Shown: positions 1 through 64,000 of the stretch, piece after piece
Numbering within the stretch: position 1 is the first letter of the stretch
How the letters are laid out: every line of letters begins with the position of its first letter
NCBI GenBank assembly: GCA_905221605.1
Contig: CAJNDS010002827.1
Coordinates: 149,235-213,234 of the forward strand
Reading direction: 5' to 3'
From: Symbiodinium natans
Taxonomy: Eukaryota; Sar; Dinophyceae; Suessiales; Symbiodiniaceae
DNA: 64,000 nt
Notes under the pieces: model-generated
Database searches by the model: none
Told to the model about the DNA's origin: nothing
The model's input: the letters and a program-made list of their open reading frames with translations, nothing else
Translations under genes and position numbers: made by a program

Positions 1-1182
1 GGTCCATATAAGTGTTCAAAGGATGCTCACCAGCAGAAGCCACGACACGCTGTTATTGGTGTGTATCAATTTCCAATGTTGGATCCCAATGTGGGTCGCC
101 CTCTGGAAAAGGAGGAAGATGCGGATGAGGTGGAAGATCAGGTGGCAGATGAAGGTGCTGGTGTCGGAGAATGGTTAGGCGATGCAGTCGCTAATTTTGA
201 GGAGGAAGATTCTGCGCCGGTGGAACCTGCGCCAGTTCTGGAGGCAGAGGTGTTGAAAATCCAAGCTTCTGAAAAATCCTGGAAGGAACTGAAGGACCAT
301 TTGACCCAACCTGTCCGTATGATCAACTTCGTTATGGTGGAGCCGATTGTGGATAAACAGCAAACAACTGTTTTGTCGGCAGTTCAAAGAATGATGGTGC
401 GCTTGCAGAGACATGGGTATCCGGTGTTGAGAATCCACTCAGATCGAGCGGGGGAGTTTGTCAATGCACGCTTCCGGTCCTTTTGTGAAACTCGTCTGAT
501 ATATAGGACCACTGGTGATCCTGGAGTCCCGCAAACCAATGGGCGTGCTGAAGCATGTGTGGGTTTATTCAAACGTGGTGTCAGGTCGCTCTTAAAGGAG
601 GCGCGACTCGGGCCGGCGCACTGGGCACTGGCTGCTCGCCATTGGTCAATGTTACGGTGGCAGAAAGCTGAAAGGGAGTTGGGGTTGAAACCGAAAGCAT
701 TGCTTCCCTTTGGTGCTCAAATTCAAGTCAAACGTCGTCCGTGGGAGTTGCTGGGTCCAGATGGAACAAAGAAAGGTCGGCAATGGGTCGATCGTACGCA
801 GCCCGCGCTTCTTTTGGGTCCATGCGATGACCTACCTGGTGGTTATTGGGTGGAAGCTCAAGGGACTGCAAAAGATCCGGATGAACTGGTGTTATTTCCC
901 TGCACTACGATTTTTTCCAATATAAAGGAACCGCCTGAATTGGAGCTGGAAGGGGTGGTAGAAGAACAGGAGCCTTCTCCTCCAGAGCATCGTCTCAAAG
1001 GGAAAAAACCGGCGCTTCGGTTCGCTGATGAGGAAGGTCCTCCTTTACCTCCGCCTCGCGATCCTCCAGTTCGCCATCGGTTAAAGGAAAAAAGCCCGGC
1101 CTCTTCACTGCGTGGTCATGTGGGCTCCTTGCGCTTGCTTCGCAAGCGGGGGGAGTCCGCCCTTAGAAATTTTCGAGGATGA
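1..1182 (+). CDS. Copia integrase (partial, open at window start)
   Basis: Inserts the cDNA into the host chromosome. The frame is open from base 1, so the true start lies upstream. Near residue 140 (from base 1) HSDRAGEF carries the second catalytic Asp of the DDE triad, and QTNGRAEACVGLF about 40 residues later carries the Glu. This is followed by the basic, Trp-containing C-terminal region usual in Copia integrases. The last 25 residues (after about 1110) are low complexity and probably lie past the point where the real frame moves to the next ORF. The stop is GGA-TGA-C, one of several TGA-C junctions in this window. Confidence 0.8.
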   Translation, partial: GPYKCSKDAHQQKPRHAVIGVYQFPMLDPNVGRPLEKEEDADEVEDQVADEGAGVGEWLGDAVANFEEEDSAPVEPAPVLEAEVLKIQASEKSWKELKDHLTQPVRMINFVMVEPIVDKQQTTVLSAVQRMMVRLQRHGYPVLRIHSDRAGEFVNARFRSFCETRLIYRTTGDPGVPQTNGRAEACVGLFKRGVRSLLKEARLGPAHWALAARHWSMLRWQKAERELGLKPKALLPFGAQIQVKRRPWELLGPDGTKKGRQWVDRTQPALLLGPCDDLPGGYWVEAQGTAKDPDELVLFPCTTIFSNIKEPPELELEGVVEEQEPSPPEHRLKGKKPALRFADEEGPPLPPPRDPPVRHRLKEKSPASSLRGHVGSLRLLRKRGESALRNFRG

Positions 1183-2068
1183 CATGCAGGGTCTGGGGGA
1201 GCTGGAAGAAAATGCAGATGTTGAGGACAATGTTCCTGGTGATGAGTATTGGCCGACTTGCTGCTCTCCTCATGAAAATGCTTATTTGGTCTGCAAAAGT
1301 GAGACTGCCGAGGATGGAACACAGTTGGAGAAAGAAGAGCAAAAAGCCAAGTCAATGTATGAAAGGTCTATGTATGATTACGTGGACTGTGAGGAGCTTT
1401 TGGAAGGGATTGTATACCCAAAGAGGGTGAATCGAAGAGGTGGTATCAACAATTGGTGCACAAGTACGCGAGCTCTGGTGTTGGGCCACTATACTCATGG
1501 CGGAGTGTGTGGTATTACAAAAGAGACCCATCGAAGGCCATGGCTATGTCGTTATTTGGCATCATTCGTGAGGCACCACAATCCTGAAGCCAAATTTTCT
1601 GCTCTTCAGATCTCGTGCAATGCTCCGGTGTCATTGCATAGGGATAGTCACAATGAAAAACATTGCTGCAATTATGTGTGTGGTTTTGGTGACTATAAAG
1701 ATGGTCAGCTGTGGGTTGAGGATGAAAAGGTTTTGGAGGAAGGAGCTGAAGTGGTGGAACAATCCTATGGGAAGAAAGTCTTACCTGGAAAATTGGTGGA
1801 TATCCACTGGAACTTCATGTCGTTCTTTCCGAGAAAACTGCATGGTCCTATGCCTTGGAAAGGGAACAGGGTATTCTTGACAGGGTACACACCTGTTTTT
1901 ATGGAGCGTTTGAGCTACAAGGATAGGTGCTATCTTCTTCCGGAACCACAAGCTGAAGAAGGTGAAAAAAGGAAATGGTTAAAAATGACGCTGAAAGAAA
2001 CCTCGCTGGACGACCTTGCAGAGGAAGTCGACTACGCTGTGTTCGAAGCGCATCTCAATGGGCTCTAG
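1112..2068 (+). CDS. 2OG-Fe(II) dioxygenase-like domain in Copia polyprotein spacer
   Basis: This is probably part of the Pol polyprotein rather than a separate gene; it overlaps the integrase frame in +1. An acidic stretch is followed by a globular domain from about residue 110. LHRDSHN supplies an HxD pair, then GQLWVED, then KLHGPMPWKGNR supplies a downstream His with Arg nine residues later. HxD...H...R is the metal and 2-oxoglutarate signature of double-stranded beta-helix dioxygenases such as AlkB, prolyl hydroxylases and TET/JBP. The same block occurs in YR elements B (PHRDAHN, GGVWCEG) and A (LHKDGRN, GGLWIEG). The substrate is unknown; DNA or RNA bases are a guess from context. Confidence 0.55.
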   Translation: MVMWAPCACFASGGSPPLEIFEDDMQGLGELEENADVEDNVPGDEYWPTCCSPHENAYLVCKSETAEDGTQLEKEEQKAKSMYERSMYDYVDCEELLEGIVYPKRVNRRGGINNWCTSTRALVLGHYTHGGVCGITKETHRRPWLCRYLASFVRHHNPEAKFSALQISCNAPVSLHRDSHNEKHCCNYVCGFGDYKDGQLWVEDEKVLEEGAEVVEQSYGKKVLPGKLVDIHWNFMSFFPRKLHGPMPWKGNRVFLTGYTPVFMERLSYKDRCYLLPEPQAEEGEKRKWLKMTLKETSLDDLAEEVDYAVFEAHLNGL

Positions 2069-2466
2069 AGGAGCATTTGAGTATTCGACGCCTAATTGCT
2101 GAACAGGAATGTTGCATTTTGGACGAGTTCCATGGATCGGCCAATGAGTCGAATGAGGAAAAAGGATCAGAGACTAGAGAATGGCTGGTTAAAGCAAAAA
2201 GGGCTGAGGAACAGCTCTCGTTGTTTTTGGTCAAAGCAGCTCAAGTTCAGCAAATGGTACAAGAAAATACTGCGCTTGAGGCAGCAGAGGAGGTTGAGTT
2301 CCTGCAAACAAAAACAATCCCTACACAAGAAGCCATGCAAGAGCTGGAAAAGTGGAGGGAATCATTGTCGGACGAGGTGACGTCTTTGGTGAAAGAGTTG
2401 GAGGTGGTGGAACCAACACTCAAGAAAAGCTGGACAAATTGGCGGAAGAGCCTAATGCACCGGTGA
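1975..2466 (+). pseudogene. Coiled-coil spacer of Copia polyprotein (frame-shifted piece)
   Basis: From about 2030 onward this frame reads as a Glu/Lys/Gln-rich, probably coiled-coil segment (motifs RLIAEQE, KAKRAEEQLSLFL, EAMQELEKW) lying between the dioxygenase-like domain and the RT. The first 18 codons are shadow of the previous frame. It connects to neighbours only through -1 (or +2) frame changes, which suggests indel damage. No enzyme motif is seen. Confidence 0.5.
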
Positions 2467-4526
2467 TTGAGTACGTTCCCAGTCTGGTGGTGTTTACCCG
2501 GAAGCAAGGGACAGGGAGGAGACGTGCCCGTATCTGTGCATGTGGAAACTTTATTTCGTCAACGGCAGCTACAGAATACGAAGGGCCGAGGTCCCTCAGT
2601 CGTCACTCGCTGTACGCTCCAGGTTTAGATTCAACTACATTCAGGTGTCAGGTGAGGCACGCAGCATATATGGTGTGGATCATCGCTGGCTTAGACATTT
2701 CCAAAGCTTTTCTGACGGCGCCGATGAATAGGGCGCAAAGAGAAGGGCGTCTGGTGGTGGCGCAGCCCCCAAGGGCGGCGGTGAAATTGGGTCTTTGCAC
2801 AAAAGAGGAGCGGTGGATTGTGAGGAAGGCCTTGTACGGTTTGGCTGAAAGTCCTGCAGCATGGGTGGAGTGGCGAGACCAACGTCTTCAAGGCATGTCT
2901 TGGGTGTCAAAGGATGGACAAGCAATGAGCTTTCAGTGGTCCAATGCAGACCCAAGTCTGTTCCTTATTATGGCACAAGAGAAGCCGGAAGGTGCAAGCA
3001 AGTTGGTAGGGACAATGGGTCTTTACGTGGATGACTTTTTGATGGCTGGGACTATGACAGTGCTCCGGGAAGCCTTGGAACAGATCAGGAAGGAGTGGAA
3101 AACTTCTGAACCCGAGTTCTGTGGTCCAGGCTGTGGTGATGGATTCCTGAAGTTTTTGGGTGTCCAAATCTGGTATCGAAATGGCAGCTTCTTTCTCAAC
3201 CAGGAGGACTTCGTGAGAGATTTGCTGAACCGAAGAGGGTATCAGATTGATGAAACTGGAAAAGGTAGTAACCTGCCAATGGTGAAAGAAACTCCAGGTG
3301 AAGAAGAGGAGGTGGATATTCCTTCCTTGCGAGCGGCTCAAGGTGCCGTAGGGGAGTTCCTCTGGGTGGCAATCAAAACTCGACCTGATTTGGCTTTCTG
3401 CACAAGCCAGTTGTCTTTGTGGACATCCCGAAGGCCGCGATTTGTGGTTAAAAAGGCTGAGGAGGTATTTCGATACCTTGCTGCAACTCCAACGTTAGGC
3501 CTGACGTTTGGAGCAATCGCAACATGCGAAAAAGAAAGGAATGAGGTGTTGCGTTATGGGCGAGGCGTCAAGGTGGTGGAGTCCTACGCGGATGCCAGCT
3601 TTGCAGCAGGTGAAAACGAAAAGAGCCACTCAGGAGCGGTGGTGGTTTGGGGTGATTGTCCAGTGATGTGGGCAACACAGAGACAATCAACCGTGGCGTT
3701 AAGTACTGCTGAAGCTGAATTACATGCGTCCATAGAGGGAGCAACGATGATTCAGTCGTGCACCCCTATAATTGCCGCTTTGGTTGGAACAGGTGAAGAA
3801 TCGCTGCAAAAAGTGCTGTATACAGATTCGGTTTCGACGTGCTCAATCATTCAATATCCTGCTGGAAGCTGGAGGACAAGACACCTGAGAATTCGAGCAG
3901 CCGGTGTCAGGTCTCTGGTGGACCGTGGTTACATGGTGATAGCGCATCTTCGCGGTGAGTATATGATTGCTGATCTGTTGACAAAATTGATGAGTGGACA
4001 GGTTTATGCAAAGCAAAAGGCACTTTGGGGTCTCCAACTGTTGGTGCAAGGAACTGACTTGAAAAGGGCCTCTCTTGCAATGGCGGTCATGATGGTGGCT
4101 GCATCCTTGCAAGGGATGGCAACTGGTGGAGAAGAAGTGTCAACTGCTGGTTTCTTTTGCTCAGAAGAAGGGGTGTGCAAGGTCGCCAACACATCTACGG
4201 TTATGGTTCTGGCTCAAAGTATTGAAATGGTTATCAACAATTCAGACCTTGTTGCGTATTTGGTGGCAGCAATTATACTCTGGGAATTGGCATGGTGCCT
4301 CTTTCGGCGGCTGTATAAATGGCTGTGGATCAAGAAAGTGGTGGTTATTCCTGCGAGTGCCACTTTGTATACAACAGTGGGTGGGAACTGTATGCACGCA
4401 AGCAGTGACTGTGATGTTCTGCGATATTCACAGCCCAGGGCTAAGACGCTTTGTAAGCATTGCCTCAAGGATGGCTGGGTGGTGAATGCTGAGTTCCTTG
4501 GTGAGGAACGGGCCGCTGGAACGTAA
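2352..4526 (+). CDS. Copia reverse transcriptase - RNase H - membrane/zinc tail
   Basis: Real coding begins near 2440. RT: RRRARICACGNF (the usual KARLVA-G block), LDISKAFLTAPM, and YVDDFLMAG as the catalytic box. RNase H: YADASFAAG (Asp), STAEAELHAS (Glu), LYTDS (Asp), MIADLLTKLMSG at the C-terminus. After RNase H comes an unusual extension: a hydrophobic segment (LVAYLVAAIILWELAWCLF, probably a membrane helix) and then a Cys/His tail with a late CKHC. Element C1 has a comparable membrane segment plus tail, and YR elements A and B end their recombinase with a similar Cys/His pattern. This is the longest intact piece of C0. Confidence 0.85.
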   Translation: MEGIIVGRGDVFGERVGGGGTNTQEKLDKLAEEPNAPVIEYVPSLVVFTRKQGTGRRRARICACGNFISSTAATEYEGPRSLSRHSLYAPGLDSTTFRCQVRHAAYMVWIIAGLDISKAFLTAPMNRAQREGRLVVAQPPRAAVKLGLCTKEERWIVRKALYGLAESPAAWVEWRDQRLQGMSWVSKDGQAMSFQWSNADPSLFLIMAQEKPEGASKLVGTMGLYVDDFLMAGTMTVLREALEQIRKEWKTSEPEFCGPGCGDGFLKFLGVQIWYRNGSFFLNQEDFVRDLLNRRGYQIDETGKGSNLPMVKETPGEEEEVDIPSLRAAQGAVGEFLWVAIKTRPDLAFCTSQLSLWTSRRPRFVVKKAEEVFRYLAATPTLGLTFGAIATCEKERNEVLRYGRGVKVVESYADASFAAGENEKSHSGAVVVWGDCPVMWATQRQSTVALSTAEAELHASIEGATMIQSCTPIIAALVGTGEESLQKVLYTDSVSTCSIIQYPAGSWRTRHLRIRAAGVRSLVDRGYMVIAHLRGEYMIADLLTKLMSGQVYAKQKALWGLQLLVQGTDLKRASLAMAVMMVAASLQGMATGGEEVSTAGFFCSEEGVCKVANTSTVMVLAQSIEMVINNSDLVAYLVAAIILWELAWCLFRRLYKWLWIKKVVVIPASATLYTTVGGNCMHASSDCDVLRYSQPRAKTLCKHCLKDGWVVNAEFLGEERAAGT

Positions 4527-4917
4527 ACTTTTTCAAGTGCGAGGTGAAGAAATCCTCAATGGTAAGGGATTCGGCCAATGAGCTGAAGGTTCGTCCTGGA
4601 TGACGTAAAACCATAATGTGCATTTCAAGCAGCTGGCTGCTGCCTAAATGGCGGTTTTTGGCCAAAGGTCTGCACCTCCAATGTGTGTCCTAGGACATCC
4701 TAGGACAGGGGGAGTGCGGAGCTGCAGTTGGTATTGTAGAAAGGAGTTGGTATTGAAAGTTGAAGGGTCAATGCACCCGCTAATCTTTTGGCTCAAGAAC
4801 TTGGGCATGCGCCCTGAAGAAAGAAGTGTGTGTTGGTTTGGTGCTGGTTGGTCCAGGGGATCAAGGGCTTCTGTTGGGGTTGACTGTTTTGTTCCCTGTC
4901 CCCCTTCGGTTGCCCCC
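4527..4917 (+). other. 3' flank of C0, non-coding, with a spliced-leader-like 12-mer
   Basis: No gene is seen. TTTTGGCTCAAG at 4786-4797 equals the 3' 12 nt of the dinoflagellate spliced leader, but the six preceding bases do not match, so it may be a decayed relic or chance. A short palindromic duplication (cctaggacat cctaggaca) lies at 4689-4706. Confidence 0.4.
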
Positions 4918-5336
4918 CGTACCCTAAACCCTAAACCCTGAAGACCCCTAAACGCTAAACACCACAAACACCTAAACCATAAACCCCAAAAACCTGTACA
5001 CCCGAAGCCCTCAAAAAAGGCCCTAGACCCTAAACCGTCAAAACAGCCCTAAATCCCGAAAACCCTAGCCCCGCACGCTGAAACCCCCAAATCCTGAACC
5101 CTCAGATACCCGAAGCTTAAACGTCACTCTCAACCTGAAACCTCAACAAAACCAACAGCCCTAATCCCTAAAGAGCAAGCCCCCTAAACCCTACCACCCC
5201 AAAACCCTAAAGCGAGAATCCGTGCACGCGAACAACCTCTAAACTCGAAACCCCGAAAACCCGAAACCCTAAAAACCAGCAAGCCCTAACCCTAAACCCA
5301 ACATAGCCCTAAACCCTAAACCTCAATAGATCTGTT
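4918..5336 (+). repeat. Degenerate CCCTAAA (TTTAGGG-type) telomere-like array
   Basis: Dozens of variants of CCCTAAA, such as CCCTGAA, CCCCAAA and CCTAAACC, in head-to-tail order. TTTAGGG is the plant-type telomere repeat and is also reported for dinoflagellates. The degeneracy indicates an old interstitial array rather than a functional chromosome end. Confidence 0.8.
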
Positions 5337-5640
5337 TTTTTCAAGCCGTGCAAGCTTGCTTCGAAAGCACACATGAATCTTTGTCGAACCCATCATCCGA
5401 GCTTTGTGTTTGCAGGGGGGGGGGACACTGCGCTCCCTCCCAAGCCTCCCGATTGTTCAGCCGTGCAAGCTTGTTTCAGGGATAATTTTTTCCCATCATG
5501 CGAGCGTTATGTTTGCAAATGGGGCGCGCCCCAACCCCGCCGCACTTGTTCTTTCTTCGATCCCATCATGCGTGTGTTGTGTTTGCAAATGGGGAGGCTT
5601 CACCTCCCCCAACCCCCTCCTCTTTTCAAGGCGCGATACA
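5337..5640 (+). repeat. Array of GTTTGCAAATGGGG-hairpin modules
   Basis: Three imperfect modules of the form CATCATGCGNG..GTTTGCA(AATGG)GG followed by a G-run/C-run hairpin and CCAACCCC. The second has GGGGCGCGCCCC (5521-5532); the third has GGGGAGG-cttca-CCTCCCC (5591-5609); the first has only a G-run against C-runs. Between modules is a variant of CAGCCGTGCAAGCTTG. A fourth module lies 57 kb away at 62975-63020. Arms differ in sequence but stay complementary in copies two and three, suggesting structure matters. Confidence 0.6.
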
Positions 5641-6020
5641 CCCCGATCCCTTTCAGAGAGGTCCCTATGCCTAAAAGCCCCAAGCCCCTAAGCCCTAAAA
5701 AACCCTAAGCCCGAAACCCGAAAACCCTAAAACCTAAACCCTAAAATACCCGAAACGCAACGCCCAAAGCCTAAACCCCAAAAAGCCGTAAACCCTCCCC
5801 TAAGCCTAAAAACCCTTGCCCTAAACCGCAAAAACCCTAAACCCTAAAAACCCCTAAAGTCTGAACCCAACAACCCTATACCCTGAAAAACCTTAAACCC
5901 CAAACCCTAAAAGCCCCTAAACCCTGAACCCTTGACCCTAATCCCTAAAAGCCCCTAATCCCGAAACGCTAAACCCCAAAATCCCGGAAAACCCCACAAA
6001 ACTCCTAAACCCTCGAAACG
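5641..6020 (+). repeat. Second degenerate CCCTAAA telomere-like array
   Basis: Same repeat type and orientation as the array at 4918-5336, resuming directly after the hairpin modules, which therefore appear inserted into one larger interstitial telomere-like tract. Confidence 0.8.
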
Positions 6021-9000
6021 CATGGGAGAGAAGTAGCCTTCGGATTTTTTGGCAGGAGTTCAGGGTGTTTTCGACTCACGTTTCTGGCGAGGGTCAATCA
6101 CGTGTTCGACTCAGGTCCGTCTGGTTTTTCGACGGCTGCCATAATAAAAGCCCCTTAAAAGAAACCCCCAAGAAAGATAGAATGCTTCTTGGATGATTTG
6201 GTCCTTGGCAGTCAATGGTCAATAATTCATGGTTATAGACGGTTATCTGTTAAATCCCCCGTTTCGTTCTCACTCTTTACTATTGTATTCACGGATTCAC
6301 TTCACATGTTGCGTTCATTTGTATTCCAATATAAAAAGAGTGTTCTCTTCACACCTTTCATCATATAATCATTCCGGTGAATCTGATGATCATCCAAAAG
6401 GCACAGCCCACGTGCACACTTCCCACAAGTCCACAAAGACTATTCACACTACGGGTAGTCTAGTCACGCTCCTTGGCATGCTCGCAGGATTCCAGCGTCC
6501 CGCTTAGGAGTACCTGCAGGTGTTTTGCGCTGCAAAAAAGCATGGGAAACCGCGGCCGCCACCTGAACAGGATCCTCTGTTTGGTCACGTGCATCTATGC
6601 GAGCACCTTTTCCGAGGCAAGTTCGAACACACTCAAGGAGTATCTCTGGACTGGCAAATGATTTTAACAGGTCTTGGGAGATCGTTGCAAAGACTTGTCG
6701 CCTGTGCGCTCGCGGATGTCTTTGATTGTCGTCCCGGCCTGCACATCAATACAGGCTGAGAAGAAGACGGCAGCAGGGCGAGCTGCGCCTTTCCAATGAC
6801 TCTGCCAATGACGGACTTCGGGAGTTGGAGAATCTCGATCTTCTCAGGCCTGGCCAACACCTAGAAGCCTAGAACCCTAGAGTCCTAGAGGTTGACGCGC
6901 GGTGATACACGATGATACACGGCTAGCCATGCCCCAAAGCAAATGACACGGCAGTTGCACAGCCTAATGATGCAGATCCTGAATCCTGCACATCTTGCCT
7001 CATAAAGCCACGAGCCCGATTCGCCATATCCTGGTCAGCAGGCAGATACGTGAACGCAGTGGAATATGGGCAACTAGCACGCACACACACACACACACAC
7101 ACTATCAAAGCACGGAAAGCCTGAGTGCATCTGCAGGTGAACTGCAGGAGGCATGAGGCGCATTTGTCGGCTTGGTTTTGGTGCGGTACACTTGGGGCCT
7201 TCATCACGATGTCACGGCTTCACAGATTGCATCTTCTGCGAAATAGCACTGCTGCACTTGTGCACTGCTGCTTGCTGATAGCAAAAAAGGTGTAAAAATC
7301 ACTCAGCTTCTCGATTCAGTTCTCTTTTCAGAGAAAACAGTGGCGAAGAACCTCACAAAAACGCTCTCTGCTTCGGCCGTCCTTCTCTAAGGAGAGCGAA
7401 AGAGCGAAAGAGCGAAAGTTTCAGTCGCCGGGGTTTTCCATCCACTTTCCACACGTTTACACATCTCACAGCTACATAAGAGCAACATGAAAAGCTACAT
7501 AACTTGCATGAAAATCTCAAGACCAAAAACCTGTGTATCCGCCTGGTCCTCGTGCTCTTCTTCCTGGACTCTTGAAGCTGCTGTAGGCTATATAGGCAAT
7601 GATATGTGTGCCACCTGGTGCACTTCCGGCAGCTCTTTGGCACGAGACCCTGTCCAGGCAAATGCAGGCTCTACTGCAACAGTTCTATTTCTTCTGATCG
7701 TTGCCATGTTTTGAAACAAAGCCAGGAGCCAATGCCTGATAGCTCTTCGCCAGCAAGAGGTGAAGCACTCCGCCTCCCACCACAGTCAAGCTCCCTCTCA
7801 ATGGCCATGCGATGCTTCGGCGCATCACTCGCTGCTGGGCTCAGCGCCTGCGTGCACCAGCCACGGCAGCTGCTGCTGCTGCGGCCCGCAAAGCAGCTTG
7901 GGCACGTGCCTGGAAAAGCACAGAAGCACAATCAGAGGACCGAAAGCAACAACGATCGCATTCGCGCACTTTTCGCTTCAATCTGCTTTTCGCTCTCTCT
8001 CAAAGTATCGCAAGCAAGCTGCTGCAGTTTCTGAATCATCGAGAGCACCGCTGGGGCTCCTCCGATGCCAGCACTCCGAAGCACAAAATGATATGCTATC
8101 ACGACATACTGCCGCTGAACTCATATCCAGCGCCCGAGGAAACGCCTTGCTGTGTTCTTGCTAGTGTCTTGTGCTTCCTCGTTTTGCTTTATGTTTATTC
8201 GGCGTGTTCAGCGCTGACAGATGTGGTAGGCAGATATGGACAGTGCCATCAGCATCAACATTTTTCGCACATGTGATGTTCAAGCATCAAGGGGTAGAAG
8301 TGCTGATTAGGATCCCTTTCACCTCATCCGCTGAGGGTGGTGCGAGAACAAAAATCTGAACAAAGGCGGATTTTGTCGTTTTCGTCTACTATCTCTCCGC
8401 ATATTCCATGCCCCTTCACAATGAAATGTGGTCACAGTCACACATGAAGCCCTTGAACATCCCAGCAGCTATTCACGTGTGCAACAAGCCAACTGTTTCC
8501 ACAAGAACCTTCTGAGTCCTTCTTCTCACTTTCTTGTCCTTGTCCTGCAGCGACATATGAGACAGGCAGGAAGAATTTGGTGGCGATGCACGTGGGATGG
8601 TACAAGATACATTCAATGAGCACATCACTTCAGGCAGTAATACAGTATTCTCCAGCAGCACATCAAATCCAGCTCATTCTCTGCCCTCTCAAGAACATTC
8701 GCAAGCTCAATCAACAGGCTCAATGCAAAAAGCTTAGGTATGGAGTTCAGTCCCACATGTGACATTCACATCTTGTTCTGCCTTCTTCCTCCTCTTCTTC
8801 TTGTCGCCACTGCTGCTACTTCGCCTCTCACCTTGAAAGAACATGGCAATGCAATCTGTCATGCCTAACAAAACCCATCCCTGGCTTCCTAAGCCTCAAC
8901 AAAGAAGTGGAGAGTGTCCCCTCGAGCCGTCCACCGACAGGCCATGCTCTCCAAAGCCAGAGCTAACATGTTCCAAAGATCACTTGCAAGTGCCGCACCT

Positions 9001-9131
9001 ACACGGAACCAGGCACTCGTTCGGAACTGCCCCCCCTACTTCTGAGGGCGACGAGAAACCATGCTACAGATGAGAGCCTGCAAGAACAAATGGTGCTAGC
9101 AAGCCACAGCTGTAAGAGCTGTTTCGTCCGA
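6021..9131. other. Unassigned DNA, no supported gene
   Basis: Only short ORFs without recognisable motifs are seen on either strand. Host exons separated by introns cannot be excluded. A tandem gagcgaaa motif occurs at 7394-7418. Confidence 0.5.
7077..7101 (+). repeat. (AC)n microsatellite
   Basis: An essentially uninterrupted run of about 12 AC units. Confidence 0.9.
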
Positions 9132-9750
9132 TCAAGTTCCATTGGGGCCGTTGCTGCTTGAGCTGCTGCCGCGCTCGCGTTTCTTTTTCTTCCTGTCGCA
9201 TGCAGCGAATATGTTGGCCGCGATGCAACTGTTGCCCAGAGACCGGTGATACTGAGCGACGGGCTTGTCTTTGTCCTTCTTCTTGTCTTTCTTTTCCTGC
9301 TCTAGAAAGCCATGCCCGGGTGATCCCGGGTGGACAGTACCGCTTGTCGCTTTGCACATCATTGGATGCTGCACGGGCCATGTGATGTGATGCCCGGCCT
9401 TTGGATGTGACATGCCGTATGGTCCTGAAGATCGGATAAGCTCAGCTGCAACTTGTTCAAGGAGCTGTGGCCCATTGTGACCCATGAGACTGTCCTGGAT
9501 AGCCGGGGGGCATGGGATACCCTGGAGGCGGAGGCATCATGCCAGGGGGCATACCAGGTGGCATTCCGTGCGGCATGCCTGGCAGGCCATCGTGCAAACC
9601 CGCATGCCACCCCAAAGCGGCTGTAAGTGGCGTTGAACGAAGAGAGCCTGGGTAGCCCATGCCAGGATACCCAGGGGGCATCATGCCATGGTACTGAGGC
9701 CCGGCCATGCCTGGTGGTGGCCTTGAGGGCAACAGCGCACAAAGCCACAA
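9132..9750 (-). CDS. Pro/Gly/Met-rich protein fragment, probably host gene exon(s)
   Basis: Two overlapping frames on the minus strand. The first (9750-9457) has repeats of the type MPPGYPG and GMPPGMPPGMMPPPPGYP, as in RNA-binding or splicing-associated proteins. The second (9485-9132) has a basic run KKDKKKDKDK and another, RKKKKRER, before a poly-Ser end. The frame change may be an intron, an indel, or simply two unrelated frames. I do not recognise the gene; the function is not assigned. Confidence 0.35.
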
Positions 9751-10349
9751 AGCAACACCTCTCGCTCAACATCCCACGTATCTCCTCACCAACCCAGCGC
9801 ACAAAACTCAGCGCTCGTAAACAGAAGGGTATACATAAGTGCAAAGCAGCACATCAAGCCAGCGGCATCATTGGGCCAGGCGATCCAAGATGCGGGCCTA
9901 GTGAGATCAATCCGACAGCAATACGACTGGCAGGAATCGCGAAAGCTGAAAGCACAGAATGTGCACGGACTAATCACCGGCCTCCCGTTCCGCTCATCTT
10001 TGATCGCTACGTGCTATGCTGATTCCCAGCTTGTCCTACTTGAAACATGTGCTTCGGGCTGGGCTTGAAACCTGCCAAACCACAGGTGGATTGTGCTCAG
10101 CCCGCTGTTATCTGGGCCCCAATCTGGAAAACTGGCCTGCGCAATGGCATGTGTATTCAGGCTGAGGCCATTTGTACTTGGGCTACCAAAGCTTCCCTCA
10201 GTAAGCAAAGATGCGGATGGCTGAGTTCGACACGAACAACTTCCTGCCTGTATGAAACAGATTGCAACCGGGCCAGTTGTGTTTGCTGTGCGCTTGCGGG
10301 AGTCTGAGAGCACCAAAGGCTCGGAAAACTCTTGGTGAAACTGCCGAAG
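9751..10349. other. Intergenic, no supported gene
   Basis: Short ORFs only. The right part is the 3' flank of the J-domain gene. Confidence 0.5.
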
Positions 10350-11480
10350 CTACAGCTTCAGCTCCACGAAATCAGCAAAGTCTGCAATCGTTTTAACCCA
10401 GTCGGGCAACTGTATCTTTGCACCTTGACCTTTCTTTTCCATTACATTTACCAGGTCGGCATCGAAGTCTTCTTCCAACAACATTAAACAGATGGAAACA
10501 TCATCCCAACTTGAAGGGTCAAAAAAACCTATCTCATCCAGTGTCATGTCAGTCAGCATGCTTTCAGGAAGACCTATCCATTGAGCTATGCGATGCTCCA
10601 CAATCTGTAAAGTCTTCGCCGAAGCAGGCTCTGATGGAATGCCGAGTTCTTTGGGCGGAGATCCGCCTCTGAGCCGTTGTCTCACGGCAAGCCGGCGCTG
10701 CTCACGCTTCTTTTCGATCCAATCCTCCACCCTGTCAAGGACATCCTGGTCTGCTTGACGTGCACGCAACTCTTCCCAGTACTCATTCTCCTTCTGATAG
10801 CGTCCCCGGAGCTGATCATCTGACAAATCTTTGTCGGACTCATTGAACCTCATTTTGAGTTCATCTGTCAACTCCGTCTCCAATTCAGCGAAGAAGTCAC
10901 GACCACGCAATTCCCAATAATCCTCGGACATGGTTTGGCCTCTCTCTTTTCGATTGATGGGCTCTGCAACTTTCGACTTCCACTCCCCAACCATTCCAAG
11001 CGATGCAAGCTCCTCAACTGCACGCTTGATTAGCTGGAATTTTTCTGCGCTCCCAGTTCCAGGGACATCAGGATGATAGATTTTGGCTTGCTTCCTGAAG
11101 GCAGCACGCAGCTCATCCGCTCCGATGTCGTCAAAGGGGGAAACATCTAGGATTTCGTAAGGGTTGAACTCGCCTGTATTGAAAATGTCCGAATCCTCAT
11201 CAATTTCGTCTACACCTCCTTTCCGTCGGCCTTTTGCTTCATCGTTCGTGCTGCTCTGAGTGAAAGGTATTGTTTCACCTGGACGAAATCCATCCCCCTG
11301 GAAAAATGCATTGCAAGCCAAATGTGATGGTGGATGCTGGCAGGTGTTGGAGCTTACAAAACTTCGAGCGTGCCACCGCAATAGGGGCACGAACGCAACA
11401 ACACCCAACCAGCCAGCCAAACGCTTCAGTAGCTTCGCCTTCGCGGAATGGCGGCGCATGAGCTGAACAATTGGCACCAC
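10350..11480 (-). CDS. J-domain (DnaJ-like) protein with possible acyl-carrier-like C-terminus
   Basis: An intact 376-residue ORF without introns and the best host-gene candidate in the window. The N-terminus is hydrophobic and basic (about residues 1-45, including LAGWLGVVAFVPLL), which could be a transit peptide or membrane anchor. The J-domain lies at about residues 105-160: NPYEILDVS, FRKQAKIYHPDV with the HPD tripeptide that stimulates Hsp70 ATPase, then a helix ending AVEEL. A charged helical linker follows (about 190-270). Residues 295-376 resemble an acyl carrier fold: IGLPESMLTDMTLDEIG, then SSWDDVSICLMLLEEDFDADL in the place of DSL-x-x-V...EEEF, then TIADFADFVE. A Ser sits where the 4'-phosphopantetheine Ser would be, but the flanking Asp and Leu are replaced. 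The J-domain call is firm; the carrier-like call is tentative. Confidence 0.85.
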   Translation of the reverse strand: MVPIVQLMRRHSAKAKLLKRLAGWLGVVAFVPLLRWHARSFVSSNTCQHPPSHLACNAFFQGDGFRPGETIPFTQSSTNDEAKGRRKGGVDEIDEDSDIFNTGEFNPYEILDVSPFDDIGADELRAAFRKQAKIYHPDVPGTGSAEKFQLIKRAVEELASLGMVGEWKSKVAEPINRKERGQTMSEDYWELRGRDFFAELETELTDELKMRFNESDKDLSDDQLRGRYQKENEYWEELRARQADQDVLDRVEDWIEKKREQRRLAVRQRLRGGSPPKELGIPSEPASAKTLQIVEHRIAQWIGLPESMLTDMTLDEIGFFDPSSWDDVSICLMLLEEDFDADLVNVMEKKGQGAKIQLPDWVKTIADFADFVELKL

Positions 11481-13219
11481 TCAACCTGCCTCCTACACTG
11501 CTTGCTCGGGATGTCGATGTTGCCGTTTTAGTCCCGTCACCGGTGTGACTTTGCTACCCAAACCAATGGCTGCTCACCTGTTACCTAGTCATCAACAAGG
11601 ACATGTTGACACAACACCCTGATGGCGTGAAACGCTGCAGACGAATGCGAAGCCTTGCGGGTAAGGGATACAAACTTGGCATACAATCATTAAAAGCACA
11701 GGCACATGGCCTGCATTAAAGGCTGGTGGTCGATGTTTTTGTTCAAACCGAGGTTGCCGATTACATGGCCTAGTATGGTATACACTCCAGAACCTCTTGG
11801 CCACAGACTTCGCAAAAATGAAGTCGCACAGCTTTTTGATTGAGATCCTGTGGGATGGATATGTGCTGCTGCCTGAGTTGAAGAAAGGCCTGCTGAAAAG
11901 GCAAAGGTGCTGCCATGACTTTCAGAAAACTGCCTAGGCCAACATAACAAAAAATCAAAGTGCACATCTGGTTCAGGCGGTTATGTGTCTTGAGTTCTTG
12001 AGAACGAGAAGTTGTGGATTCGATTTTGAAAGAAAGGTCAACGCAAGAAAGTTTGCTTCCTGGAAGGCCTTTGAAAGGCGCAAAACGCAGCCAAAACCTG
12101 TAGCTCAGCATCTTTGGCTTTGTGTATACCCTTTCTATGCATGTCTATGCATTTGAAGAAGACTGCCGAGAAGATATTCGCTCTCACCAGGCTGCTTCCC
12201 ATGGGCAACAAAGCTCAGAGTGTCTCTGTTTTGGGCATCGGTGAGCCTAGACTGAGGCGATTTAGTGCGCTTGCTGACTTGCAGGTTGACGAGCTCATTC
12301 GTTTTTTCCTCAAAAAAGCCTATCCTGCGCGCGATAATGATGGCACTAATTTGATTGTGCAGAAATGTATGAGCTCGGTTTGGCCTTGTCATCGTTCATA
12401 AATCTGATGCATGCAGTGGTGTTAAGACGGCATAAGAAATCTCTGTCGAGCTTCCTAAGGATAGTTATTCGAAGGTCACACAAGCTATACTCCTCTTGCT
12501 AGTTCCAGACCGCTGCAAGGCTGCAGTGAAATGGAAAGTCTCCCTTCATGAGCTTCAGAACGTACTTACTCGAATTGAGAAGAAAGATTTCCGATATTGT
12601 CGCAAGGCAGCTCGCAAGCCTTTTATGCTGGTGGTTGAAAGGTGTCTTGCGAAAATGGCTAAAGACCTAATGGAAGAAAGGTACGCATTGTTGCCAATAG
12701 TTTGGCAAAGCCAGTCGGCTTGTACGCCAAGTGAACAAACTCACGATCTTTTGCAACTCGATTCTGAGCCTGAATGTCGCATCATGATCTCAGTTCAAGA
12801 CGCTACTCCTACAAGGTCCAAAAGTCACATTCTGTTCAAGCAAAATATGGTTCACGGTACGGGAGAAAATGTTGATCACCCCGCCCAAATACGCTGCTTG
12901 CCCTCTTGGCTGCAACGTGTTTGCATCAACCTCAATCATCAACATGATGCACGTTTGTGACGGACCTTGGGCTCAAGCAAGTATCAACTGTACACCTACA
13001 TCTACAAACTGAACTACGCATGTCATGCCAGGCTGCATGACTGCTTGACTGATGCAAGCGGACGCCATGACACATCAGGAGATGTGTTGCACACTTGGTC
13101 ACTGGGACCCGTAGTTGTTGAGATTGGGATGGCCTAGTTACCATCCGAATGAATGCTCATTCCTTTGGAGTTATGACTGCTCCACAGTCAACACTTTCGG
13201 GGCGCATAATACAGGATTG
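11481..13219. other. Unassigned DNA, no supported gene
   Basis: An ORF at 12496-12960 (plus, 154 residues) has no recognisable motif. Nothing else supportable is seen. Confidence 0.5.
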
Positions 13220-13756
13220 TCAAACACACACCCATGCACAAGCTCTGCTGGCTGGTAAACATAAGTGTGGATTGAAGTTGCAAGTCGAAACATTCACCCA
13301 AAGCGGTTGCGGCACTCGGCCCAAGGATGCAATGTTCGGATATTGCTGTCTCTGGTGGTGTGGCAAGATGCATGGCGGTAGCATCTTCCAGTGGGCGTGA
13401 CAACCACCCTGTTTGGCACAATGGCTGCCAACCTCGCCACTTCCATGGGCATACGCACATTGCTGTTCATTGTTGTTGACGCATCTTTCTGCGACACGGC
13501 ATCTCCAAGAGGAGCATTTCTCAGTCTCCTGATTTGCTCGCTGCAGCATCCACTGGGCATATCCAAGATACATCATGAGCATTATCCACAAGATATTCAG
13601 CTTGAAGAACTCGGCCCATGTAGTCTCGTGTTCGGGCACATCAATGCTCGAAGTCGTCATAGTGGTGATGCTCAGATCAAGAGGGACCGCACATGTTGTT
13701 TTTTGTTTCGAAGTTCTCACTAGCACAGCCATCACACCGGCTCCGTAGCCGCTCAA
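13220..13756 (-). pseudogene. C-terminal membrane segment and Cys/His tail of C1 Pol
   Basis: The first frame includes a hydrophobic segment LNILWIMLMMYLGYAQWML. Another frame (13566-13294) carries VVVTPTGRCYRHASCH, which lines up with VVVIPASATLYTTVGG and the following Cys/His of C0. Copia elements C0 and C1 thus share an RNase H - transmembrane - Cys/His tail extension. The frame change inside is decay. Confidence 0.5.
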
Positions 13757-14861
13757 GGCTCACAAGTGTGAGTAGCAACGCCACACAAACCCCAAATGCA
13801 ACGATCCACACATGTCGGATTCCACCACCCATCATCTCAGCTTGGATTCCCACACTCACTCTTGTAGCTGCTTCGGCACCGGAAACAAGACTGAGCAACA
13901 TGACCATCATTGCACTATTCAAGCTGTTGCTGAACCCATTCGTCTTCAAGGTTTTGCACACCAGCCTTCGCACACGTGCAGTTTCCATGCCATTGTCCAC
14001 TGTTCGAACAAGGGCATTGCGCTCGTCCTCTCCCACTGGCACCACATTGTCACCTATGCACTCCACAAAGTCATGCATGCGCAGCAGGGCTTTCAGCCTG
14101 GTTCCACTTGCCGGAACCTTGGTTCCTAGATCTCCAGGGTTCCTCCGGCCATCGACGGATTTCACTTGGAGCGTGCCATCACTGACCTTTTCCTGCACCC
14201 ACAAAAAACGCCCGTCCAAATGTCTCACTTTTGACACTCCACGCTACAAGGCTATCTGTCTGCAAGATTGGTTGTCTGTTCGCATAATTAGCATTACCCC
14301 TTGCTGCAGTAGGAACTCTGCTGCGGAAACCAAAGCGTAAAACTCGGATTCTGTGCTGGACAAGCTGGCGCATCGCTGGCTGCGACACGACGTATGCACA
14401 CAACAAGTGTTGAGTAGGTAGGCACCACTGCTCATTGACCGTCTGTTCTGCTTGTTTCCCGACCAATCTGCATCGCAACACACTTCATTGCTCGCATAGT
14501 TGCCCGTGCAATCCAAGTAGCTGGCCAATCTTTGTGCAGCGGCCCAGCTCTTCTCGGTGGGATTCTTCGATCGTTGGGACAACACACGCACAGTGAACGC
14601 GATGTCTGCTCTGTCCTGCGAAACGTACATTGCGATTCCCACAGCACTCCTGAACTGTGCTGCTTTGTCAAAGGACAACACTTTGGAATCGTCGGGCACA
14701 AGCAACTCTTTGACACTAGGCGCGGGCACCTTCCTAAATGACCGGACCTCCAGCAACTGGCACATGTTGACAGCATGGTCGGCAAGTGGCTTCACAAGCA
14801 CTCCATCTTCAAGCAACACATGTTCACGCTTGAGGAACTTGAAGTTGTCACCGGGATTCAT
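13677..14861 (-). pseudogene. C1 RNase H (premature stop)
   Basis: VGIAMYVSQDRADIAFTVRVL (end of RT), CDADWSGNKQNRRSMSSG (first Asp), SSTESEFYALVSAAEF (Glu), MRTDNQSC (Asp), then after one in-frame TAG at 14244-14246, KVRHLDGRFLWVQ, and NPGDLGTK in the place of the usual ADxLTK. The hydrophobic segment VWIVAFGVCVALLLTLV follows near 13770. The two halves are in the same frame, so a single stop codon separates them. Confidence 0.75.
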
Positions 14862-14868
14862 TGCAAGC

Positions 14869-15503
14869 TCATATGACCTCGAAATTTTCTTCGATGCTCG
14901 GCAGAAGTTGTTCCTTCAGCCATTTGACAAAGCCAACAAGGCACAAGTCATCCACATGGATCACTCCCGGGTTGCTACGGCCGGCGCTGTCAAGAATCTT
15001 GTACACTGAAGGGCATTCAGCGCACGCTACAAGCTTGTGTCTCTCGCCTATGTACTTCATGATGAACCCATGCCACCTTGCTGTTCCATCCCTCTGGCCA
15101 GGGATCATGCGAAGGAATCGCATCTTGGTGCCTTCGAAGCCTGGAAGCTTGGCCAACGGACGCACAAGAAAGCATCCTTGATGTCCAACGCCAGGATTCC
15201 CACCTGGCTTTCGTAGTCGCAAGCACCGGACTCGTCTCTTCGGCGCTTCAGCTCGCAGTAAAGCCACGGGAGCACTTTCGTGGTGATTGAGGAAGTAGCA
15301 GGTGCATACAAACCTTCTTTATCCCTTTCCAACCACCGGTATTCCCTAGCCACTAGTCTGCTTCTTCTGAAGAACATCTGACGGCCACAGCGCTTCTTCT
15401 TCCGCCAGGCGCGAACGAACTTGGAGGAAAGCTCCTTGTGATCTGAGGTGTCGAAGTCTGGGGCGACTTCTTCGATCACCTTCATTCTCTTCAGCCGCTC
15501 CAC
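14869..15503 (-). pseudogene. C1 reverse transcriptase, two frames
   Basis: 15503-15105 carries the RT N-terminus (FFRRSRLVAREYRW, LYAPATSS, LALDIKDAFLCV). 15267-14869 carries the palm with HVDDLCLVG (catalytic box near 14945, His in place of Tyr). A frame change separates them between about 15105 and 15267. Confidence 0.75.
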
Positions 15504-15895
15504 CTCAAAGCCGTCTGCAAGGAAGTCAGCTGGCTCAAATCCTGCTCGGACAGATCAGGAATTTCATCGAACCACAGTCTTGCCTCGCTGTTCAGGGCTT
15601 CTACATCATCTTTCTTGTGAACATCCCATTCTGCATCGACTTCATCGCTCATGTCCACATACACAGCAGCATCCAGGGGCTGACTCAAGAAGCTCGTCAT
15701 TGATCGGGTGCTCGCTGGCACCGATCCGGGCCACTCGCTGGTACTTGTGCGCCTGTCCTTCAGGCGCCTCAGCACTCCGGTTGGTTTGGCAGACCCTTCA
15801 GGCGAGGATGGACTGGACGATGAAGATGAGGAGCTCGGGTCAGAGCCGGCAACATGCATGGGGGATGCATTTGCTGGACGTGGAAGCTCTGGCAA
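15491..15895 (-). pseudogene. C1 spacer between integrase and RT
   Basis: Ser-rich run followed by an acidic segment (DMSDEVDAEWDV, RLWFDEIPDLSEQ). No dioxygenase-like domain is present here, unlike in C0. It is assigned to C1 by position only. Confidence 0.45.
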
Positions 15896-16333
15896 TACGA
15901 TTTGTGATCAAGCAAGAGGGTCTTCCGAGAAGCTGGAGCGCTCTCGCGCACTGAAGCTGGCACAGGATTCAAGGCTGGCACCCCCGCCATGCTGGGCATA
16001 TCTGACGCTTGTGGTGCATCTGGCATTGGCTCAACTGATGCACTCTGCTCGAACACAGGTTTCGGCAGGCTTTGCCACGCGGTGCTTAGGTTGGGGAAAG
16101 GTCTTACTACCTAAAACCCCTGGTAGTTCCAGGGGAACCCTTACCAGATTCTTTTCCTCAACGCAAGGCTTGGCGTTTCGGCGAATGGACCGGGTGGTCC
16201 ACACTCCCTGCGCACTCATCAGGACATGCATGTCACTGCTGGTGGTTTTGGTCAAGAACACTGCTCGGTGCCACTTACGATCACCCTTGGCCTTTCCTCG
16301 CCTAAAACCCCAAACGGGCTCCCCCGAACATGC

Positions 16334-16990
16334 CTAACTTACCCGAAAACCGGTCCCCGTGCAGCGCTCGAAGGCGGTTGCCCCGCCATGCACACCGAAC
16401 CTGTTCAGGATGTAACTTGCATGCACATAGCTCCATGCCATCAACGGATGCTCAGGTCCGATGGCTTCAGCAGCAAGGTCATATCGGGCTCGAACTTGAT
16501 CCAACAGGACATTGGACAATCCTCTGATCAAGTCAACGGCTTTCTCAACATGTCCTTTGCTTGCACGCGAATCCACTGGGGCATTTCGGATCAGGGTCTG
16601 AAATCCAAGACGGGTATGCACACCCACGATGAGGTCTTGCAAGGCCAGGGTAGATGGCTCGTTGTCTGTCTGAAGACACACGGAGTTGTGTCCCAGGTTC
16701 TGGATGAACCTCGTGAGCTCAACGGCAGTGAACCTCAAGCCCTCCTTTCCTTTGCTGGCAACCGGCAAACCTAGCAACGAACCTGTTCCAGTATCATGGG
16801 CAACCAGGACGGTTAACTTGCGTGCACGACCACTCGGCTGCTCACTGCTCACACCCGTGTAGCAGTAGTCAAAGCTCACGACAGGGATTGCACGATCTGG
16901 ACTCAAGGGAATTTTCACACGCTTGTCTCCAACACCTCTCATGCTCAAGCAGTGGCTGCACCAGGGCATGTATGGCCAGTGTAAGCTCAT
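16334..16990 (-). pseudogene. C1 integrase
   Basis: A zinc-region remnant (HWPYMPWCSHCLSMRG), then VVSFDYCYTG with the first catalytic Asp, CLQTDNEPS with the second, and SRASKGHVEKAVDLIRGL with a Glu in the third position. About 219 residues. Frame shift at the C-terminus. Confidence 0.75.
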
Positions 16991-17318
16991 GTAGACGCCT
17001 CTCGGCTTCGGAGGGCTCCTTGATGAGTCTCTGGCCTTCAGCCACTCTCACGCCTTCACTCTCAACTGTCTGTGCAACCTCACTTCTCAAGGCGATGTTC
17101 TGTTTGTCGATGTAGCCACGCAACCGGTCAAGGCATCTTTGCTTGCTGCCTGAGACAGAGACACCGGCGGACTTGCAGGCTGCCCGGATGGCAGACAAGG
17201 TTGACTGCAACGACAGCTCGACACCTTCTTCTTCTTTCAAGGGAATTTGGCAGTGTGCGTGCAACGACACCATCAAACACAAGCGTACTTCGGCCACCTC
17301 GTGCCTCCTCAGACTCAA
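16869..17318 (-). pseudogene. C1 pre-integrase region with SAP-like motif
   Basis: LSLQSTLSAIRAACKSAGVS then GSKQRCLDRLRGYID (about 17095-17220) matches the SAP DNA-binding pattern: two amphipathic helices with a central Gly-Ser-Lys. A shorter, weaker version is at the same place in C2. In host proteins SAP motifs bind AT-rich scaffold DNA; a chromatin-targeting role here is inference. Confidence 0.5.
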
Positions 17319-17335
17319 CCGGGATCACTTCAACA

Positions 17336-18267
17336 TCAGGTAATGGGCTCATTCGATGGTTCAACAGAAACCGTTTCAGGCTCGGCATCATCGGGGCCCA
17401 ACACACTCATCTCAAAGTCGGATCCCTCAAGATCTGGATCGACATGTGGTTGCAGACCACTCCAGTTGATGAAGTGATCAAGCTGTCGATTCGGGACAAA
17501 CTTCATGTCTTCCGGGGCTTCATGTCCAGAGCTCAACACGCAAATGATTTCACACTCGCCATTAGGAAGCTCAGCCGCCGGATCACCCAGTTCCCCCCAC
17601 GCGCAACAGAACTCAAGCAACAGCCACTCAGTTTGGCCTGTTCTGCATGGCCTTACAAGCGTGGTGACCAATGGGTGCAACAAGCGAAGGATCAACGAAG
17701 TGCTTTCCTCGACCCCGATACAGCATCTGGCCTTGTTCGGTCATTTGCCACCCATATGTTGCCTCTGCCCTGCTGGCATCCACCTGAGCTTGCACGAACC
17801 TGACTTGATTGTCCTCAGGACGCGGGGCTGGAGTAACCTCTTGCCCACCAACACGAAAGATGGACGCACGCACACACAGCGAGTTCCCTCGGAAGCTCGA
17901 CTCTTACTCCACTGTCATGCTCCATGCACATGTAGGGCTCCCGTTGCGGCCACCAACCTGAACGCATGAGCTTGCCTTTGCACAACAAGGGCTGAGTCAC
18001 GGGAGCAATGGCACACACTTCTTTCCAGATGACAGGCTCGCCCGTCTCGTCATGTACAACAAACGAAACCTCTCTGAGATCTTGCACAAAAACCTCCGCG
18101 CCATATCCAATCAGCCAGTACATCTCATTCGTAATACAAACGCAGAACATTTTACCGAGCTTCAGATTCAGCCCACGCAGATGTTGCAGAAAGAGATGGT
18201 CCAACGACATGACAAGGCCACTGTGGTGTATCAAAGCTCTGATCTTGATATTGAGCGAGTGCGGCAA
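17336..18267 (-). pseudogene. C1 protease-like region and acidic spacer
   Basis: VSFVVHDETGEP...VTQPLLCKGKLMRSGWW aligns with the C-terminal half of the aspartic protease in C3 (FLVAPHITTPLLAVGKLYRAGF). The active-site Asp segment is not seen; it would lie upstream of 18267, where a zinc-finger fragment on the opposite strand begins. The remainder is acidic linker in two other frames. Confidence 0.5.
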
Positions 18268-18987
18268 TGGCGGGAGATTGTGCTTTCACAACTTGTGTCC
18301 CATCAGCAAACAGCTGGCGTACGCAATGCGCACAACCCATCGGTGCAGGTTGGTCCAGCAGGCAATCCTGCAGATGCGGTGAGATTGGTAGAAATCACAC
18401 AGGCAATTGCGCAGGCTTGCGTCTGTCCAGAGTGTGGACTTGGACACGCCAATCATCTAGGCTTAGCGACACATCGGAGAAAACAACATGGAGTTGTACC
18501 TGAACAAGAGCAGACGGACACCAAGCAATATCCAGTTGAACATGCGGTGGATGGTTTACCAAAATGCAGACATTGCCTTAAGGAACTCACGACCTGGCCA
18601 TGCTTTGCTGTGCACATTGCACAATGTCCAGTTCTCAAAATGGGCAAAGGGGCTGACATTGGTTCTGGTGCCTTGACTGAAGACGCTGAGGCACAGACAG
18701 TTCTTGCTGAGCAGGGCTGGCGCGGACTCACCAAGGATCCGCCCATAGACAAAATGCGCAATCACTGTGCCTTGTGTAATCTGTGGGCTTCCTCCTTTGA
18801 TCGAGTCAAAACGCATATCAGATGCAAGCATCCCGAATACGTTGCAGTTGCTGAACATGTAAACGCAGCCTGTCAGTCTTTAAGTGGTACCGTGGGACGA
18901 CCGCGCACGGTGCCTTTTACAACAAGACTCAGGCCCCATCAAGACATGCAGCTGCATGTTGCGTGTAGTGACAAAGTCTGTTCCTAG
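18052..18987 (+). pseudogene. C2H2 zinc-finger fragment related to LINE Pol
   Basis: Real coding from about 18150. Three Cys/His units: CPECGLGHANHLGLATHRRK with QH, CRHCLKELTTWPCFAVHIAQ with C, and CALCNLWASSFDRVKTHIRC with KH. Spacing and flanking acidic linkers resemble the finger region behind the RT of the large LINE at 24.4-29.6 kb, so I read it as a 5'- and 3'-truncated copy of a related LINE rather than a host transcription factor. Confidence 0.55.
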
Positions 18988-19951
18988 AACATAATCCACA
19001 GGCATGGAGCCGACGTCCCAGGAGATCGAGAAGATGGAGATGGAGATGTTCAAGCTCTTCCCCTTCGGCCTCAGATCACTTGGATTTGCTGCTTTTGTTG
19101 GGTTTTGGGATAAGGCACAGCTGGGCTATGTTCCGAGTTTGGGAAGCTCAGTACTTCCTGGTGATTGGATATTGTGCCATGTACGGCGCAAAGTGACTGG
19201 CAAGAGCGCGAACTTTCACTTGGAATGCCTCTGGGCTCTCTCCATGCGGAGTTCATGACATGGGTTGATGCTGGAAAACAACAAATCTTGGTTTGCCACT
19301 GTGCAGTGCAACTACAAAGGCGAGAAGTGGTGGATTGCTGCTTTTGATTTCATGCGATTTTTGCCAAAGCCTCAGACATTCGTTGGAGCACAATTATTCC
19401 GGGCACACTCGTGCACGCTCGCTTGATTTTGTACATGTGTACCAAAATGCATGGTGCATTCAGAAAATAACAAGTCCGGCGACCAGGGGAGATACACGGC
19501 AGCTCTACAACGACGAGCGCAGGTCTAGAACAAATTACACTCCACAATGCGAAGCCTCCCGCTGCGCAACACAGTCATAGTCGCTGGCGAGCTGGAACCT
19601 CTGGCAGGTTTGGTGGGGTCGCAGGTTCCCACTGACAATCCTCCAGGCCACGCGGACGCACAGATCTTTTAACTTCTCTAGAATTTTGATTTGCTTGCTC
19701 TGAACACTTGAGGGCGAGGGCGCGGCTACATTTGACAGATCAAAACGGACAAATCCGAAACTGCTCTACGATTTTCCAGTTGCAATGTGGAGAACTCCTG
19801 TTCAGGCCACTGGGTGAGACCCAGACAATCATAGAAAGGCGCGGGATCTCAGCAGCTCAGCGGACATCAGGTCACGCGTGCGCTTGATTCGCAGCCTCGA
19901 CTCTCGTGAGGAGCCGACTCCGAGTACAATCGATTCAATCCTGGTGAGAGC
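18988..19951. other. Unassigned DNA
   Basis: Short ORFs only; a small plus-strand ORF at 19004-19258 has no recognisable motif. Confidence 0.4.
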
Positions 19952-20263
19952 ATGGAAGCAGCATATGGAAGGAAGATTCTGTGCGGGTACAAGTTCGCGA
20001 CTTGTGGAAGGCACAAGCAAGGTCTCAAGAATCGACTCAACTTGTCCCGTATTTTGCAGTTCTGGCGTGCGAGCATGAAGGTACAGAGGTTACAAAAACG
20101 TCTCGGACAGCAGTGTCGAGACTTCAAGCGGCAGTGGAGTGAGCAACAACTTGCTGACATTGAGAAGTTTCGGAACCAACACAAGTCGGCGCAGGCATAC
20201 AAAAACATACTCTCTCTTTATTTGGATCATCTCCTGAAACTGCAAAAACAAAAGTGTTCCTAG
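19952..20263 (+). CDS. Unrecognised basic helical fragment
   Basis: A 103-residue frame rich in Arg, Lys and Gln (RLQKRLGQQCRDFKRQW, FRNQHKSAQAYKNI) with the composition of a helical nucleic-acid-binding segment. It could be a retroelement C-terminus or a host exon. No family recognised. Confidence 0.3.
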   Translation: MEAAYGRKILCGYKFATCGRHKQGLKNRLNLSRILQFWRASMKVQRLQKRLGQQCRDFKRQWSEQQLADIEKFRNQHKSAQAYKNILSLYLDHLLKLQKQKCS

Positions 20264-20359
20264 AGCTAGGACGGATACACCATCCTTTCCGCTCTCACTG
20301 CCAAGCTCACTTTCCTTTGGCTTTGCAGCCTCACGCTTCTTCTTTTCTTCTTTCCTTCT

Positions 20360-20700
20360 TCACGAAAACTTTGCGATCTCGTAGAAGACGCCGGTGTCGT
20401 CCTTGCTGCTGCTGCTTCCTGTTCTTCCTTCTTTTCCTTTTTTTCCTTTCTCCTTCTTGTAGAACTCCTCCATTTGCTTGAGCTGCTCGTCACAGATCTT
20501 CTTGCCGTTCTTGTCGCGACGCTGCTTGATCCATCGACCGCGTGGTGGTTCTTTTCCTTGGCTGTCAAAGAAGTACCAGCACATCGAATCGCTGTTCCAC
20601 TTCCACTGGTAGAACTCGTTCTTGAACTGGAAGAAGACGTAGGACTTCCTGGCGCTGTCCTTTCCTGAGCCTTGTAGTTCTCCATCGAGTAAGGGCCTTT
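20360..20700 (-). CDS. Unrecognised exon-like fragment abutting C2
   Basis: The best frame runs RKSYVFFQFKNEFYQWKW, CWYFFDSQGKEPPRGRW, then a Lys/Glu-rich tail. The aromatic-rich composition looks like a folded host domain. It directly follows the broken end of the Copia RNase H of C2, so it may be host sequence next to, or carried with, the truncated element. Confidence 0.3.
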
Positions 20701-20735
20701 TTCCTTCTCCTCTGGGTCTCCTTCCTCAGGCTTCT

Positions 20736-21197
20736 TCAGCGACCAGAAATGTGACGGAGACGTCCACATCCCTGTCTGCCCATAATGCCGCGAGCTGCGC
20801 TTGAATCTGTGAACAAATGCATGGACACATCGGTGCGTAAGATGTGTTGAAGGGCACTACGAAGGAAGACGCCGTCGCATGTTGCGCTCACGCATGCAAT
20901 ATATTCACTTTCACCACTGCTTAGGCTTACGCAGCTTTGGCTTCTTGAAAATGTATGAGTATGAACCACCATGCTGTCAAGGGCAATGCATCCTGCACTG
21001 GTGCTCTTTCTTGTCGATCGGTTCCCTGACCAATCAGCATCAGCGAACACCTGTAAAGTGTGAGTGTCATCACGGACGATTAGGCCAATGCCTTTGCCCT
21101 CAGTCCGAAGGCAAGTGATGTGATTCTCGTGGAAGAACATATAGTTCACCAGATGCCTTAGGCATCGCCATGCCCCTTTGTTGGGCTTCCCACACAT
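20736..21197 (-). pseudogene. C2 RNase H, truncated
   Basis: FADADWSGNRSTRKSTSAG (Asp), SSGESEYIACVSATCDG (Glu), LFTDSSAARGI (Asp), then RLRHISGR where the usual KTKHIDxR motif lies, immediately followed by loss of similarity. The C-terminal ADxLTK part is missing. Confidence 0.8.
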
Positions 21198-21950
21198 GCT
21201 GCTTAGCGTCTTTCTGCCAAACTAAATCGCTGGACACATACAGAAGTACCCCGATGCACTTTCTGTAGATCCCTGACCTGACATCGTCAAGGGGTGCCAG
21301 CTGTGTCCACAGCGGAAGGATTCCGCCTGTGGGCAAGGGACTGTCCTTAGGACGTTGCGCACAAACACCGAGCAACACAGCAAGACCTTCTACATGCTTC
21401 GGGTTGGGCATGATGGCGAGCACGTCATTCAATGCCCACTTGTGCTTCCTCTTCAAGAAGTTGATCTAATCAGCAGGCTGCTTCAAGAAGGAAATCGTGC
21501 ATCGGTACTTGGCCTTCACACACCCGCTAAGCCTTTGCATTGTTGGATCGGCTCCAACTGCGAAAAGGTCGTCAACATGGCACAGACTCCCGCCTCACCC
21601 GCCATAGCCCTCATCTGAACTCCCAAGAATGAAGAACAGGGCTGGAGATTCTACAAGCGGTTCAATGGCCAGCTTCTCTATCAAGTATGACTGGAATGCT
21701 TCAAACCAGTCCTTGGCACCTGAACGCTGACCTGGAAGGTTTCTAAGGAGTCTTAGTGCCTTTGCTCACCTCGCACCCAAATGGATACTATGGTGTCCAC
21801 GGCTTGCGGAACCGTGAGGTAGGCATCTGCGACATCTAAGGACAGCGCTGTCCAGTGCTCAGGCTGCCGTGCGGCAAGTGCACGCCAAAGCACTCTCGGG
21901 AGGTGCTGCACGTGATGGAAGTCTAGAAGGTTGTGACGGTTCCTGTACAA
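21100..21950 (-). pseudogene. C2 reverse transcriptase, frame-shifted
   Basis: 21950-21753 holds LSLDVADAYLTVPQ (the usual LDVxxAFL block). HVDDLFAVG (catalytic box) is readable near 21552-21580 in another frame. 21456-21100 holds the C-terminal RT region up to VLLYVSSDLVW. At least two frame changes. Confidence 0.7.
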
Positions 21951-22142
21951 GTTGTAGAATTGGCCGGCAACCGCCTGACCGAATACCTAGTGGTAGACGC
22001 TCGGGCGTTGCAGGAATGCCTTCAGCAGGCAATCTCACAGAAGAAGGGGCAAGTGCAATGTCATGTGGATTGTCCACGACATCTTCATTCTCAGTTGGTG
22101 GGTCGCCGGCTGCAACCTCACTCCCACTGCCCGGACCTTCCC

Positions 22143-23137
22143 CTATAACAGGCTTTGGTTGAAGTTGATTTCGGCTTGCTCCGCGTGTGACACATGCTTG
22201 TCAGGTGTGTCTCGCAGTGCTGTCACAAGGATGGGATCATACTCACATGTGGTGCGTCGGACAGATCTAGCAGCAACCGCAAGACGACCCGATGAAGTGC
22301 AAACAAGGTGACAATCAGAAACATCTGATTTGCCCAGCCACATGGCCCGAAGCCACCGTGGTTTGCCCTTTGTGGCAGTGTTCACGCGTGCCAGGACGCA
22401 CTCTGCGAAACGGACAAGTTTGCCTCCATATGGGGACGCATGCACTCTCTCCCACGGCGTTAGGTTTTGCGTGACACCAAACGCTGGAGAGTCCAGCTGG
22501 CGTGGCGCCAGCACCAGTGATGCAGCGGGTCGAACGTCTTGAGGGATTTTCAATCGATCCTCAAGCTCAGCCAACATGGTCCCTGTTAGCTGTCGGATGC
22601 GTTCGATGGCACCCTCAGCGTGGTTGCCTTGGTGCTCTCCAACAGGGTTTGTTCGATATGAGTTTCCATACCGATATGGTGCCTGAGGGCCTGGACAGCA
22701 TTTGCAAGTGCAGCGCATGACGCCTCGGGGTCAGCACGCAAGGTGATTTTCCTGTGTCCAAGGTACGACAGCAGCTTGGTCAGTTCAACTGCCATGTCGT
22801 TGCGACAAGCGGTCCTGCCCTTGTTTGGCACCGGCCACGCTTGCAACCACTTGGTCTGCGTATCGTGCGCAACCAAGCAACACAGCTTTTCACCCCCATC
22901 AACGTTGCTGGTGTATGCAAAATCGAAGCAAAGGACGGAACTTGACCGGCGGTCGTCAACCTTGACCTCACGCCTGTCCGACCTTGCACGAAAAGCTACG
23001 CAGCGCGCACACCACTCCTTGTAAGGTGTGTGAGTAAGGCAGCGCTGACGGTATACATCATCACTCGGTGCAGTGACATGCTTTTGCTCCACCGGCACTC
23101 GCTCCTTGCTGCTGCTGACTGGCCTGATGGGCAGCAA
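22143..23137 (-). pseudogene. C2 integrase in two frames
   Basis: 23137-22586: zinc-region remnant (HTPYKEWCARCVAFRARS), VLCFDFAYTS (first Asp), ITLRADPEAS (second Asp). 22718-22143: NHAEGAIERIRQLTGTML (Glu), then the C-terminal region with LTPWERVHASPYGGKLVRF. One frame change between them near 22590-22718. Confidence 0.75.
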
Positions 23138-23173
23138 CCAAGTCCTGACGAGTCAAATGATCTCGGATACGCT

Positions 23174-23467
23174 TCACACAGTGGACTTACCACCAGAACG
23201 ACCAAGCCAGAGCGACTGGGCACCTTGCCTCAAAACAGCAAGAGTCGAATCAAGGCTCAATGACACACCGTCAACGACGAGTGTCCCATCGTCATCTGCT
23301 GCGACCTCGTCACGCAGGGCTGCATCAACTTGCAGCTCGGCCCCTTGGTCGGGCGCGGCTGCCGCATGCTGTTGTGGCTCAGCCTGATCCATGTCATCAG
23401 GTTCTTCAGGAGGTGGTGGCAACACATTGGGTCTACTTGACTCGGCTGAGTCACTCGCAACAACCAA
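23174..23467 (-). pseudogene. C2 acidic spacer with weak SAP-like motif
   Basis: Acidic and Pro-rich (PPPPEEPDDMDQAEP), then SLSLDSTLAVLRQGAQSLWL, which parallels the SAP-like block of C1 (LSLQSTLSAIRAACKSAG). The frame can be read straight across the B insertion point into C3 with a Met-Leu-Gly junction. Confidence 0.45.
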
Positions 23468-23475
23468 CCCAAGCT

Positions 23476-23685
23476 CTTACCGCTTGTTCCAAACTGGGTT
23501 TGAACCCAAAAGCCCAAAGCAAAACCTGAAGAATCGCAGAGCACATACAGAAGCTGCGTGTCCCACACATTTTTCATCAGTGGGCGAGTCAATGATCGCA
23601 TTCTCGCATGTGCCGGTGCACACACCACGGTGCACATACATTGCACATGTGTCTCACCATACCCTATAGAACCTCAAGCCCCCTT
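23476..23685 (-). repeat. Element B terminal repeat B2
   Basis: 210 bp, seemingly identical to B1 at 24006-24215. It ends (minus strand) in GCGGTAAG, the inverse of the CTTAC that begins A1. Confidence 0.9.
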
Positions 23686-23797
23686 TGAGGGCGAGGCAAC
23701 TGTACATGCAACACTAGTGTGAATGCCGATAGCATACAGGGAGTTGAAGCCGCATCAGCGGGCCCTGTTTTGTCATGCCCTGGGTGGGCCGGGTGGG
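23686..23797 (-). other. Spacer between A2 and B2 of element B
   Basis: 112 bp without a second copy found in the window; it lies where the A2-B2 link of split-repeat elements is expected. Confidence 0.6.
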
Positions 23798-24006
23798 TCA
23801 AAATTTTTGCACTGAGCTGTGGAGCCAGCGCTGCAAACACAGATCTCCAGCAAGCGAAGTTCCGCAAATTGCTGTTCGTAAAATCAAGCATGACAAGCAA
23901 CAGAAACCTTTTGGGTTGCAAACCACGAACAAACGGCCCACACCGTTTTTCGAAGAGCCGATATGGAAGCAAGCGGTAAAACACCATTCGCTCGCGAACA
24001 GTAAGC
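23798..24006 (-). repeat. Element B internal repeat A2
   Basis: 209 bp matching 53301-53509 (A1) without a visible difference. It directly abuts B1. Confidence 0.9.
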
Positions 24007-24215
24007 TTACCGCTTGTTCCAAACTGGGTTTGAACCCAAAAGCCCAAAGCAAAACCTGAAGAATCGCAGAGCACATACAGAAGCTGCGTGTCCCACACAT
24101 TTTTCATCAGTGGGCGAGTCAATGATCGCATTCTCGCATGTGCCGGTGCACACACCACGGTGCACATACATTGCACATGTGTCTCACCATACCCTATAGA
24201 ACCTCAAGCCCCCTT
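24006..24215 (-). repeat. Element B internal repeat B1
   Basis: 210 bp, same as B2. It overlaps the last four codons and stop of the RNase H frame (stop at 24204-24206). Confidence 0.9.
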
Positions 24216-24327
24216 CTTAGCCGAAAGACCAAGGCAGATGGCATCCAGGTGCTCGGACACATCGGAACACGGAACACTTGTGCCACCCCACAGCAATTGC
24301 TGGGTCACCAGTCTTGACGGGTGGTCT
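24204..24327 (-). CDS. C-terminal end of element B RNase H, cut off by the LINE
   Basis: Read from the left target-duplication copy, the frame begins DHPSRLV and ends ICLGLSAKKGA before a TGA. It completes the RNase H frame that stops making sense at 36332, and corresponds to the end of element A's frame (APSRG ... LAKRIFELKRA). The 12-kb LINE lies between the two parts. Confidence 0.85.
24313..24327 (-). repeat. LINE target-site duplication, left copy
   Basis: CTTGACGGGTGGTCT (plus strand), identical to 36332-36346. It is directly followed on the plus strand by a T-run, i.e. the LINE A-tail. Confidence 0.9.
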
Positions 24328-24438
24328 TTTTTCATTCTAACGCGTTCACTGAGTCAGTGATTCGGCGGGCGCAACACACACAGTTGGTGTGGCCATTATG
24401 GCGCGCCGGACACCTACCGCCGTCCATGGCGGCGCGGA

Positions 24439-27400
24439 CTATTGCCGCGAAAAGAAAAGTATGTACCAGTTGCGATTTATATGCTGTACATCCCTAGCCG
24501 TGGCGTTGAATGGCATCCTACCATCATCTACCATCTGTAGGGCCGAAGTTGCGGCTCCTTTGTCAAAGGCCTCAGCAATCGTCTCCACCTCAGAAGAAGA
24601 ACTGCTCTGTGGTTTGAGACAGAAGCATCTATAGTGCCCAGTGTGTGGGGTGTCCCCTGTGTGTACAACTCCAGAGATGAGCCGATATTCGCTCGTGCTG
24701 AGTTGTTGGGTATGTCCGTCTTTGAAAAAGGGAACTCTGATGACTGGATTGATGGTGACCGGGCTGCGGACCTTCTTAATACGACCACCCTTTTCCTGAA
24801 AACGTAGAAGCTGTATACTGAGTATCACGGGAACGTCAGCCAGTGCGGTCACATATTCCTCGTTGCGAGGTCCCGGCTGTACGCTCCAGGAGTTCAGCGC
24901 CAGCTGTGTCGTGGTCTGACCTGTGCATGGTAGAGGGATCAGAGGCACCGCCGTGTTCCAAGCCCGGACTGTGGCCGGCTCCCGTTCACTAACTCCGGAA
25001 ACCCTGGACTCCCATCTGCCCAGCAAGATCCTAGGGACCCCGTCCTTTGTTAGATGTTGCAGAAGTTCTGCAGCATCATGCTGCTGGTGGAGGTCACGCC
25101 AGCCTTGCAGAAGCTGCATGCAGTCCTTTCTCCTGCTTAGTTGCTGGGGCTTGACACATTTGGTCAGCGCATTAAGCATGGGGCGTAGACATCCAAAGCC
25201 CGCTTTGTCCGGCGGCCTGACTTGACCAAACAGGTGCAGCAGTGCTTGGATCATGGAGTTGAGGTAGCAAAGGTTGGATGGGTTTTCAAGCACACAATGC
25301 TGATGTTGCATAGGGCATGGTGCATCAGTGACTTTTTCCCCCTGGCCCTCTGCCTTCTCCTGGCTATGGGATTTAGCGTCCGCCCCCTGTGCTGGCTGAC
25401 CTGTCCCCTTCAGCCATTCCCCTATGCTCCGTGATCTCCTTGAACCAGGACCACTGTCGCTAGGCTTGGTGGGGATGTTGGGGCCGTGAGGCGGCTTCCC
25501 GGGGTAAATATTCTTTGCAAGATCACGGTGCAACACACCCTCAGGCAGACACTCCAAACCCAACTTGCCCTTACTAGTAAAAATACTTTGGCAAGAAGGC
25601 TTCATTGCCGTCTTGTCGCGTCGATGGCCCGCTGTAGGTCCTCTGGAAGTGGCTTGTGGCTTCTTTCCGGGCGGATCCTGGCTCCTATGAGCGCGGTGGC
25701 CGCTGTCTCCGTGAGAGCATGGAGTGCCTTGTTGATGTTGGGCCGTGCATCGGCGTCCAGGGAGACTGTCAGCACGAACGTCGTGGCTCCTGGCCTGTCC
25801 TCCTTGACTCCGCCTAGAGCATGGAAGCGCTGGATGACGTTGGGCTTGACGGCCTCTCGCATCAGCAGTTGAACTGCCTCCTTTGCATCCTGATGAGAGA
25901 GCAGGTTGCCCTCTCGGGGCTCCTGGAGTTTCTTGTCCGGATTCCATCTCGTGTACGACCACGCCATTGGTTCTGCTACGAGCATCTTCCTCTGAATGAG
26001 TGGCGCCTGTGCCGCCTTGTCTCCCTCCATCTTCGCAAGCCGAGCTTGCAGCTCCAGCAGGAGCGATCCCAGGAGAGCCTGGCGAAGGCTGCAGGTGCAC
26101 TTGTTCTGCTCTCGGCTCTCCTTCCAGGTGGCCGTGGTCTTGACCAGCTGAGGTATGATGCCCATCGCTCCAGAGTCCATCCAGAGGACCCAACTTCTGT
26201 CGGCCTCCAGTAGTTGCAGCGCCATGGCGTGCTGGCTGACATACTTGGTTAGAACTTGCACTTGCTTTGCCAGCTGCTGGTTTGGGGCCGGGATCGGCTC
26301 CCTTTTTGCTTTGCCTGGGCCTTTGCCCTCCCTGCGACGGAATTTCCGCCCCTCGCCGTTCTCCTCCTCGGTCGGCCTGTCCCTCATTATGAGTTCCATC
26401 GGGCTGTGCTGCCCCCACATGTTCGCCACTTCCTGCAGTGCTTGGTCGTCCATGGCGCGACAGAAATGCGATTTGCAAGAGTGGCAGGCACTTTTGAGCG
26501 TGAACCCTCGGGGTTTTGTGGTAGGTTACTCCGCAATGCCGGCATGGTCTAGCTAGCGGTAAACCGTGTACCAGCTCTGCAAATCCCTCAGCTCGCTTCC
26601 AGGCCTCCTTGTGCTGGTTGGCACAGTGTCGCCTCCAGTCCTGTTGATTCGTCAATCGCTGAAGGCAAAGTCCACAGTGCCGTGTCAGCATGTCAATGAC
26701 CTCGCTGTCTCCTGCCTCCATTTTGCCCTGCCTGTGCACGTCGGGGTTGAGTTGCCTGGCAAGGAACTCATCAGTGATGCAAGTTCTCACATCCCTGGCG
26801 ACGGGGGCCGTGTCCGGCGCCCCAACCTTATGCCATGCTGTGGCTAAGGCTGTTTGGAAAATAACCGTGCAGCTCCGAGTGTGCCTGTCGGGTTGGTACA
26901 CCATGACCTCACAAAGGTCGCAGACACTGTCACGGGTGAGGTGAGATTTATACATCGCACACTCAGTGTCCAGGTTGCCAATACTTGCATGCCATATGTG
27001 TGAGTGCATTCTCTTGATGTGCTCCTTAACCGAGCCTCCCTTAGCGATCCATTGTCCGCAGAAGCCACAGTGCTGGATGAGACTCCTAGCGTGATCTCTG
27101 ACGATCTGCAGCTTAGAGTCCGACTGCAGTAGTTGCTTCGCCACTTCAGGTCTACGCAGCAACGGGATCGTCGGCTCCTTCTGGGCAGGCTGTACCGGTT
27201 GTTGCCGAGCGATGGTGCTCGAGGGATGGGTGTCTTCATGTATGCGTGGGTCCCTGTCTGATTGACCCCTAGGGGGGGTAGCGATGTCCTGCTGTTCGGC
27301 CTCCCGAGTGGGGCCGGGTGGCATCTGCCAGCCACAAACGTTGTTGAGGATGTGATTCCTCAGCGCGTCCCATGAACCCGTCCTAAGACCACAATGAATG

Positions 27401-29613
27401 CACTGTGGCATGCCACCAGCAGAGTGATCCTGTTGTTGATACATGTCATCATCATGCCGGCGCGAGCTCACATACACCTTGTGGACCCTCCCCCTGTGCT
27501 GTCTCATTGTTTTGTTTGATGGGAAGTACACTCCGCAGACTGGGCAGGCCACCGGCTGCGATTGTTGCGCGGGCACCGGGATCAGCCTGGAGTCGGGCTC
27601 CGCATCGATGTTTTCTGTGTGGAAGATGAGGTATTGCTGTAGCATACTTTCCCAATACTGGAGAGTTTGTGGCTGGTTGATGATGCTCGCTTCTGCAACC
27701 CGAAGCTTATCAAGTTTATGCCGAATCCGTTGCACAGTGGCATCTATAGGATCCTGAACCCCTAATCTTTGCCGAAGTTGCTTGTTAGTCTCATGCGAGA
27801 TGTGGGCAGGTGAGTCCGCAACGGCTCTTAGTTGACGATAGAACCAACCCCTGAGGAGTGCCACCGCCTTGGCAGAGGGCGCGAAAGCGATGAGGCCAAA
27901 TGTAGCACTCGATGCAGCACAGGCCTGCCAGATGCGTACTCTATGCGCTAGGCCGAAGACTTTCCTGGACCTGGTCGCCTTTTTGATTTTGCCAGTTCTC
28001 TTGTTAGCTTCAGCAATACGGTAGCCTACCACTTTGTGCGCTTCCGTTTGGAGGGAAAGGTGCGTCCCTAGGTATGTAGTGTAGCAGGCAATGGGGATTA
28101 GCGCCTCGCTCCCATCAGGGTGTCGCGCCCGCCACCATTTTTTCCCGTCCTTATACACTACATAGTCCTTGAGCGCACGTCTGGCCCCAGGTCCGCAAAC
28201 TTTTAGGAGCAGGACTGTTTTGGTAAGGTTAACCAAAAGCCCCATGTCCTGCATGACCCCCAGAAGTTTGTTAATGAAACTGCTAAGTTGGGCAATGTCC
28301 GTGGAGTTTTCAATGAGCCATTGCACTAAGGTATCGTCGGCAAAAGTGGTTGCTTGTCTGTGGGGGCCTGAGAGGGCATCCCCCAGCCGCTCCAGCAAAA
28401 GGGTCGATATTGCCACCCAAAGCATGGGGGCGATCTTACATCCTTGGCGGATGCCTCGCGTTGTACCCACTGTGCTTTGTTCCTGATCACTGATGATGTG
28501 ATACCGTGATGTGTCTAGGAGGGAGATAATCTCGGCCGTCATGCTTTCTCCCGCACCAAGGTCTTTTAGCGACTGGGCTAGTGCTTGACGGTTAACTCTG
28601 TCAAATGCCTGTTTGAGGTCAAGGCTGAGGATGGCTCCCCCGACGCAGAGTTTTGTGTTGTCCGGATTTTCCTCCCTGTCCCTTTGGGCGAATTTGCTGC
28701 TGTTTCCTCGTCCGTAACACCTTTTGAAGTTGTCAATCCACACCTGCACTCTAGCCAAGGCATCGTACAAATCCCTCCCCGGCTGATAGGCAAACTGCGG
28801 CACCCTGCGCAGCTGGGGCCGAATCAGCTCATAGAGTCTGATTTTGAGAAGCCCTGCAAGGGCTTTGGCATCAGGAGACATGAGGCCTATTGGCCTGAGC
28901 GATGAGGGCTCGCATGGATCTTTGCCCGGCTTTGGGAGCCAGACTATCCACGCGTCGGTCCACTGAAGAGGGAGTGTTATCCCTGGTTGGTGAGAATGCT
29001 GGTCAAAAGCCATCTTCAGCAGCCTCGCAACCTGTGGGGCCGCTAATCGCCATGCAGAAGCAGGAGCTACTCCTGGAGGGACGGCTTTCCCAATCTTGAT
29101 GGACTTCAGCTGCGATTCAATTTCCTCAACCGTGAAAACTAAGTTAAGACCTTGCTCCTCCCTAGCCGGCTGCTCTGTGTCCGGAGCGAAAAGATCTTCG
29201 CTATAGCTCACCAGGGCTTCGTGCTCCTGTTGGAGAGTGAGGAGTCGGCCGCTTGGGTCCTTAATCATGACCCGTTGTCTAGGTTGCCAGGGTGCTAATC
29301 TCCGAACAACCTGATACACGGTTCGTTGGTCCCCGTTATCAGCTGCCTGCTCAGCCTTTTGGAGTAGTTGGAGGATGTCTTCGCGCTTCTTTTCCTTGCA
29401 TTGTTTCTCAGCAATTTTGACTTGCTTCCGCAGGGCAACCGTAGCTTTCCATCCCCGAAAGAGTCTGGATAGGAAGTACCACCAGGGGTTGTTTTCCAGG
29501 TTTTCCCTTTCCGGCTCCCTTGGGGGCCGTACGGTGACGTACTCGGCCTCCCTTCGCTTCTGCCATAAGTGCTGCACAATGGGGTTGGGTGGAGGGTTGG
29601 GTTTCCTCTCCAA
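24439..29613 (-). CDS. LINE Pol: reverse transcriptase - zinc fingers - ubiquitin-specific protease
   Basis: 1724 codons without a stop. The annotated first codon is TTG; the frame extends upstream and is probably reached from the endonuclease frame by a +1 shift at TCT-TGA-C (29635-29641). RT, residues about 150-460: AWIVWLPKPGKD, LRPIGLMSPDAK, LSLDLKQAFDRVNR, GIRQGC, FADDT (about 428). Cys/His units near 689 (CPVCG), 738 (CIHCG), 849 (CGFCG), 900 (CDLCE), 981 (CGLCL) and 1021 (CRHCG). Residues about 1440-1722 match peptidase C19 (USP): ENPSNLCYLNSMIQALLHLF (Cys box), QQHDAAELLQHL (QQDAxEFL), VPVILSIQLLRF, YRLISGVVHTGDTPHTGHYR (His box), NWYILFFSR. Catalytic Cys and His are present. Residues about 1053-1337 are low complexity in this frame; the neighbouring frame codes better there. 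Confidence 0.85.
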   Translation of the reverse strand: MERKPNPPPNPIVQHLWQKRREAEYVTVRPPREPERENLENNPWWYFLSRLFRGWKATVALRKQVKIAEKQCKEKKREDILQLLQKAEQAADNGDQRTVYQVVRRLAPWQPRQRVMIKDPSGRLLTLQQEHEALVSYSEDLFAPDTEQPAREEQGLNLVFTVEEIESQLKSIKIGKAVPPGVAPASAWRLAAPQVARLLKMAFDQHSHQPGITLPLQWTDAWIVWLPKPGKDPCEPSSLRPIGLMSPDAKALAGLLKIRLYELIRPQLRRVPQFAYQPGRDLYDALARVQVWIDNFKRCYGRGNSSKFAQRDREENPDNTKLCVGGAILSLDLKQAFDRVNRQALAQSLKDLGAGESMTAEIISLLDTSRYHIISDQEQSTVGTTRGIRQGCKIAPMLWVAISTLLLERLGDALSGPHRQATTFADDTLVQWLIENSTDIAQLSSFINKLLGVMQDMGLLVNLTKTVLLLKVCGPGARRALKDYVVYKDGKKWWRARHPDGSEALIPIACYTTYLGTHLSLQTEAHKVVGYRIAEANKRTGKIKKATRSRKVFGLAHRVRIWQACAASSATFGLIAFAPSAKAVALLRGWFYRQLRAVADSPAHISHETNKQLRQRLGVQDPIDATVQRIRHKLDKLRVAEASIINQPQTLQYWESMLQQYLIFHTENIDAEPDSRLIPVPAQQSQPVACPVCGVYFPSNKTMRQHRGRVHKVYVSSRRHDDDMYQQQDHSAGGMPQCIHCGLRTGSWDALRNHILNNVCGWQMPPGPTREAEQQDIATPPRGQSDRDPRIHEDTHPSSTIARQQPVQPAQKEPTIPLLRRPEVAKQLLQSDSKLQIVRDHARSLIQHCGFCGQWIAKGGSVKEHIKRMHSHIWHASIGNLDTECAMYKSHLTRDSVCDLCEVMVYQPDRHTRSCTVIFQTALATAWHKVGAPDTAPVARDVRTCITDEFLARQLNPDVHRQGKMEAGDSEVIDMLTRHCGLCLQRLTNQQDWRRHCANQHKEAWKRAEGFAELVHGLPLARPCRHCGVTYHKTPRVHAQKCLPLLQIAFLSRHGRPSTAGSGEHVGAAQPDGTHNEGQADRGGERRGAEIPSQGGQRPRQSKKGADPGPKPAAGKASASSNQVCQPARHGAATTGGRQKLGPLDGLWSDGHHTSAGQDHGHLEGEPRAEQVHLQPSPGSPGIAPAGAASSACEDGGRQGGTGATHSEEDARSRTNGVVVHEMESGQETPGAPRGQPALSSGCKGGSSTADARGRQAQRHPALPCSRRSQGGQARSHDVRADSLPGRRCTAQHQQGTPCSHGDSGHRAHRSQDPPGKKPQATSRGPTAGHRRDKTAMKPSCQSIFTSKGKLGLECLPEGVLHRDLAKNIYPGKPPHGPNIPTKPSDSGPGSRRSRSIGEWLKGTGQPAQGADAKSHSQEKAEGQGEKVTDAPCPMQHQHCVLENPSNLCYLNSMIQALLHLFGQVRPPDKAGFGCLRPMLNALTKCVKPQQLSRRKDCMQLLQGWRDLHQQHDAAELLQHLTKDGVPRILLGRWESRVSGVSEREPATVRAWNTAVPLIPLPCTGQTTTQLALNSWSVQPGPRNEEYVTALADVPVILSIQLLRFQEKGGRIKKVRSPVTINPVIRVPFFKDGHTQQLSTSEYRLISGVVHTGDTPHTGHYRCFCLKPQSSSSSEVETIAEAFDKGAATSALQMVDDGRMPFNATARDVQHINRNWYILFFSRQ
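25602..26453 (-). CDS. Alternative-frame segment inside LINE Pol
   Basis: 283 codons in another frame, entirely inside the 1724-codon ORF. Its composition is protein-like (EVANMWGQHSPMELIM, RSWVLWMDSGAMGIIPQLV, MAWSYTRWNPDKK, TTFVLTVSLDADARP), whereas the main frame here is Gly/Arg/Ser low complexity. The ancestral protein probably used this frame between the zinc fingers and the USP domain, with two compensating indels in this copy. A genuine overlapping gene is the alternative. No family recognised. Confidence 0.55.
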   Translation of the reverse strand: MDDQALQEVANMWGQHSPMELIMRDRPTEEENGEGRKFRRREGKGPGKAKREPIPAPNQQLAKQVQVLTKYVSQHAMALQLLEADRSWVLWMDSGAMGIIPQLVKTTATWKESREQNKCTCSLRQALLGSLLLELQARLAKMEGDKAAQAPLIQRKMLVAEPMAWSYTRWNPDKKLQEPREGNLLSHQDAKEAVQLLMREAVKPNVIQRFHALGGVKEDRPGATTFVLTVSLDADARPNINKALHALTETAATALIGARIRPERSHKPLPEDLQRAIDATRRQ

Positions 29614-29634
29614 TGGGTAGTGGTTCTGACAAGT

Positions 29635-29641
29635 GTCAAGA
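29635..29641 (-). promoter_or_regulatory. Candidate +1 frameshift site between LINE endonuclease and RT
   Basis: The endonuclease frame ends TCT-TGA-C. Skipping one base gives GAC and enters the RT frame, which is open across the site. Compare the bacterial RF2 site CTT-TGA-C. It may equally be a one-base deletion. Confidence 0.4.
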
Positions 29642-30952
29642 AGGGTGGAGTTGATGTTGGCTGGGGTGGGGTCCGTGAGGGCATTGAGGGCTGTCGCAAG
29701 GGCAAGCTGCAGGGTATGTGCCCCCCTCCTCCCGATTACGTATCTCGTGATCCAGTTTGCGCCTGTCCAGCTGGGGGTTCATGGATCTTTTGGGGAGCAT
29801 GTGATGGTTCATGAGACGGATGGTTGTGTGAAGCGCCAGGTGACCGACGTGCCGTCTCCAGTTGCCAATTGGTGGGGCTGTCACTTTGACATTCTTGGCT
29901 TCCCAATCAGCAGATATGGCTCTGGTCAGGATGAAGTCGATTTGGCTCTTTCCCGCCCCCCGCCCCCCCGTTAAATTATACTGGGTAGGCGTGGCTGGAC
30001 CGCGCCATGTGTTAAGGGCAACCAGACCGAGATTATCCAGGAACGTGTTGAGGTCCCCGGGGTCCAGTGCGTCTGCCCCGACATGGAATGGGGTCTGGCA
30101 GGTTGAACGACCGACTAATGGAGCATGTGGAGTGACTTCAGCCTGGAAATCCCCCACCACAACCACCGTGTTGCGCATGGAGAGGCCCCTAACACAACCA
30201 CTTAGTTTTTCAAGGAGTTTAGCCCGCTTTTCCCGCAGGACTTCGGGGCGTTGTGCAAAATTATGTGGGTGCTGATAGCAATTAACCAATTCGACCCTCC
30301 CTTGTGCTGTCGAGATCTGTGTGCGCAGGACTCTACCTGGAATCACCTCCTCATGCCGGATGTGTGTTGCTTGGTGTCTCGGATGCACCAAGGTGAGAAC
30401 ACCATCAGCTCTGGCAGCTGTTCCTGAGTGTACCGCAAACCATCCTTCCAGTTTGTATGTGGAGCTTGTGCTAAGGTGCGTCTCCTGCAGGCATATGAAG
30501 TCGTATTTGGTACTTTGCTGTTTGAGCAGCTCTCGGAGTTCTTGCCACATGAGGACCGATAGAGCTCCGACGTTCAAGGACAGGACATGAATCCTTGCGA
30601 TCCCGTGTCTACCTCCCCGCGCGCCTCTTCTCTTATACTGATCCAGCGGCACTCTCTGCGCTGCTCGCACCTGAACATCAGGAAGTTGTGACCGCGTGCA
30701 CCATTTCCCTCGGTACCAAGCCCCTCCCTGCACTTCTTGGATCCCGGTAGGGTGTGCGCATGATCGGCAATGTGATCTGTGGCAGGTGCAGACCAAGCTC
30801 CCTGCCCAAGGCATAGGACGCACAGCAGCCTCAGCGCGCGGCTCCATATAGTACAATGTGGCGCTGTTAGTCGATTGTGTCGTGAGTGTCGCGTAAGAGG
30901 TGTCTCTTTGGCTCGATGCATGAAGCTGTGTCTCGCCACGCCTAGGAGACAT
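29636..30952 (-). CDS. LINE AP-type endonuclease
   Basis: Nicks target DNA to prime reverse transcription. Residues from about 118: RIHVLSLNVGALS (Asn), FICLQETHL (Glu), VVVVGDFQAE (Asp; Gln replaces the usual Asn), KSQIDFILTR (Asp), VGHLALHTT (His; Gly-His replaces Ser-Asp-His). Upstream is a Cys/His cluster CTCHRSHCRSC. The first codon of this frame is not certain; the ORF may be translated as part of a longer product. An A-tail and a 15-bp duplication at the LINE ends agree with target-primed insertion. Confidence 0.85.
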   Translation of the reverse strand: MSPRRGETQLHASSQRDTSYATLTTQSTNSATLYYMEPRAEAAVRPMPWAGSLVCTCHRSHCRSCAHPTGIQEVQGGAWYRGKWCTRSQLPDVQVRAAQRVPLDQYKRRGARGGRHGIARIHVLSLNVGALSVLMWQELRELLKQQSTKYDFICLQETHLSTSSTYKLEGWFAVHSGTAARADGVLTLVHPRHQATHIRHEEVIPGRVLRTQISTAQGRVELVNCYQHPHNFAQRPEVLREKRAKLLEKLSGCVRGLSMRNTVVVVGDFQAEVTPHAPLVGRSTCQTPFHVGADALDPGDLNTFLDNLGLVALNTWRGPATPTQYNLTGGRGAGKSQIDFILTRAISADWEAKNVKVTAPPIGNWRRHVGHLALHTTIRLMNHHMLPKRSMNPQLDRRKLDHEIRNREEGGTYPAACPCDSPQCPHGPHPSQHQLHPS

Positions 30953-33900
30953 GTGCTAAGCAGGAATGCACATGCACTGTGGAAAAACGGCGTCCTGCCC
31001 GGCACATCCATTAAACAATTTTGCGGCTCCCACACGGGGCCGAGGCTCATCCCTTCTCTCAGCCTTTTAGTCATTTCCAAGTCGTTCTTCCATTGCCTCC
31101 CAGTGCTGGAGGAGCTTATGGGCTCGCCGTCTTTGGTCTGCCGGTCGTAGTGCCCTGAGGTCATGTAAGAAGGCCTTGCACATCTGATTGGATGTGAGTG
31201 CCGGCGCTGCGGGGGACTCTGATGCCTTCTTCGGCTCCTTGTAATCGTCCAGGTCGATGATCTGGCTGGTGTCCGCTGCACGGAGCACCCATTGCTGAGG
31301 TGTCCTCGGCTCCTTCGTGGGGCCGTCAATCTGCTGCTGGCCATCACCAGAGGCCGTCTTTTCTGTCCGTTGCCTCTTTGAGGCCGGGGGCCCCACTGTC
31401 TCATCCTCCGTTTCGCTCCATTCCAGGAGCTCAGCTGCCCCTCTGGGAAGACGATGTCGGTGGATGGGTTGTGGGACCTCAAGGGCCGCTGGTCTTGATG
31501 GCCACCATAGCATAAGCTCCTACTGACTGCTAATTGGCAGCGAAGAGCTGCACTAAAGGCCGATGGTGGTACCTTTACAGGGCAAGGGATGGCTGCCGTC
31601 ATGGCACTTAGCTCATGCACTGCAGCTTGTGTGTTCCTGCTTCCATGGAAGTCCATGCAGCAGATTACGCAACTGAGGTACAACCAGAAACAAATATGCA
31701 TAAGTTTTGGTGTCCGGCATAAAGGCGCGCCCCCCGCCATCTTCCCACCTGCGGAAGTGCATGCGTTGATAGCATGTGTAGGTCCTTCCCCCGTGGGGGG
31801 CCCGGGGGAAACCTTCACCTCACCCTTGCCTTGGAATGTAGTCTTCTTCTTATTGTAGTAGGAAGGGCCGGCGGACTTAGGACCGCCGCGGTGACTGAGG
31901 AATTTCTGGTAAACGTCGTGAATTCGGAGGGGTGTATGGAGGGGTCTGCGTTTGTACTTTCCTTTAGTGCGTCTATGCGTTATCCACTTATTGCCCGGCT
32001 TAGGTTTGTTCCTATATCGGATCAGTAGTGAAAACGCAGTGCACCACCCCAGCAAAATCCCCCTAGGCCAATCCTCCTTAGATCTCCTAGATTCAGTCGA
32101 CCACTGATCGTCTTCCACTGAGGGGTTGGCAGATCCGGCTCCCCAGCAGGGCCGTGCATGTAGGATAACTGCCTGCGGGCGGTTGACATGCTCCGGGGGC
32201 ACTGATGTGGAGATAGGCTGGGATTTGGCTAAGAGGGTGTGCATGTGGTGGCTTTCACGCATATGAGTTGTCGGATAGTGCCTTTTCTGTGCAGCATATC
32301 TAATCTGCTGATCGCTGCTATTCTGGGACCTGGTGTTATTCCTGGGCTGTCCAACTCCTAGACCTGCGCCCTGATTTTCACCAGCCACGAAGGAATCAAT
32401 CACCTTTTCGGCACTCCCTGTGGGGGCCGTCGGAGAGGAGAAATGGGGTGTGCCTCCCATGTCGGTCGGCAGGTCCCGGCTCATGATTAGGCGTATGTGG
32501 GAGGAGCCCTGGATGTCGCACCATTGATAGCGCTGTCTGTCCCTGACATCAACAATCCAGCGGATGTCCCCTAAACTGATGCCATGTGCCTGCAGAAGAG
32601 GGCTGCAGGCTAGCTCGATGGCCGAGGCAAAGCCGTCTTGTCTGACCTGCACCCCATAGCGATGACCCGGTTCTCGCAAGATCTCAGTGAGGACACCGTT
32701 AATGTCATCACGTCGTGTAGGACAGTCTGGTGTTGCATCCGTCCTGGAGGTGATTGTCGGGTCTCGGGCTGATCTGCGGGCCGGGGTACGGCTCCTGTCC
32801 TGCGCGCTGCCCTTGTCGTGGTCCTGTTCATGGTCCTGAGGCTCGGTGACTGCAGTGCTGGAGGATGAGGCCGGCTGGGCACGCTGGGCCGAAGGAGTGG
32901 GAGCGCTGACGGAATTCGCATCCAGGAGTGTCCACGGCCACCCCTCTGGTGTGTCGTGTTCCCGGGTTCCCTCAGCCGGAACCCTCTGTGCTGGGGCGTC
33001 CCGCTGAGTGGTGCCGGCTGATCGGCTCCCGCGGCTGCCTGCGCCAGCCTCCCTGGTCTCTCTTAGTTCCCGTTGTTCCCGACGTCTGGCTAGCTCAGTG
33101 CGTGTCCGTCTCCTCTCACCATTGGGCCGAACCCGTGCCCGAGGGTGTCTGCGCGGGCTGCGCGGGCTGTTTGCCATCTTGAGCCTAATCCTTGCATTAT
33201 CCCTGCTTCGGGCTGACGGGGCCGAGGGTGAAACGACTGTGCTGGTGTCGTGTCGCCTCTTCCTGTTCCCAACGGGTCTAGGGGCCTCTTTATGCAACCT
33301 TCTATGGTCAATTGATTGCCTAAGTGAGATGGGCGCTGACAACGTACGGCAGGGTACACTCGGTCTTGTGTGGTGCTCGTGTCCTAGAGGTCTCCACTCA
33401 AGGGTTCGCGCCTGCGAGTCCGAAGATGTCCAGGCAGTGTCTGCACAAATTGGATGTAGCTCGGAGGCAGCTTTGACCTGGGTGCAAGATCGCACTGTGG
33501 GAATGCAAGTGTCTTGCAATGGGCACGTTGGGTGGGTGATCCATGTGTCACACAGTCCATGCAGTGCAGGCACTCTCGACATGTATTGAACAGCTGGCAT
33601 TGACTCCATTGCGTTGCACAATCGGCTCGCCTCTAGGGGGCCGTCAATGCAGTCAGGCCTATACAGGTATGGCATGAGCGCCTGAAAAAACTCTGGCCAA
33701 TGCGTCTTCCACTGCAGCTGGAGATACAGTGCTCGGGGCAAATTTTGCAGCCCATCGTGCAAGTGGCTGGCGAGGCGGGAAACGCCGGCAAGGATGTCTA
33801 GCTCAGCCTGACCCTGTGTCGTCCATAGGGAGTGCATCCAGGATTCAACGAGATCTCCTCCTGTTTGCCAGCTCTGCACCTGTCCGAGCTTGTCATGCGT

Positions 33901-36270
33901 CAGCAGGGCACCAACCAGTGACCATATCCAACGACCGACGTTATCCGTGAGGAGCGGGCTGTCGATGTGTTGGCCCCGGATGTCGTAGGCTTCACCCTGC
34001 TGAGCTTTGTGGTATAGGTCGTGCCTGAACTTGTAGTGTCCCTGCATCTGGAAGGCCGTGAGGCTCGCCCCCGGGTTGCTAGGCAAGAGCTCGCCCAGAA
34101 GCTGCTTTGCTTTGCCCAGGTGTAGCCTTGCCGCAGCATTTAGTCCCTGGTGCGGCGGCACCCTCTCGGGGCCGATTGTTTGGGCCCTCCTGACCGCACC
34201 ACGTGCGTCGCCTCCTCTTCGTGCACCACAGACCTCACCGCTTGTCTCTTCAATCGGATGCTCATCCGCCTTCATTGCGACGCTCTGCAGCGGCAGCCCC
34301 TGAGGTGTGTAGTTGCCAGGCGCGGCCTTTCCTGGCCTCTCGTTGTCGCTTGTCTGTGTGGCCTGGTCACACGTGACCGGGCCACACTGTACAGCGGCAT
34401 GCTGCACAGCGGCATGCTCTTTTGCTGGGATTAACTCCTCCTCGTCCGTTGTTGTCTCCGATGCCACCGGGTCAGCTGTCGGGGTCCGTACCTCGTTCAT
34501 CATGTCAGGTGTGGTGCCGTCCACGACTGGATTAATTGCAGGGGCCGGCACATCGGCCTCCTCCATGTGTGGCTCTCCTTGGTCTTGGGCCTTGATCTTC
34601 ACAGCCTGAGCCGAGGAAGATGAGGGGCCATCGCTGACGGTGCCTGGCTGTCCGTCGCCCTGCGATTCCGCCTCCTCAGAGTGCCATTCGGTACTCTCGG
34701 TCCACGAATTCCAGCCATGCCACCACCCTGTCGATTCCGTCGCTCCATGTCGCCACTCATTGTGGCCTTCCCACGACTGCCAGCCCCGTTGCCTCAGCTC
34801 CGTGGCCGTTCTGCGACGGCGACCATCTGCTCGGTAGTGCGAGCGAGGGTGCTCCCTAGGAGGGAGACCTCTCTCGGCTCTCGTGGTTTGCCTCATTTGA
34901 GCCCGAGGTCTGGAGGTGGAGATGCTCATGCAGGCATTGCAGACTGGCGGCTCGGTACGCTCTGGTGAAATATGTGGTGCAGGCAGACTGCAAATTGAGT
35001 GTCCTGCCCTGGAGCGGAGGTCTGCACGTGGTGGGGCCGAAAGCGGCTCCCCTGCATCAGGCAGCGTTTGGAGTGCCCTAATGCTATTGGACTGACAACT
35101 GCACTCTCTCGGATGGCTCATGCACTCACCTACATCAGACCGACTGCAGCTACGCACAGTGAAGGACATGTAAGTAGCAGCCCATCCCGCATGCCAGCAT
35201 GGTATATACATCACTCTCACAGACTGTTCAGCACCTATGATCATGACTTCGTGTCGAGCAAGACCAAACGACCGTGCAGGCGCTGAGGTCCCGACCGGAG
35301 GTGCAACACGGATCCACTGTGGACAGATCTCTGCATCCGCTGTCAGCCAGGCTTCCAGGGTCTGTTCTGGAGGCTGCGAGTGCTGCACAGGCCAGTTGAT
35401 CCCTAAGGTGGTGTTTGCTGACAGAGGGGTATGCGTGGCGTCCTTGCATCGGCCTTCCCCCTGTTCGGGGGCCGCATGTTGTTCAGGCAGTGTACACAAC
35501 ACGCACACCGATCGGGAGGTACCGAGTGGCTTGGCATTATGTCTAGCTGGACTCGGATCTTGCACGGTTACTGGGGCCCCTGCTGGAGGTGCGTCACGGA
35601 TCCATTGCGCGCAGATCTCTGCAGCCATTGTCATGTATTCTATCGAAGACTGCTTGGGAGGCTGCGAGTGCTGCACAGGCCAGTTGATCCCTAAGGTGGT
35701 GTTTGCTGACAGAGGGGTATGCGTGGCGTCCTTGCATCGGCCTTCCCCCTGTTCGGGGGCCGCATGTTGTTCAGGCAGTGTACACAACACGCACACCGAT
35801 CGGGAGGTACCGAGTGGCTTGGCATTATGTCTAGCTGGACTCGGATCTTGCACGGTTACTGGGGCCCCTGCTGGAGGTGCGTCACGGATCCATTGCGTGC
35901 AGATCTCTGCAGCCATTGTCATGTATTCTATCGAAGACTGCTTGGGAGGCTGCGAGTGCTGCACGGACCAGTTGATCTCTAAGGTGGCGTTTGCTGACCG
36001 GGGCCCTTGCGTGGTGTCCCGGTATCGGCTTTCCCAGTGCGCTGGGGCCGTATGATGCTCTGGCAGGGTCTCCCACATTGGCAGCAGGGCACACATCCAA
36101 ACAAGCATGCATCTTGTTATGCACTGACGTTCCCACTTTGCATGTTTCCCTCTCAAAAATCTCTCTCTCCTTCTTGGCACTTTCCAAGCAAGTTTGGTGC
36201 TGTGGCTCAGCACCGAGCCAATCCATGGCATGAAAACTACGTCCTCTCTCACTTGTGTGAAGAGAGGCAC
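30574..36270 (-). CDS. LINE ORF1, very long low-complexity protein with possible Tpt1/KptA-like lobe
   Basis: 1898 codons open, with the most protein-like composition from 36270 to about 31900. The N-terminal third contains 96-residue tandem repeats. The middle is Gly/Arg/Glu/Pro-rich with a helical segment (TDNVGRWIWSLVGALLTHDK, ALYLQLQWKTHWPEFFQALM). Around 32480-32720 it reads DDINGVLTEILREPGHRYGV, RQDGFASAIELACSPLL, GISLGDIRWIVDVRDRQRYQ, HIRLIMS, which follows the N-terminal lobe of tRNA 2'-phosphotransferase (LRH..., DGxxxxxxLL, LTxxxIxxxVxxxDKxRF, IRAxQGHS), but the catalytic LRH His and QGH are not conserved. Below about 31520 the frame overlaps better-coding frames and is probably not used. 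Confidence 0.6.
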   Translation of the reverse strand: MPLFTQVREDVVFMPWIGSVLSHSTKLAWKVPRRRERFLRGKHAKWERQCITRCMLVWMCALLPMWETLPEHHTAPAHWESRYRDTTQGPRSANATLEINWSVQHSQPPKQSSIEYMTMAAEICTQWIRDAPPAGAPVTVQDPSPARHNAKPLGTSRSVCVLCTLPEQHAAPEQGEGRCKDATHTPLSANTTLGINWPVQHSQPPKQSSIEYMTMAAEICAQWIRDAPPAGAPVTVQDPSPARHNAKPLGTSRSVCVLCTLPEQHAAPEQGEGRCKDATHTPLSANTTLGINWPVQHSQPPEQTLEAWLTADAEICPQWIRVAPPVGTSAPARSFGLARHEVMIIGAEQSVRVMYIPCWHAGWAATYMSFTVRSCSRSDVGECMSHPRECSCQSNSIRALQTLPDAGEPLSAPPRADLRSRAGHSICSLPAPHISPERTEPPVCNACMSISTSRPRAQMRQTTRAERGLPPREHPRSHYRADGRRRRTATELRQRGWQSWEGHNEWRHGATESTGWWHGWNSWTESTEWHSEEAESQGDGQPGTVSDGPSSSSAQAVKIKAQDQGEPHMEEADVPAPAINPVVDGTTPDMMNEVRTPTADPVASETTTDEEELIPAKEHAAVQHAAVQCGPVTCDQATQTSDNERPGKAAPGNYTPQGLPLQSVAMKADEHPIEETSGEVCGARRGGDARGAVRRAQTIGPERVPPHQGLNAAARLHLGKAKQLLGELLPSNPGASLTAFQMQGHYKFRHDLYHKAQQGEAYDIRGQHIDSPLLTDNVGRWIWSLVGALLTHDKLGQVQSWQTGGDLVESWMHSLWTTQGQAELDILAGVSRLASHLHDGLQNLPRALYLQLQWKTHWPEFFQALMPYLYRPDCIDGPLEASRLCNAMESMPAVQYMSRVPALHGLCDTWITHPTCPLQDTCIPTVRSCTQVKAASELHPICADTAWTSSDSQARTLEWRPLGHEHHTRPSVPCRTLSAPISLRQSIDHRRLHKEAPRPVGNRKRRHDTSTVVSPSAPSARSRDNARIRLKMANSPRSPRRHPRARVRPNGERRRTRTELARRREQRELRETREAGAGSRGSRSAGTTQRDAPAQRVPAEGTREHDTPEGWPWTLLDANSVSAPTPSAQRAQPASSSSTAVTEPQDHEQDHDKGSAQDRSRTPARRSARDPTITSRTDATPDCPTRRDDINGVLTEILREPGHRYGVQVRQDGFASAIELACSPLLQAHGISLGDIRWIVDVRDRQRYQWCDIQGSSHIRLIMSRDLPTDMGGTPHFSSPTAPTGSAEKVIDSFVAGENQGAGLGVGQPRNNTRSQNSSDQQIRYAAQKRHYPTTHMRESHHMHTLLAKSQPISTSVPPEHVNRPQAVILHARPCWGAGSANPSVEDDQWSTESRRSKEDWPRGILLGWCTAFSLLIRYRNKPKPGNKWITHRRTKGKYKRRPLHTPLRIHDVYQKFLSHRGGPKSAGPSYYNKKKTTFQGKGEVKVSPGPPTGEGPTHAINACTSAGGKMAGGAPLCRTPKLMHICFWLYLSCVICCMDFHGSRNTQAAVHELSAMTAAIPCPVKVPPSAFSAALRCQLAVSRSLCYGGHQDQRPLRSHNPSTDIVFPEGQLSSWNGAKRRMRQWGPRPQRGNGQKRRPLVMASSRLTAPRRSRGHLSNGCSVQRTPARSSTWTITRSRRRHQSPPQRRHSHPIRCARPSYMTSGHYDRQTKDGEPISSSSTGRQWKNDLEMTKRLREGMSLGPVWEPQNCLMDVPGRTPFFHSACAFLLSTCLLGVARHSFMHRAKETPLTRHSRHNRLTAPHCTIWSRALRLLCVLCLGQGAWSAPATDHIADHAHTLPGSKKCREGLGTEGNGARGHNFLMFRCEQRRECRWISIREEARGEVDTGSQGFMSCP
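31067..31513 (-). CDS. Short LINE ORF upstream of endonuclease
   Basis: 148 codons starting ATG, in a frame different from ORF1. Composition is protein-like: an acidic stretch (LLEWSETEDETVGPPASK), an NLS-like KRQR, TSQIIDLDDYKEPKK, and a C-terminal helix FLHDLRALRPADQRRRAHK. It may be the true C-terminal part of ORF1 or an independent small protein. The Asp-rich IIDLDDY resembles a SUMO-interacting motif, which is a loose resemblance only. Confidence 0.5.
   Translation of the reverse strand: MLWWPSRPAALEVPQPIHRHRLPRGAAELLEWSETEDETVGPPASKRQRTEKTASGDGQQQIDGPTKEPRTPQQWVLRAADTSQIIDLDDYKEPKKASESPAAPALTSNQMCKAFLHDLRALRPADQRRRAHKLLQHWEAMEERLGND
35280..36090 (-). repeat. 288-bp in-frame tandem repeat in LINE ORF1
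   Basis: Two near-identical complete units (35371-35658, 35659-35946) with diverged partial units on both sides; the period is exactly 288 bp (96 codons). Each unit contains WPVQHSQPPKQSSIEYMTMA and a Cys pair VCVLCTL. The near-identity of the central units implies recent duplication or homogenisation. Confidence 0.9.
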
Positions 36271-36331
36271 AAAAACACACTACCCCCTCCCCCCCTCCCG
36301 ACTCACGCTACAAACAAATTTGAGCCGGAGG

Positions 36332-36346
36332 CTTGACGGGTGGTCT
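36332..36346 (-). repeat. LINE target-site duplication, right copy
   Basis: Same 15 bp as 24313-24327. In element B's frame it encodes DHPS of the RNase H C-terminus. Confidence 0.9.
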
Positions 36347-38481
36347 GCGCAGTTCGACGGGGAAGGGACCCGTGAGAACCAAGGGATGAACTCGCACCCC
36401 ACCTCCAAGCCAACAAACATAGTAAGCAGATTTTTCACTATTGGGGACCTGCCCCGACAGGAAATCAAAATATCCCTAACCGCATTGTTGTCGATGAAAG
36501 CCACAACAGGTGAATGCGCAACCCTTTTGCCCCAAAGGCGGAACGCAAGCAGCACTGCAACAAACTCCGCCTCCATTATAATCGTGTCCTTGTTAAGCTC
36601 ACCCAAGAGCTTGCGGGCATCCCTGTCAAGGGCATGAGAGAAACCAGCAACCAACACACCCTTGTCATCAAACAGAAGGCCACCCACGCCGCAAGGCAGT
36701 GTGGGATCATCTTTCGAGTATGACGCATCCGTGAAAACATACCAGGTTCGTTGCTTGCTAACCTGCACTAATCGAGGGCGGCCGCTTTCCAACATGTCAA
36801 CAAGCGAACTGAAGGTGTCGATGCACTCATCCGGCAGGTCGGGAGGGGCACAACCGTGGGCGTACTCCGAAAGCAGTTGCAAGCAAAATTTGCTCTGGCG
36901 TCCAAACAGCTGGCCACTCGCAAACTGAAGTTTTCCCCTCAGCTTGAGAGCTTGAGGCACACTCATACGCCGGTCTTGCTGGGCCTGCTTCATTGTCTCA
37001 ACAAGGAGATGAACTCTCTTCTCCGTATTGCAAATAGTCACCCGACCCAAGTGGGCACTTGATAGCACTATGTCAACCCCTAGTGCACAAAAGGCCTCGG
37101 CGAACGGTACATCCTTCTTCCCACCCTGGGCGAGGTCCCATCCCAACAAGGCGAAGAGCAAGGTGATTGTTTGGTGTACATTGGCCACCTGTGTGCCTTT
37201 AGCCACCGACACAAAGTCATCGAAGTAGTGGGACCAACAAAGGGCGAAAAAGGATGCACCTAGGTGCCAGATCGAATTAACGGCTCGCAGAAAAGTTGAC
37301 ACGGACTTGACCGCCCCGAAAGGGAGGGCGTGAAGCTGGAACACTACTACCCTCTTCAGGTCAGGATCCCACAACCCAATGTACGAGGCCCATGCCCCCG
37401 TAGGGTCCAGTGCCAATTGTCTATAGGCACTGACCAGGTCATAGAACCTTCCTTTGAGACTACAACCCGGCAGCACTCGCATCAGAGACAGGCACATACC
37501 CGCAATGACGTCAACTGTCTGGGGACGCACAGTCTCCAATGTCTCGACGGAGCCATTGATTCCTGACCCCGAGAAGTCGTCAATCAACCTGATCTTCCCA
37601 TCCTGCTCGATCCCAAACCTTCGAGACACGATGGCATCAGGTGGCAGCTGGTCCACCTCGATGGGACCGGACAACCAGCCCCTGTCGCGCTCCTCAAGGG
37701 TTTGCGTTTGGACCTCGCGATCGAGGGACTCCCCCTGGGACTTAATAGTGGACAACAGGGCTGCCCTAGATGTGGGGGCATCTCTTTTGAGCTGCTCAAC
37801 CGTGACCGACGCCGGCTTGAACTTTGGAGCGAACACTCCTGTATCGGGCACCGGGCCCCCCAGGTTAGTACCTGAGATCACTTCATCAAAGATGGCCACA
37901 TCATCATAGGAAGCCTCAATCATCATTGCCTTCCACAAGAGGAGACGCTTAGGCTTGAGAATCGTCGAGACCTGTTTGTGCATAGACGCCTTCAATGCAT
38001 CTTCCTCACTTCTGAGGTCTTGTGCAAGCTTGAGCCACTTTGCAAATTGTCGCGCCCTCAACGCGCACAGCTCCGACTCTGTCATCGAAGCATGGGTGCA
38101 CACCGCGTCTTTGAGAACCTGTGGCAAGGCGACCTCGAGAGTTCTAGGATGGCCAGCCTTGACTGCCTCACGGACAAACTGTTCCGGGGAAAAGGGAATA
38201 CCCCAAACAAGCTCGTTCCAGAGCTCAGAGCCAGCACTACAACCCTTGCCCCCGGAGCCACCACTTGAACTCCCCTGCTTAACCGGGACCACTTGTAGCA
38301 GTTGGGCTTCGGCCGGCACCGAGCGTTCGGGGCAGACCGCCACTGGCGGTAGGGGCCACGAGTCCTTAAGGCGGGCACGCAGGGGGACAGGACACGAAAC
38401 ACATGGAGGGATTCGTACTCGCAAAATGCGAGCATGTTCGGGCACACGGGGCCCCGTCACCGAGGCCTTCGGCTGACTACC
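36332..38481 (-). CDS. Element B reverse transcriptase - RNase H (3' end displaced by LINE)
   Basis: DIRS-type RT: RLIDDFSGSGINGSVETLE, FYDLVSAYRQLALDP, FQLHALPFGAVKSV, SHYFDDFVSVAKG (catalytic YFDD), LGWDLAQGGKKD. RNase H: WYVFTDASYSKDD (Asp), IIMEAEFVAVLLAF (Glu), AFIDNNAVRD (Asp), NCADHPS. The open frame continues upstream into element A's repeat, so the true start is not visible. In uninterrupted B this frame lies +1 to the methyltransferase-like frame and would continue into it near 47525. The last codons are at 24204-24327, beyond the LINE. Confidence 0.85.
38334..38481 (-). repeat. 148-bp duplication flanking element A, left copy
   Basis: Matches 47380-47527 with one difference (C/T, a CpG-type transition). 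It is coding sequence of element B between methyltransferase-like domain and RT, present once before A arrived. Confidence 0.9.
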
Positions 38482-38757
38482 CTCTTTCTGGGTACGGGGG
38501 TTTTCTGGTTTGGTGTATCTCAATTCCCAAACATATATATACAAAAGGGGAGAAAAACTCATCTCAAACTATCGCTCAACGGAATATCTCATCTTAAGCA
38601 ACTCCTTAAAAATCCTGATGGGAATAACTCATGCATATTCCACCCAGTTCGATCGTTCCTTTTTCTCAGACAGCATCAGGGGTAGCGCGAGGGCCACGTG
38701 CAGTCTCAAGAAGTCTCCCGGCCGCCACTACGGCCTTCAAGTGAGCCCCACCACCCC
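38481..38757 (-). repeat. Element A terminal repeat B2
   Basis: 277 bp, two differences from B1 by eye (A/C near 38613, G/T near 38674). Confidence 0.9.
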
Positions 38758-38773
38758 AGGGAGGGAGGGAGGG

Positions 38774-39125
38774 CAAGAAAATTTTCCTTCCCCTGGCTCA
38801 AAGAAAGGTTTGAGACTGCACGGGCCCAAAGTCATGCACAAGCCTATCTTGCTCTCAAAACTTTCATGTACATGCTGAGGAAAATTTTCCACAAAGACAA
38901 GTGCATCTCGTGCATACATAAGCAAAGTACAATGGAGTATTCAAAGCTGCCTGAAGGCGTCTGAGCTGGAGAACTTGCAACATCCCAGCCGTCCGTTAAA
39001 GGGGGGGGGCAACCTACAACAAGGCTCCCCGCAGCGACATCATGAGCACCAGAAAACCCGCCCGGCCCCTCCCGGGCTTCCCGCACCCAAGGGAAAGAGA
39101 GTCTAGTCGGCAAGCCGAAAACGCC
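38774..39125 (-). repeat. Element A internal repeat A2, with the spliced-leader acceptor
   Basis: On the minus strand about 308 nt unique in the window, ending ...CGTGCAG, then TCTCAAACCTTTC... matching the element's 5' end at 47320-47361. The AG at 38816-38817 is the exact point where the 5' copy switches to spliced-leader sequence, so it is the inferred trans-splice acceptor. Confidence 0.8.
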
Positions 39126-39402
39126 CCTCTTTCTGGGTACGGGGGTTTTCTGGTTTGGTGTATCTCAATTCCCAAACATATATATACAAAAGGGGAGAAA
39201 AACTCATCTCAAACTATCGCTCAACGGAATATCTCATCTTAAGCAACTCCTTAACAATCCTGATGGGAATAACTCATGCATATTCCACCCAGTTCGATCG
39301 TTCCTTTTTCTCATACAGCATCAGGGGTAGCGCGAGGGCCACGTGCAGTCTCAAGAAGTCTCCCGGCCGCCACTACGGCCTTCAAGTGAGCCCCACCACC
39401 CC
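39126..39402 (-). repeat. Element A internal repeat B1
   Basis: 277 bp, directly downstream of the RNase H stop, as B1 is in element B. Confidence 0.9.
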
Positions 39403-39411
39403 TGATAGCGT

Positions 39412-39921
39412 TCAGGCTCGCTTGAGCTCGAAAATCCTCTTCGCCAGCTCTTCCAAGCGGGAGAAGGGTTGGACTTCAGATGCTCCCACCATCGTCACGA
39501 CCTCAATGCCGTGACCTCGCGATGGCGCATCACCTGGGTTCGAAAAGGAAGGCACTCGTGATACCCACCACATGGATGGATGCTCCTGGTCCAACTGAGA
39601 GAAGATTCGGGCAAGAGAATGCATGGCCCAGCTTCTGCTGGCCCCCTTTATCACGAGGCTGCGGGTGGCGTTGTTGTCCACCCACCACACCACTCTTCGG
39701 GACTCCAGGATGGAACTCAATTCCATCATGGATGCAAGAATCGCGAACATTTCGATTTCGCAAATCAGCTGATCCCCGCCGATCTCTGACTTCCACAGCT
39801 CAAGCACCCTTGACGGGACACGGCCCTCATAGACCCAACCGGTCCCGGAGAAGCAGTCATAAGCAGCAAGTCCAAGCCACCCCTGCCTCCCAGGAGCCAT
39901 CCGTCCAAAGGTGAAGGACAT
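39412..39921 (-). pseudogene. Element A RNase H C-terminal part
   Basis: CEIEMFAILASMMELSSIL (Glu), VVWWVDNNATRSLV (Asp), VPSFSNPGDAPSRG (last Asp), end at LAKRIFELKRA. The first Asp (LWTDGSWEAG) is in the preceding frame, so one indel near 39880 splits the domain. Confidence 0.8.
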
Positions 39922-40948
39922 CGGTTGTCATGAAGCACTTCAAAATGCGCGGGGTCTCGTCCTGCAAAAGGCGGATGGTGTGATGGCAAAAATCTCGGAG
40001 GTCAAGAGGGCTGAAGTGTAAGCCACCCACTATGCGCGAGAGCACATGTGAGGCGTGTTTCAAAGCCCTGCCAGCGTAAAAGCCCGAAGCGTATTGCAAC
40101 AAACCCTGCAGGACCTGGGCAAGCTGCCTGCTAATCTCACCCCTAGAACCAACCTCCCGAAGCTGGGCCACAATGCGCTCGATGCGACCCTGCTTGTTGG
40201 CAAGGCTCACCTCTCCTTGGGCTACCCTGTCCAGGCCCAAGGTCATCCCCAAGACGTCAAAGCTTGGAGCAAAAGCACGACCCTTCACACCCGTCTTGGC
40301 GTGACGCCACCCCAGGCAATCCAAGAAGTCGCTCACAACCGAGTCAGCACTGTCGGCCGTGGCCGCTGGACACAGCAGGGGGTAGTCGTCGAAGTACACC
40401 CCGGAAGGAATCCAGAGCAGTCGATTGATCAAGAACCACAAGCAACGGCTCACCCGGTTAAAGGCATACACTGCTGCGGTGCTGCCAAAAAGCAAGCTAT
40501 TTGACAGGTACAGGGCGTCGCGCCCATCTTCTTGCCGCACTGCTATGACTGCCAGAGGCCGGTGGGCTGGCAGAACTGCAAGCTGTTTATACGCTTTGCT
40601 CAAGTCAAGGCACTTGCCGTGCCACTCCTTCGCCTCGGGGTGCGCCCTGCCCTCGTGGATCTCGCGGGCCACGAACAGGGCCATGGCGGCCAGGTAGTCA
40701 CCGTCTTGCAAACGCAAGTGGATGCTCGATGTGTACCCCGAGTTCAGCTGGGCCTCGAGGCAGTTGTCGATTGGGCGTGCTTTGCCCTCAGCACCCTGGA
40801 AAATGACGAAGCGGCGTATCACCGTCCAGTCCTCTGTCTCGAGTCGGGATGAAACTTCATCCCTGCTGTCAAAATGGCCCCTCAAGGAAACCGAGCGACA
40901 CCTCCTCTTGAGATGCCTCCGCCAAGACTCTTGCCTCCTCAGCATCAA
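39857..40948 (-). pseudogene. Element A reverse transcriptase (DIRS type)
   Basis: VIRRFVIFQGAEGKARPIDN, CLDLSKAYKQLAVLP, YLSNSLLFGSTAAVYAFNRV, GVYFDDYPLLCPA (catalytic YFDD), LGWRHAKTG, then FMTTDVLHLWTDGSWEAG beginning RNase H. Convincing coding starts at DSRDEV, right behind the methyltransferase-like frame's stop (40869-40871); the upstream codons are shadow. The counterpart in B (LSGPIEVDQLPPDAIVSRRF) is continuous, showing where the frames should join. Confidence 0.8.
40868..40874 (-). promoter_or_regulatory. Candidate +1 frameshift site TTT-TGA-C in element A
   Basis: The upstream frame ends LEGPF-stop and the RT frame resumes DSRDEV after skipping one T. Alignment with the unbroken B sequence places the switch within a few codons of this stop. 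It resembles the prfB (RF2) +1 site CTT-TGA-C. Alternative: a one-base insertion in this dead copy. Confidence 0.45.
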
Positions 40949-42746
40949 TCGGCTCGGACTTGCTCAAAAGCGCCTCCCGTCTGACCTGTGCAGTCTGGAA
41001 GAGTTCGGCTTCAGTCAAGGCCGCGGGCACAAGCTTGTAGTCGAAGCACGGAGGGCACTCTGATACCCCCACCAAAGGCACCCCCTCCTTAAGGAATTTG
41101 ATGGCTCCCATGTCGTCATATCCCTCCGACTGCAACAAAGCCTCAAGGGCAAGGATGGCCTTGCCCTCCATGACCTTGGCCACCGAGCGTGGCATTGATT
41201 TGTGAAGCGCCCTCTCCTCAGCTCGGAATCTGTCCACCTCTCGTCTCACCCTGGCCAGAGCAAGCCGACGCTTCAACTCCACCAGCTTCGGGTCCTTGGT
41301 GAGGTTCTCCCTCAAGGCTGCGAGCGTCACAGCCTCCAAAGGATTGGCAGAATCCATTGGGCGCGGCACCTTCTTCGCCTCATCCACAAACTCAGAAGGA
41401 CTCCTAAGAACCCCCACTTGAACCCAATCCTCACAACCATCCTGCAAAGGCGAGCCACTAGGAGTTCCAGGCTCAAGCGACGAAAAGGCTGAGGTCTCCG
41501 GGATGCTCCCTCCCTGAACAGCGCCTGACAAAATCGGGGCTCCAGGGATGGTCCCTCCCTGAAGGGTGCTAGTGGAACCGGGGGCTTCAGGGATGGTCCC
41601 TCCCTGAAGGGTGCTAGGGGAACCCGGGGGCTCAGGAGCCTCAGAGATGGTCCCTCCCTGAACGGTGCCAGGGGAGAGCGGGGCTCCAGGGATGGTCCCT
41701 CCCTGACGGATGCCTAGGTCCTGCTGCGCCAGAACACCCCCTATCGAACTGCGCAGAAGCTTCAGGTGAGGCAAAGGGGCAAAAGACTGCCGAGGCATCC
41801 ACGTGACCTGGCAGAACTCTGACACGAGAGGAGCATGTCTGCGGTGCTGTCTGCCGGCGAACTGCAAAGCTTGACTCCGCGCGGTGGGTTGGGGGATCAA
41901 CGAAAAACCCGCCGCTAGCGCCCGCTGGGCCACGCAGAGAGAATACCTCTGTGCAAGGATACAAGGATACGCGGCCTCATCCTTGGTTGCAAAACGCACA
42001 CTCCCGCAGTCGACGATCCTGCCCCACGGCTTGTGAAGGTGATTTCCCGGGCAGGATGCCCGGAGCGACTCAAAGCACTTGGGGGAGCACAGCAGCTTGG
42101 TTCCTTTGGGCCTGGAGCCCCCATGGCAGCATTGATCAAAGCACACCTCAGAAAGACGGGGCAGGAGGCGATGACGGGGCTCAGACGGCTCGAACGCCGC
42201 AAGAATCTCCCACAAGAAACTATTGCGCGGGTTCTCAATGCAAACTATGATGCGATTGTCCAGACAATATCTGAGCACTCTATAGCCGAAAGCATAGAGC
42301 CGATTGGCAGTGTCAACTCGACAAGAGTCCACAGAGCCAGGCTGTAAGCTGGGCAGCCCCAGCGGGAATTCGCGGCTGCGCAGGGGAGACGGCCCCTTCT
42401 CTCCATTTGGCAAAGGTCTGCCTCGCGCCTTGCTGCTTGTCCCACACGGCAAACCAAGATGCACGAGGAACGGAGGATGTTTCTTCATCAGATCCCAGAA
42501 AAGGCTCTGCCCTACTTCAGAGGACAGGTCAAGTTGAGCTACAGGCACACAGGAGTCACAATGGTGATGGTCAAAGCTATGCACGTGAAAGCCTGCCTGG
42601 CGCAAGGCACGGGACAACGAACCCTTCCCAGCAAACAACTCAAAGGCGCAGGGAGGCCTAGAAAGTGTTTGTGATGTCTCAAGCGGGATGGGAAGCTCCG
42701 GTGGCAGCAGGAATCCTAAGGCCCGCGCCCTAGCCAGCTCGTCCAA
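40869..42746 (-). CDS. Element A DNA-methyltransferase-like domain plus pre-RT region
   Basis: Residues about 30-300 form a SAM-dependent methyltransferase-like domain: FELFAGKGSLSRALRQAGF (motif I, FxGxG), HLGLPCGTSSKARG (Pro-Cys, as in cytosine-C5 motif IV), VCIENPRNSFLW (Glu-Asn, as in motif VI), CHGGSRPKGTKLL. The counterpart in B has FSGMS, APPCGTASRAR, VENPRQSLYW. The Pro-Cys and Glu-Asn pairs point toward the C5 family, but spacing and the ENP form are unusual, so the base modified is open. After this come five QGGTIPxAP repeats and a helical region homologous to the start of the RT frame in B. Followed by RT in +1. Confidence 0.7.
   Translation of the reverse strand: MDELARARALGFLLPPELPIPLETSQTLSRPPCAFELFAGKGSLSRALRQAGFHVHSFDHHHCDSCVPVAQLDLSSEVGQSLFWDLMKKHPPFLVHLGLPCGTSSKARGRPLPNGEKGPSPLRSREFPLGLPSLQPGSVDSCRVDTANRLYAFGYRVLRYCLDNRIIVCIENPRNSFLWEILAAFEPSEPRHRLLPRLSEVCFDQCCHGGSRPKGTKLLCSPKCFESLRASCPGNHLHKPWGRIVDCGSVRFATKDEAAYPCILAQRYSLCVAQRALAAGFSLIPQPTARSQALQFAGRQHRRHAPLVSEFCQVTWMPRQSFAPLPHLKLLRSSIGGVLAQQDLGIRQGGTIPGAPLSPGTVQGGTISEAPEPPGSPSTLQGGTIPEAPGSTSTLQGGTIPGAPILSGAVQGGSIPETSAFSSLEPGTPSGSPLQDGCEDWVQVGVLRSPSEFVDEAKKVPRPMDSANPLEAVTLAALRENLTKDPKLVELKRRLALARVRREVDRFRAEERALHKSMPRSVAKVMEGKAILALEALLQSEGYDDMGAIKFLKEGVPLVGVSECPPCFDYKLVPAALTEAELFQTAQVRREALLSKSEPIDAEEARVLAEASQEEVSLGFLEGPF
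41497..41720 (-). repeat. Short in-frame QGGTIPxAP repeats
   Basis: Five copies of a roughly 45-bp unit (GGGATGGTCCCTCCCTGAA on the plus strand) coding QGGTIPGAP-type peptide between methyltransferase-like domain and RT. Absent from element B at this place. Confidence 0.85.
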
Positions 42747-43277
42747 GGCTCAGTCTGATGGTAGTTTGACCATGCATCAAAAACTAACGGCTCGGAAGTA
42801 AGCTCATGCACGCTGCCACTCAACTCAAGCTGACCAGAAACCCGCACGTCGTCACCTGGTCCCTCTATCCACAATCCGCCGCCCTTGAAGTCTGTGACTC
42901 GGAACAAGGCATTGGGCCAAGGTGCGTTGCGCCCATCCTTATGAAGAGGGGTCGCACTGTTCGAAAAAGAAGCCACAAGTGGAGAACACATGACCGGGAA
43001 GACGCTCCTGGACGAAGCGGGTCATAATTCGGCTTGCAAGCGGAAAATTGTGACACTCCTTGCGCAACCCCCGAAAACCTCCCTGGGCATAGCAACCAGT
43101 CACGAAAGCACTACGAACTTCACGCGAACCTCCTCGCACCTCATCCTTCGGAAGCAAACCAAAGAGCGACTGAAGGTCGGACTCCGAGATCTGTGCAGCA
43201 CTCTTCAAACGCGTTTGTGCCCAAACCTCAGGATCCACTAAGGACAGATCCCCAGTTTCCAGTGCGCCACAATTCAC
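42716..43277 (-). pseudogene. Element A 2OG-dioxygenase-like domain, frame-shifted
   Basis: 43277-42939 has FVTGCYAQGGFRGLRKEC and FVQERLPGHVFSTCG; 42991-42716 has TPLHKDGRNAPWPNALFRV (HxD), DFKGGGLWIEGPGDD, YHQTEPW (downstream His). These follow element B's FTGMFRRGGVLGL, EPHRDAHN, GGVWCEG, HWHMTEPW. Two frame changes, near 42960 and near 42740, the second with loss of the Arg-bearing strand, kill this copy. In B the same domain is intact in one frame. Confidence 0.6.
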
Positions 43278-43316
43278 CCCTCCAGAGTCCGGCGCATCCT
43301 CTGGGGGGCCCCGTCA
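43277..43316 (-). promoter_or_regulatory. Candidate stop-readthrough site after Gag in element A
   Basis: The Gag stop is TGA-CGG (43314-43316). The next ORF is in the same frame and open. Five nt after the stop is a strong stem: CCCCCCAGAG (43299-43308) with CTCTGG-A-GGGG (43277-43287), one bulged A, 11-nt loop. TGA-CGG plus a 3' stem-loop is a known readthrough signal class in plant viruses and alphaviruses. Element B instead has a +1 relation at this junction, so function is unproven. Confidence 0.45.
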
Positions 43317-44495
43317 AGAACCCCCTTTAGGGCAATTAGCAAAAGGGTGACTTCCAAAGCAGCCCTTACGCCAACACTTGTGGAAACCTTTGAGGCACCT
43401 GCCATTCTTGCACTTGTTCTTGCACCCATGCGTGTTGTATGCAAAGCACAGCGGACGGTTGGCATCGTCCTTCGTTACACACCCCTCGGGAAGATCAAGC
43501 GTCTTGCCAGCGCCTTTCCCCTTTTTCTCCTTGCCAGCGCCCTTTCCTCCCTTGTCCCCTGGCTTGCCCCCATGCAGGAACTGGTGTGGCGGAGGATTCG
43601 GCAAGGGGGCCAAGTATTGCATGATCTCAGGACTACGTGAAAGGCGGGTGATCTCGGCATCAAGAACTGGATCTGTGCCCGCAGGTGCTGTCAACCTGCC
43701 CATCAAGTTATTACTTGCAAGAATGAACAGCTGCTTGTCGGCCTCGATGATCTGTGACAACTGAACTCCTGCAAATCCCTTTGGCTGAACCCGCTGCAAA
43801 ACTGAGAACAGGAACTGAACATGCTCCTCCAGCACACGAAAAGAAGCGAGATTAGCCATGTCGAAAGCCAGCGACCTTCTGCTCCAAGCTTGCCGAAGGC
43901 GCATCTCTGAAGCCACGTCGCACGCGAGCTCATGTGGCTTCATAGTCACCTTCAAGCTATGATCAGCTGCAAGATTGACGCTACTGTCGCGCTTGAGGCA
44001 CTGGGCTTCCTGAGCTCGGCTGATCCACTTGCTAGGAGGATGATATTGCAAAACGCCTGACTCCAGCATCTCAACACAAAGGTCCACGCATGAGTTCGCC
44101 GGCCGGGTCTCAGGAGTGAAGACCAAGCCGCCCAGAGTCCTCTCCTGGCGAGCCTGCCTGTCCATGCGCTCGGCAGCTGCTAACTTCTTCGGATGTCCTT
44201 CCACCCCGGGCTCGATCCGTGACTTGACCTCCTCAATGGCCATGCTGACGCCATCGAAGAGAAGGCGGCGCAGGCTCGCCTTCTGGTAGCCGGTGGGACT
44301 GATGCCAAGACCGTTGATCCACGCGTCCACAGCCTCATCAGTCAAGGTGGTAGGCGTCGCCGACACAGCGAAAGCCAAGCGCCCGAACGTGGTGTAACCA
44401 TTGTCCACTAGGCCCTGGATGGTCTCTTCGGTGAGGCCAATCTTCGTAGCTCTATCCAAGAAAGCCGCCTCTGAATCCAGGTTCGCTGAAGCCAT
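43314..44495 (-). CDS. Element A Gag-like protein with Cys/His knuckle
   Basis: 393 codons from ATG. The N-terminus MASANLDSEAAFLDRATKIG lines up with element B's MSSLIESEAHFLQRAREI. The middle is mostly helical and unremarkable. A Gly/Lys linker (GKGAGKEKKGKGAGK) precedes the C-terminal Cys/His cluster: LCFAYNTHGCKNKCKNGRC then FHKCWRKGCFGSHPFANC, like the CCCH/CCHC knuckles that bind retroelement RNA. About 73 nt upstream of the ATG is GTTCTTTTCAG (minus strand), a plausible trans-splice acceptor. Confidence 0.75.
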   Translation of the reverse strand: MASANLDSEAAFLDRATKIGLTEETIQGLVDNGYTTFGRLAFAVSATPTTLTDEAVDAWINGLGISPTGYQKASLRRLLFDGVSMAIEEVKSRIEPGVEGHPKKLAAAERMDRQARQERTLGGLVFTPETRPANSCVDLCVEMLESGVLQYHPPSKWISRAQEAQCLKRDSSVNLAADHSLKVTMKPHELACDVASEMRLRQAWSRRSLAFDMANLASFRVLEEHVQFLFSVLQRVQPKGFAGVQLSQIIEADKQLFILASNNLMGRLTAPAGTDPVLDAEITRLSRSPEIMQYLAPLPNPPPHQFLHGGKPGDKGGKGAGKEKKGKGAGKTLDLPEGCVTKDDANRPLCFAYNTHGCKNKCKNGRCLKGFHKCWRKGCFGSHPFANCPKGGS

Positions 44496-44878
44496 GATTC
44501 ACACCGTGCGGCGTAGGCACTCAAAGGCTGATCGAATGATCCCTTCGAACTACAATATAATCTGAAAAGAACTCGCCAAAATTTGAAATCTCGGCATGAA
44601 GTCACAGATGAACTGACACCATGCGTGCACGTGTATCCTTAGAAAGCTCTTCCTCGCTGGAGCCTCTCATCTGCCATTGACATGAAAGTCCACTGGATGC
44701 TCAACTGCCATGTCTTTGCAGCAACGCGCCCCCTCTATCGAGTGCCATCTCCCAGGCACTCAGGGTCGCGATCCTCTCGCACATCAGCACCCAGAAGAAC
44801 ACCTCGCTCACAGGGCCGCTCCCAGGCCCCTGAGGTTGTAAACTCCTCTTTTGACTTTCACAGCAGTGATGTCTCTCT
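44496..44878 (-). other. Spacer between recombinase and Gag in element A
   Basis: 383 nt without coding. B has a spacer of similar length at the same place (50296-50728). With a pyrimidine-rich AG shortly before Gag in both, these spacers may allow separate trans-spliced Gag mRNAs; this is inference. Confidence 0.5.
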
Positions 44879-46993
44879 CTACTCGCCCATGGCGCGCGAA
44901 CACTGCAAGCAGACGTCGGGATCCTCAGCTCCCACGCCCTCATATGAAGAGTATCTCTCGGTGCAAAGCCTCCCGCACAAGAAGACGCCATCCTCCCTCA
45001 AGCAGTGCGCTATGCCCGAAGTCATATGGATTCTACACTTGGCCAGGTCGACGTTCGCAAAAGGAGCCCTCACCAGCTTCGGACCTGGGACGTCGAAAGG
45101 TTCAGGTTCCTCTGGCTCCGAGGCGGAACCATCAGAGTCAGCCTCCAGCTCCACCGGTGGCTCCAAGCCCGAAACTTGCCGCCGTCCTCCCTCAGTACTA
45201 GCCGACTGCACTCCCTTCTCCAAAGCATCCGCCACCTGCATGACACGTGATGCTGGATCCAGATCTGGGTCGAAAGCCCCGCCTCGAATGGTTCGGTAGA
45301 GCGCGAGAACCTTTCCAGCCAAACTCGTGTATGCTTCCCGACTGTAGGTCACCATGCTCTTCACCTTCGGGAGGACGTGGTGGCCCAGAAGCAAGCGTTC
45401 ATCATCGGTCAGCTTTATGATAGTCGATCGCCCTGCCCACGTCAACAAAGTGGTCTTCAAGGAATGCGTGCCGATGCGCTGGTTCTCTACCCCAGTGTCT
45501 GCCAGCCAGTCCTGAATCCAAGCTGTCGCTTCCGCGGAACCCATTTCGGTCGAACCCCAGGTGTCCAGCCTCAATGACCATGTAGGCAGAGCAAAACCAT
45601 CAGCGCCCTCACCAAATGTGAGGCCGCAACTCGCCCTCGCATCTAGCCAAAGTTTTCCCCATCCACACTCTGTCAAGCCTTGCGCAAGAGCTGCATACGG
45701 CGTGAATCGGGTTTTGGCCTCCTTGCTGTGCGAAGTCTTACTTCCCAGTGCTTCGGCGAAAATCAGCTGGCTTTCTCCGTCTCCCAGAAGATGCACAGCC
45801 TTCAATCGCTGTGAGTCCTTCCATCGGCACACCGCATGCAGGCAGAAAAGAACATGACCCAAAACGCAGCGCTCCACCTCTCCAGCTCTCACCATGATGT
45901 GCTCCAGAGTCATGGCCTGTTTGCACTTCAGTGAATCCCTCTGAACCAGGGGCTGCTTTCCCAAGAAGGACGAATGAGCCAGACCCTTGCACCTCGCAGA
46001 AATGACAACCTTGAGATCCATGCACCGGAAATGTACCACGGCATGCATGAAGTGCAGAGCCTCCAAAACATGTGAAGGAGCTGACGCACCGCAGCCACTG
46101 TCCCGCATGGCCGACAGCGCCGAATACAAATCGGACTCTTCCATCCTCCATGGAGATCCAACGCCTTGCTTAAAGAGCTGGACCACCAGACGGTGCAACG
46201 ACCCTGCTCTCTTGGTGAGGGTGCCCGCCGCCTTCTGTGCGAAGGCATCGCAAAAACTAGCTGCCGCCAGATCTTCGTCTTCTAGCTCACCGGTTTTCAG
46301 CATCAAGTGTCTCCCTAGGTTCGTAGCCATAGGGTCCAAGAGCACCATGACCTTGAGCTTCTTTAGGGCATGGTTCCTCTCATCTTCGTCACTACGCACG
46401 ATGCGGATTCTCTGCAGCCTTCGTTGCACAGTCCAAGGAATCTCTTGAAAATCATCACTGCCAAGCTCGACATCAGGATCCGGAGGGTTAACTGTCTCTC
46501 GAATCCCCACGCTGGGGGTCATGGCAAGCCAGCTGGTCAAAGATGCCGTGAACGGGTCGCCTCCAAACACAGGGTGGTCCTGCCAGGCCTGTTTGGGACC
46601 CTCCACCCTCAACTTCTTGAAAGACATCTCCGCAGCCAGTTTAACAAAGGCCTCGTCACTGAGCCGAGCCCGCGTCTTCGAAGAGCTGGCCGGTTCTGCT
46701 ACTTCAGCAGCGCACACAGAAGGCTCTCCCAGATGTTCAAAGGATAAGGGCTTCTCCGGAAAAACACCCACCTCATGGACTGGTGACGAAGGTCTGTCCT
46801 CCCGAACTGCGTTGTACCAATCAGCTTCATCTACCAAAGATGGCTCATAATCAAACAACTCCTCTTCACGGGCAAACTCACCAAAAGGCTTCGGATCCCA
46901 AACACCCCCTGAAATTGAAGGCTCCGAAGGCTGAACCACGTCCCAAGAAGGAGCTGAACCTGCAGGGGAGGATGAAGATTGTGTCTCTTCCAT
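44879..46993 (-). CDS. Element A tyrosine recombinase
   Basis: Integrates the circular or linear cDNA. The first ATG overlaps the ORF0 stop by one base (TGATG). An acidic N-terminus (about 110 residues) precedes the SAM-like core-binding region. Catalytic pattern: CRWKDSQRL (first Arg, near 390), GTHSLKTTLL (His-x-x-Lys in place of HxxR, near 510), LLGHH (second His), TYSREAY (Tyr). The last 50 residues form a Cys/His tail: HMTSGIAH, FLCGR, CLQC, similar to the tail in B and echoed in Copia C0. Single intact frame of 704 codons. Confidence 0.85.
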   Translation of the reverse strand: MEETQSSSSPAGSAPSWDVVQPSEPSISGGVWDPKPFGEFAREEELFDYEPSLVDEADWYNAVREDRPSSPVHEVGVFPEKPLSFEHLGEPSVCAAEVAEPASSSKTRARLSDEAFVKLAAEMSFKKLRVEGPKQAWQDHPVFGGDPFTASLTSWLAMTPSVGIRETVNPPDPDVELGSDDFQEIPWTVQRRLQRIRIVRSDEDERNHALKKLKVMVLLDPMATNLGRHLMLKTGELEDEDLAAASFCDAFAQKAAGTLTKRAGSLHRLVVQLFKQGVGSPWRMEESDLYSALSAMRDSGCGASAPSHVLEALHFMHAVVHFRCMDLKVVISARCKGLAHSSFLGKQPLVQRDSLKCKQAMTLEHIMVRAGEVERCVLGHVLFCLHAVCRWKDSQRLKAVHLLGDGESQLIFAEALGSKTSHSKEAKTRFTPYAALAQGLTECGWGKLWLDARASCGLTFGEGADGFALPTWSLRLDTWGSTEMGSAEATAWIQDWLADTGVENQRIGTHSLKTTLLTWAGRSTIIKLTDDERLLLGHHVLPKVKSMVTYSREAYTSLAGKVLALYRTIRGGAFDPDLDPASRVMQVADALEKGVQSASTEGGRRQVSGLEPPVELEADSDGSASEPEEPEPFDVPGPKLVRAPFANVDLAKCRIHMTSGIAHCLREDGVFLCGRLCTERYSSYEGVGAEDPDVCLQCSRAMGE

Positions 46994-47316
46994 CACGAAG
47001 ACAGAGGAAGGAGCTCACGAAGGCGATTCTGGGCTCCACGATCACAAGCAGAAAAGCAATACCAATCCCGCTCTCGAAGAAAGATCAGCACCCTCGAGCC
47101 CTCTGCCAAACTGACCAGCACACCCTGCAGTGTAGCAGTCAAGACGTACGTGAAGATGGACGGCGGGCTCTGCAAGCGCCTGAGCAGCAGACCAAGATGG
47201 AAAGAACGAGGTCGGAGCACGACCGGCACCAGGGCAGGGAACCGAGGCACAGCCTCCCAGTCCCAGCTCAGGCTTGATGCACTCGAATCTTCAGAGGACC
47301 AAGCGCTCGCGTCCAT
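46993..47316 (-). CDS. Small conserved ORF0 of element A
   Basis: 107 codons from ATG, first ORF of the element, 45 nt behind the spliced-leader junction. It corresponds over its length to ORF0 of element B: MDxSA start, Ser-rich lead, then PPSIFTYVLTATLQGVLVS / PPDIFSYIVEPSFRGLLIS, EGSRVLIFL / EGARFLLCL, RDWYCFSA / SDWNRFGA, LRELLPL / YRQLLPL. Conservation across strongly diverged elements argues for a real protein. Family unknown. The stop overlaps the recombinase ATG. Confidence 0.65.
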   Translation of the reverse strand: MDASAWSSEDSSASSLSWDWEAVPRFPALVPVVLRPRSFHLGLLLRRLQSPPSIFTYVLTATLQGVLVSLAEGSRVLIFLRERDWYCFSACDRGAQNRLRELLPLSS

Positions 47317-47319
47317 CAA

Positions 47320-47361
47320 CAAGAAAATTTTCCTTCCCCTGGCTCAAAGAAAGGTTTGAGA
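47320..47361 (-). repeat. Remnant of element A terminal repeat A1
   Basis: 42 bp (44 counting the AG shared with the leader) identical to 38774-38817. The rest of A1 is absent because the copy starts at the trans-splice junction. Confidence 0.85.
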
Positions 47362-47379
47362 CTTGAGCCAAAATGGCTA
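47362..47379 (-). other. Relic dinoflagellate spliced leader at the 5' end of element A
   Basis: On the minus strand TAGCCATTTTGGCTCAAG, an 18-nt perfect match to the 3' part of the 22-nt DinoSL (only the first four nt are missing). It is joined to the element at the position of an AG in the internal copy A2. This is the mark of a reverse-transcribed, trans-spliced mRNA. Confidence 0.93.
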
Positions 47380-47527
47380 AGACCGCCACTGGTGGTAGGG
47401 GCCACGAGTCCTTAAGGCGGGCACGCAGGGGGACAGGACACGAAACACATGGAGGGATTCGTACTCGCAAAATGCGAGCATGTTCGGGCACACGGGGCCC
47501 CGTCACCGAGGCCTTCGGCTGACTACC
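47380..47527 (-). repeat. 148-bp duplication flanking element A, right copy
   Basis: Direct copy of 38334-38481, one mismatch. It starts exactly where the spliced-leader relic ends. It codes element B sequence (KASVTGPRVPEHARILRVR) in the RT frame. Confidence 0.9.
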
Positions 47528-49160
47528 AACTTGGCCACGGACAAGCGACAGCTGGAGGCCTGCGGGTGGGAGCGTGCGGGGCGGGCAGGCCTTGGGCCAG
47601 AGCACGGGTCAAGGGGAGTGGATATGCAGCCTCCAGGGACGTGGAAAAACCGTTAGGTGCGTCTGGAGCCACCCCCCAAGGCAAATGACGTGGGGCGCAA
47701 GGGTGCCCCGGGCAGGATTTGCATATGCCGTCAAACGCACCCCGAGTGTATGCGATAGCCGTCCATTTAGGACGACGCCCGCCATAAGCGCAGCTTTGGA
47801 ATGCAGTAAACTGAAGTAGGTGCGCGATTCGTGCAAACATGGAAGTGCGCCAGTAAAGGCTTTGTCGGGGGTTCTCCACCCCGATGACAAGGTCGCGAGA
47901 AGCAGCCTCAAGAACCAGGTCAGACACACAGTCGTAGAGCTGATTAGCTAAGGTGACTCGGAGGAGGGCCTGCCCACTGAGCTGCGGTAATCCGTTCGGA
48001 AACTTTTCCGAGCGGAGAGGAGGGGGTCCAGGAACACCTTGAACTTCCCTTGCACGGCTGGCCGTTCCACACGGTGGAGCGAACCAAATGCCCACACAGT
48101 TAGGCATAAGAAGCCACCGTCGAACCAACTCGACGCCCTCAGTCGTACACAAGTCGATAAGATGAACATGACAGGCGGCGCCGGGAAGGCGTTTATGGTC
48201 AACCGCGACAGCATCAAACCCAAGCTGCTTTAGGCAGGCCGAGAGCCTGGACATACCGGAGAAGACCTCGATAATAAACGGTGGCCTTGAAGACTCCACA
48301 CTGGCAGACGGGGCGGGCCCTGGGGCAGGCTCCGGCGTGAGGCCCGTGACATCCGGAACGGCTGACAGCGCTGGGAGGAAGGCTGGTGGCAGGGCAAAGC
48401 CAAGCTCAAGGAGGGCCTGGGGAACCTCAAGCTTGACTGATGGCATATGAGGCAACGCATATGCTACCAGGACAACACGGCGGCCCTGCCATGGTTCAGT
48501 CATGTGCCAGTGGTCTTTAGCAGGCAGCTCGAGGCAGCCATCCTCGAAATTGAGCACACGACCCTGGACCGGAGAGCCTTGGACAGGCCGAATGTCTTGC
48601 CCCGGGCCTTCACACCAAACACCGCCCCCAGTGAAGCCGGAGATCTTGAAAACCAGATTGGGCGTTGGCCCATTGTGGGCATCACGGTGAGGCTCAGTAG
48701 GGATGTCACAAAATATGGCCAGAGAAGTGAAGACCGCAGCCGGCCGTCGTTGCCTAACGAACGCACAGAGGGCCTGCGTGACCTTTGGGAAACGAGAAAC
48801 GTTGGTCCGAAGGCCCAGCACACCCCCTCTCCGGAACATGCCAGTGAAAAACGAGCTACCCGACGCCGCCTTATGGGGAGCTTCGTGCGGAAGAAGCTCC
48901 CACAGGGAGAGCACAGACTGAGGTTCAATAAGCTGGCCCTGCAAAAGTTGCTCAGCAAGCTCTTCAGGGTCATCGCAAGCAACACATGAATTCAGCTGAG
49001 AGGTTGACACAGGAGTGACGGAAACTGGGGGCTCAACCTTGTGCACAGATTGACCGACCACAACGGGAGCCACAAAACCAGTTTCGACAAGCGGCGGAAC
49101 GGCTGTCAACACGGGCTCATCCGACGTTGAACTAACAAACTCCGTCTGGCACTGACTGTC
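47523..49160 (-). CDS. Element B dioxygenase-like + methyltransferase-like polyprotein segment
   Basis: Continuous frame. The frame is open further upstream over Gag but that part is shadow; real coding starts behind the Gag stop, reached by a +1 shift. Dioxygenase-like domain: GMFRRGGVLGLRTNVSRFP, EPHRDAHN (HxD), FTGGGVWCEGPGQD, DHWHMTEPWQGRRVVLVAYA (His and Arg). Methyltransferase-like domain: PFIIEVFSGMSRLSACLKQL (motif I), IWFAPPCGTASRARE (Pro-Cys), VIGVENPRQSLYW (Glu-Asn), CAYGGRRPKWTAIAY. Both domains look intact, so an active protein is possible. Ends in TAG within the 148-bp repeat; RT continues in +1. Confidence 0.75.
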   Translation of the reverse strand, partial: DSQCQTEFVSSTSDEPVLTAVPPLVETGFVAPVVVGQSVHKVEPPVSVTPVSTSQLNSCVACDDPEELAEQLLQGQLIEPQSVLSLWELLPHEAPHKAASGSSFFTGMFRRGGVLGLRTNVSRFPKVTQALCAFVRQRRPAAVFTSLAIFCDIPTEPHRDAHNGPTPNLVFKISGFTGGGVWCEGPGQDIRPVQGSPVQGRVLNFEDGCLELPAKDHWHMTEPWQGRRVVLVAYALPHMPSVKLEVPQALLELGFALPPAFLPALSAVPDVTGLTPEPAPGPAPSASVESSRPPFIIEVFSGMSRLSACLKQLGFDAVAVDHKRLPGAACHVHLIDLCTTEGVELVRRWLLMPNCVGIWFAPPCGTASRAREVQGVPGPPPLRSEKFPNGLPQLSGQALLRVTLANQLYDCVSDLVLEAASRDLVIGVENPRQSLYWRTSMFARIAHLLQFTAFQSCAYGGRRPKWTAIAYTRGAFDGICKSCPGHPCAPRHLPWGVAPDAPNGFSTSLEAAYPLPLTRALAQGLPAPHAPTRRPPAVACPWPSW

Positions 49161-49164
49161 ACTC
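49158..49164 (-). promoter_or_regulatory. Candidate +1 frameshift site GAG-TGA-C between Gag and Pol of B
   Basis: The Gag frame ends KDHKE-stop with GAG-TGA-C; skipping one base gives GAC and the Pol frame SDSQCQTE. Both frames are open across the junction. Could also be an indel. Confidence 0.4.
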
Positions 49165-50295
49165 CTTGTGATCCTTGATAGGGTGCGGCTGGAAACACTT
49201 GCAACACAGGTGCTTGCGAGGGCATGTGGCTGCGGAACATTTGCACTTGTCCCCATGCAGATTGTAATCGAAACACAAGGGCTCACCTGTGGGAGCATTG
49301 GCCACACCGCCTTTCTGGAGGATCTCTTTTGGGACGCGAGCGCCGAGGGCGAACTTGCCTTTGCCTTTGCCGCCACCCTTGGGTCCACCCTTGACCCTTT
49401 TGTCACCAGGCTCAAGCTTTCGCTTGAGCTCGCGGCGCTCCTTGTTTCCATTGCCTTGCTTCTGTGGAAGCGGTATCAAGGCCATTGAAACATGGTAGCT
49501 TTCCAGCGCCGAGATCAACGCATCATCCATAGGGAAGCTTCCATCTGCGGCAGCGCGAGGCTGGACTCCCAGTTCAATCATGCGGACAAACACTTGTCTG
49601 TCTGCTTCCACCAACTGTGCAACGGAGCAACGCGCAAAACCCGGGGGAGGCTCCCTGTGGAGATTGCTGAACAGGCGGGAGATGTACTTCTCGTAGGCAT
49701 TGAACGAAAGGCACTGGGCAAACACATAGGCGATGCCCCTGCGGCGGAGAGCCTCCTGAACTTGCAGTGCGCTATGGGTTGGCATACTCATGGCATCATC
49801 TGTTTCTTTGATAACAAGTTTGGAACTCTCAAGTTCAAGCTGGCGGGATGCGCCCTTAGAGTGGGTGACTTCGTGTGTTCGCGACACACAGCGATCGGGG
49901 CTGAGGTACTTCAACTGATTGGCAGATTCTTGCCTGACGCAGTCTTCCAAGACACATCTCCCAGGCTCCATGCCCCCTTCAATGAGCACACCTGGAAGAC
50001 GACCTCTGAGTTGTTGCAAACGCCTTTCCCGTTCCGCCTCCGGCATTTTCCTGGAGGCGCCTTCCGGATCGGAAACTTGCAGGCGCAAGTCAGCCAACAC
50101 TAAGGTTTGTGCCTCAAAGACGAGGCGGCGTATGCACGCCTTGCCCGCTGCATTGGCTCCAGGTGCGGTAGTGGTGCAGAAGGCGCCCAGGCTAGTAAAT
50201 CCACCAACTCGAAGCTCAGCTAGCACAGCATCGGGGCACTTGATCTCGCGGGCGCGCTGGAGGAAGTGGGCCTCAGACTCAATCAAGGAAGACAT
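49159..50295 (-). CDS. Element B Gag-like protein
   Basis: The ATG at 50295 is chosen because MSSLIESEAHFLQRAREI then matches the start of element A Gag; eight upstream codons are open but lack an ATG. Core: helical, with LRVGGFTSLGAF, CVLEDCVRQESANQLKYLSP, FAQCLSFNAYEKYISRLF. A basic linker (KRKLEPGDKRVKGGPKGGGK) leads to the Cys/His cluster LCFDYNLHGDKCKCSAATC, RKHLCCKCFQPH. Presumed to package element RNA. Intact. Confidence 0.75.
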   Translation of the reverse strand: MSSLIESEAHFLQRAREIKCPDAVLAELRVGGFTSLGAFCTTTAPGANAAGKACIRRLVFEAQTLVLADLRLQVSDPEGASRKMPEAERERRLQQLRGRLPGVLIEGGMEPGRCVLEDCVRQESANQLKYLSPDRCVSRTHEVTHSKGASRQLELESSKLVIKETDDAMSMPTHSALQVQEALRRRGIAYVFAQCLSFNAYEKYISRLFSNLHREPPPGFARCSVAQLVEADRQVFVRMIELGVQPRAAADGSFPMDDALISALESYHVSMALIPLPQKQGNGNKERRELKRKLEPGDKRVKGGPKGGGKGKGKFALGARVPKEILQKGGVANAPTGEPLCFDYNLHGDKCKCSAATCPRKHLCCKCFQPHPIKDHKE

Positions 50296-50728
50296 GGCAC
50301 AGGAAGCTACGCTGTCCAATCTACGAAGAAATCACCCTTGAACTCCGCCAAAGAGCAACACCAAGAAGACACAGAACAAACACCACACATCAAAGTACAT
50401 CAAGTGACATGTCCGCTTTCTACTACTGCGAGCCTGGGTTGAAACATCGCATTCACAACGCACCACACTCATGTTGCATGCATGGCCCCTGGGCCCCTAA
50501 TGCCTATAAAGCCCCTTGGCTAGGCATTGGCACCATGTGCCACAAGGCTCATAAGGGACCATGTCCTTGCCTTGAATCCAACACTCCGACATTTAGCCGG
50601 CAACAGCACATACTGCAGTCCACATTGCCTCACATTAGCCCCTGGGCACACAAGTCGCTACCATGTAGCAAACTCTTTTCTTCATCACAGCGATCAGAAA
50701 CGATCAAACGTCCTCCCGCCACAACTCG
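50296..50728 (-). other. Spacer between recombinase and Gag in element B
   Basis: No coding. Ends with a pyrimidine-rich GATTTCTTCGTAG about 25 nt before the Gag ATG, a candidate trans-splice acceptor parallel to that in element A. Confidence 0.45.
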
Positions 50729-51478
50729 TCATAGGTTGCGCTTACATGTGCGACACTCAGGATTCATAAGATCCTCCTCTGAAGGCAAGACATACATAGC
50801 CGTGCGCGGACGTCCACACACTAGAATGTTGTCGCCATAGGCATGATGAAGAACTCCAGATCTGGAGTGTTTCACCCATGTACCAGTGCCTTGCACAGGG
50901 TTCACACCGGGAACAGACACACGGGCATCAACACGCACAGGACCCCGCGACGCTTGTGAATCACTTGACCCTGATGACTCACTCGAACTATCGGAGGACG
51001 ATGACTCTTCTTCACCTGAGCTTTCAACCTTGATCGCAGGTGCCAAGGAGGCGGCAGAGTTTGCCTGAACAGACACCACACTTTTGCTCTGCAACGGCCC
51101 GCCAGGTGGAGGCGGTTGAGGAGGGAAAGCCCACATTTGTCCCCGGGCTGCATCCGGGGAAAACTCAAGCTGTCTGATGGCATCCAAGACCGTTTCCAGC
51201 TCCCGCACGGGCCCCATGCTTAGCTCAACAGAGTACACGGCTTCCGTTCCTTCAACAGCTGTGACATGCCTGCCTAAGCAAGACCGCACCTCCTTCTTGG
51301 ACCCAGCCTTGCTGGCCCAAGAGATGCAAGTTCTCTTCAGGCTGTGCGAGGACACCACATTATCACCAAGCGCGAGCCTCAAGAAGGCGGAAACTTCCCC
51401 CGACGTAATGGCCCTGCGAGCCAGCACGCCATTGGCCAGTGGTGGACGGAAGAGGGCAGCACCAACATGTCCTTGCAA
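50729..51478 (-). pseudogene. Element B tyrosine recombinase, catalytic C-terminal part
   Basis: VVSSHSLKRTCISWASKAG (HxxK/R box), SCLGRHV (second His/Arg region), EAVYSVELSMGP (Tyr), then an acidic Ser-rich linker and the Cys/His tail HSRSGVLHHAYGD, VCGRPRTAMY, CRTCKRNL. In -1 frame to the N-terminal part; the switch lies around 51470-51530. Confidence 0.8.
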
Positions 51479-52887
51479 CAGAAGACCAACTTTCTCAAAG
51501 GCACACTTGCATGATTCATCAACGGAATCAAGATTGGGAGCAGCTGAGCAACTCTTCTGGCTGCCCTGGCAGTTTTATGTTGCTTGACTCGGATTACCAC
51601 GTAGCCATCACGACCCTCTCCATCCACGTCCACGTATGCCACTTTACGGAAGTCAGATTGTCTAGCACGCGCATATAAGCACAGGAGACAATATCCAGCA
51701 AAGGCCCGATCCCAATCTGAGGTACCTTGTCCATGCAACAGTGAATGAAGGGTGCGGACCTGCGCCACAGTGAGCGGGGGAGCTTGCTTGAGATCCCCAA
51801 GGTTGGCCAACATACGCTCAGCCGCACCAACACACCTGCGACTCAGCTTGTTAGGGATGTTAGTAACATCCATCACGAAGTAAGCAAAACGCAAGGCCGA
51901 CAAGAAGGACGAAGCTTTGGAGGGCGGGGCTTGCGAGCCATCTAGGAACTGCATGTACCTCCAGGACATGTCGTCAGTAAAGGGGTCGAGGTTGGCACCA
52001 ACAATTGTGTCAAACCACCTCAGGAACGTGAGGATGCTACCCGCCCTTTTGGAGGCAGTTCCTGCAGCCCTCGACCCAATACACGCCTCCAATGCCAGCG
52101 GATCAACCTCACACTCCGGATGCATTTTGCGATTTCTACGCATGATAACAATCCACTTATCAACTGCAAGCCTCACTGCTTTACTTTGCTGGGCATCAAC
52201 GTCCACATCAGAGAGGACCTTGAAAACATTGGACGCGAGGTCACCAGACACGAACAGCTCCTCCGATTCATCCAAGGAAGCGAAAGGATCACACGGAGGC
52301 AACTGAGGGGTCCAGATCCCCGTCTCACGCATTGAAAGGGTTGGCATTTTGAGTTCAGAAAACACCGAGGACTCACCAAAGATTGCACTGACAGCAGGCA
52401 GCTCCCAAGGCAAAACAACATCAGACATGCCCCCATCCGCCAAACGCACAAAGTTGTCGGCGAACACATCACCCACGGTACGGGCCATTTTTGACGGGGG
52501 CTCGTCAACAGGAAGTTTCTCAGTCTCGGACAAATGAGGGTCAGCCTCTGAGGCGTCATGCTCCTCGGACTGGCTCGGCAGGTCATCACGCACACATGAC
52601 TTGCATGAAGTATGCTCAGAGCTGAGCTCAGACATGCCAGGGTTGACTTCAACCAAGAAGTCTTCCATCGCTGAGACAGGGGAGTTATCATCTCCCCAAT
52701 CTAGGGCATCATCTTCCGCATCCGACGGCCTTGGCAACACGAACAAAGGTCCAGAGGACTGCACACTAGGCCCAAAGGGAGGCAACTCCAAGTGAGCAAT
52801 AGGAAGGACTGGTGGTCCATCATCTTCGCTGACATGGCCAACCGAACCATCATCCCCCATTATATCCGGCAGACTGTCAGTAGACAT
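51379..52887 (-). pseudogene. Element B tyrosine recombinase, N-terminal part with catalytic Arg
   Basis: The ATG at 52887 (MSTDSLPDIMGDDG) is the first in frame after the ORF0 stop; upstream codons lack an ATG. An acidic N-terminus is followed by the core-binding region (AAGTASKRAGSILTFLRWFD) and LLCLYARARQSDFRKVAYVD with the first catalytic Arg. The frame breaks before the HxxR box, so this copy needs a -1 shift or is inactivated by an indel, although its repeats are otherwise identical. Confidence 0.8.
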
Positions 52888-52901
52888 GGCAGCAAAACAA
52901 G

Positions 52902-53213
52902 TCAACCTGGGAGAGGGAGCAGCTGGCGGTAACACGACTGCACCCAATGGGCAGCAGCACCGAACCGATTCCAGTCAGACACCGTGAGGCAGAGAAGGAA
53001 CCTGGCCCCTTCACTCCGACTAATGAGGAGGCCACGGAAGCTGGGTTCGACAATGTAGCTGAAGATGTCAGGCGGTGCCGCAACACGGCGCTGAAGGTCC
53101 GGTACGTGATAGTGCAGGGGTCGAATGCGAACAGGCGCAAAGACAAAGGAGGGCACTGGCACACGGAAATCGTCTGATGACGATGTGGACACACTGGATG
53201 CGGACAGATCCAT
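52902..53213 (-). CDS. Small conserved ORF0 of element B
   Basis: 103 codons from the ATG at 53213; aligned with element A ORF0 from the first Met (MDLSA / MDASA) to the end (LLPLPG / LLPLSS). The stop is 14 nt before the recombinase ATG. Short, Ser-rich start, hydrophobic core, no known motif. Position and spacing suggest translation coupled to the recombinase. Confidence 0.65.
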   Translation of the reverse strand: MDLSASSVSTSSSDDFRVPVPSFVFAPVRIRPLHYHVPDLQRRVAAPPDIFSYIVEPSFRGLLISRSEGARFLLCLTVSDWNRFGAAAHWVQSCYRQLLPLPG

Positions 53214-53300
53214 CCACCCCCCCGATCGCGGGGAAGCTTGCACGACACTAAAGCCTTAGCACCCAGTACAGAGCCACTAAATTAGACGCGGCCCCGAGCC
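53214..53300 (-). other. Element B leader between A1 and ORF0
   Basis: 87 nt, non-coding, with AG dinucleotides after TTTAGTGTCGTGCAAG that could serve as acceptor. Confidence 0.4.
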
Positions 53301-53509
53301 TCAAAATTTTTGCACTGAGCTGTGGAGCCAGCGCTGCAAACACAGATCTCCAGCAAGCGAAGTTCCGCAAATTGCTGTTCGTAAAATCAAGCATGACAAG
53401 CAACAGAAACCTTTTGGGTTGCAAACCACGAACAAACGGCCCACACCGTTTTTCGAAGAGCCGATATGGAAGCAAGCGGTAAAACACCATTCGCTCGCGA
53501 ACAGTAAGC
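53301..53509 (-). repeat. Element B terminal repeat A1
   Basis: 209 bp equal to A2 (23798-24006). Begins (minus) GCTTACTG. The Copia frame next door reads into it for a while, which is fortuitous. Confidence 0.9.
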
Positions 53510-54245
53510 ATCTGGGGAAACAATCTTGCGAGTGGCCAACACAATCATCTCACGGCTGCCACTCACAGGCAACGGTCCACTCAGATCAGAAACATGAAAG
53601 ATGCTCTCGCACCACTCAAGAATCTCCCACTGATTGGGTTCAGAACACTTCACAGGGGTGCTTCTGAAACTGCAACCTTCATGGGGCAATGCCATCGTGA
53701 CGTCAACAAACCGGTTTCCAAACCCACGCACGCCAAACACATCTGTGCTGATTTGCACAAAGTAATCGGGCAGGGCCAAGTCACCAACAGTGCATTTCAC
53801 AGCACGGACACGGGATGTATCCTGCTGGACCACACGCACATGCAATCGTGCTGCAAGGCTGTTCTGCTTCAAGTACAACGGGATTTGAATCTCTCCATCG
53901 GGGCTGCAAAGACGCACGCTGCCATGTTCGTTCACCAAACTGAATCCTGCACGGTACAACTTCCCAACGGCAAGAAGAGGTGTGGTGATGTGAGGAGCAA
54001 CCAAGAACGTTTCGGTGAACGCAGGCTGCTCACCGAAGCTCAGCTCAGCCTCGCCTCGTCCCATGGACTAGCAGCTGATTTCCTTGTGCATCTTGGAAGC
54101 CTTTCCATGGCCTTCCAGAGGAAACTCCAAGCATGCTCAAGTTTTGCGGCAGACAAGAGGCATCAGCACCTGAGTCAACAATAACCTCGATCCGGGAGCA
54201 GCGCCGAGAAACCCGCCTCTTGGCAGGTCCCTGCAGCCCCTCCGC
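53510..54245 (-). pseudogene. 5' part of the split Copia element (C3): aspartic protease and downstream region
   Basis: VIVDSGADASCLPQNL (near 54150-54190) is the retropepsin active site (DSGA). It continues as a protease fold: FLVAPHITTPLLAVGKLYRA, FSLVNEHGSVRLCSPDG, in the adjoining frame after an indel near 54065. It ends at 53510 where element B begins; the continuation is C2 at 23475. Similarity is lost above 54245. Confidence 0.7.
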
Positions 54246-54413
54246 TGCAGACTGCCTAGCAGCCTAGCAATTCTCTTGTTGGCCGGCTCTGGCTAAAGCC
54301 CAGTAGCAAGGAAGCCTCCTTGCAGGGTTTGTGGCATCCAAGCTGCAGCATGTCCAAACGCCTGCTTTGTCCCTGCAGCCGCAAGCTGCAGGCTGCCAAG
54401 AAGGCTTCTTGGC
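54231..54413 (+). repeat. Cluster of four short perfect hairpins
   Basis: CTGCAGC-ccctcc-GCTGCAG (54231-54250), GCAAGGA-agcc-TCCTTGC (54306-54323), CTGCAGC-cgcaa-GCTGCAG (54373-54391), GCCAAGAA-ggc-TTCTTGGC (54395-54413). Two share arms but differ in loop. They border the broken end of the Copia element. Confidence 0.7.
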
Positions 54414-54849
54414 CAGTCCTTGCAAATTGCATAAGGATAGGTTACCGGCTTCATTGTCCTGCATGAACTGGGCTATGCTTTCGCCGATAATCTCATTAGT
54501 ACGCTGACACAAGCTGTTGATACTGAAAGCAATGGAAGTAAGATTGACAAGCGCCTCTGTGCTGTTGTTCTCTCTTGGCTCGCAACCATGAGAAGGTACA
54601 CCATGGAGGAACAATGTACCTGGCAGAGAAACCGAATCGGAACAAACACGTTGCTAAACTTGCCTTGCTTGCCTCGCGCATTTGGTTCAATGTTCCGCGC
54701 GTCCTCATGCCCAAAACGCTGCCAGAATGGTGGATGAACTGATAAAGCCAAGGTGTGTTGTCACGAGAGCAACTTGCGGATAGAAGTGAGAAACCCTCTC
54801 TCTTCACTCATAAGATCGAGTGCACAGGGAGTCACTTTCGCCAACATAA
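54414..54849. other. Unassigned DNA
   Basis: No supported gene. Confidence 0.4.
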
Positions 54850-55562
54850 ATGCCTCCCATAACCAAATCCTTGCAACTTTGGACCCAGACGTCAGGCATG
54901 CCTAATGTCGCCCTTTTTCCTAAGATGTGCCATTGCGGAAGCTTACATCTTCAGGTTACGACTATCAGACCCGTGCCTGCGTTCACTCCACTTATTGTGG
55001 AGCTCAAGCCCTTTCAAGATACCCACCTTGTCGCTCAATTCGACGGTAGCTGCTTTGTCCAGGAAGGCATAGGCGGGGCAGGAGGTGTCATTGGGCCCCT
55101 GCGCCAACACCCAACATCTTGGAAACCATTACAGTGCCTCTTCAACCCTGCCCCGACTCAATGTTTGCGGAAATTGTTGCGGCTGTCGAAACCACTACTA
55201 AAACTCTTGAGCTTGCCGCTTGTAAGGGCATCCAAGAAGTGGTCATTCAAAAAGACTGCCTTAACATTGTAACACATTTTGCGGGCGCCAGTCGCATCCA
55301 CAGAGCTGACCTTGTAAGGAAGCTAGATTCCCTTTGGCAATTACTTGCGCAATCATCAGTCAAAGTCCATTGGTCATATGTGCCTCGAATAGGCAATAAA
55401 GTCGCTGATCATCTTGCTGGACTAGCCGCTGACAGCGTCAAATCTGATAGTGGTAGGGAAGAAGAAGTCTTCTTCAATGGTAATGAAAGCAGGCCCGAGC
55501 TGCTTGTTAACACTTTTCGTTATCCTCCCATTACAATCCACCCTCTTGGCAGACACGAATGA
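54850..55562 (+). pseudogene. RNase H domain of a LINE, frame-shifted
   Basis: First frame: LVAQFDGSCFVQEGIGGAGG (Asp). Second frame from about 55100: SMFAEIVAAVETTTKTLEL (Glu), EVVIQKDCLNIVTHF (Asp), SYVPRIGNKVADHLAG (final Asp). All four acidic residues of a type I RNase H are present, but one frame change near 55090-55110 separates the first from the rest. Confidence 0.65.
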
Positions 55563-56178
55563 AATCTCTCGAGGCCCCAACTGTGGCGCAGGGAACTTCT
55601 GGTCAAACATTGCATCTATCATAAAATCGTCGCCCCTCCTGAGTTGGAAACCTCTTGGCCTGGATTGGTCATGTATAGGAGAGCTTCTAAATTCCCTCAG
55701 GGATGGTACCATGCCCTTCGACACTGGCAAACTGGCAATCAAGTCCGCTGTCTTGCCTGAGGCCCGAACGCCTTTGACGTTCACATGAAGGGGTCACACT
55801 ACCCTCTTGCGCTTCCTTACTTGTGCCTCCACACGGTTTCAACCTCTTCCCTCTCTCCACGAGGCACGAGAAATTTTTCGCACGACACTTGCCCACGCCC
55901 CCAAATCACCAAGCATTGCTTTAACGGGCTGTTGGAATGCCTGCCACGCGTTGTACTGCCAGGGTTCTACTTTGTTCTTGTCGTGAACTGAGAGGGGCCT
56001 GTTTCACCCTTAGGATTAGGACGTCCTTTGCTTTGTTGTTTGGTTGTTTTGCGCTGTTGGCAGTTCTTGTGTTGCGTTGCTTGTTTGCAGTAGCATGTTT
56101 CACTTCCGACCCATCCCACAAGACCGACCTACTGAGCTGCTAACGTAAAGAGGCGCCCACTTGAAAAAAAAGAAAAAA
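54850..56178 (+). mobile_element. 3' fragment of a LINE with RNase H and A-tail
   Basis: Carries an RNase H domain (next entry), about 600 nt of non-coding 3' sequence, and ends in an A-rich tail (56162-56178). The last 80 nt before the tail (AAGACCGACCTACTG ... GTAAAGAGGCGCC) recur, inverted, at 62449-62545, and more loosely at 56428-56480, so they mark the 3' end of one LINE or LINE/SINE family. Confidence 0.6.
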
Positions 56179-56427
56179 GAGCAGCCTGTAGGTTCTTCTC
56201 GCCGCAAAAGTTGGGTTTGAGGATCGGTGGACACTTCAAATTATTCCCAGTTCTTGATGACCGTTTGGCACCACTGTGGGTGCGGCAGAAGCGGCTGCCC
56301 TGCTGCGCGGCCGCCGAAACCGCCGTTCAGCGCCCTCGTTGAAGCTTCATCCTGCCCGCCTGCCGCGCCGATCCGCGCAGCGTTCTTGGTGGACCGTTGC
56401 AAGGTGCTTCCACAGTGGCCTACAAGG

Positions 56428-56873
56428 TTTTTTTTTCAAGCGGACGCCCCTTTACCACATCAGTGGGTCAGTCTATCGCGGACAAAAATCGTTGCTTCTG
56501 GCTCCACTGTTTCTCCAAGAACCTCAGCGACTTTTCTGCCACGCAGCAGTGAAAAGGACTGGCCATTCGCCCATAAGCGCAGAAAGATGCCCATCAGCAC
56601 CTCCAAAAAGATGCTGCAGCAGAGGTTTTGAAGGAAGGTAGGGTCCTGCTGTGTGCGAGGGTCACTTGTACTCACAGCATTCGAAGGGATGCCCGCCGCA
56701 CAGGGGAAGATCGTGGCTGATCGCTGACTTTTATCATGTTTGGCTTGTTCAGATTTGTTTGCTTCGAAGTGATTGGTGACTCCATTCTCGATGTTTTCGG
56801 AATCGGGGTAGCACGGGTCCCTGCCAAGAAGGAAAGGGACACGCACCAACTCGATCCACGCTTGTTGCAGCAA
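56428..56873 (-). mobile_element. 5'-truncated LINE-type 3' end
   Basis: Minus strand: a short frame ending EVLGETVEPEATIFVRDRLTH, then ACTGATGTGGTAAAGGGGCG and an A-run (56428-56436). The end matches the tail family at 56178 and 62449. The protein part is too short to name. Confidence 0.45.
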
Positions 56874-58198
56874 CGTATGGGAGCCTGACTGCGCACTTGG
56901 GATTTAACTATTCTTTGCTGGCCCATTTTCTTGGGGATTTAGAGGTTATTTTGATGAACGCCAGGCCTCAATGCCATACCCGACACCATGTTCACACCTG
57001 CCAGCCTGCCCAGGCACTGCATCAACAACTCCCATGGGGTAGGTCCGGCCTCGATGATTTTCCTTGGAAATCATGCGAGTCTGTTTTTTTGCCCAATACG
57101 TTTCTTTTAATCGAGTGTGCGTGAGTCGGAAGCTCCTGGAAGCAATACTAGCGTACGCAGGCTGTAGCGTGAAAAGTCGAAGGTCCCTCTGGTACCTTTT
57201 CCCTTGAAAGCACGAACCCAAACCTATCTCAACCAAGTGCGGACACACTCTTTTTCACTCCCAGGCCTTGAGCCAAAAGTCACGAAGTGCGCAAACTAAA
57301 CGAATTCACATGTGAGCTAAAACTCAGCTTCAGAACAAAGTTCCTACACACTGCATACTCACTCAAAGTAGCGTACTGGGCAAAAACATACTCGTATGAT
57401 TTCCTAGGGAAATCATCGAGAAAAAACATCGAGGATGGGATCACAACGATTCCCACTCACTCCGAAGCAAAACAAAACTATACAAGCTGATCCAAAACAT
57501 GACAAAAGCATCAATGATCAGCCACGATCTTCCACCCCCCGCATTTTGCTGAGGGTTCATGCCAAAGATCCAAAGTCCAAGCACAGCTCGGCACTTCAAC
57601 ACTAAGGGGATGCCCTGGCCACATTCCCTTGGTGCGTACTCGCCACCAAACGAAACAAACAACACACCAGTCGATCTCTGACATCAAACTTAAAACTCCA
57701 CGCAAGATCCCACCATAGGGCAGGTTGTCCTGGGTCCTGTATTGGCTTGGCACCCAAGAGCTCGTTGTCCAAACACGTGACAAACGAATTCACCTTGCAT
57801 CCTCCTGCACTAGACAGGGCTGTCTTGGAACATCTCCAAGAGTTCGTTGTGACAAACACGTGACAAACGAATTAATGCAAGTCTCAGGCTCACTCACTCT
57901 CAGTACACGACCTCGACGTGGTCATTGCCTTCAATCTCGCAAACTCCAGGAAAGAACCAAAAAACCGTTGGTCAGTCGTCGCATCACCAACGTAGCGGCA
58001 GGTTCCAAAAACAAACCAAGACAAGCTTGCAGCAACCCGACGAATCTTGCTGCTTCCATCCAGCGAAAACACATGCACTGACTCAGGCTTCTCGGAAACC
58101 AATGGAAAAACGCGGGCGGGCCATGGCGGCTCGGATGCCATGGCGTCCCTAAAACGGCTGCGGGGCATTTTCTTCACCCCTTGAGGTCATCAACCACC
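56874..58198. other. Unassigned DNA with an inverted repeat
   Basis: No supported gene. An inverted repeat of about 50 bp has arms at 57050-57100 and 57371-57420 (TCGATGATTT...AAATCAT). A 19-bp direct repeat AACACGTGACAAACGAATT occurs at about 57771 and 57855. A 12-nt spliced-leader match is on the minus strand at 57267-57278. Confidence 0.4.
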
Positions 58199-59398
58199 TC
58201 AATCCATGTCCTCGCCGTCCACATCATCCTTTTTCTCCTTCTCAACTTTCTCCTTCTCGACATCCATCATCACATCCTTCGATGATCGGCTAGGCTCGGA
58301 TGTTTTCTTTTCTTGCAACATCCTTTCCAGGTCCGCGATGCTCAGATTCGCACGCACTTGCTCGGCGATTTGCGCTATCATGGCAGCGTCCACGACTGGC
58401 GAGGCCACTGACACGGGAGATCCTCTTGAGTCTTCCCGCTCCATTCGGGCCTTCTTCCTTTTCATCGCTTCATCCTCCGCTGCCTCGAGCTCAGCAATCC
58501 CTTCTTTTCGCTTTCTCTCAGCTTCTTCTCGATCCTGCTGATCCACAGCTTCCTTTACCATCTCTCTCAACGCCTTTTCCTCAGTCTCAAAGTCATCAAT
58601 TCCTTCGCACATGATCTGCCACACCTGCTGCCACACATCCGATGGCATCATCAGATTGAATCTCTCCACGTAATCCGTTGGGAGATGCCACTTGCAGTCG
58701 CAATCCCAATTGACCATGCTCTTGGTCTCGTACTCGGTAACTGTTACCCGGTAACTTGATTCCAACCATTGGCCCTGTTTTTCTCTTCATCCTCAACGAT
58801 CGGAACTAACGACCCCAACACCGCCTTGTAGTTGCCATAGACGTGAAACGCCCAACGCGGCACTGGTCGGTTCTCCTTGGCCAAGGTCGGATCGTGAATC
58901 CTCATCGTGATGCACGAAAGCATCGAGATCGCCCGCACTCCATTCAACATCTCTTGGAAGATCACCATGCCTTTCTTTGCATGATCTTTCCAGCGGTTGA
59001 TCCATGGTGGATGCGCGATGCTCTCCATCTCGTCTTTCAAGCACCGTTCTCCGCAGAGGATTGGCAGTGCAAACAGCACATCTACCAACCTCAAGACACC
59101 AAGGTCTTGGGTCTCGCACAGGGGTGATCCCCTTTCTCTTGAGGTATCGTACGAAACTTATCACACTCAGAGCAAACGTGGATTGCGGCACCTCGAGGTA
59201 TAGCACACCTTCAGTCACCGCTGTCTCGTGGATCAGGGCCTTGCCACCCATCTGTCCACGGAGATCAATGACCCCCAACAGCTTCGAAGGTTTCGGCTCC
59301 ACCTCGGCAATCTCTTGCACCATCTTCACCAGCTTTTCATAGCTGTTTTGGTACTTCACCATATCCCTGTCTGACAGCTCGGTGACATACTTCGACAC
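58199..59398 (-). pseudogene. Unrecognised protein with C-terminal coiled coil, three frames
   Basis: 59398-59130: YVTELSDRDMVKYQNSYEKL, LLGVIDLRGQMGGKALIHET. 59094-58744: HPPWINRWKDHAKKGMVIFQ, WAFHVYGNYKAVLGSLVPIV. 58765-58199: WDCDCKWHLPTDYVERFNLM, a highly charged coiled coil, and an acidic C-terminus ending VDGEDMD. The pieces read on from one another with single frame changes, so one gene (broken, or with small introns) is likely. Its basic N-terminal extension is at 59356-59691. It lies just downstream of Copia C4 on the same strand and could be either host or element encoded. No family recognised. Confidence 0.45.
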
Positions 59399-59691
59399 AT
59401 CCAGATCTTCGATTGCCGTTCCACGACGACATATCGCCCACCAGGCATCGTTGTACCACGGTCTGGAACCAGCTCAACCATGCGCTCCAGGGCTTTGGGC
59501 ATACTCTTGGGTTTCGGAGGCTGCTGCCCTGAACCTTGGGCAACTCTTCTCCCATCACCCTTTTCACCTTTCTTTCCTGCAGCCCTTTTCTCTTTCTCGC
59601 CCTCGCGGAAATGGAACGCGTGCGATGCGTCCGATCCACAAACGGTCACAACCGTTTTCATCTGTCCAGCCAAGCCCGGACGCCCGGTCAC
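59356..59691 (-). pseudogene. Basic N-terminal extension of the unrecognised protein
   Basis: Frame with REGEKEKRAAGKKGEKGDGR and PKPKSMPKALERMVELVPD. It leads by a frame change near 59400-59430 into the 59398 frame. The relation is inferred from position. Confidence 0.35.
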
Positions 59692-60409
59692 TTCTGAAGA
59701 GCCATTTGCAGGGCTTACACCAAAACGGCGCTTCCATCTCGGCGCCCTTCATCGTTTTCTCCGAGCTTCTTTCAGTACCCATTCGGTCGTCCTCACCTTC
59801 AGGCACGACTTCCAGGCCGGGGCTAGCTTCGGTGGTGCTTGAACCAGAGTTCCTGCAGGTTGACCACAAATCCATACTTCGGGTACAACATGGGGGGCTT
59901 TCACTTAGATCACTAAAGTTATCAGAAATTTCACTTTCCTTGATGCAATTTTCAAAAACATCATCGCACCGTTGTCCAGCTGCCTCGGATTCCACAACTC
60001 GACGTCCAGTTGCTCCAGCATACTGGCACGTCCCGGTCGTCCATCCAATGCGGCGTCGCAGACAGATCTTCCAGACTTGTTGCACATTCTCGTCAGGATA
60101 GATTCCCAAGGCTCGCTGGTGTTGACAGAATGTCAAATGATTCAAACATTTAGTAAGAACATCCGCAATCATCCCCGCCGTAGGGCACCACATGACCTTA
60201 AGGGTCTGAGCTTCTTGGATTCTCTCCTGAAGATAGCAGACAGCTATGTCTAAGTGACGAACTCGTCTACTCAAACCTCTGTTCAGCAACACAGCTCGTG
60301 CTGAGGAGCTGTCGGTGTGCAACCGGATGGTGATCTCTGACTCGGCCAATTGACCGATCAGTGTCGCCAGTCCCTCGCTCTCCTGCACCGCAGTCAAGAT
60401 TGCTCTCAA
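59564..60409 (-). pseudogene. C4 RNase H C-terminal part with trailing ORF
   Basis: MRAILTAVQESEGLATLIG, IRLHTDSSSARAVLLNRGLS, RRVRHLDIAVCYLQE and GMIADVLTKCLNHL are the end of a Copia RNase H. The remaining about 190 residues are low complexity without a membrane or zinc tail, and may be read-through of the downstream region. Confidence 0.65.
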
Positions 60410-61388
60410 CTCAGCCTCACAGGAAACGCACCCTTGAACTCGGGAGATTCCCTTTTATCAGGCATCCTCCGTCAAAGATGGCAATGCCCGACACTGATCT
60501 TCGTCCTAGCAAAGCCTGCGGTGCCCAACTGGCATCCCACGCTTGTTCAAAGCATGCTGTTGGCTTGGACTGTCCCTGCGAAAGAATAGACATCCAGCGA
60601 CTCAGGTCAGGCCTTGACTGACCCCACCATGCACTCGGTATCTAGCAGCTGCAGCGTCACTCAGCTCTAGGTCCAAACCACTTGCTTTCCCTTTTTTACC
60701 GTTTTCACGATGTCCGGAAGGGCAGCAACCACTTTAAGTCCTTACAGAACTCGGTCTTAAAACAACGCATCCATATACGCCGGAAGCACTCTTATCCTGA
60801 AATAACTTTCTTGTCTCTCAATTTCTCGCCCCAGAAAGGTGATTCTTCCACCAGTAGCAGTGATTCAACCCGTTTCCTTGATCTTCAACTCTTCATTTAG
60901 GGTGTCAGTAACCAGTCGAATGGCCTCGTTGGTTCCACATGGAGTTAAATTATCCACATAGCAGAACATGAGGAATCTTTTTCTTCACGGTTCCCTTGAA
61001 GACGGAAGGCTCTGTTGGACATTGCCTTAATCCAACTTTTACACAGTTGCCAGCTCTAGGTTCCACGCCTTGCTGCAACTCTTAAACCATTTATGGCTTG
61101 ATTCAGAATCATGTGCGTCGGAACAATTGTCCATTAAATCCTTTGATCCTTTCAAAAGAGGTAATGCAAAAAGGCAGTGTACATCCAAAGTCGCAATGTC
61201 CATCCATCCACAGGGACAATGGCCAACAGCGACGCTTCAAGCAAGTAAGTTGTAGCACTCAGTCCCAATGACAATGCAGTGCTTCTCTTTGCAATGTTCT
61301 GTACGACACACCTTGCTAGCACAGCTTCCTTCCCATCACCATCTTCGGACCGATAACCCATCGAGTTGTGATAATCTTGCCCTTCCAA
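59900..61388 (-). mobile_element. Decayed Copia-class fragment C4 (RT and RNase H)
   Basis: RT N-part (61388-61152): LLEASLLAIVPVDGW, MYTAFLHYLF. Catalytic box near 60960: CYVDNLTPCG (YVDN instead of YVDD). RT C-part near 60830: GGRITFLGREIERQESYF. RNase H: DASWAPQALLGRRSVSG near 60520, AELRAILTAVQESEG, LHTDSSSARAVLL, MIADVLTKCLNHL near 60160. Many stops and frame changes. Confidence 0.75.
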
Positions 61389-61539
61389 GCTTGTTTCCTG
61401 CTGACTGCATGCTGCCTTCTCATGTGATCCGCAGCAAACATGCTTGCACTTATGAGCATCACTGTTCCTATTAACAGTTTCGTAACTGCGTCTCCAACCC
61501 TTGGCTTATTACACTGCAAGCGTAGAAACCACACGAGGA

Positions 61540-61995
61540 TGGGCCCCCCCCCTTTGGGCAAAGGGGGGCTTAAGCCCCCCTTTTAAGCCCCCCTTTAAGC
61601 CCCCCTTAACCCTTCAAAGGGTTCCCTACAAGGTGGGGGGGCCTTTTGCCCCCCCCTTAAGCCCCCCTTAAGCCCCCCCTCCCCTTAAGCCCCCCCTTAA
61701 GCCCCCCCTTAAGCCCCCCTTTAAGCCCCCCTTAAGCCAAGCCCCCCCTTAAAGCCCCCTTTAAGCCCCCTTGAAGCCCCCCCTTCAAGCCCCCCTTTAA
61801 GCCCCCCTTGAACCCCCCCTTTCAAACCCCCTGTCAACTTTAAGCCCCCCTTTAAGCCCCCCTTTAAGCCCTTCTTTAAAGCCCCCTTAAAGCCCCCCTT
61901 TAAGGCCCCCCCCGTTTTAAGGGGCTGAAAACCCCCCCTTTAAGCCCCTCTTTTTAAGCCCCCTTAAAGCCCCCCCCGAAAGCTCCCCCCTGAAG
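61540..61995 (+). repeat. CCCCCTTAAG/CCCCTTTAAG low-complexity tract
   Basis: Head-to-tail variants of AAGCCCCCCTT(T)A over 450 bp. The reverse-complement tract is at 63405-63575, so the two face each other across 1.4 kb. Confidence 0.9.
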
Positions 61996-61999
61996 CCGC

Positions 62000-62448
62000 A
62001 ACCAAGCCCCCCCCTCTGTGGAGGGTTTAGGCAGCAGTTTAAGAAGCCTAATTTTTCTAACACTTGCTGGGCCTTCGGGCAGCAATTTAAGAGGCGTAAT
62101 ACTTGCTGGGCCTTCTGCGGAGGGTTTGGGCAGCAGTTTAAGAGGCCTAATACTTGCTGGGCCTTTTTTGGAGGGTTGGGCAGCAGTTTAAAAGGCGTAA
62201 TACTTGCTGGGCCTTCTGCGGAGGGTTTAGGCAGCAGTTTAAGAGGCCTGATACTTGCTGGGCCTTTTGTGGAGGGTTTGGGCAGCAGTTTAAAATGCGT
62301 AATACTTGCTGGGCAGGATTTATGCAGCAGTTTAAGGTCGAACACTTGCTGGGCCTTGTGTGGAGGGCTCTCGGGCAGCAGTTTAAGACGTCTAAGAGGC
62401 TGAATACCTGCTGGGCCTTTGGTGGAGGATTTAAGCAGCAGTTTAAGA
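62000..62448 (+). repeat. Minisatellite, about 51-bp unit, eight or nine copies
   Basis: Unit: GGGCAGCAGTTTAAGAGGCC then TAATACTTGCTGGGCCTTCTGCGGAGGGTTT. Copies differ by a few bases or small deletions. Frames read through on both strands (GQQFKxxNTCWAFCGGF on plus), which is a by-product of the repeat. Confidence 0.85.
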
Positions 62449-62545
62449 TTTTTTTTTTTGGACTGACGCCTCTTTACTACATCAGTAGCGCAGTAGGCCG
62501 GTCTTGTTGGGCTCGACATAACAGGTGAAACGAAGTCAGCGCGCT
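62449..62545 (-). mobile_element. A-tailed repeat end related to the LINE tail at 56178
   Basis: Minus strand: GTTTCACCTG...CAAGACCGGCCTACTGCGCT, ACTGATGTAGTAAAGAGGCG, then an A-run. On the plus strand TAGCGCAGTAGG (62486-62497) fits the tRNA box A consensus, but the A-tail orientation is opposite, so this is probably chance. A SINE using the LINE tail, or a very short LINE copy. Confidence 0.55.
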
Positions 62546-62964
62546 TAAACCACCAAACACACCACGCAACCACCCAAGAACCAAAGAAACAGAAGAAACA
62601 AAGCAAGCAAAGGCGCAGACCTACTAGGTAACTTCACGCACTCAGTACTTAAAGTCGTCGTTGAAGTCCCGGTGCAATCATATAGCACAGAGCATGCGGG
62701 GAATCGCAAAATGCGACACTGCCAGATTCTCAAAACCACCATCATGTAGCAACTGGTGCAACATCATTTGAATCGAACCAAGGTCATCACTCAAGTCAGG
62801 ATCCCGTATCCGTCGTCAAGGACAGATTACGAACCCACAGTGGCAAAGAGATGTTGCAGGTCAGACTTCCCAAGGGAGAGGAAAGACGTGCGTATGCCCC
62901 ATGGTGGTCAGCCAGTGGGACTTAACAGCAAGAACTAAGACTGCGTTGATCCAATTTAAGAGGC
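62546..62964. other. Unassigned DNA
   Basis: No supported gene. Confidence 0.4.
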
Positions 62965-63035
62965 CTAATGCAAGCATTGTGTTTGCAAATGGGGGAGCTG
63001 CGCCCTCCAACCCCCCCGCTTGTTAAGCCGGGCAA
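62965..63035 (+). repeat. Distant fourth GTTTGCAAATGGGG module
   Basis: GCAAGCATTGTGTTTGCAAA TGGGGG, short stem around CTGCG, then CCAACCCCCCCGCTTGTTAA GCCG. Matches the core and the right flank of the modules at 5337-5640. The hairpin is weaker here (about 4 bp). Confidence 0.6.
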
Positions 63036-63404
63036 ACTCTGAAAAAAACATGGGGTTCTTGGCTTAGCCCCGCGCCACGTTACTGCTTTCAACTCTCTAC
63101 TTCTTTAAACTTGAGTAATGGATGCAAAAAACAAGCGGGGTGGAATTGCTCTTAAGCTTCCCTTTGGAAGAGTCTCACTTCTCTGGTTTCAAAGAATGAA
63201 ACCCAAAAAACAAAACAAGATTCAAGAAGGGGTGGAATTTAGAATACATTCCCTTCTTTCTTTTTCTAAAGGAAAATGAATGTTTAGAGTCTTACTTCTC
63301 TGGTTTCGAAGAGTGAATTGCAATCAACCACAGCAAATTTATATCCTCTACGGAAGCTTGATTTGGTCAGCAAGCAATCTGGATCACTTGGATGAAAGGG
63401 AGCT
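63036..63404. other. Unassigned DNA with a short direct repeat
   Basis: CTTACTTCTCTGGTTTCGAA-like sequence occurs near 63175 and 63292, each followed by GAGTGAA/GAATGAA. No gene. Confidence 0.4.
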
Positions 63405-63580
63405 TCTAGGGGCTTAAAGGGGGGCTTAAAAAGGGGGCTTAAAGCAGGGCTTGAAGGAGGGCTTAAAGGAAGCTTCAAGGGGGACTTTAAGAGGGGTTTA
63501 AAGGGAAGCTTAAAGGGGCTTTAAGGGGGCTTTGAAGGGGGCTTAAAGAAAGGGGGGGGGGCTTAAAGGGGCGGGACTAC
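63405..63580 (+). repeat. GGGGCTTAAA low-complexity tract, inverted to 61540-61995
   Basis: Variants of AGGGGGCTTAAAG, e.g. GGGGCTTAAAGGGGGGCTTA. Confidence 0.9.
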
Positions 63581-64000
63581 ATTACTTTATCTTGAAGATC
63601 AGAGGGCAGGGCAAGTGCTCTTGTGCAGGAAACGTCTTGTTGCTGGAAATAATCTGGTGCAGAAATTGTTCTGTTCTGGAAAACATTCTACCGCAGGAAA
63701 ACCTTGTCAAAAGCCTAAGACAGAAAATCAGTTCCAGAGCTGGAAAAGTCTTCTAAAAGAAAATGCAAATCTTGCTTGGTTAACGTCCAACACAGAAACA
63801 AACCAATTTCATTAATTAACAGCACAGCAACCATTTTTCAAATCAACCAATGCAGAAACCACAGAAGTTACTTCTATTGAAGCAGCAGTTTGTTACAAAC
63901 CTTCCAGGCCTTGTAGCAAAGGTTGAGAAAGAAGTTCTTAAACCATGAAAAATCACAGTTCTAATGTGCTTTCAAACGCTTTCATTGTTTGCTTAAACCG
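63581..64000. other. Unassigned DNA to window end
   Basis: Several short GCAGGAAAxx / TCTGGAAAA repeats, otherwise nothing recognisable. Confidence 0.4.

Follow-up and report, generated by a model that had tools for sequence, protein, structure and literature searches.

Organization of element A and its target

The window (the whole 64-kb stretch of Symbiodinium natans DNA analyzed here) contains a retrotransposon, element A, which runs on the minus strand from 47379 to 38480 and lies inside a second element, B. As summarized in Table 1, element A comprises, in order, a partial spliced leader, a remnant of repeat A1, ORF0, a tyrosine recombinase ORF, a CCCH/Gag-like ORF, Pol, and the repeats B1, A2, and B2, with a 16-nt C/T-rich stretch after A2 and before B2. 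Split repeats are present in the order A ... B1 A2 B2, A1 being truncated in this copy. ORF0 starts with MDASAWSSEDSS, which is also the N-terminus of the S. natans protein P0001. Pfam gave no match for the CCCH/Gag-like ORF. In Pol, a reverse transcriptase was recognized by Pfam (RVT_1, 1.3e-5, at 25.5 bits under the curated cut-off of 29.6), and the S. natans protein P0138, named reverse transcriptase in UniRef, was 95% identical over 26% of the Pol query. The methyltransferase-like and RNase H-like parts were assigned by eye only, and Pfam matched no DNMT domain in A, in B, or in the proteins P0087, P0089, and P0091. The initial annotation took the element to be autonomous, which this copy does not bear out, its Pol being split over overlapping frames.

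Table 1. Features of element A and of the sequence into which it inserted
Feature	Coordinates	Strand	Remarks
Target-site duplication, left copy, 148 nt (or 146 with the 2-nt GG microhomology counted in B2)	47380..47527	.	Ends exactly at the leader
Leader tail, 3′ 18 nt	47362..47379	-	First bases of the inserted copy; exact match
A1 remnant, 42 nt (44 with the AG common to the leader)	47320..47361	-	Identical to 38774-38815
ORF0, 107 aa	46993..47316	-	First ATG downstream of the leader; stop codon overlapping the start codon of the ORF that follows
Putative tyrosine recombinase ORF	44879..46996	-	Homologues and conserved catalytic residues
CCCH-type, Gag-like ORF	43314..44495	-	Named by eye only
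Pol	39412..42746	-	Three overlapping frames: 42746-40869, 40948-39857, 39921-39412
Repeat B1	39125..39402	-	276/278 identical to B2
Repeat A2, 351 nt	38774..39124	-	Unspliced acceptor AG at 38816-38817
Repeat B2	38480..38757	-	Insertion ends at the terminus common to B1, without poly(A)
Target-site duplication, right copy	38334..38481	.	Directly after B2; reads on into Pol of element B
Element B, target of the insertion	23476..53509	-	A1 from 53509 equals A2 from 24006, 209/209 nt
LINE inserted in element B	24313..36346	-	15-nt duplication AGACCACCCGTCAAG (36346-36332, 24327-24313) and short A-tail

Tyrosine recombinase and family membership

Among 8000 scored candidates, the predicted recombinase had 86 homologues at E ≤ 0.001, including two (P0079 and P0080) that carry the UniRef name 'Tyr recombinase domain-containing'. 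Tyrosine recombinases have the motif order R..K..HxxK..H..Y. In an alignment of 26 sequences (the query and 25 of the 86 homologues), R391, K420, and H511 were conserved in 26/26 rows, K514 and H539 in each of the 24 rows without a gap, and Y551 in 23 of 24. Pfam Phage_integrase matched neither the recombinase nor its alignment, Phage_int_SAM_1 reached 0.017 at best (in 2 of the 26 rows), a PDB sequence search with the alignment returned no recombinase match, and of 10 stretches in IMG/VR that fitted the recombinase patterns, none was confirmed as a relative. The conserved R, K, H-x-x-K, H, and Y, together with the two UniRef names, identify this ORF as a predicted tyrosine recombinase. With split repeats, this recombinase, and a reverse transcriptase all recognizable in its sequence, element A fits the DIRS-order (YR) retrotransposons.

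Over residues 150-640, the recombinase was 99% identical to the S. natans proteins P0001 and P0002, neither of which contains the window's own translation; if both come from the same genome, family A would have at least three copies. In P0001, ORF0 and the recombinase are fused as though across a cis intron (46960-47060, minus strand; apparently GA-AG, by eye), and the window copy keeps this stretch, which the P0001 gene model, judged from the protein, seems to splice out.

Leader junction at the 5′ end of element A

The inserted copy begins with TAGCCATTTTGGCTCAAG, which corresponds to the 3′ part of the dinoflagellate spliced leader with 0 mismatches over 18 nt, only the first 4 nt (DCCG) of the published 22-nt leader (PMC12014239, PMC6050394) being absent. 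No other site in the 64-kb window came within 3 mismatches of this tail. While 1.6e-6 exact 18-nt matches are expected in the window by composition, 5 of 100 shuffled windows also yielded a site at ≤3 mismatches, and it is therefore the exactness and the position of the match that carry weight.

A2 reads GGGCCCGTGCAG|TCTCAAACC where A1 reads TAGCCATTTTGGCTCAAG|TCTCAAACC. From the AG onward, the two repeats were identical at 44/44 nt (47363-47320 and 38817-38774), and in the 32 nt upstream of the AG they agreed at 6 positions, the level of unrelated DNA. Compared with the full length of A2, A1 has lost 309 nt, made up of 307 nt and the AG that is now supplied by the leader. Such a junction is what trans-splicing at GCAG would be expected to leave. 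These data agree with the initial annotation, which had read the start of the element as the last 18 nt of the spliced leader, had put the join at the AG of the internal copy A2, and had placed the acceptor inside the A repeat with a loss of roughly 308 nt of A1; A2 keeps the unspliced sequence.

A near-perfect inverted repeat was observed between the A2 acceptor region (38810-38827) and the B repeats (38691-38709 and 39336-39354). It spans 19 columns with one gap and scores 31, against a mean of 18.1 and a maximum of 33 in 500 shuffles, so that chance can reach its score. Such a structure could hide the A2 acceptor in RNA. Element B has a different pairing with a similar score (29).

Target duplication and empty sites

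Element A is flanked by a direct duplication, the two copies of which were identical at 147/148 positions. Two G residues are common to B2 and the duplication, giving the latter a length of 146-148 bp. The duplicated stretch sits within Pol of element B, so that A inserted inside B. There were 39 relatives of B Pol, and the four that were compared (P0087, 97%; P0088 and P0089, 92%; P0091, 49%) all continue without an insert; P0087, P0088, and P0089 read LVRGQVGSQPKASVTG...VAVCPERSVP and carry a single copy of the stretch, P0088 and P0089 perhaps representing one locus. A search of the genome (759 Mb, 2543 contigs) for the flanking stretch gave 52 candidate places, of which 40 were scored. One was the A junction, one was the right-hand duplicate, and the other 38 lacked the junction; in 36 of them the match runs to the very base that precedes the leader, and in 2 it ends earlier. 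Of the places scored, only this locus has the junction, and the 38 other places are probably empty sites.

The B Pol frame that matches the relatives is open across the whole duplicated stretch on both sides. A mismatch between the left and right frames of the B Pol ORFs, considered as an argument against a simple duplication, was traced to a frame break further upstream in B and was dropped. The divergence was 1/148 in the duplication, 2/278 between B1 and B2, and 0/44 between A1 and A2; the insertion of A appears young.

Two other insertions in the same target

Element B has the full repeat order, with 210/210 identity between B1 (24215-24006) and B2 (23685-23476), and its A1 and A2 share their first base, with no leader ahead of A1. 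Its flanks show no duplication. DIRS1-like integration is described as occurring without target-site duplication (PMC3266345), and the flanks of element B are as this model predicts.

The LINE inserted in element B encodes an APE-type endonuclease and a reverse transcriptase in adjoining ORFs, and its empty site is seen in P0087. The reverse transcriptase ORF of this LINE (24328-36331, minus strand), 1779 aa in length, also bears a ubiquitin C-terminal hydrolase domain (UCH, 1.8e-15). Compared with element B and the LINE, element A has a 5′ leader, a B2 end without a tail, and a duplication ten times that of the LINE; of the features of LINE target-primed insertion, it shows the duplication and lacks the A-tail.

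Element A as a probable retrocopy of trans-spliced RNA

We consider it likely (with a probability of roughly 85%) that element A arose by reverse transcription of a trans-spliced RNA from a SymbioDIRS-like tyrosine-recombinase retrotransposon and that it was inserted by a route other than its recombinase. Both the trans-spliced RNA origin and the non-recombinase insertion are strongly suggested by the two junctions. The copy lacks the first 4 nt of the leader and extends to the B2 terminus, and it carries what marks a DinoSL retrocopy, namely, a leader relic at its 5′ end, at the acceptor of a parent sequence seen in A2. A2 stands in here for the leaderless parent, and P0001 and P0002 point, as proteins only, to further S. 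natans copies. Unlike element A itself, its insertion event is not of the DIRS-order kind, as a duplication of 146-148 bp is present. Because of this duplication, insertion by the recombinase is disfavored, and we discarded it in view of DIRS1-like integration without duplication (PMC3266345). Two features speak against a retrocopy: there is no poly(A), unlike in classical mRNA retroposition, and a duplication of ~148 bp is long for a LINE (15 bp in the neighboring one). The evidence for a leader-tagged element A comes from one locus only, which does not establish the cycle through mRNA that the initial annotation had raised as a possibility.

For the RNA that gave rise to the copy, host trans-splicing at the AG inside A1 would replace the first 309 nt with the leader. 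This acceptor may normally be used for a capped mRNA of ORF0, YR, Gag, and Pol, the unspliced RNA presumably being the form able to circularize. Spliced RNA, once reverse transcribed, would be without the A1 end required for the B-A circle junction, and such an A1-less cDNA could probably reach the genome solely via target-primed insertion of the LINE type or via repair of a break, leaving a dead-end copy; by the published circle model, the loss of A1 would be expected to block the next cycle. Because there is no poly(A) and the copy ends exactly with B2, the RNA seems to have ended, or priming to have begun, at the element's own 3′ terminus. Since the window copy keeps the apparent intron of P0001, this RNA would have been trans-spliced but incompletely cis-spliced, provided that the intron is real.

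One reading of the position of the acceptor is speculative and, in our judgment, rather unlikely. The acceptor in the terminal repeat might act as a switch and an incidental trap, with spliced RNA serving as message and unspliced RNA as genome, and with a message that is reverse transcribed from the element's own 3′ terminus landing sterile and leader-marked. If this were true, trans-splicing would be a standing drain on such elements, visible as leader-marked copies genome-wide.

Routes of insertion and alternative origins of the junction

As to the route of insertion, LINE machinery may have taken up the trans-spliced RNA in trans, with target-primed reverse transcription and a far second-strand nick; this leaves the RNA origin unchanged, and we rate it at slightly less than an even chance. 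A LINE with an APE-type endonuclease lies 2 kb further downstream, likewise within element B. Its first-strand nick was at GGTCT|GC, while the top strand at the 5′ junction of A reads GGTCT|[leader] and the right duplicate runs on as GGTCT|GC. With 16 occurrences of GGTCTGC across 128 kb of strands, a chance coincidence at a named point comes to ~1e-4 per comparison. However, the motif was noticed post hoc and in the single LINE copy examined, and the match at A is on the second-strand side rather than the first. Moreover, the 3′ junction of A has no A-tail, although the neighboring LINE has a short one. An exceptionally long target duplication reportedly features in the title of a paper on R9 elements cited in PMC2861651, and target duplications arising from a downstream second nick have been described (PMC2881922).

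The copy may also have been made by the element's own reverse transcriptase, primed at the 3′ terminus, in which case the circle would have failed without A1 and repair of a staggered break would have taken in the linear cDNA. The exact B2 end, the absence of a poly(A) tail, and the GG microhomology (2 nt) where the 3′ end joins the target are in line with this route, which we hold to be a real but somewhat doubtful possibility, since a clean duplication of ~148 bp without deletion or filler would be unusual for end-joining.

Template switching, in which reverse transcriptase left unspliced element RNA for the leader on a different mRNA, could in principle have occurred at 2-nt homology, AG alone being common at the join, but the jump would need to have hit exactly the last base of the leader and exactly GCAG in A, which makes this origin improbable. 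More improbable still is an assembly chimera of an SL-tagged stretch and a truncated element; the genome is repeat-rich and gave 40 scored matches to the flanking stretch, but one side of the join matches a splice boundary to the base and the other side the end of the duplication, and misassembly would hardly yield both. That the 18 nt are ordinary sequence of the element, which the initial annotation had named as the finding that would overturn its reading, or that they match by chance was rejected as next to incredible, nothing having been found in favor of either and given that A2 and the A1 of element B are both without the leader and that 1.6e-6 matches are expected.

Relation to known systems

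Element A resembles SymbioDIRS-Dnmt3 (PMC5890265) in its Symbiodinium host, its YR in an ORF of its own, its Pol with reverse transcriptase, and its repeats, arranged as A-coding-B-A-B; in that study, the YR and Pol ORFs are described in two alternative orders. Unlike SymbioDIRS-Dnmt3, it has no DNMT domain recognized by Pfam and starts with a spliced leader, a term that does not occur in the text available from PMC5890265. With the DinoSL-tagged retrogenes (DinoRL; PMC12014239, PMC6050394, PMC8045281), it has in common that a leader relic stands at the start of a cDNA copy in the genome. In two Symbiodinium genomes, 22.3 and 23.2% of genes are classed as retrogenes (PMC6050394), and PMC8045281 describes a DinoSL library. 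In the available portions of these sources, however, DinoRL are discussed as host genes, whereas element A derives, on our reading, from retrotransposon RNA with an acceptor in a terminal repeat, and its target duplication was measured.

Endogenous dinoRNAV elements are likewise non-host RNA that returned with a leader to a Symbiodinium genome, 6 of 26 RdRp ORFs having a dinoSL within 500 bp (PMC10235124), but they represent viral RNA that does not itself go through a retrotransposition cycle. For Cer1 of Caenorhabditis elegans (Gypsy/Ty3), a short spliced mRNA is found with and without SL1, and the 8-kb full-length RNA is not trans-spliced there (PMC3315495); in contrast to element A, Cer1 is an LTR element known from RNA evidence, and the accessible part of that paper describes no genomic retrocopy of an SL-bearing RNA. 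VIPER and SIRE of trypanosomatids are, like A, YR retrotransposons with split direct repeats in a trans-splicing host, but no leader-bearing genomic copy of them appears in what is accessible of PMC6681497.

The literature already describes host retrogenes with a leader tag, viral insertions associated with a leader, and SL1 trans-splicing of Cer1. Among the matches listed from the open-license PMC literature, outside which most subscription papers lie, there was neither a leader-tagged tyrosine-recombinase element nor a trans-splice acceptor within the terminal repeat of a YR element. The view that SL-marked host cDNAs are established while the YR case seems new is sustained to this extent, DinoRL being in print and the open-license matches listed containing no YR case.

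The makers of leader-tagged retrogenes are unsettled, with retrotransposons named and retroviruses kept possible in the accessible part of PMC12014239. Such host retrogenes are common in dinoflagellates, and the A locus would be a base-exact fossil of one such event, offering both junctions, empty-site relatives, and, as controls, two insertions that entered the same target by other routes. It suggests that YR element RNA is a substrate of host trans-splicing and that splicing at this point takes away a repeat presumed necessary for the element. The set of junctions makes the mechanism of insertion (LINE in trans versus the element's own reverse transcriptase and repair) testable genome-wide.

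Other leader-like sequences

Two further exact 12-nt leader tails, TTTTGGCTCAAG, were found in the window at 4786-4797 (plus strand) and 57267-57278 (minus strand), where 0.006 are expected by composition. The former follows a Copia-type RVT_2 ORF at 2298-4526. Both are perhaps decayed leader relics. A search for the leader in IMG/VR returned two contigs, which have no bearing on element A. One of them (L001, 7157 bp) has leader copies at L001:2746-2763 and L001:2893-2910 (minus strand), 147 nt apart in AT-rich DNA, and is perhaps DNA of a dinoflagellate-associated virus or of an alga; both of its leader copies carry the further 5′ bases CCG.
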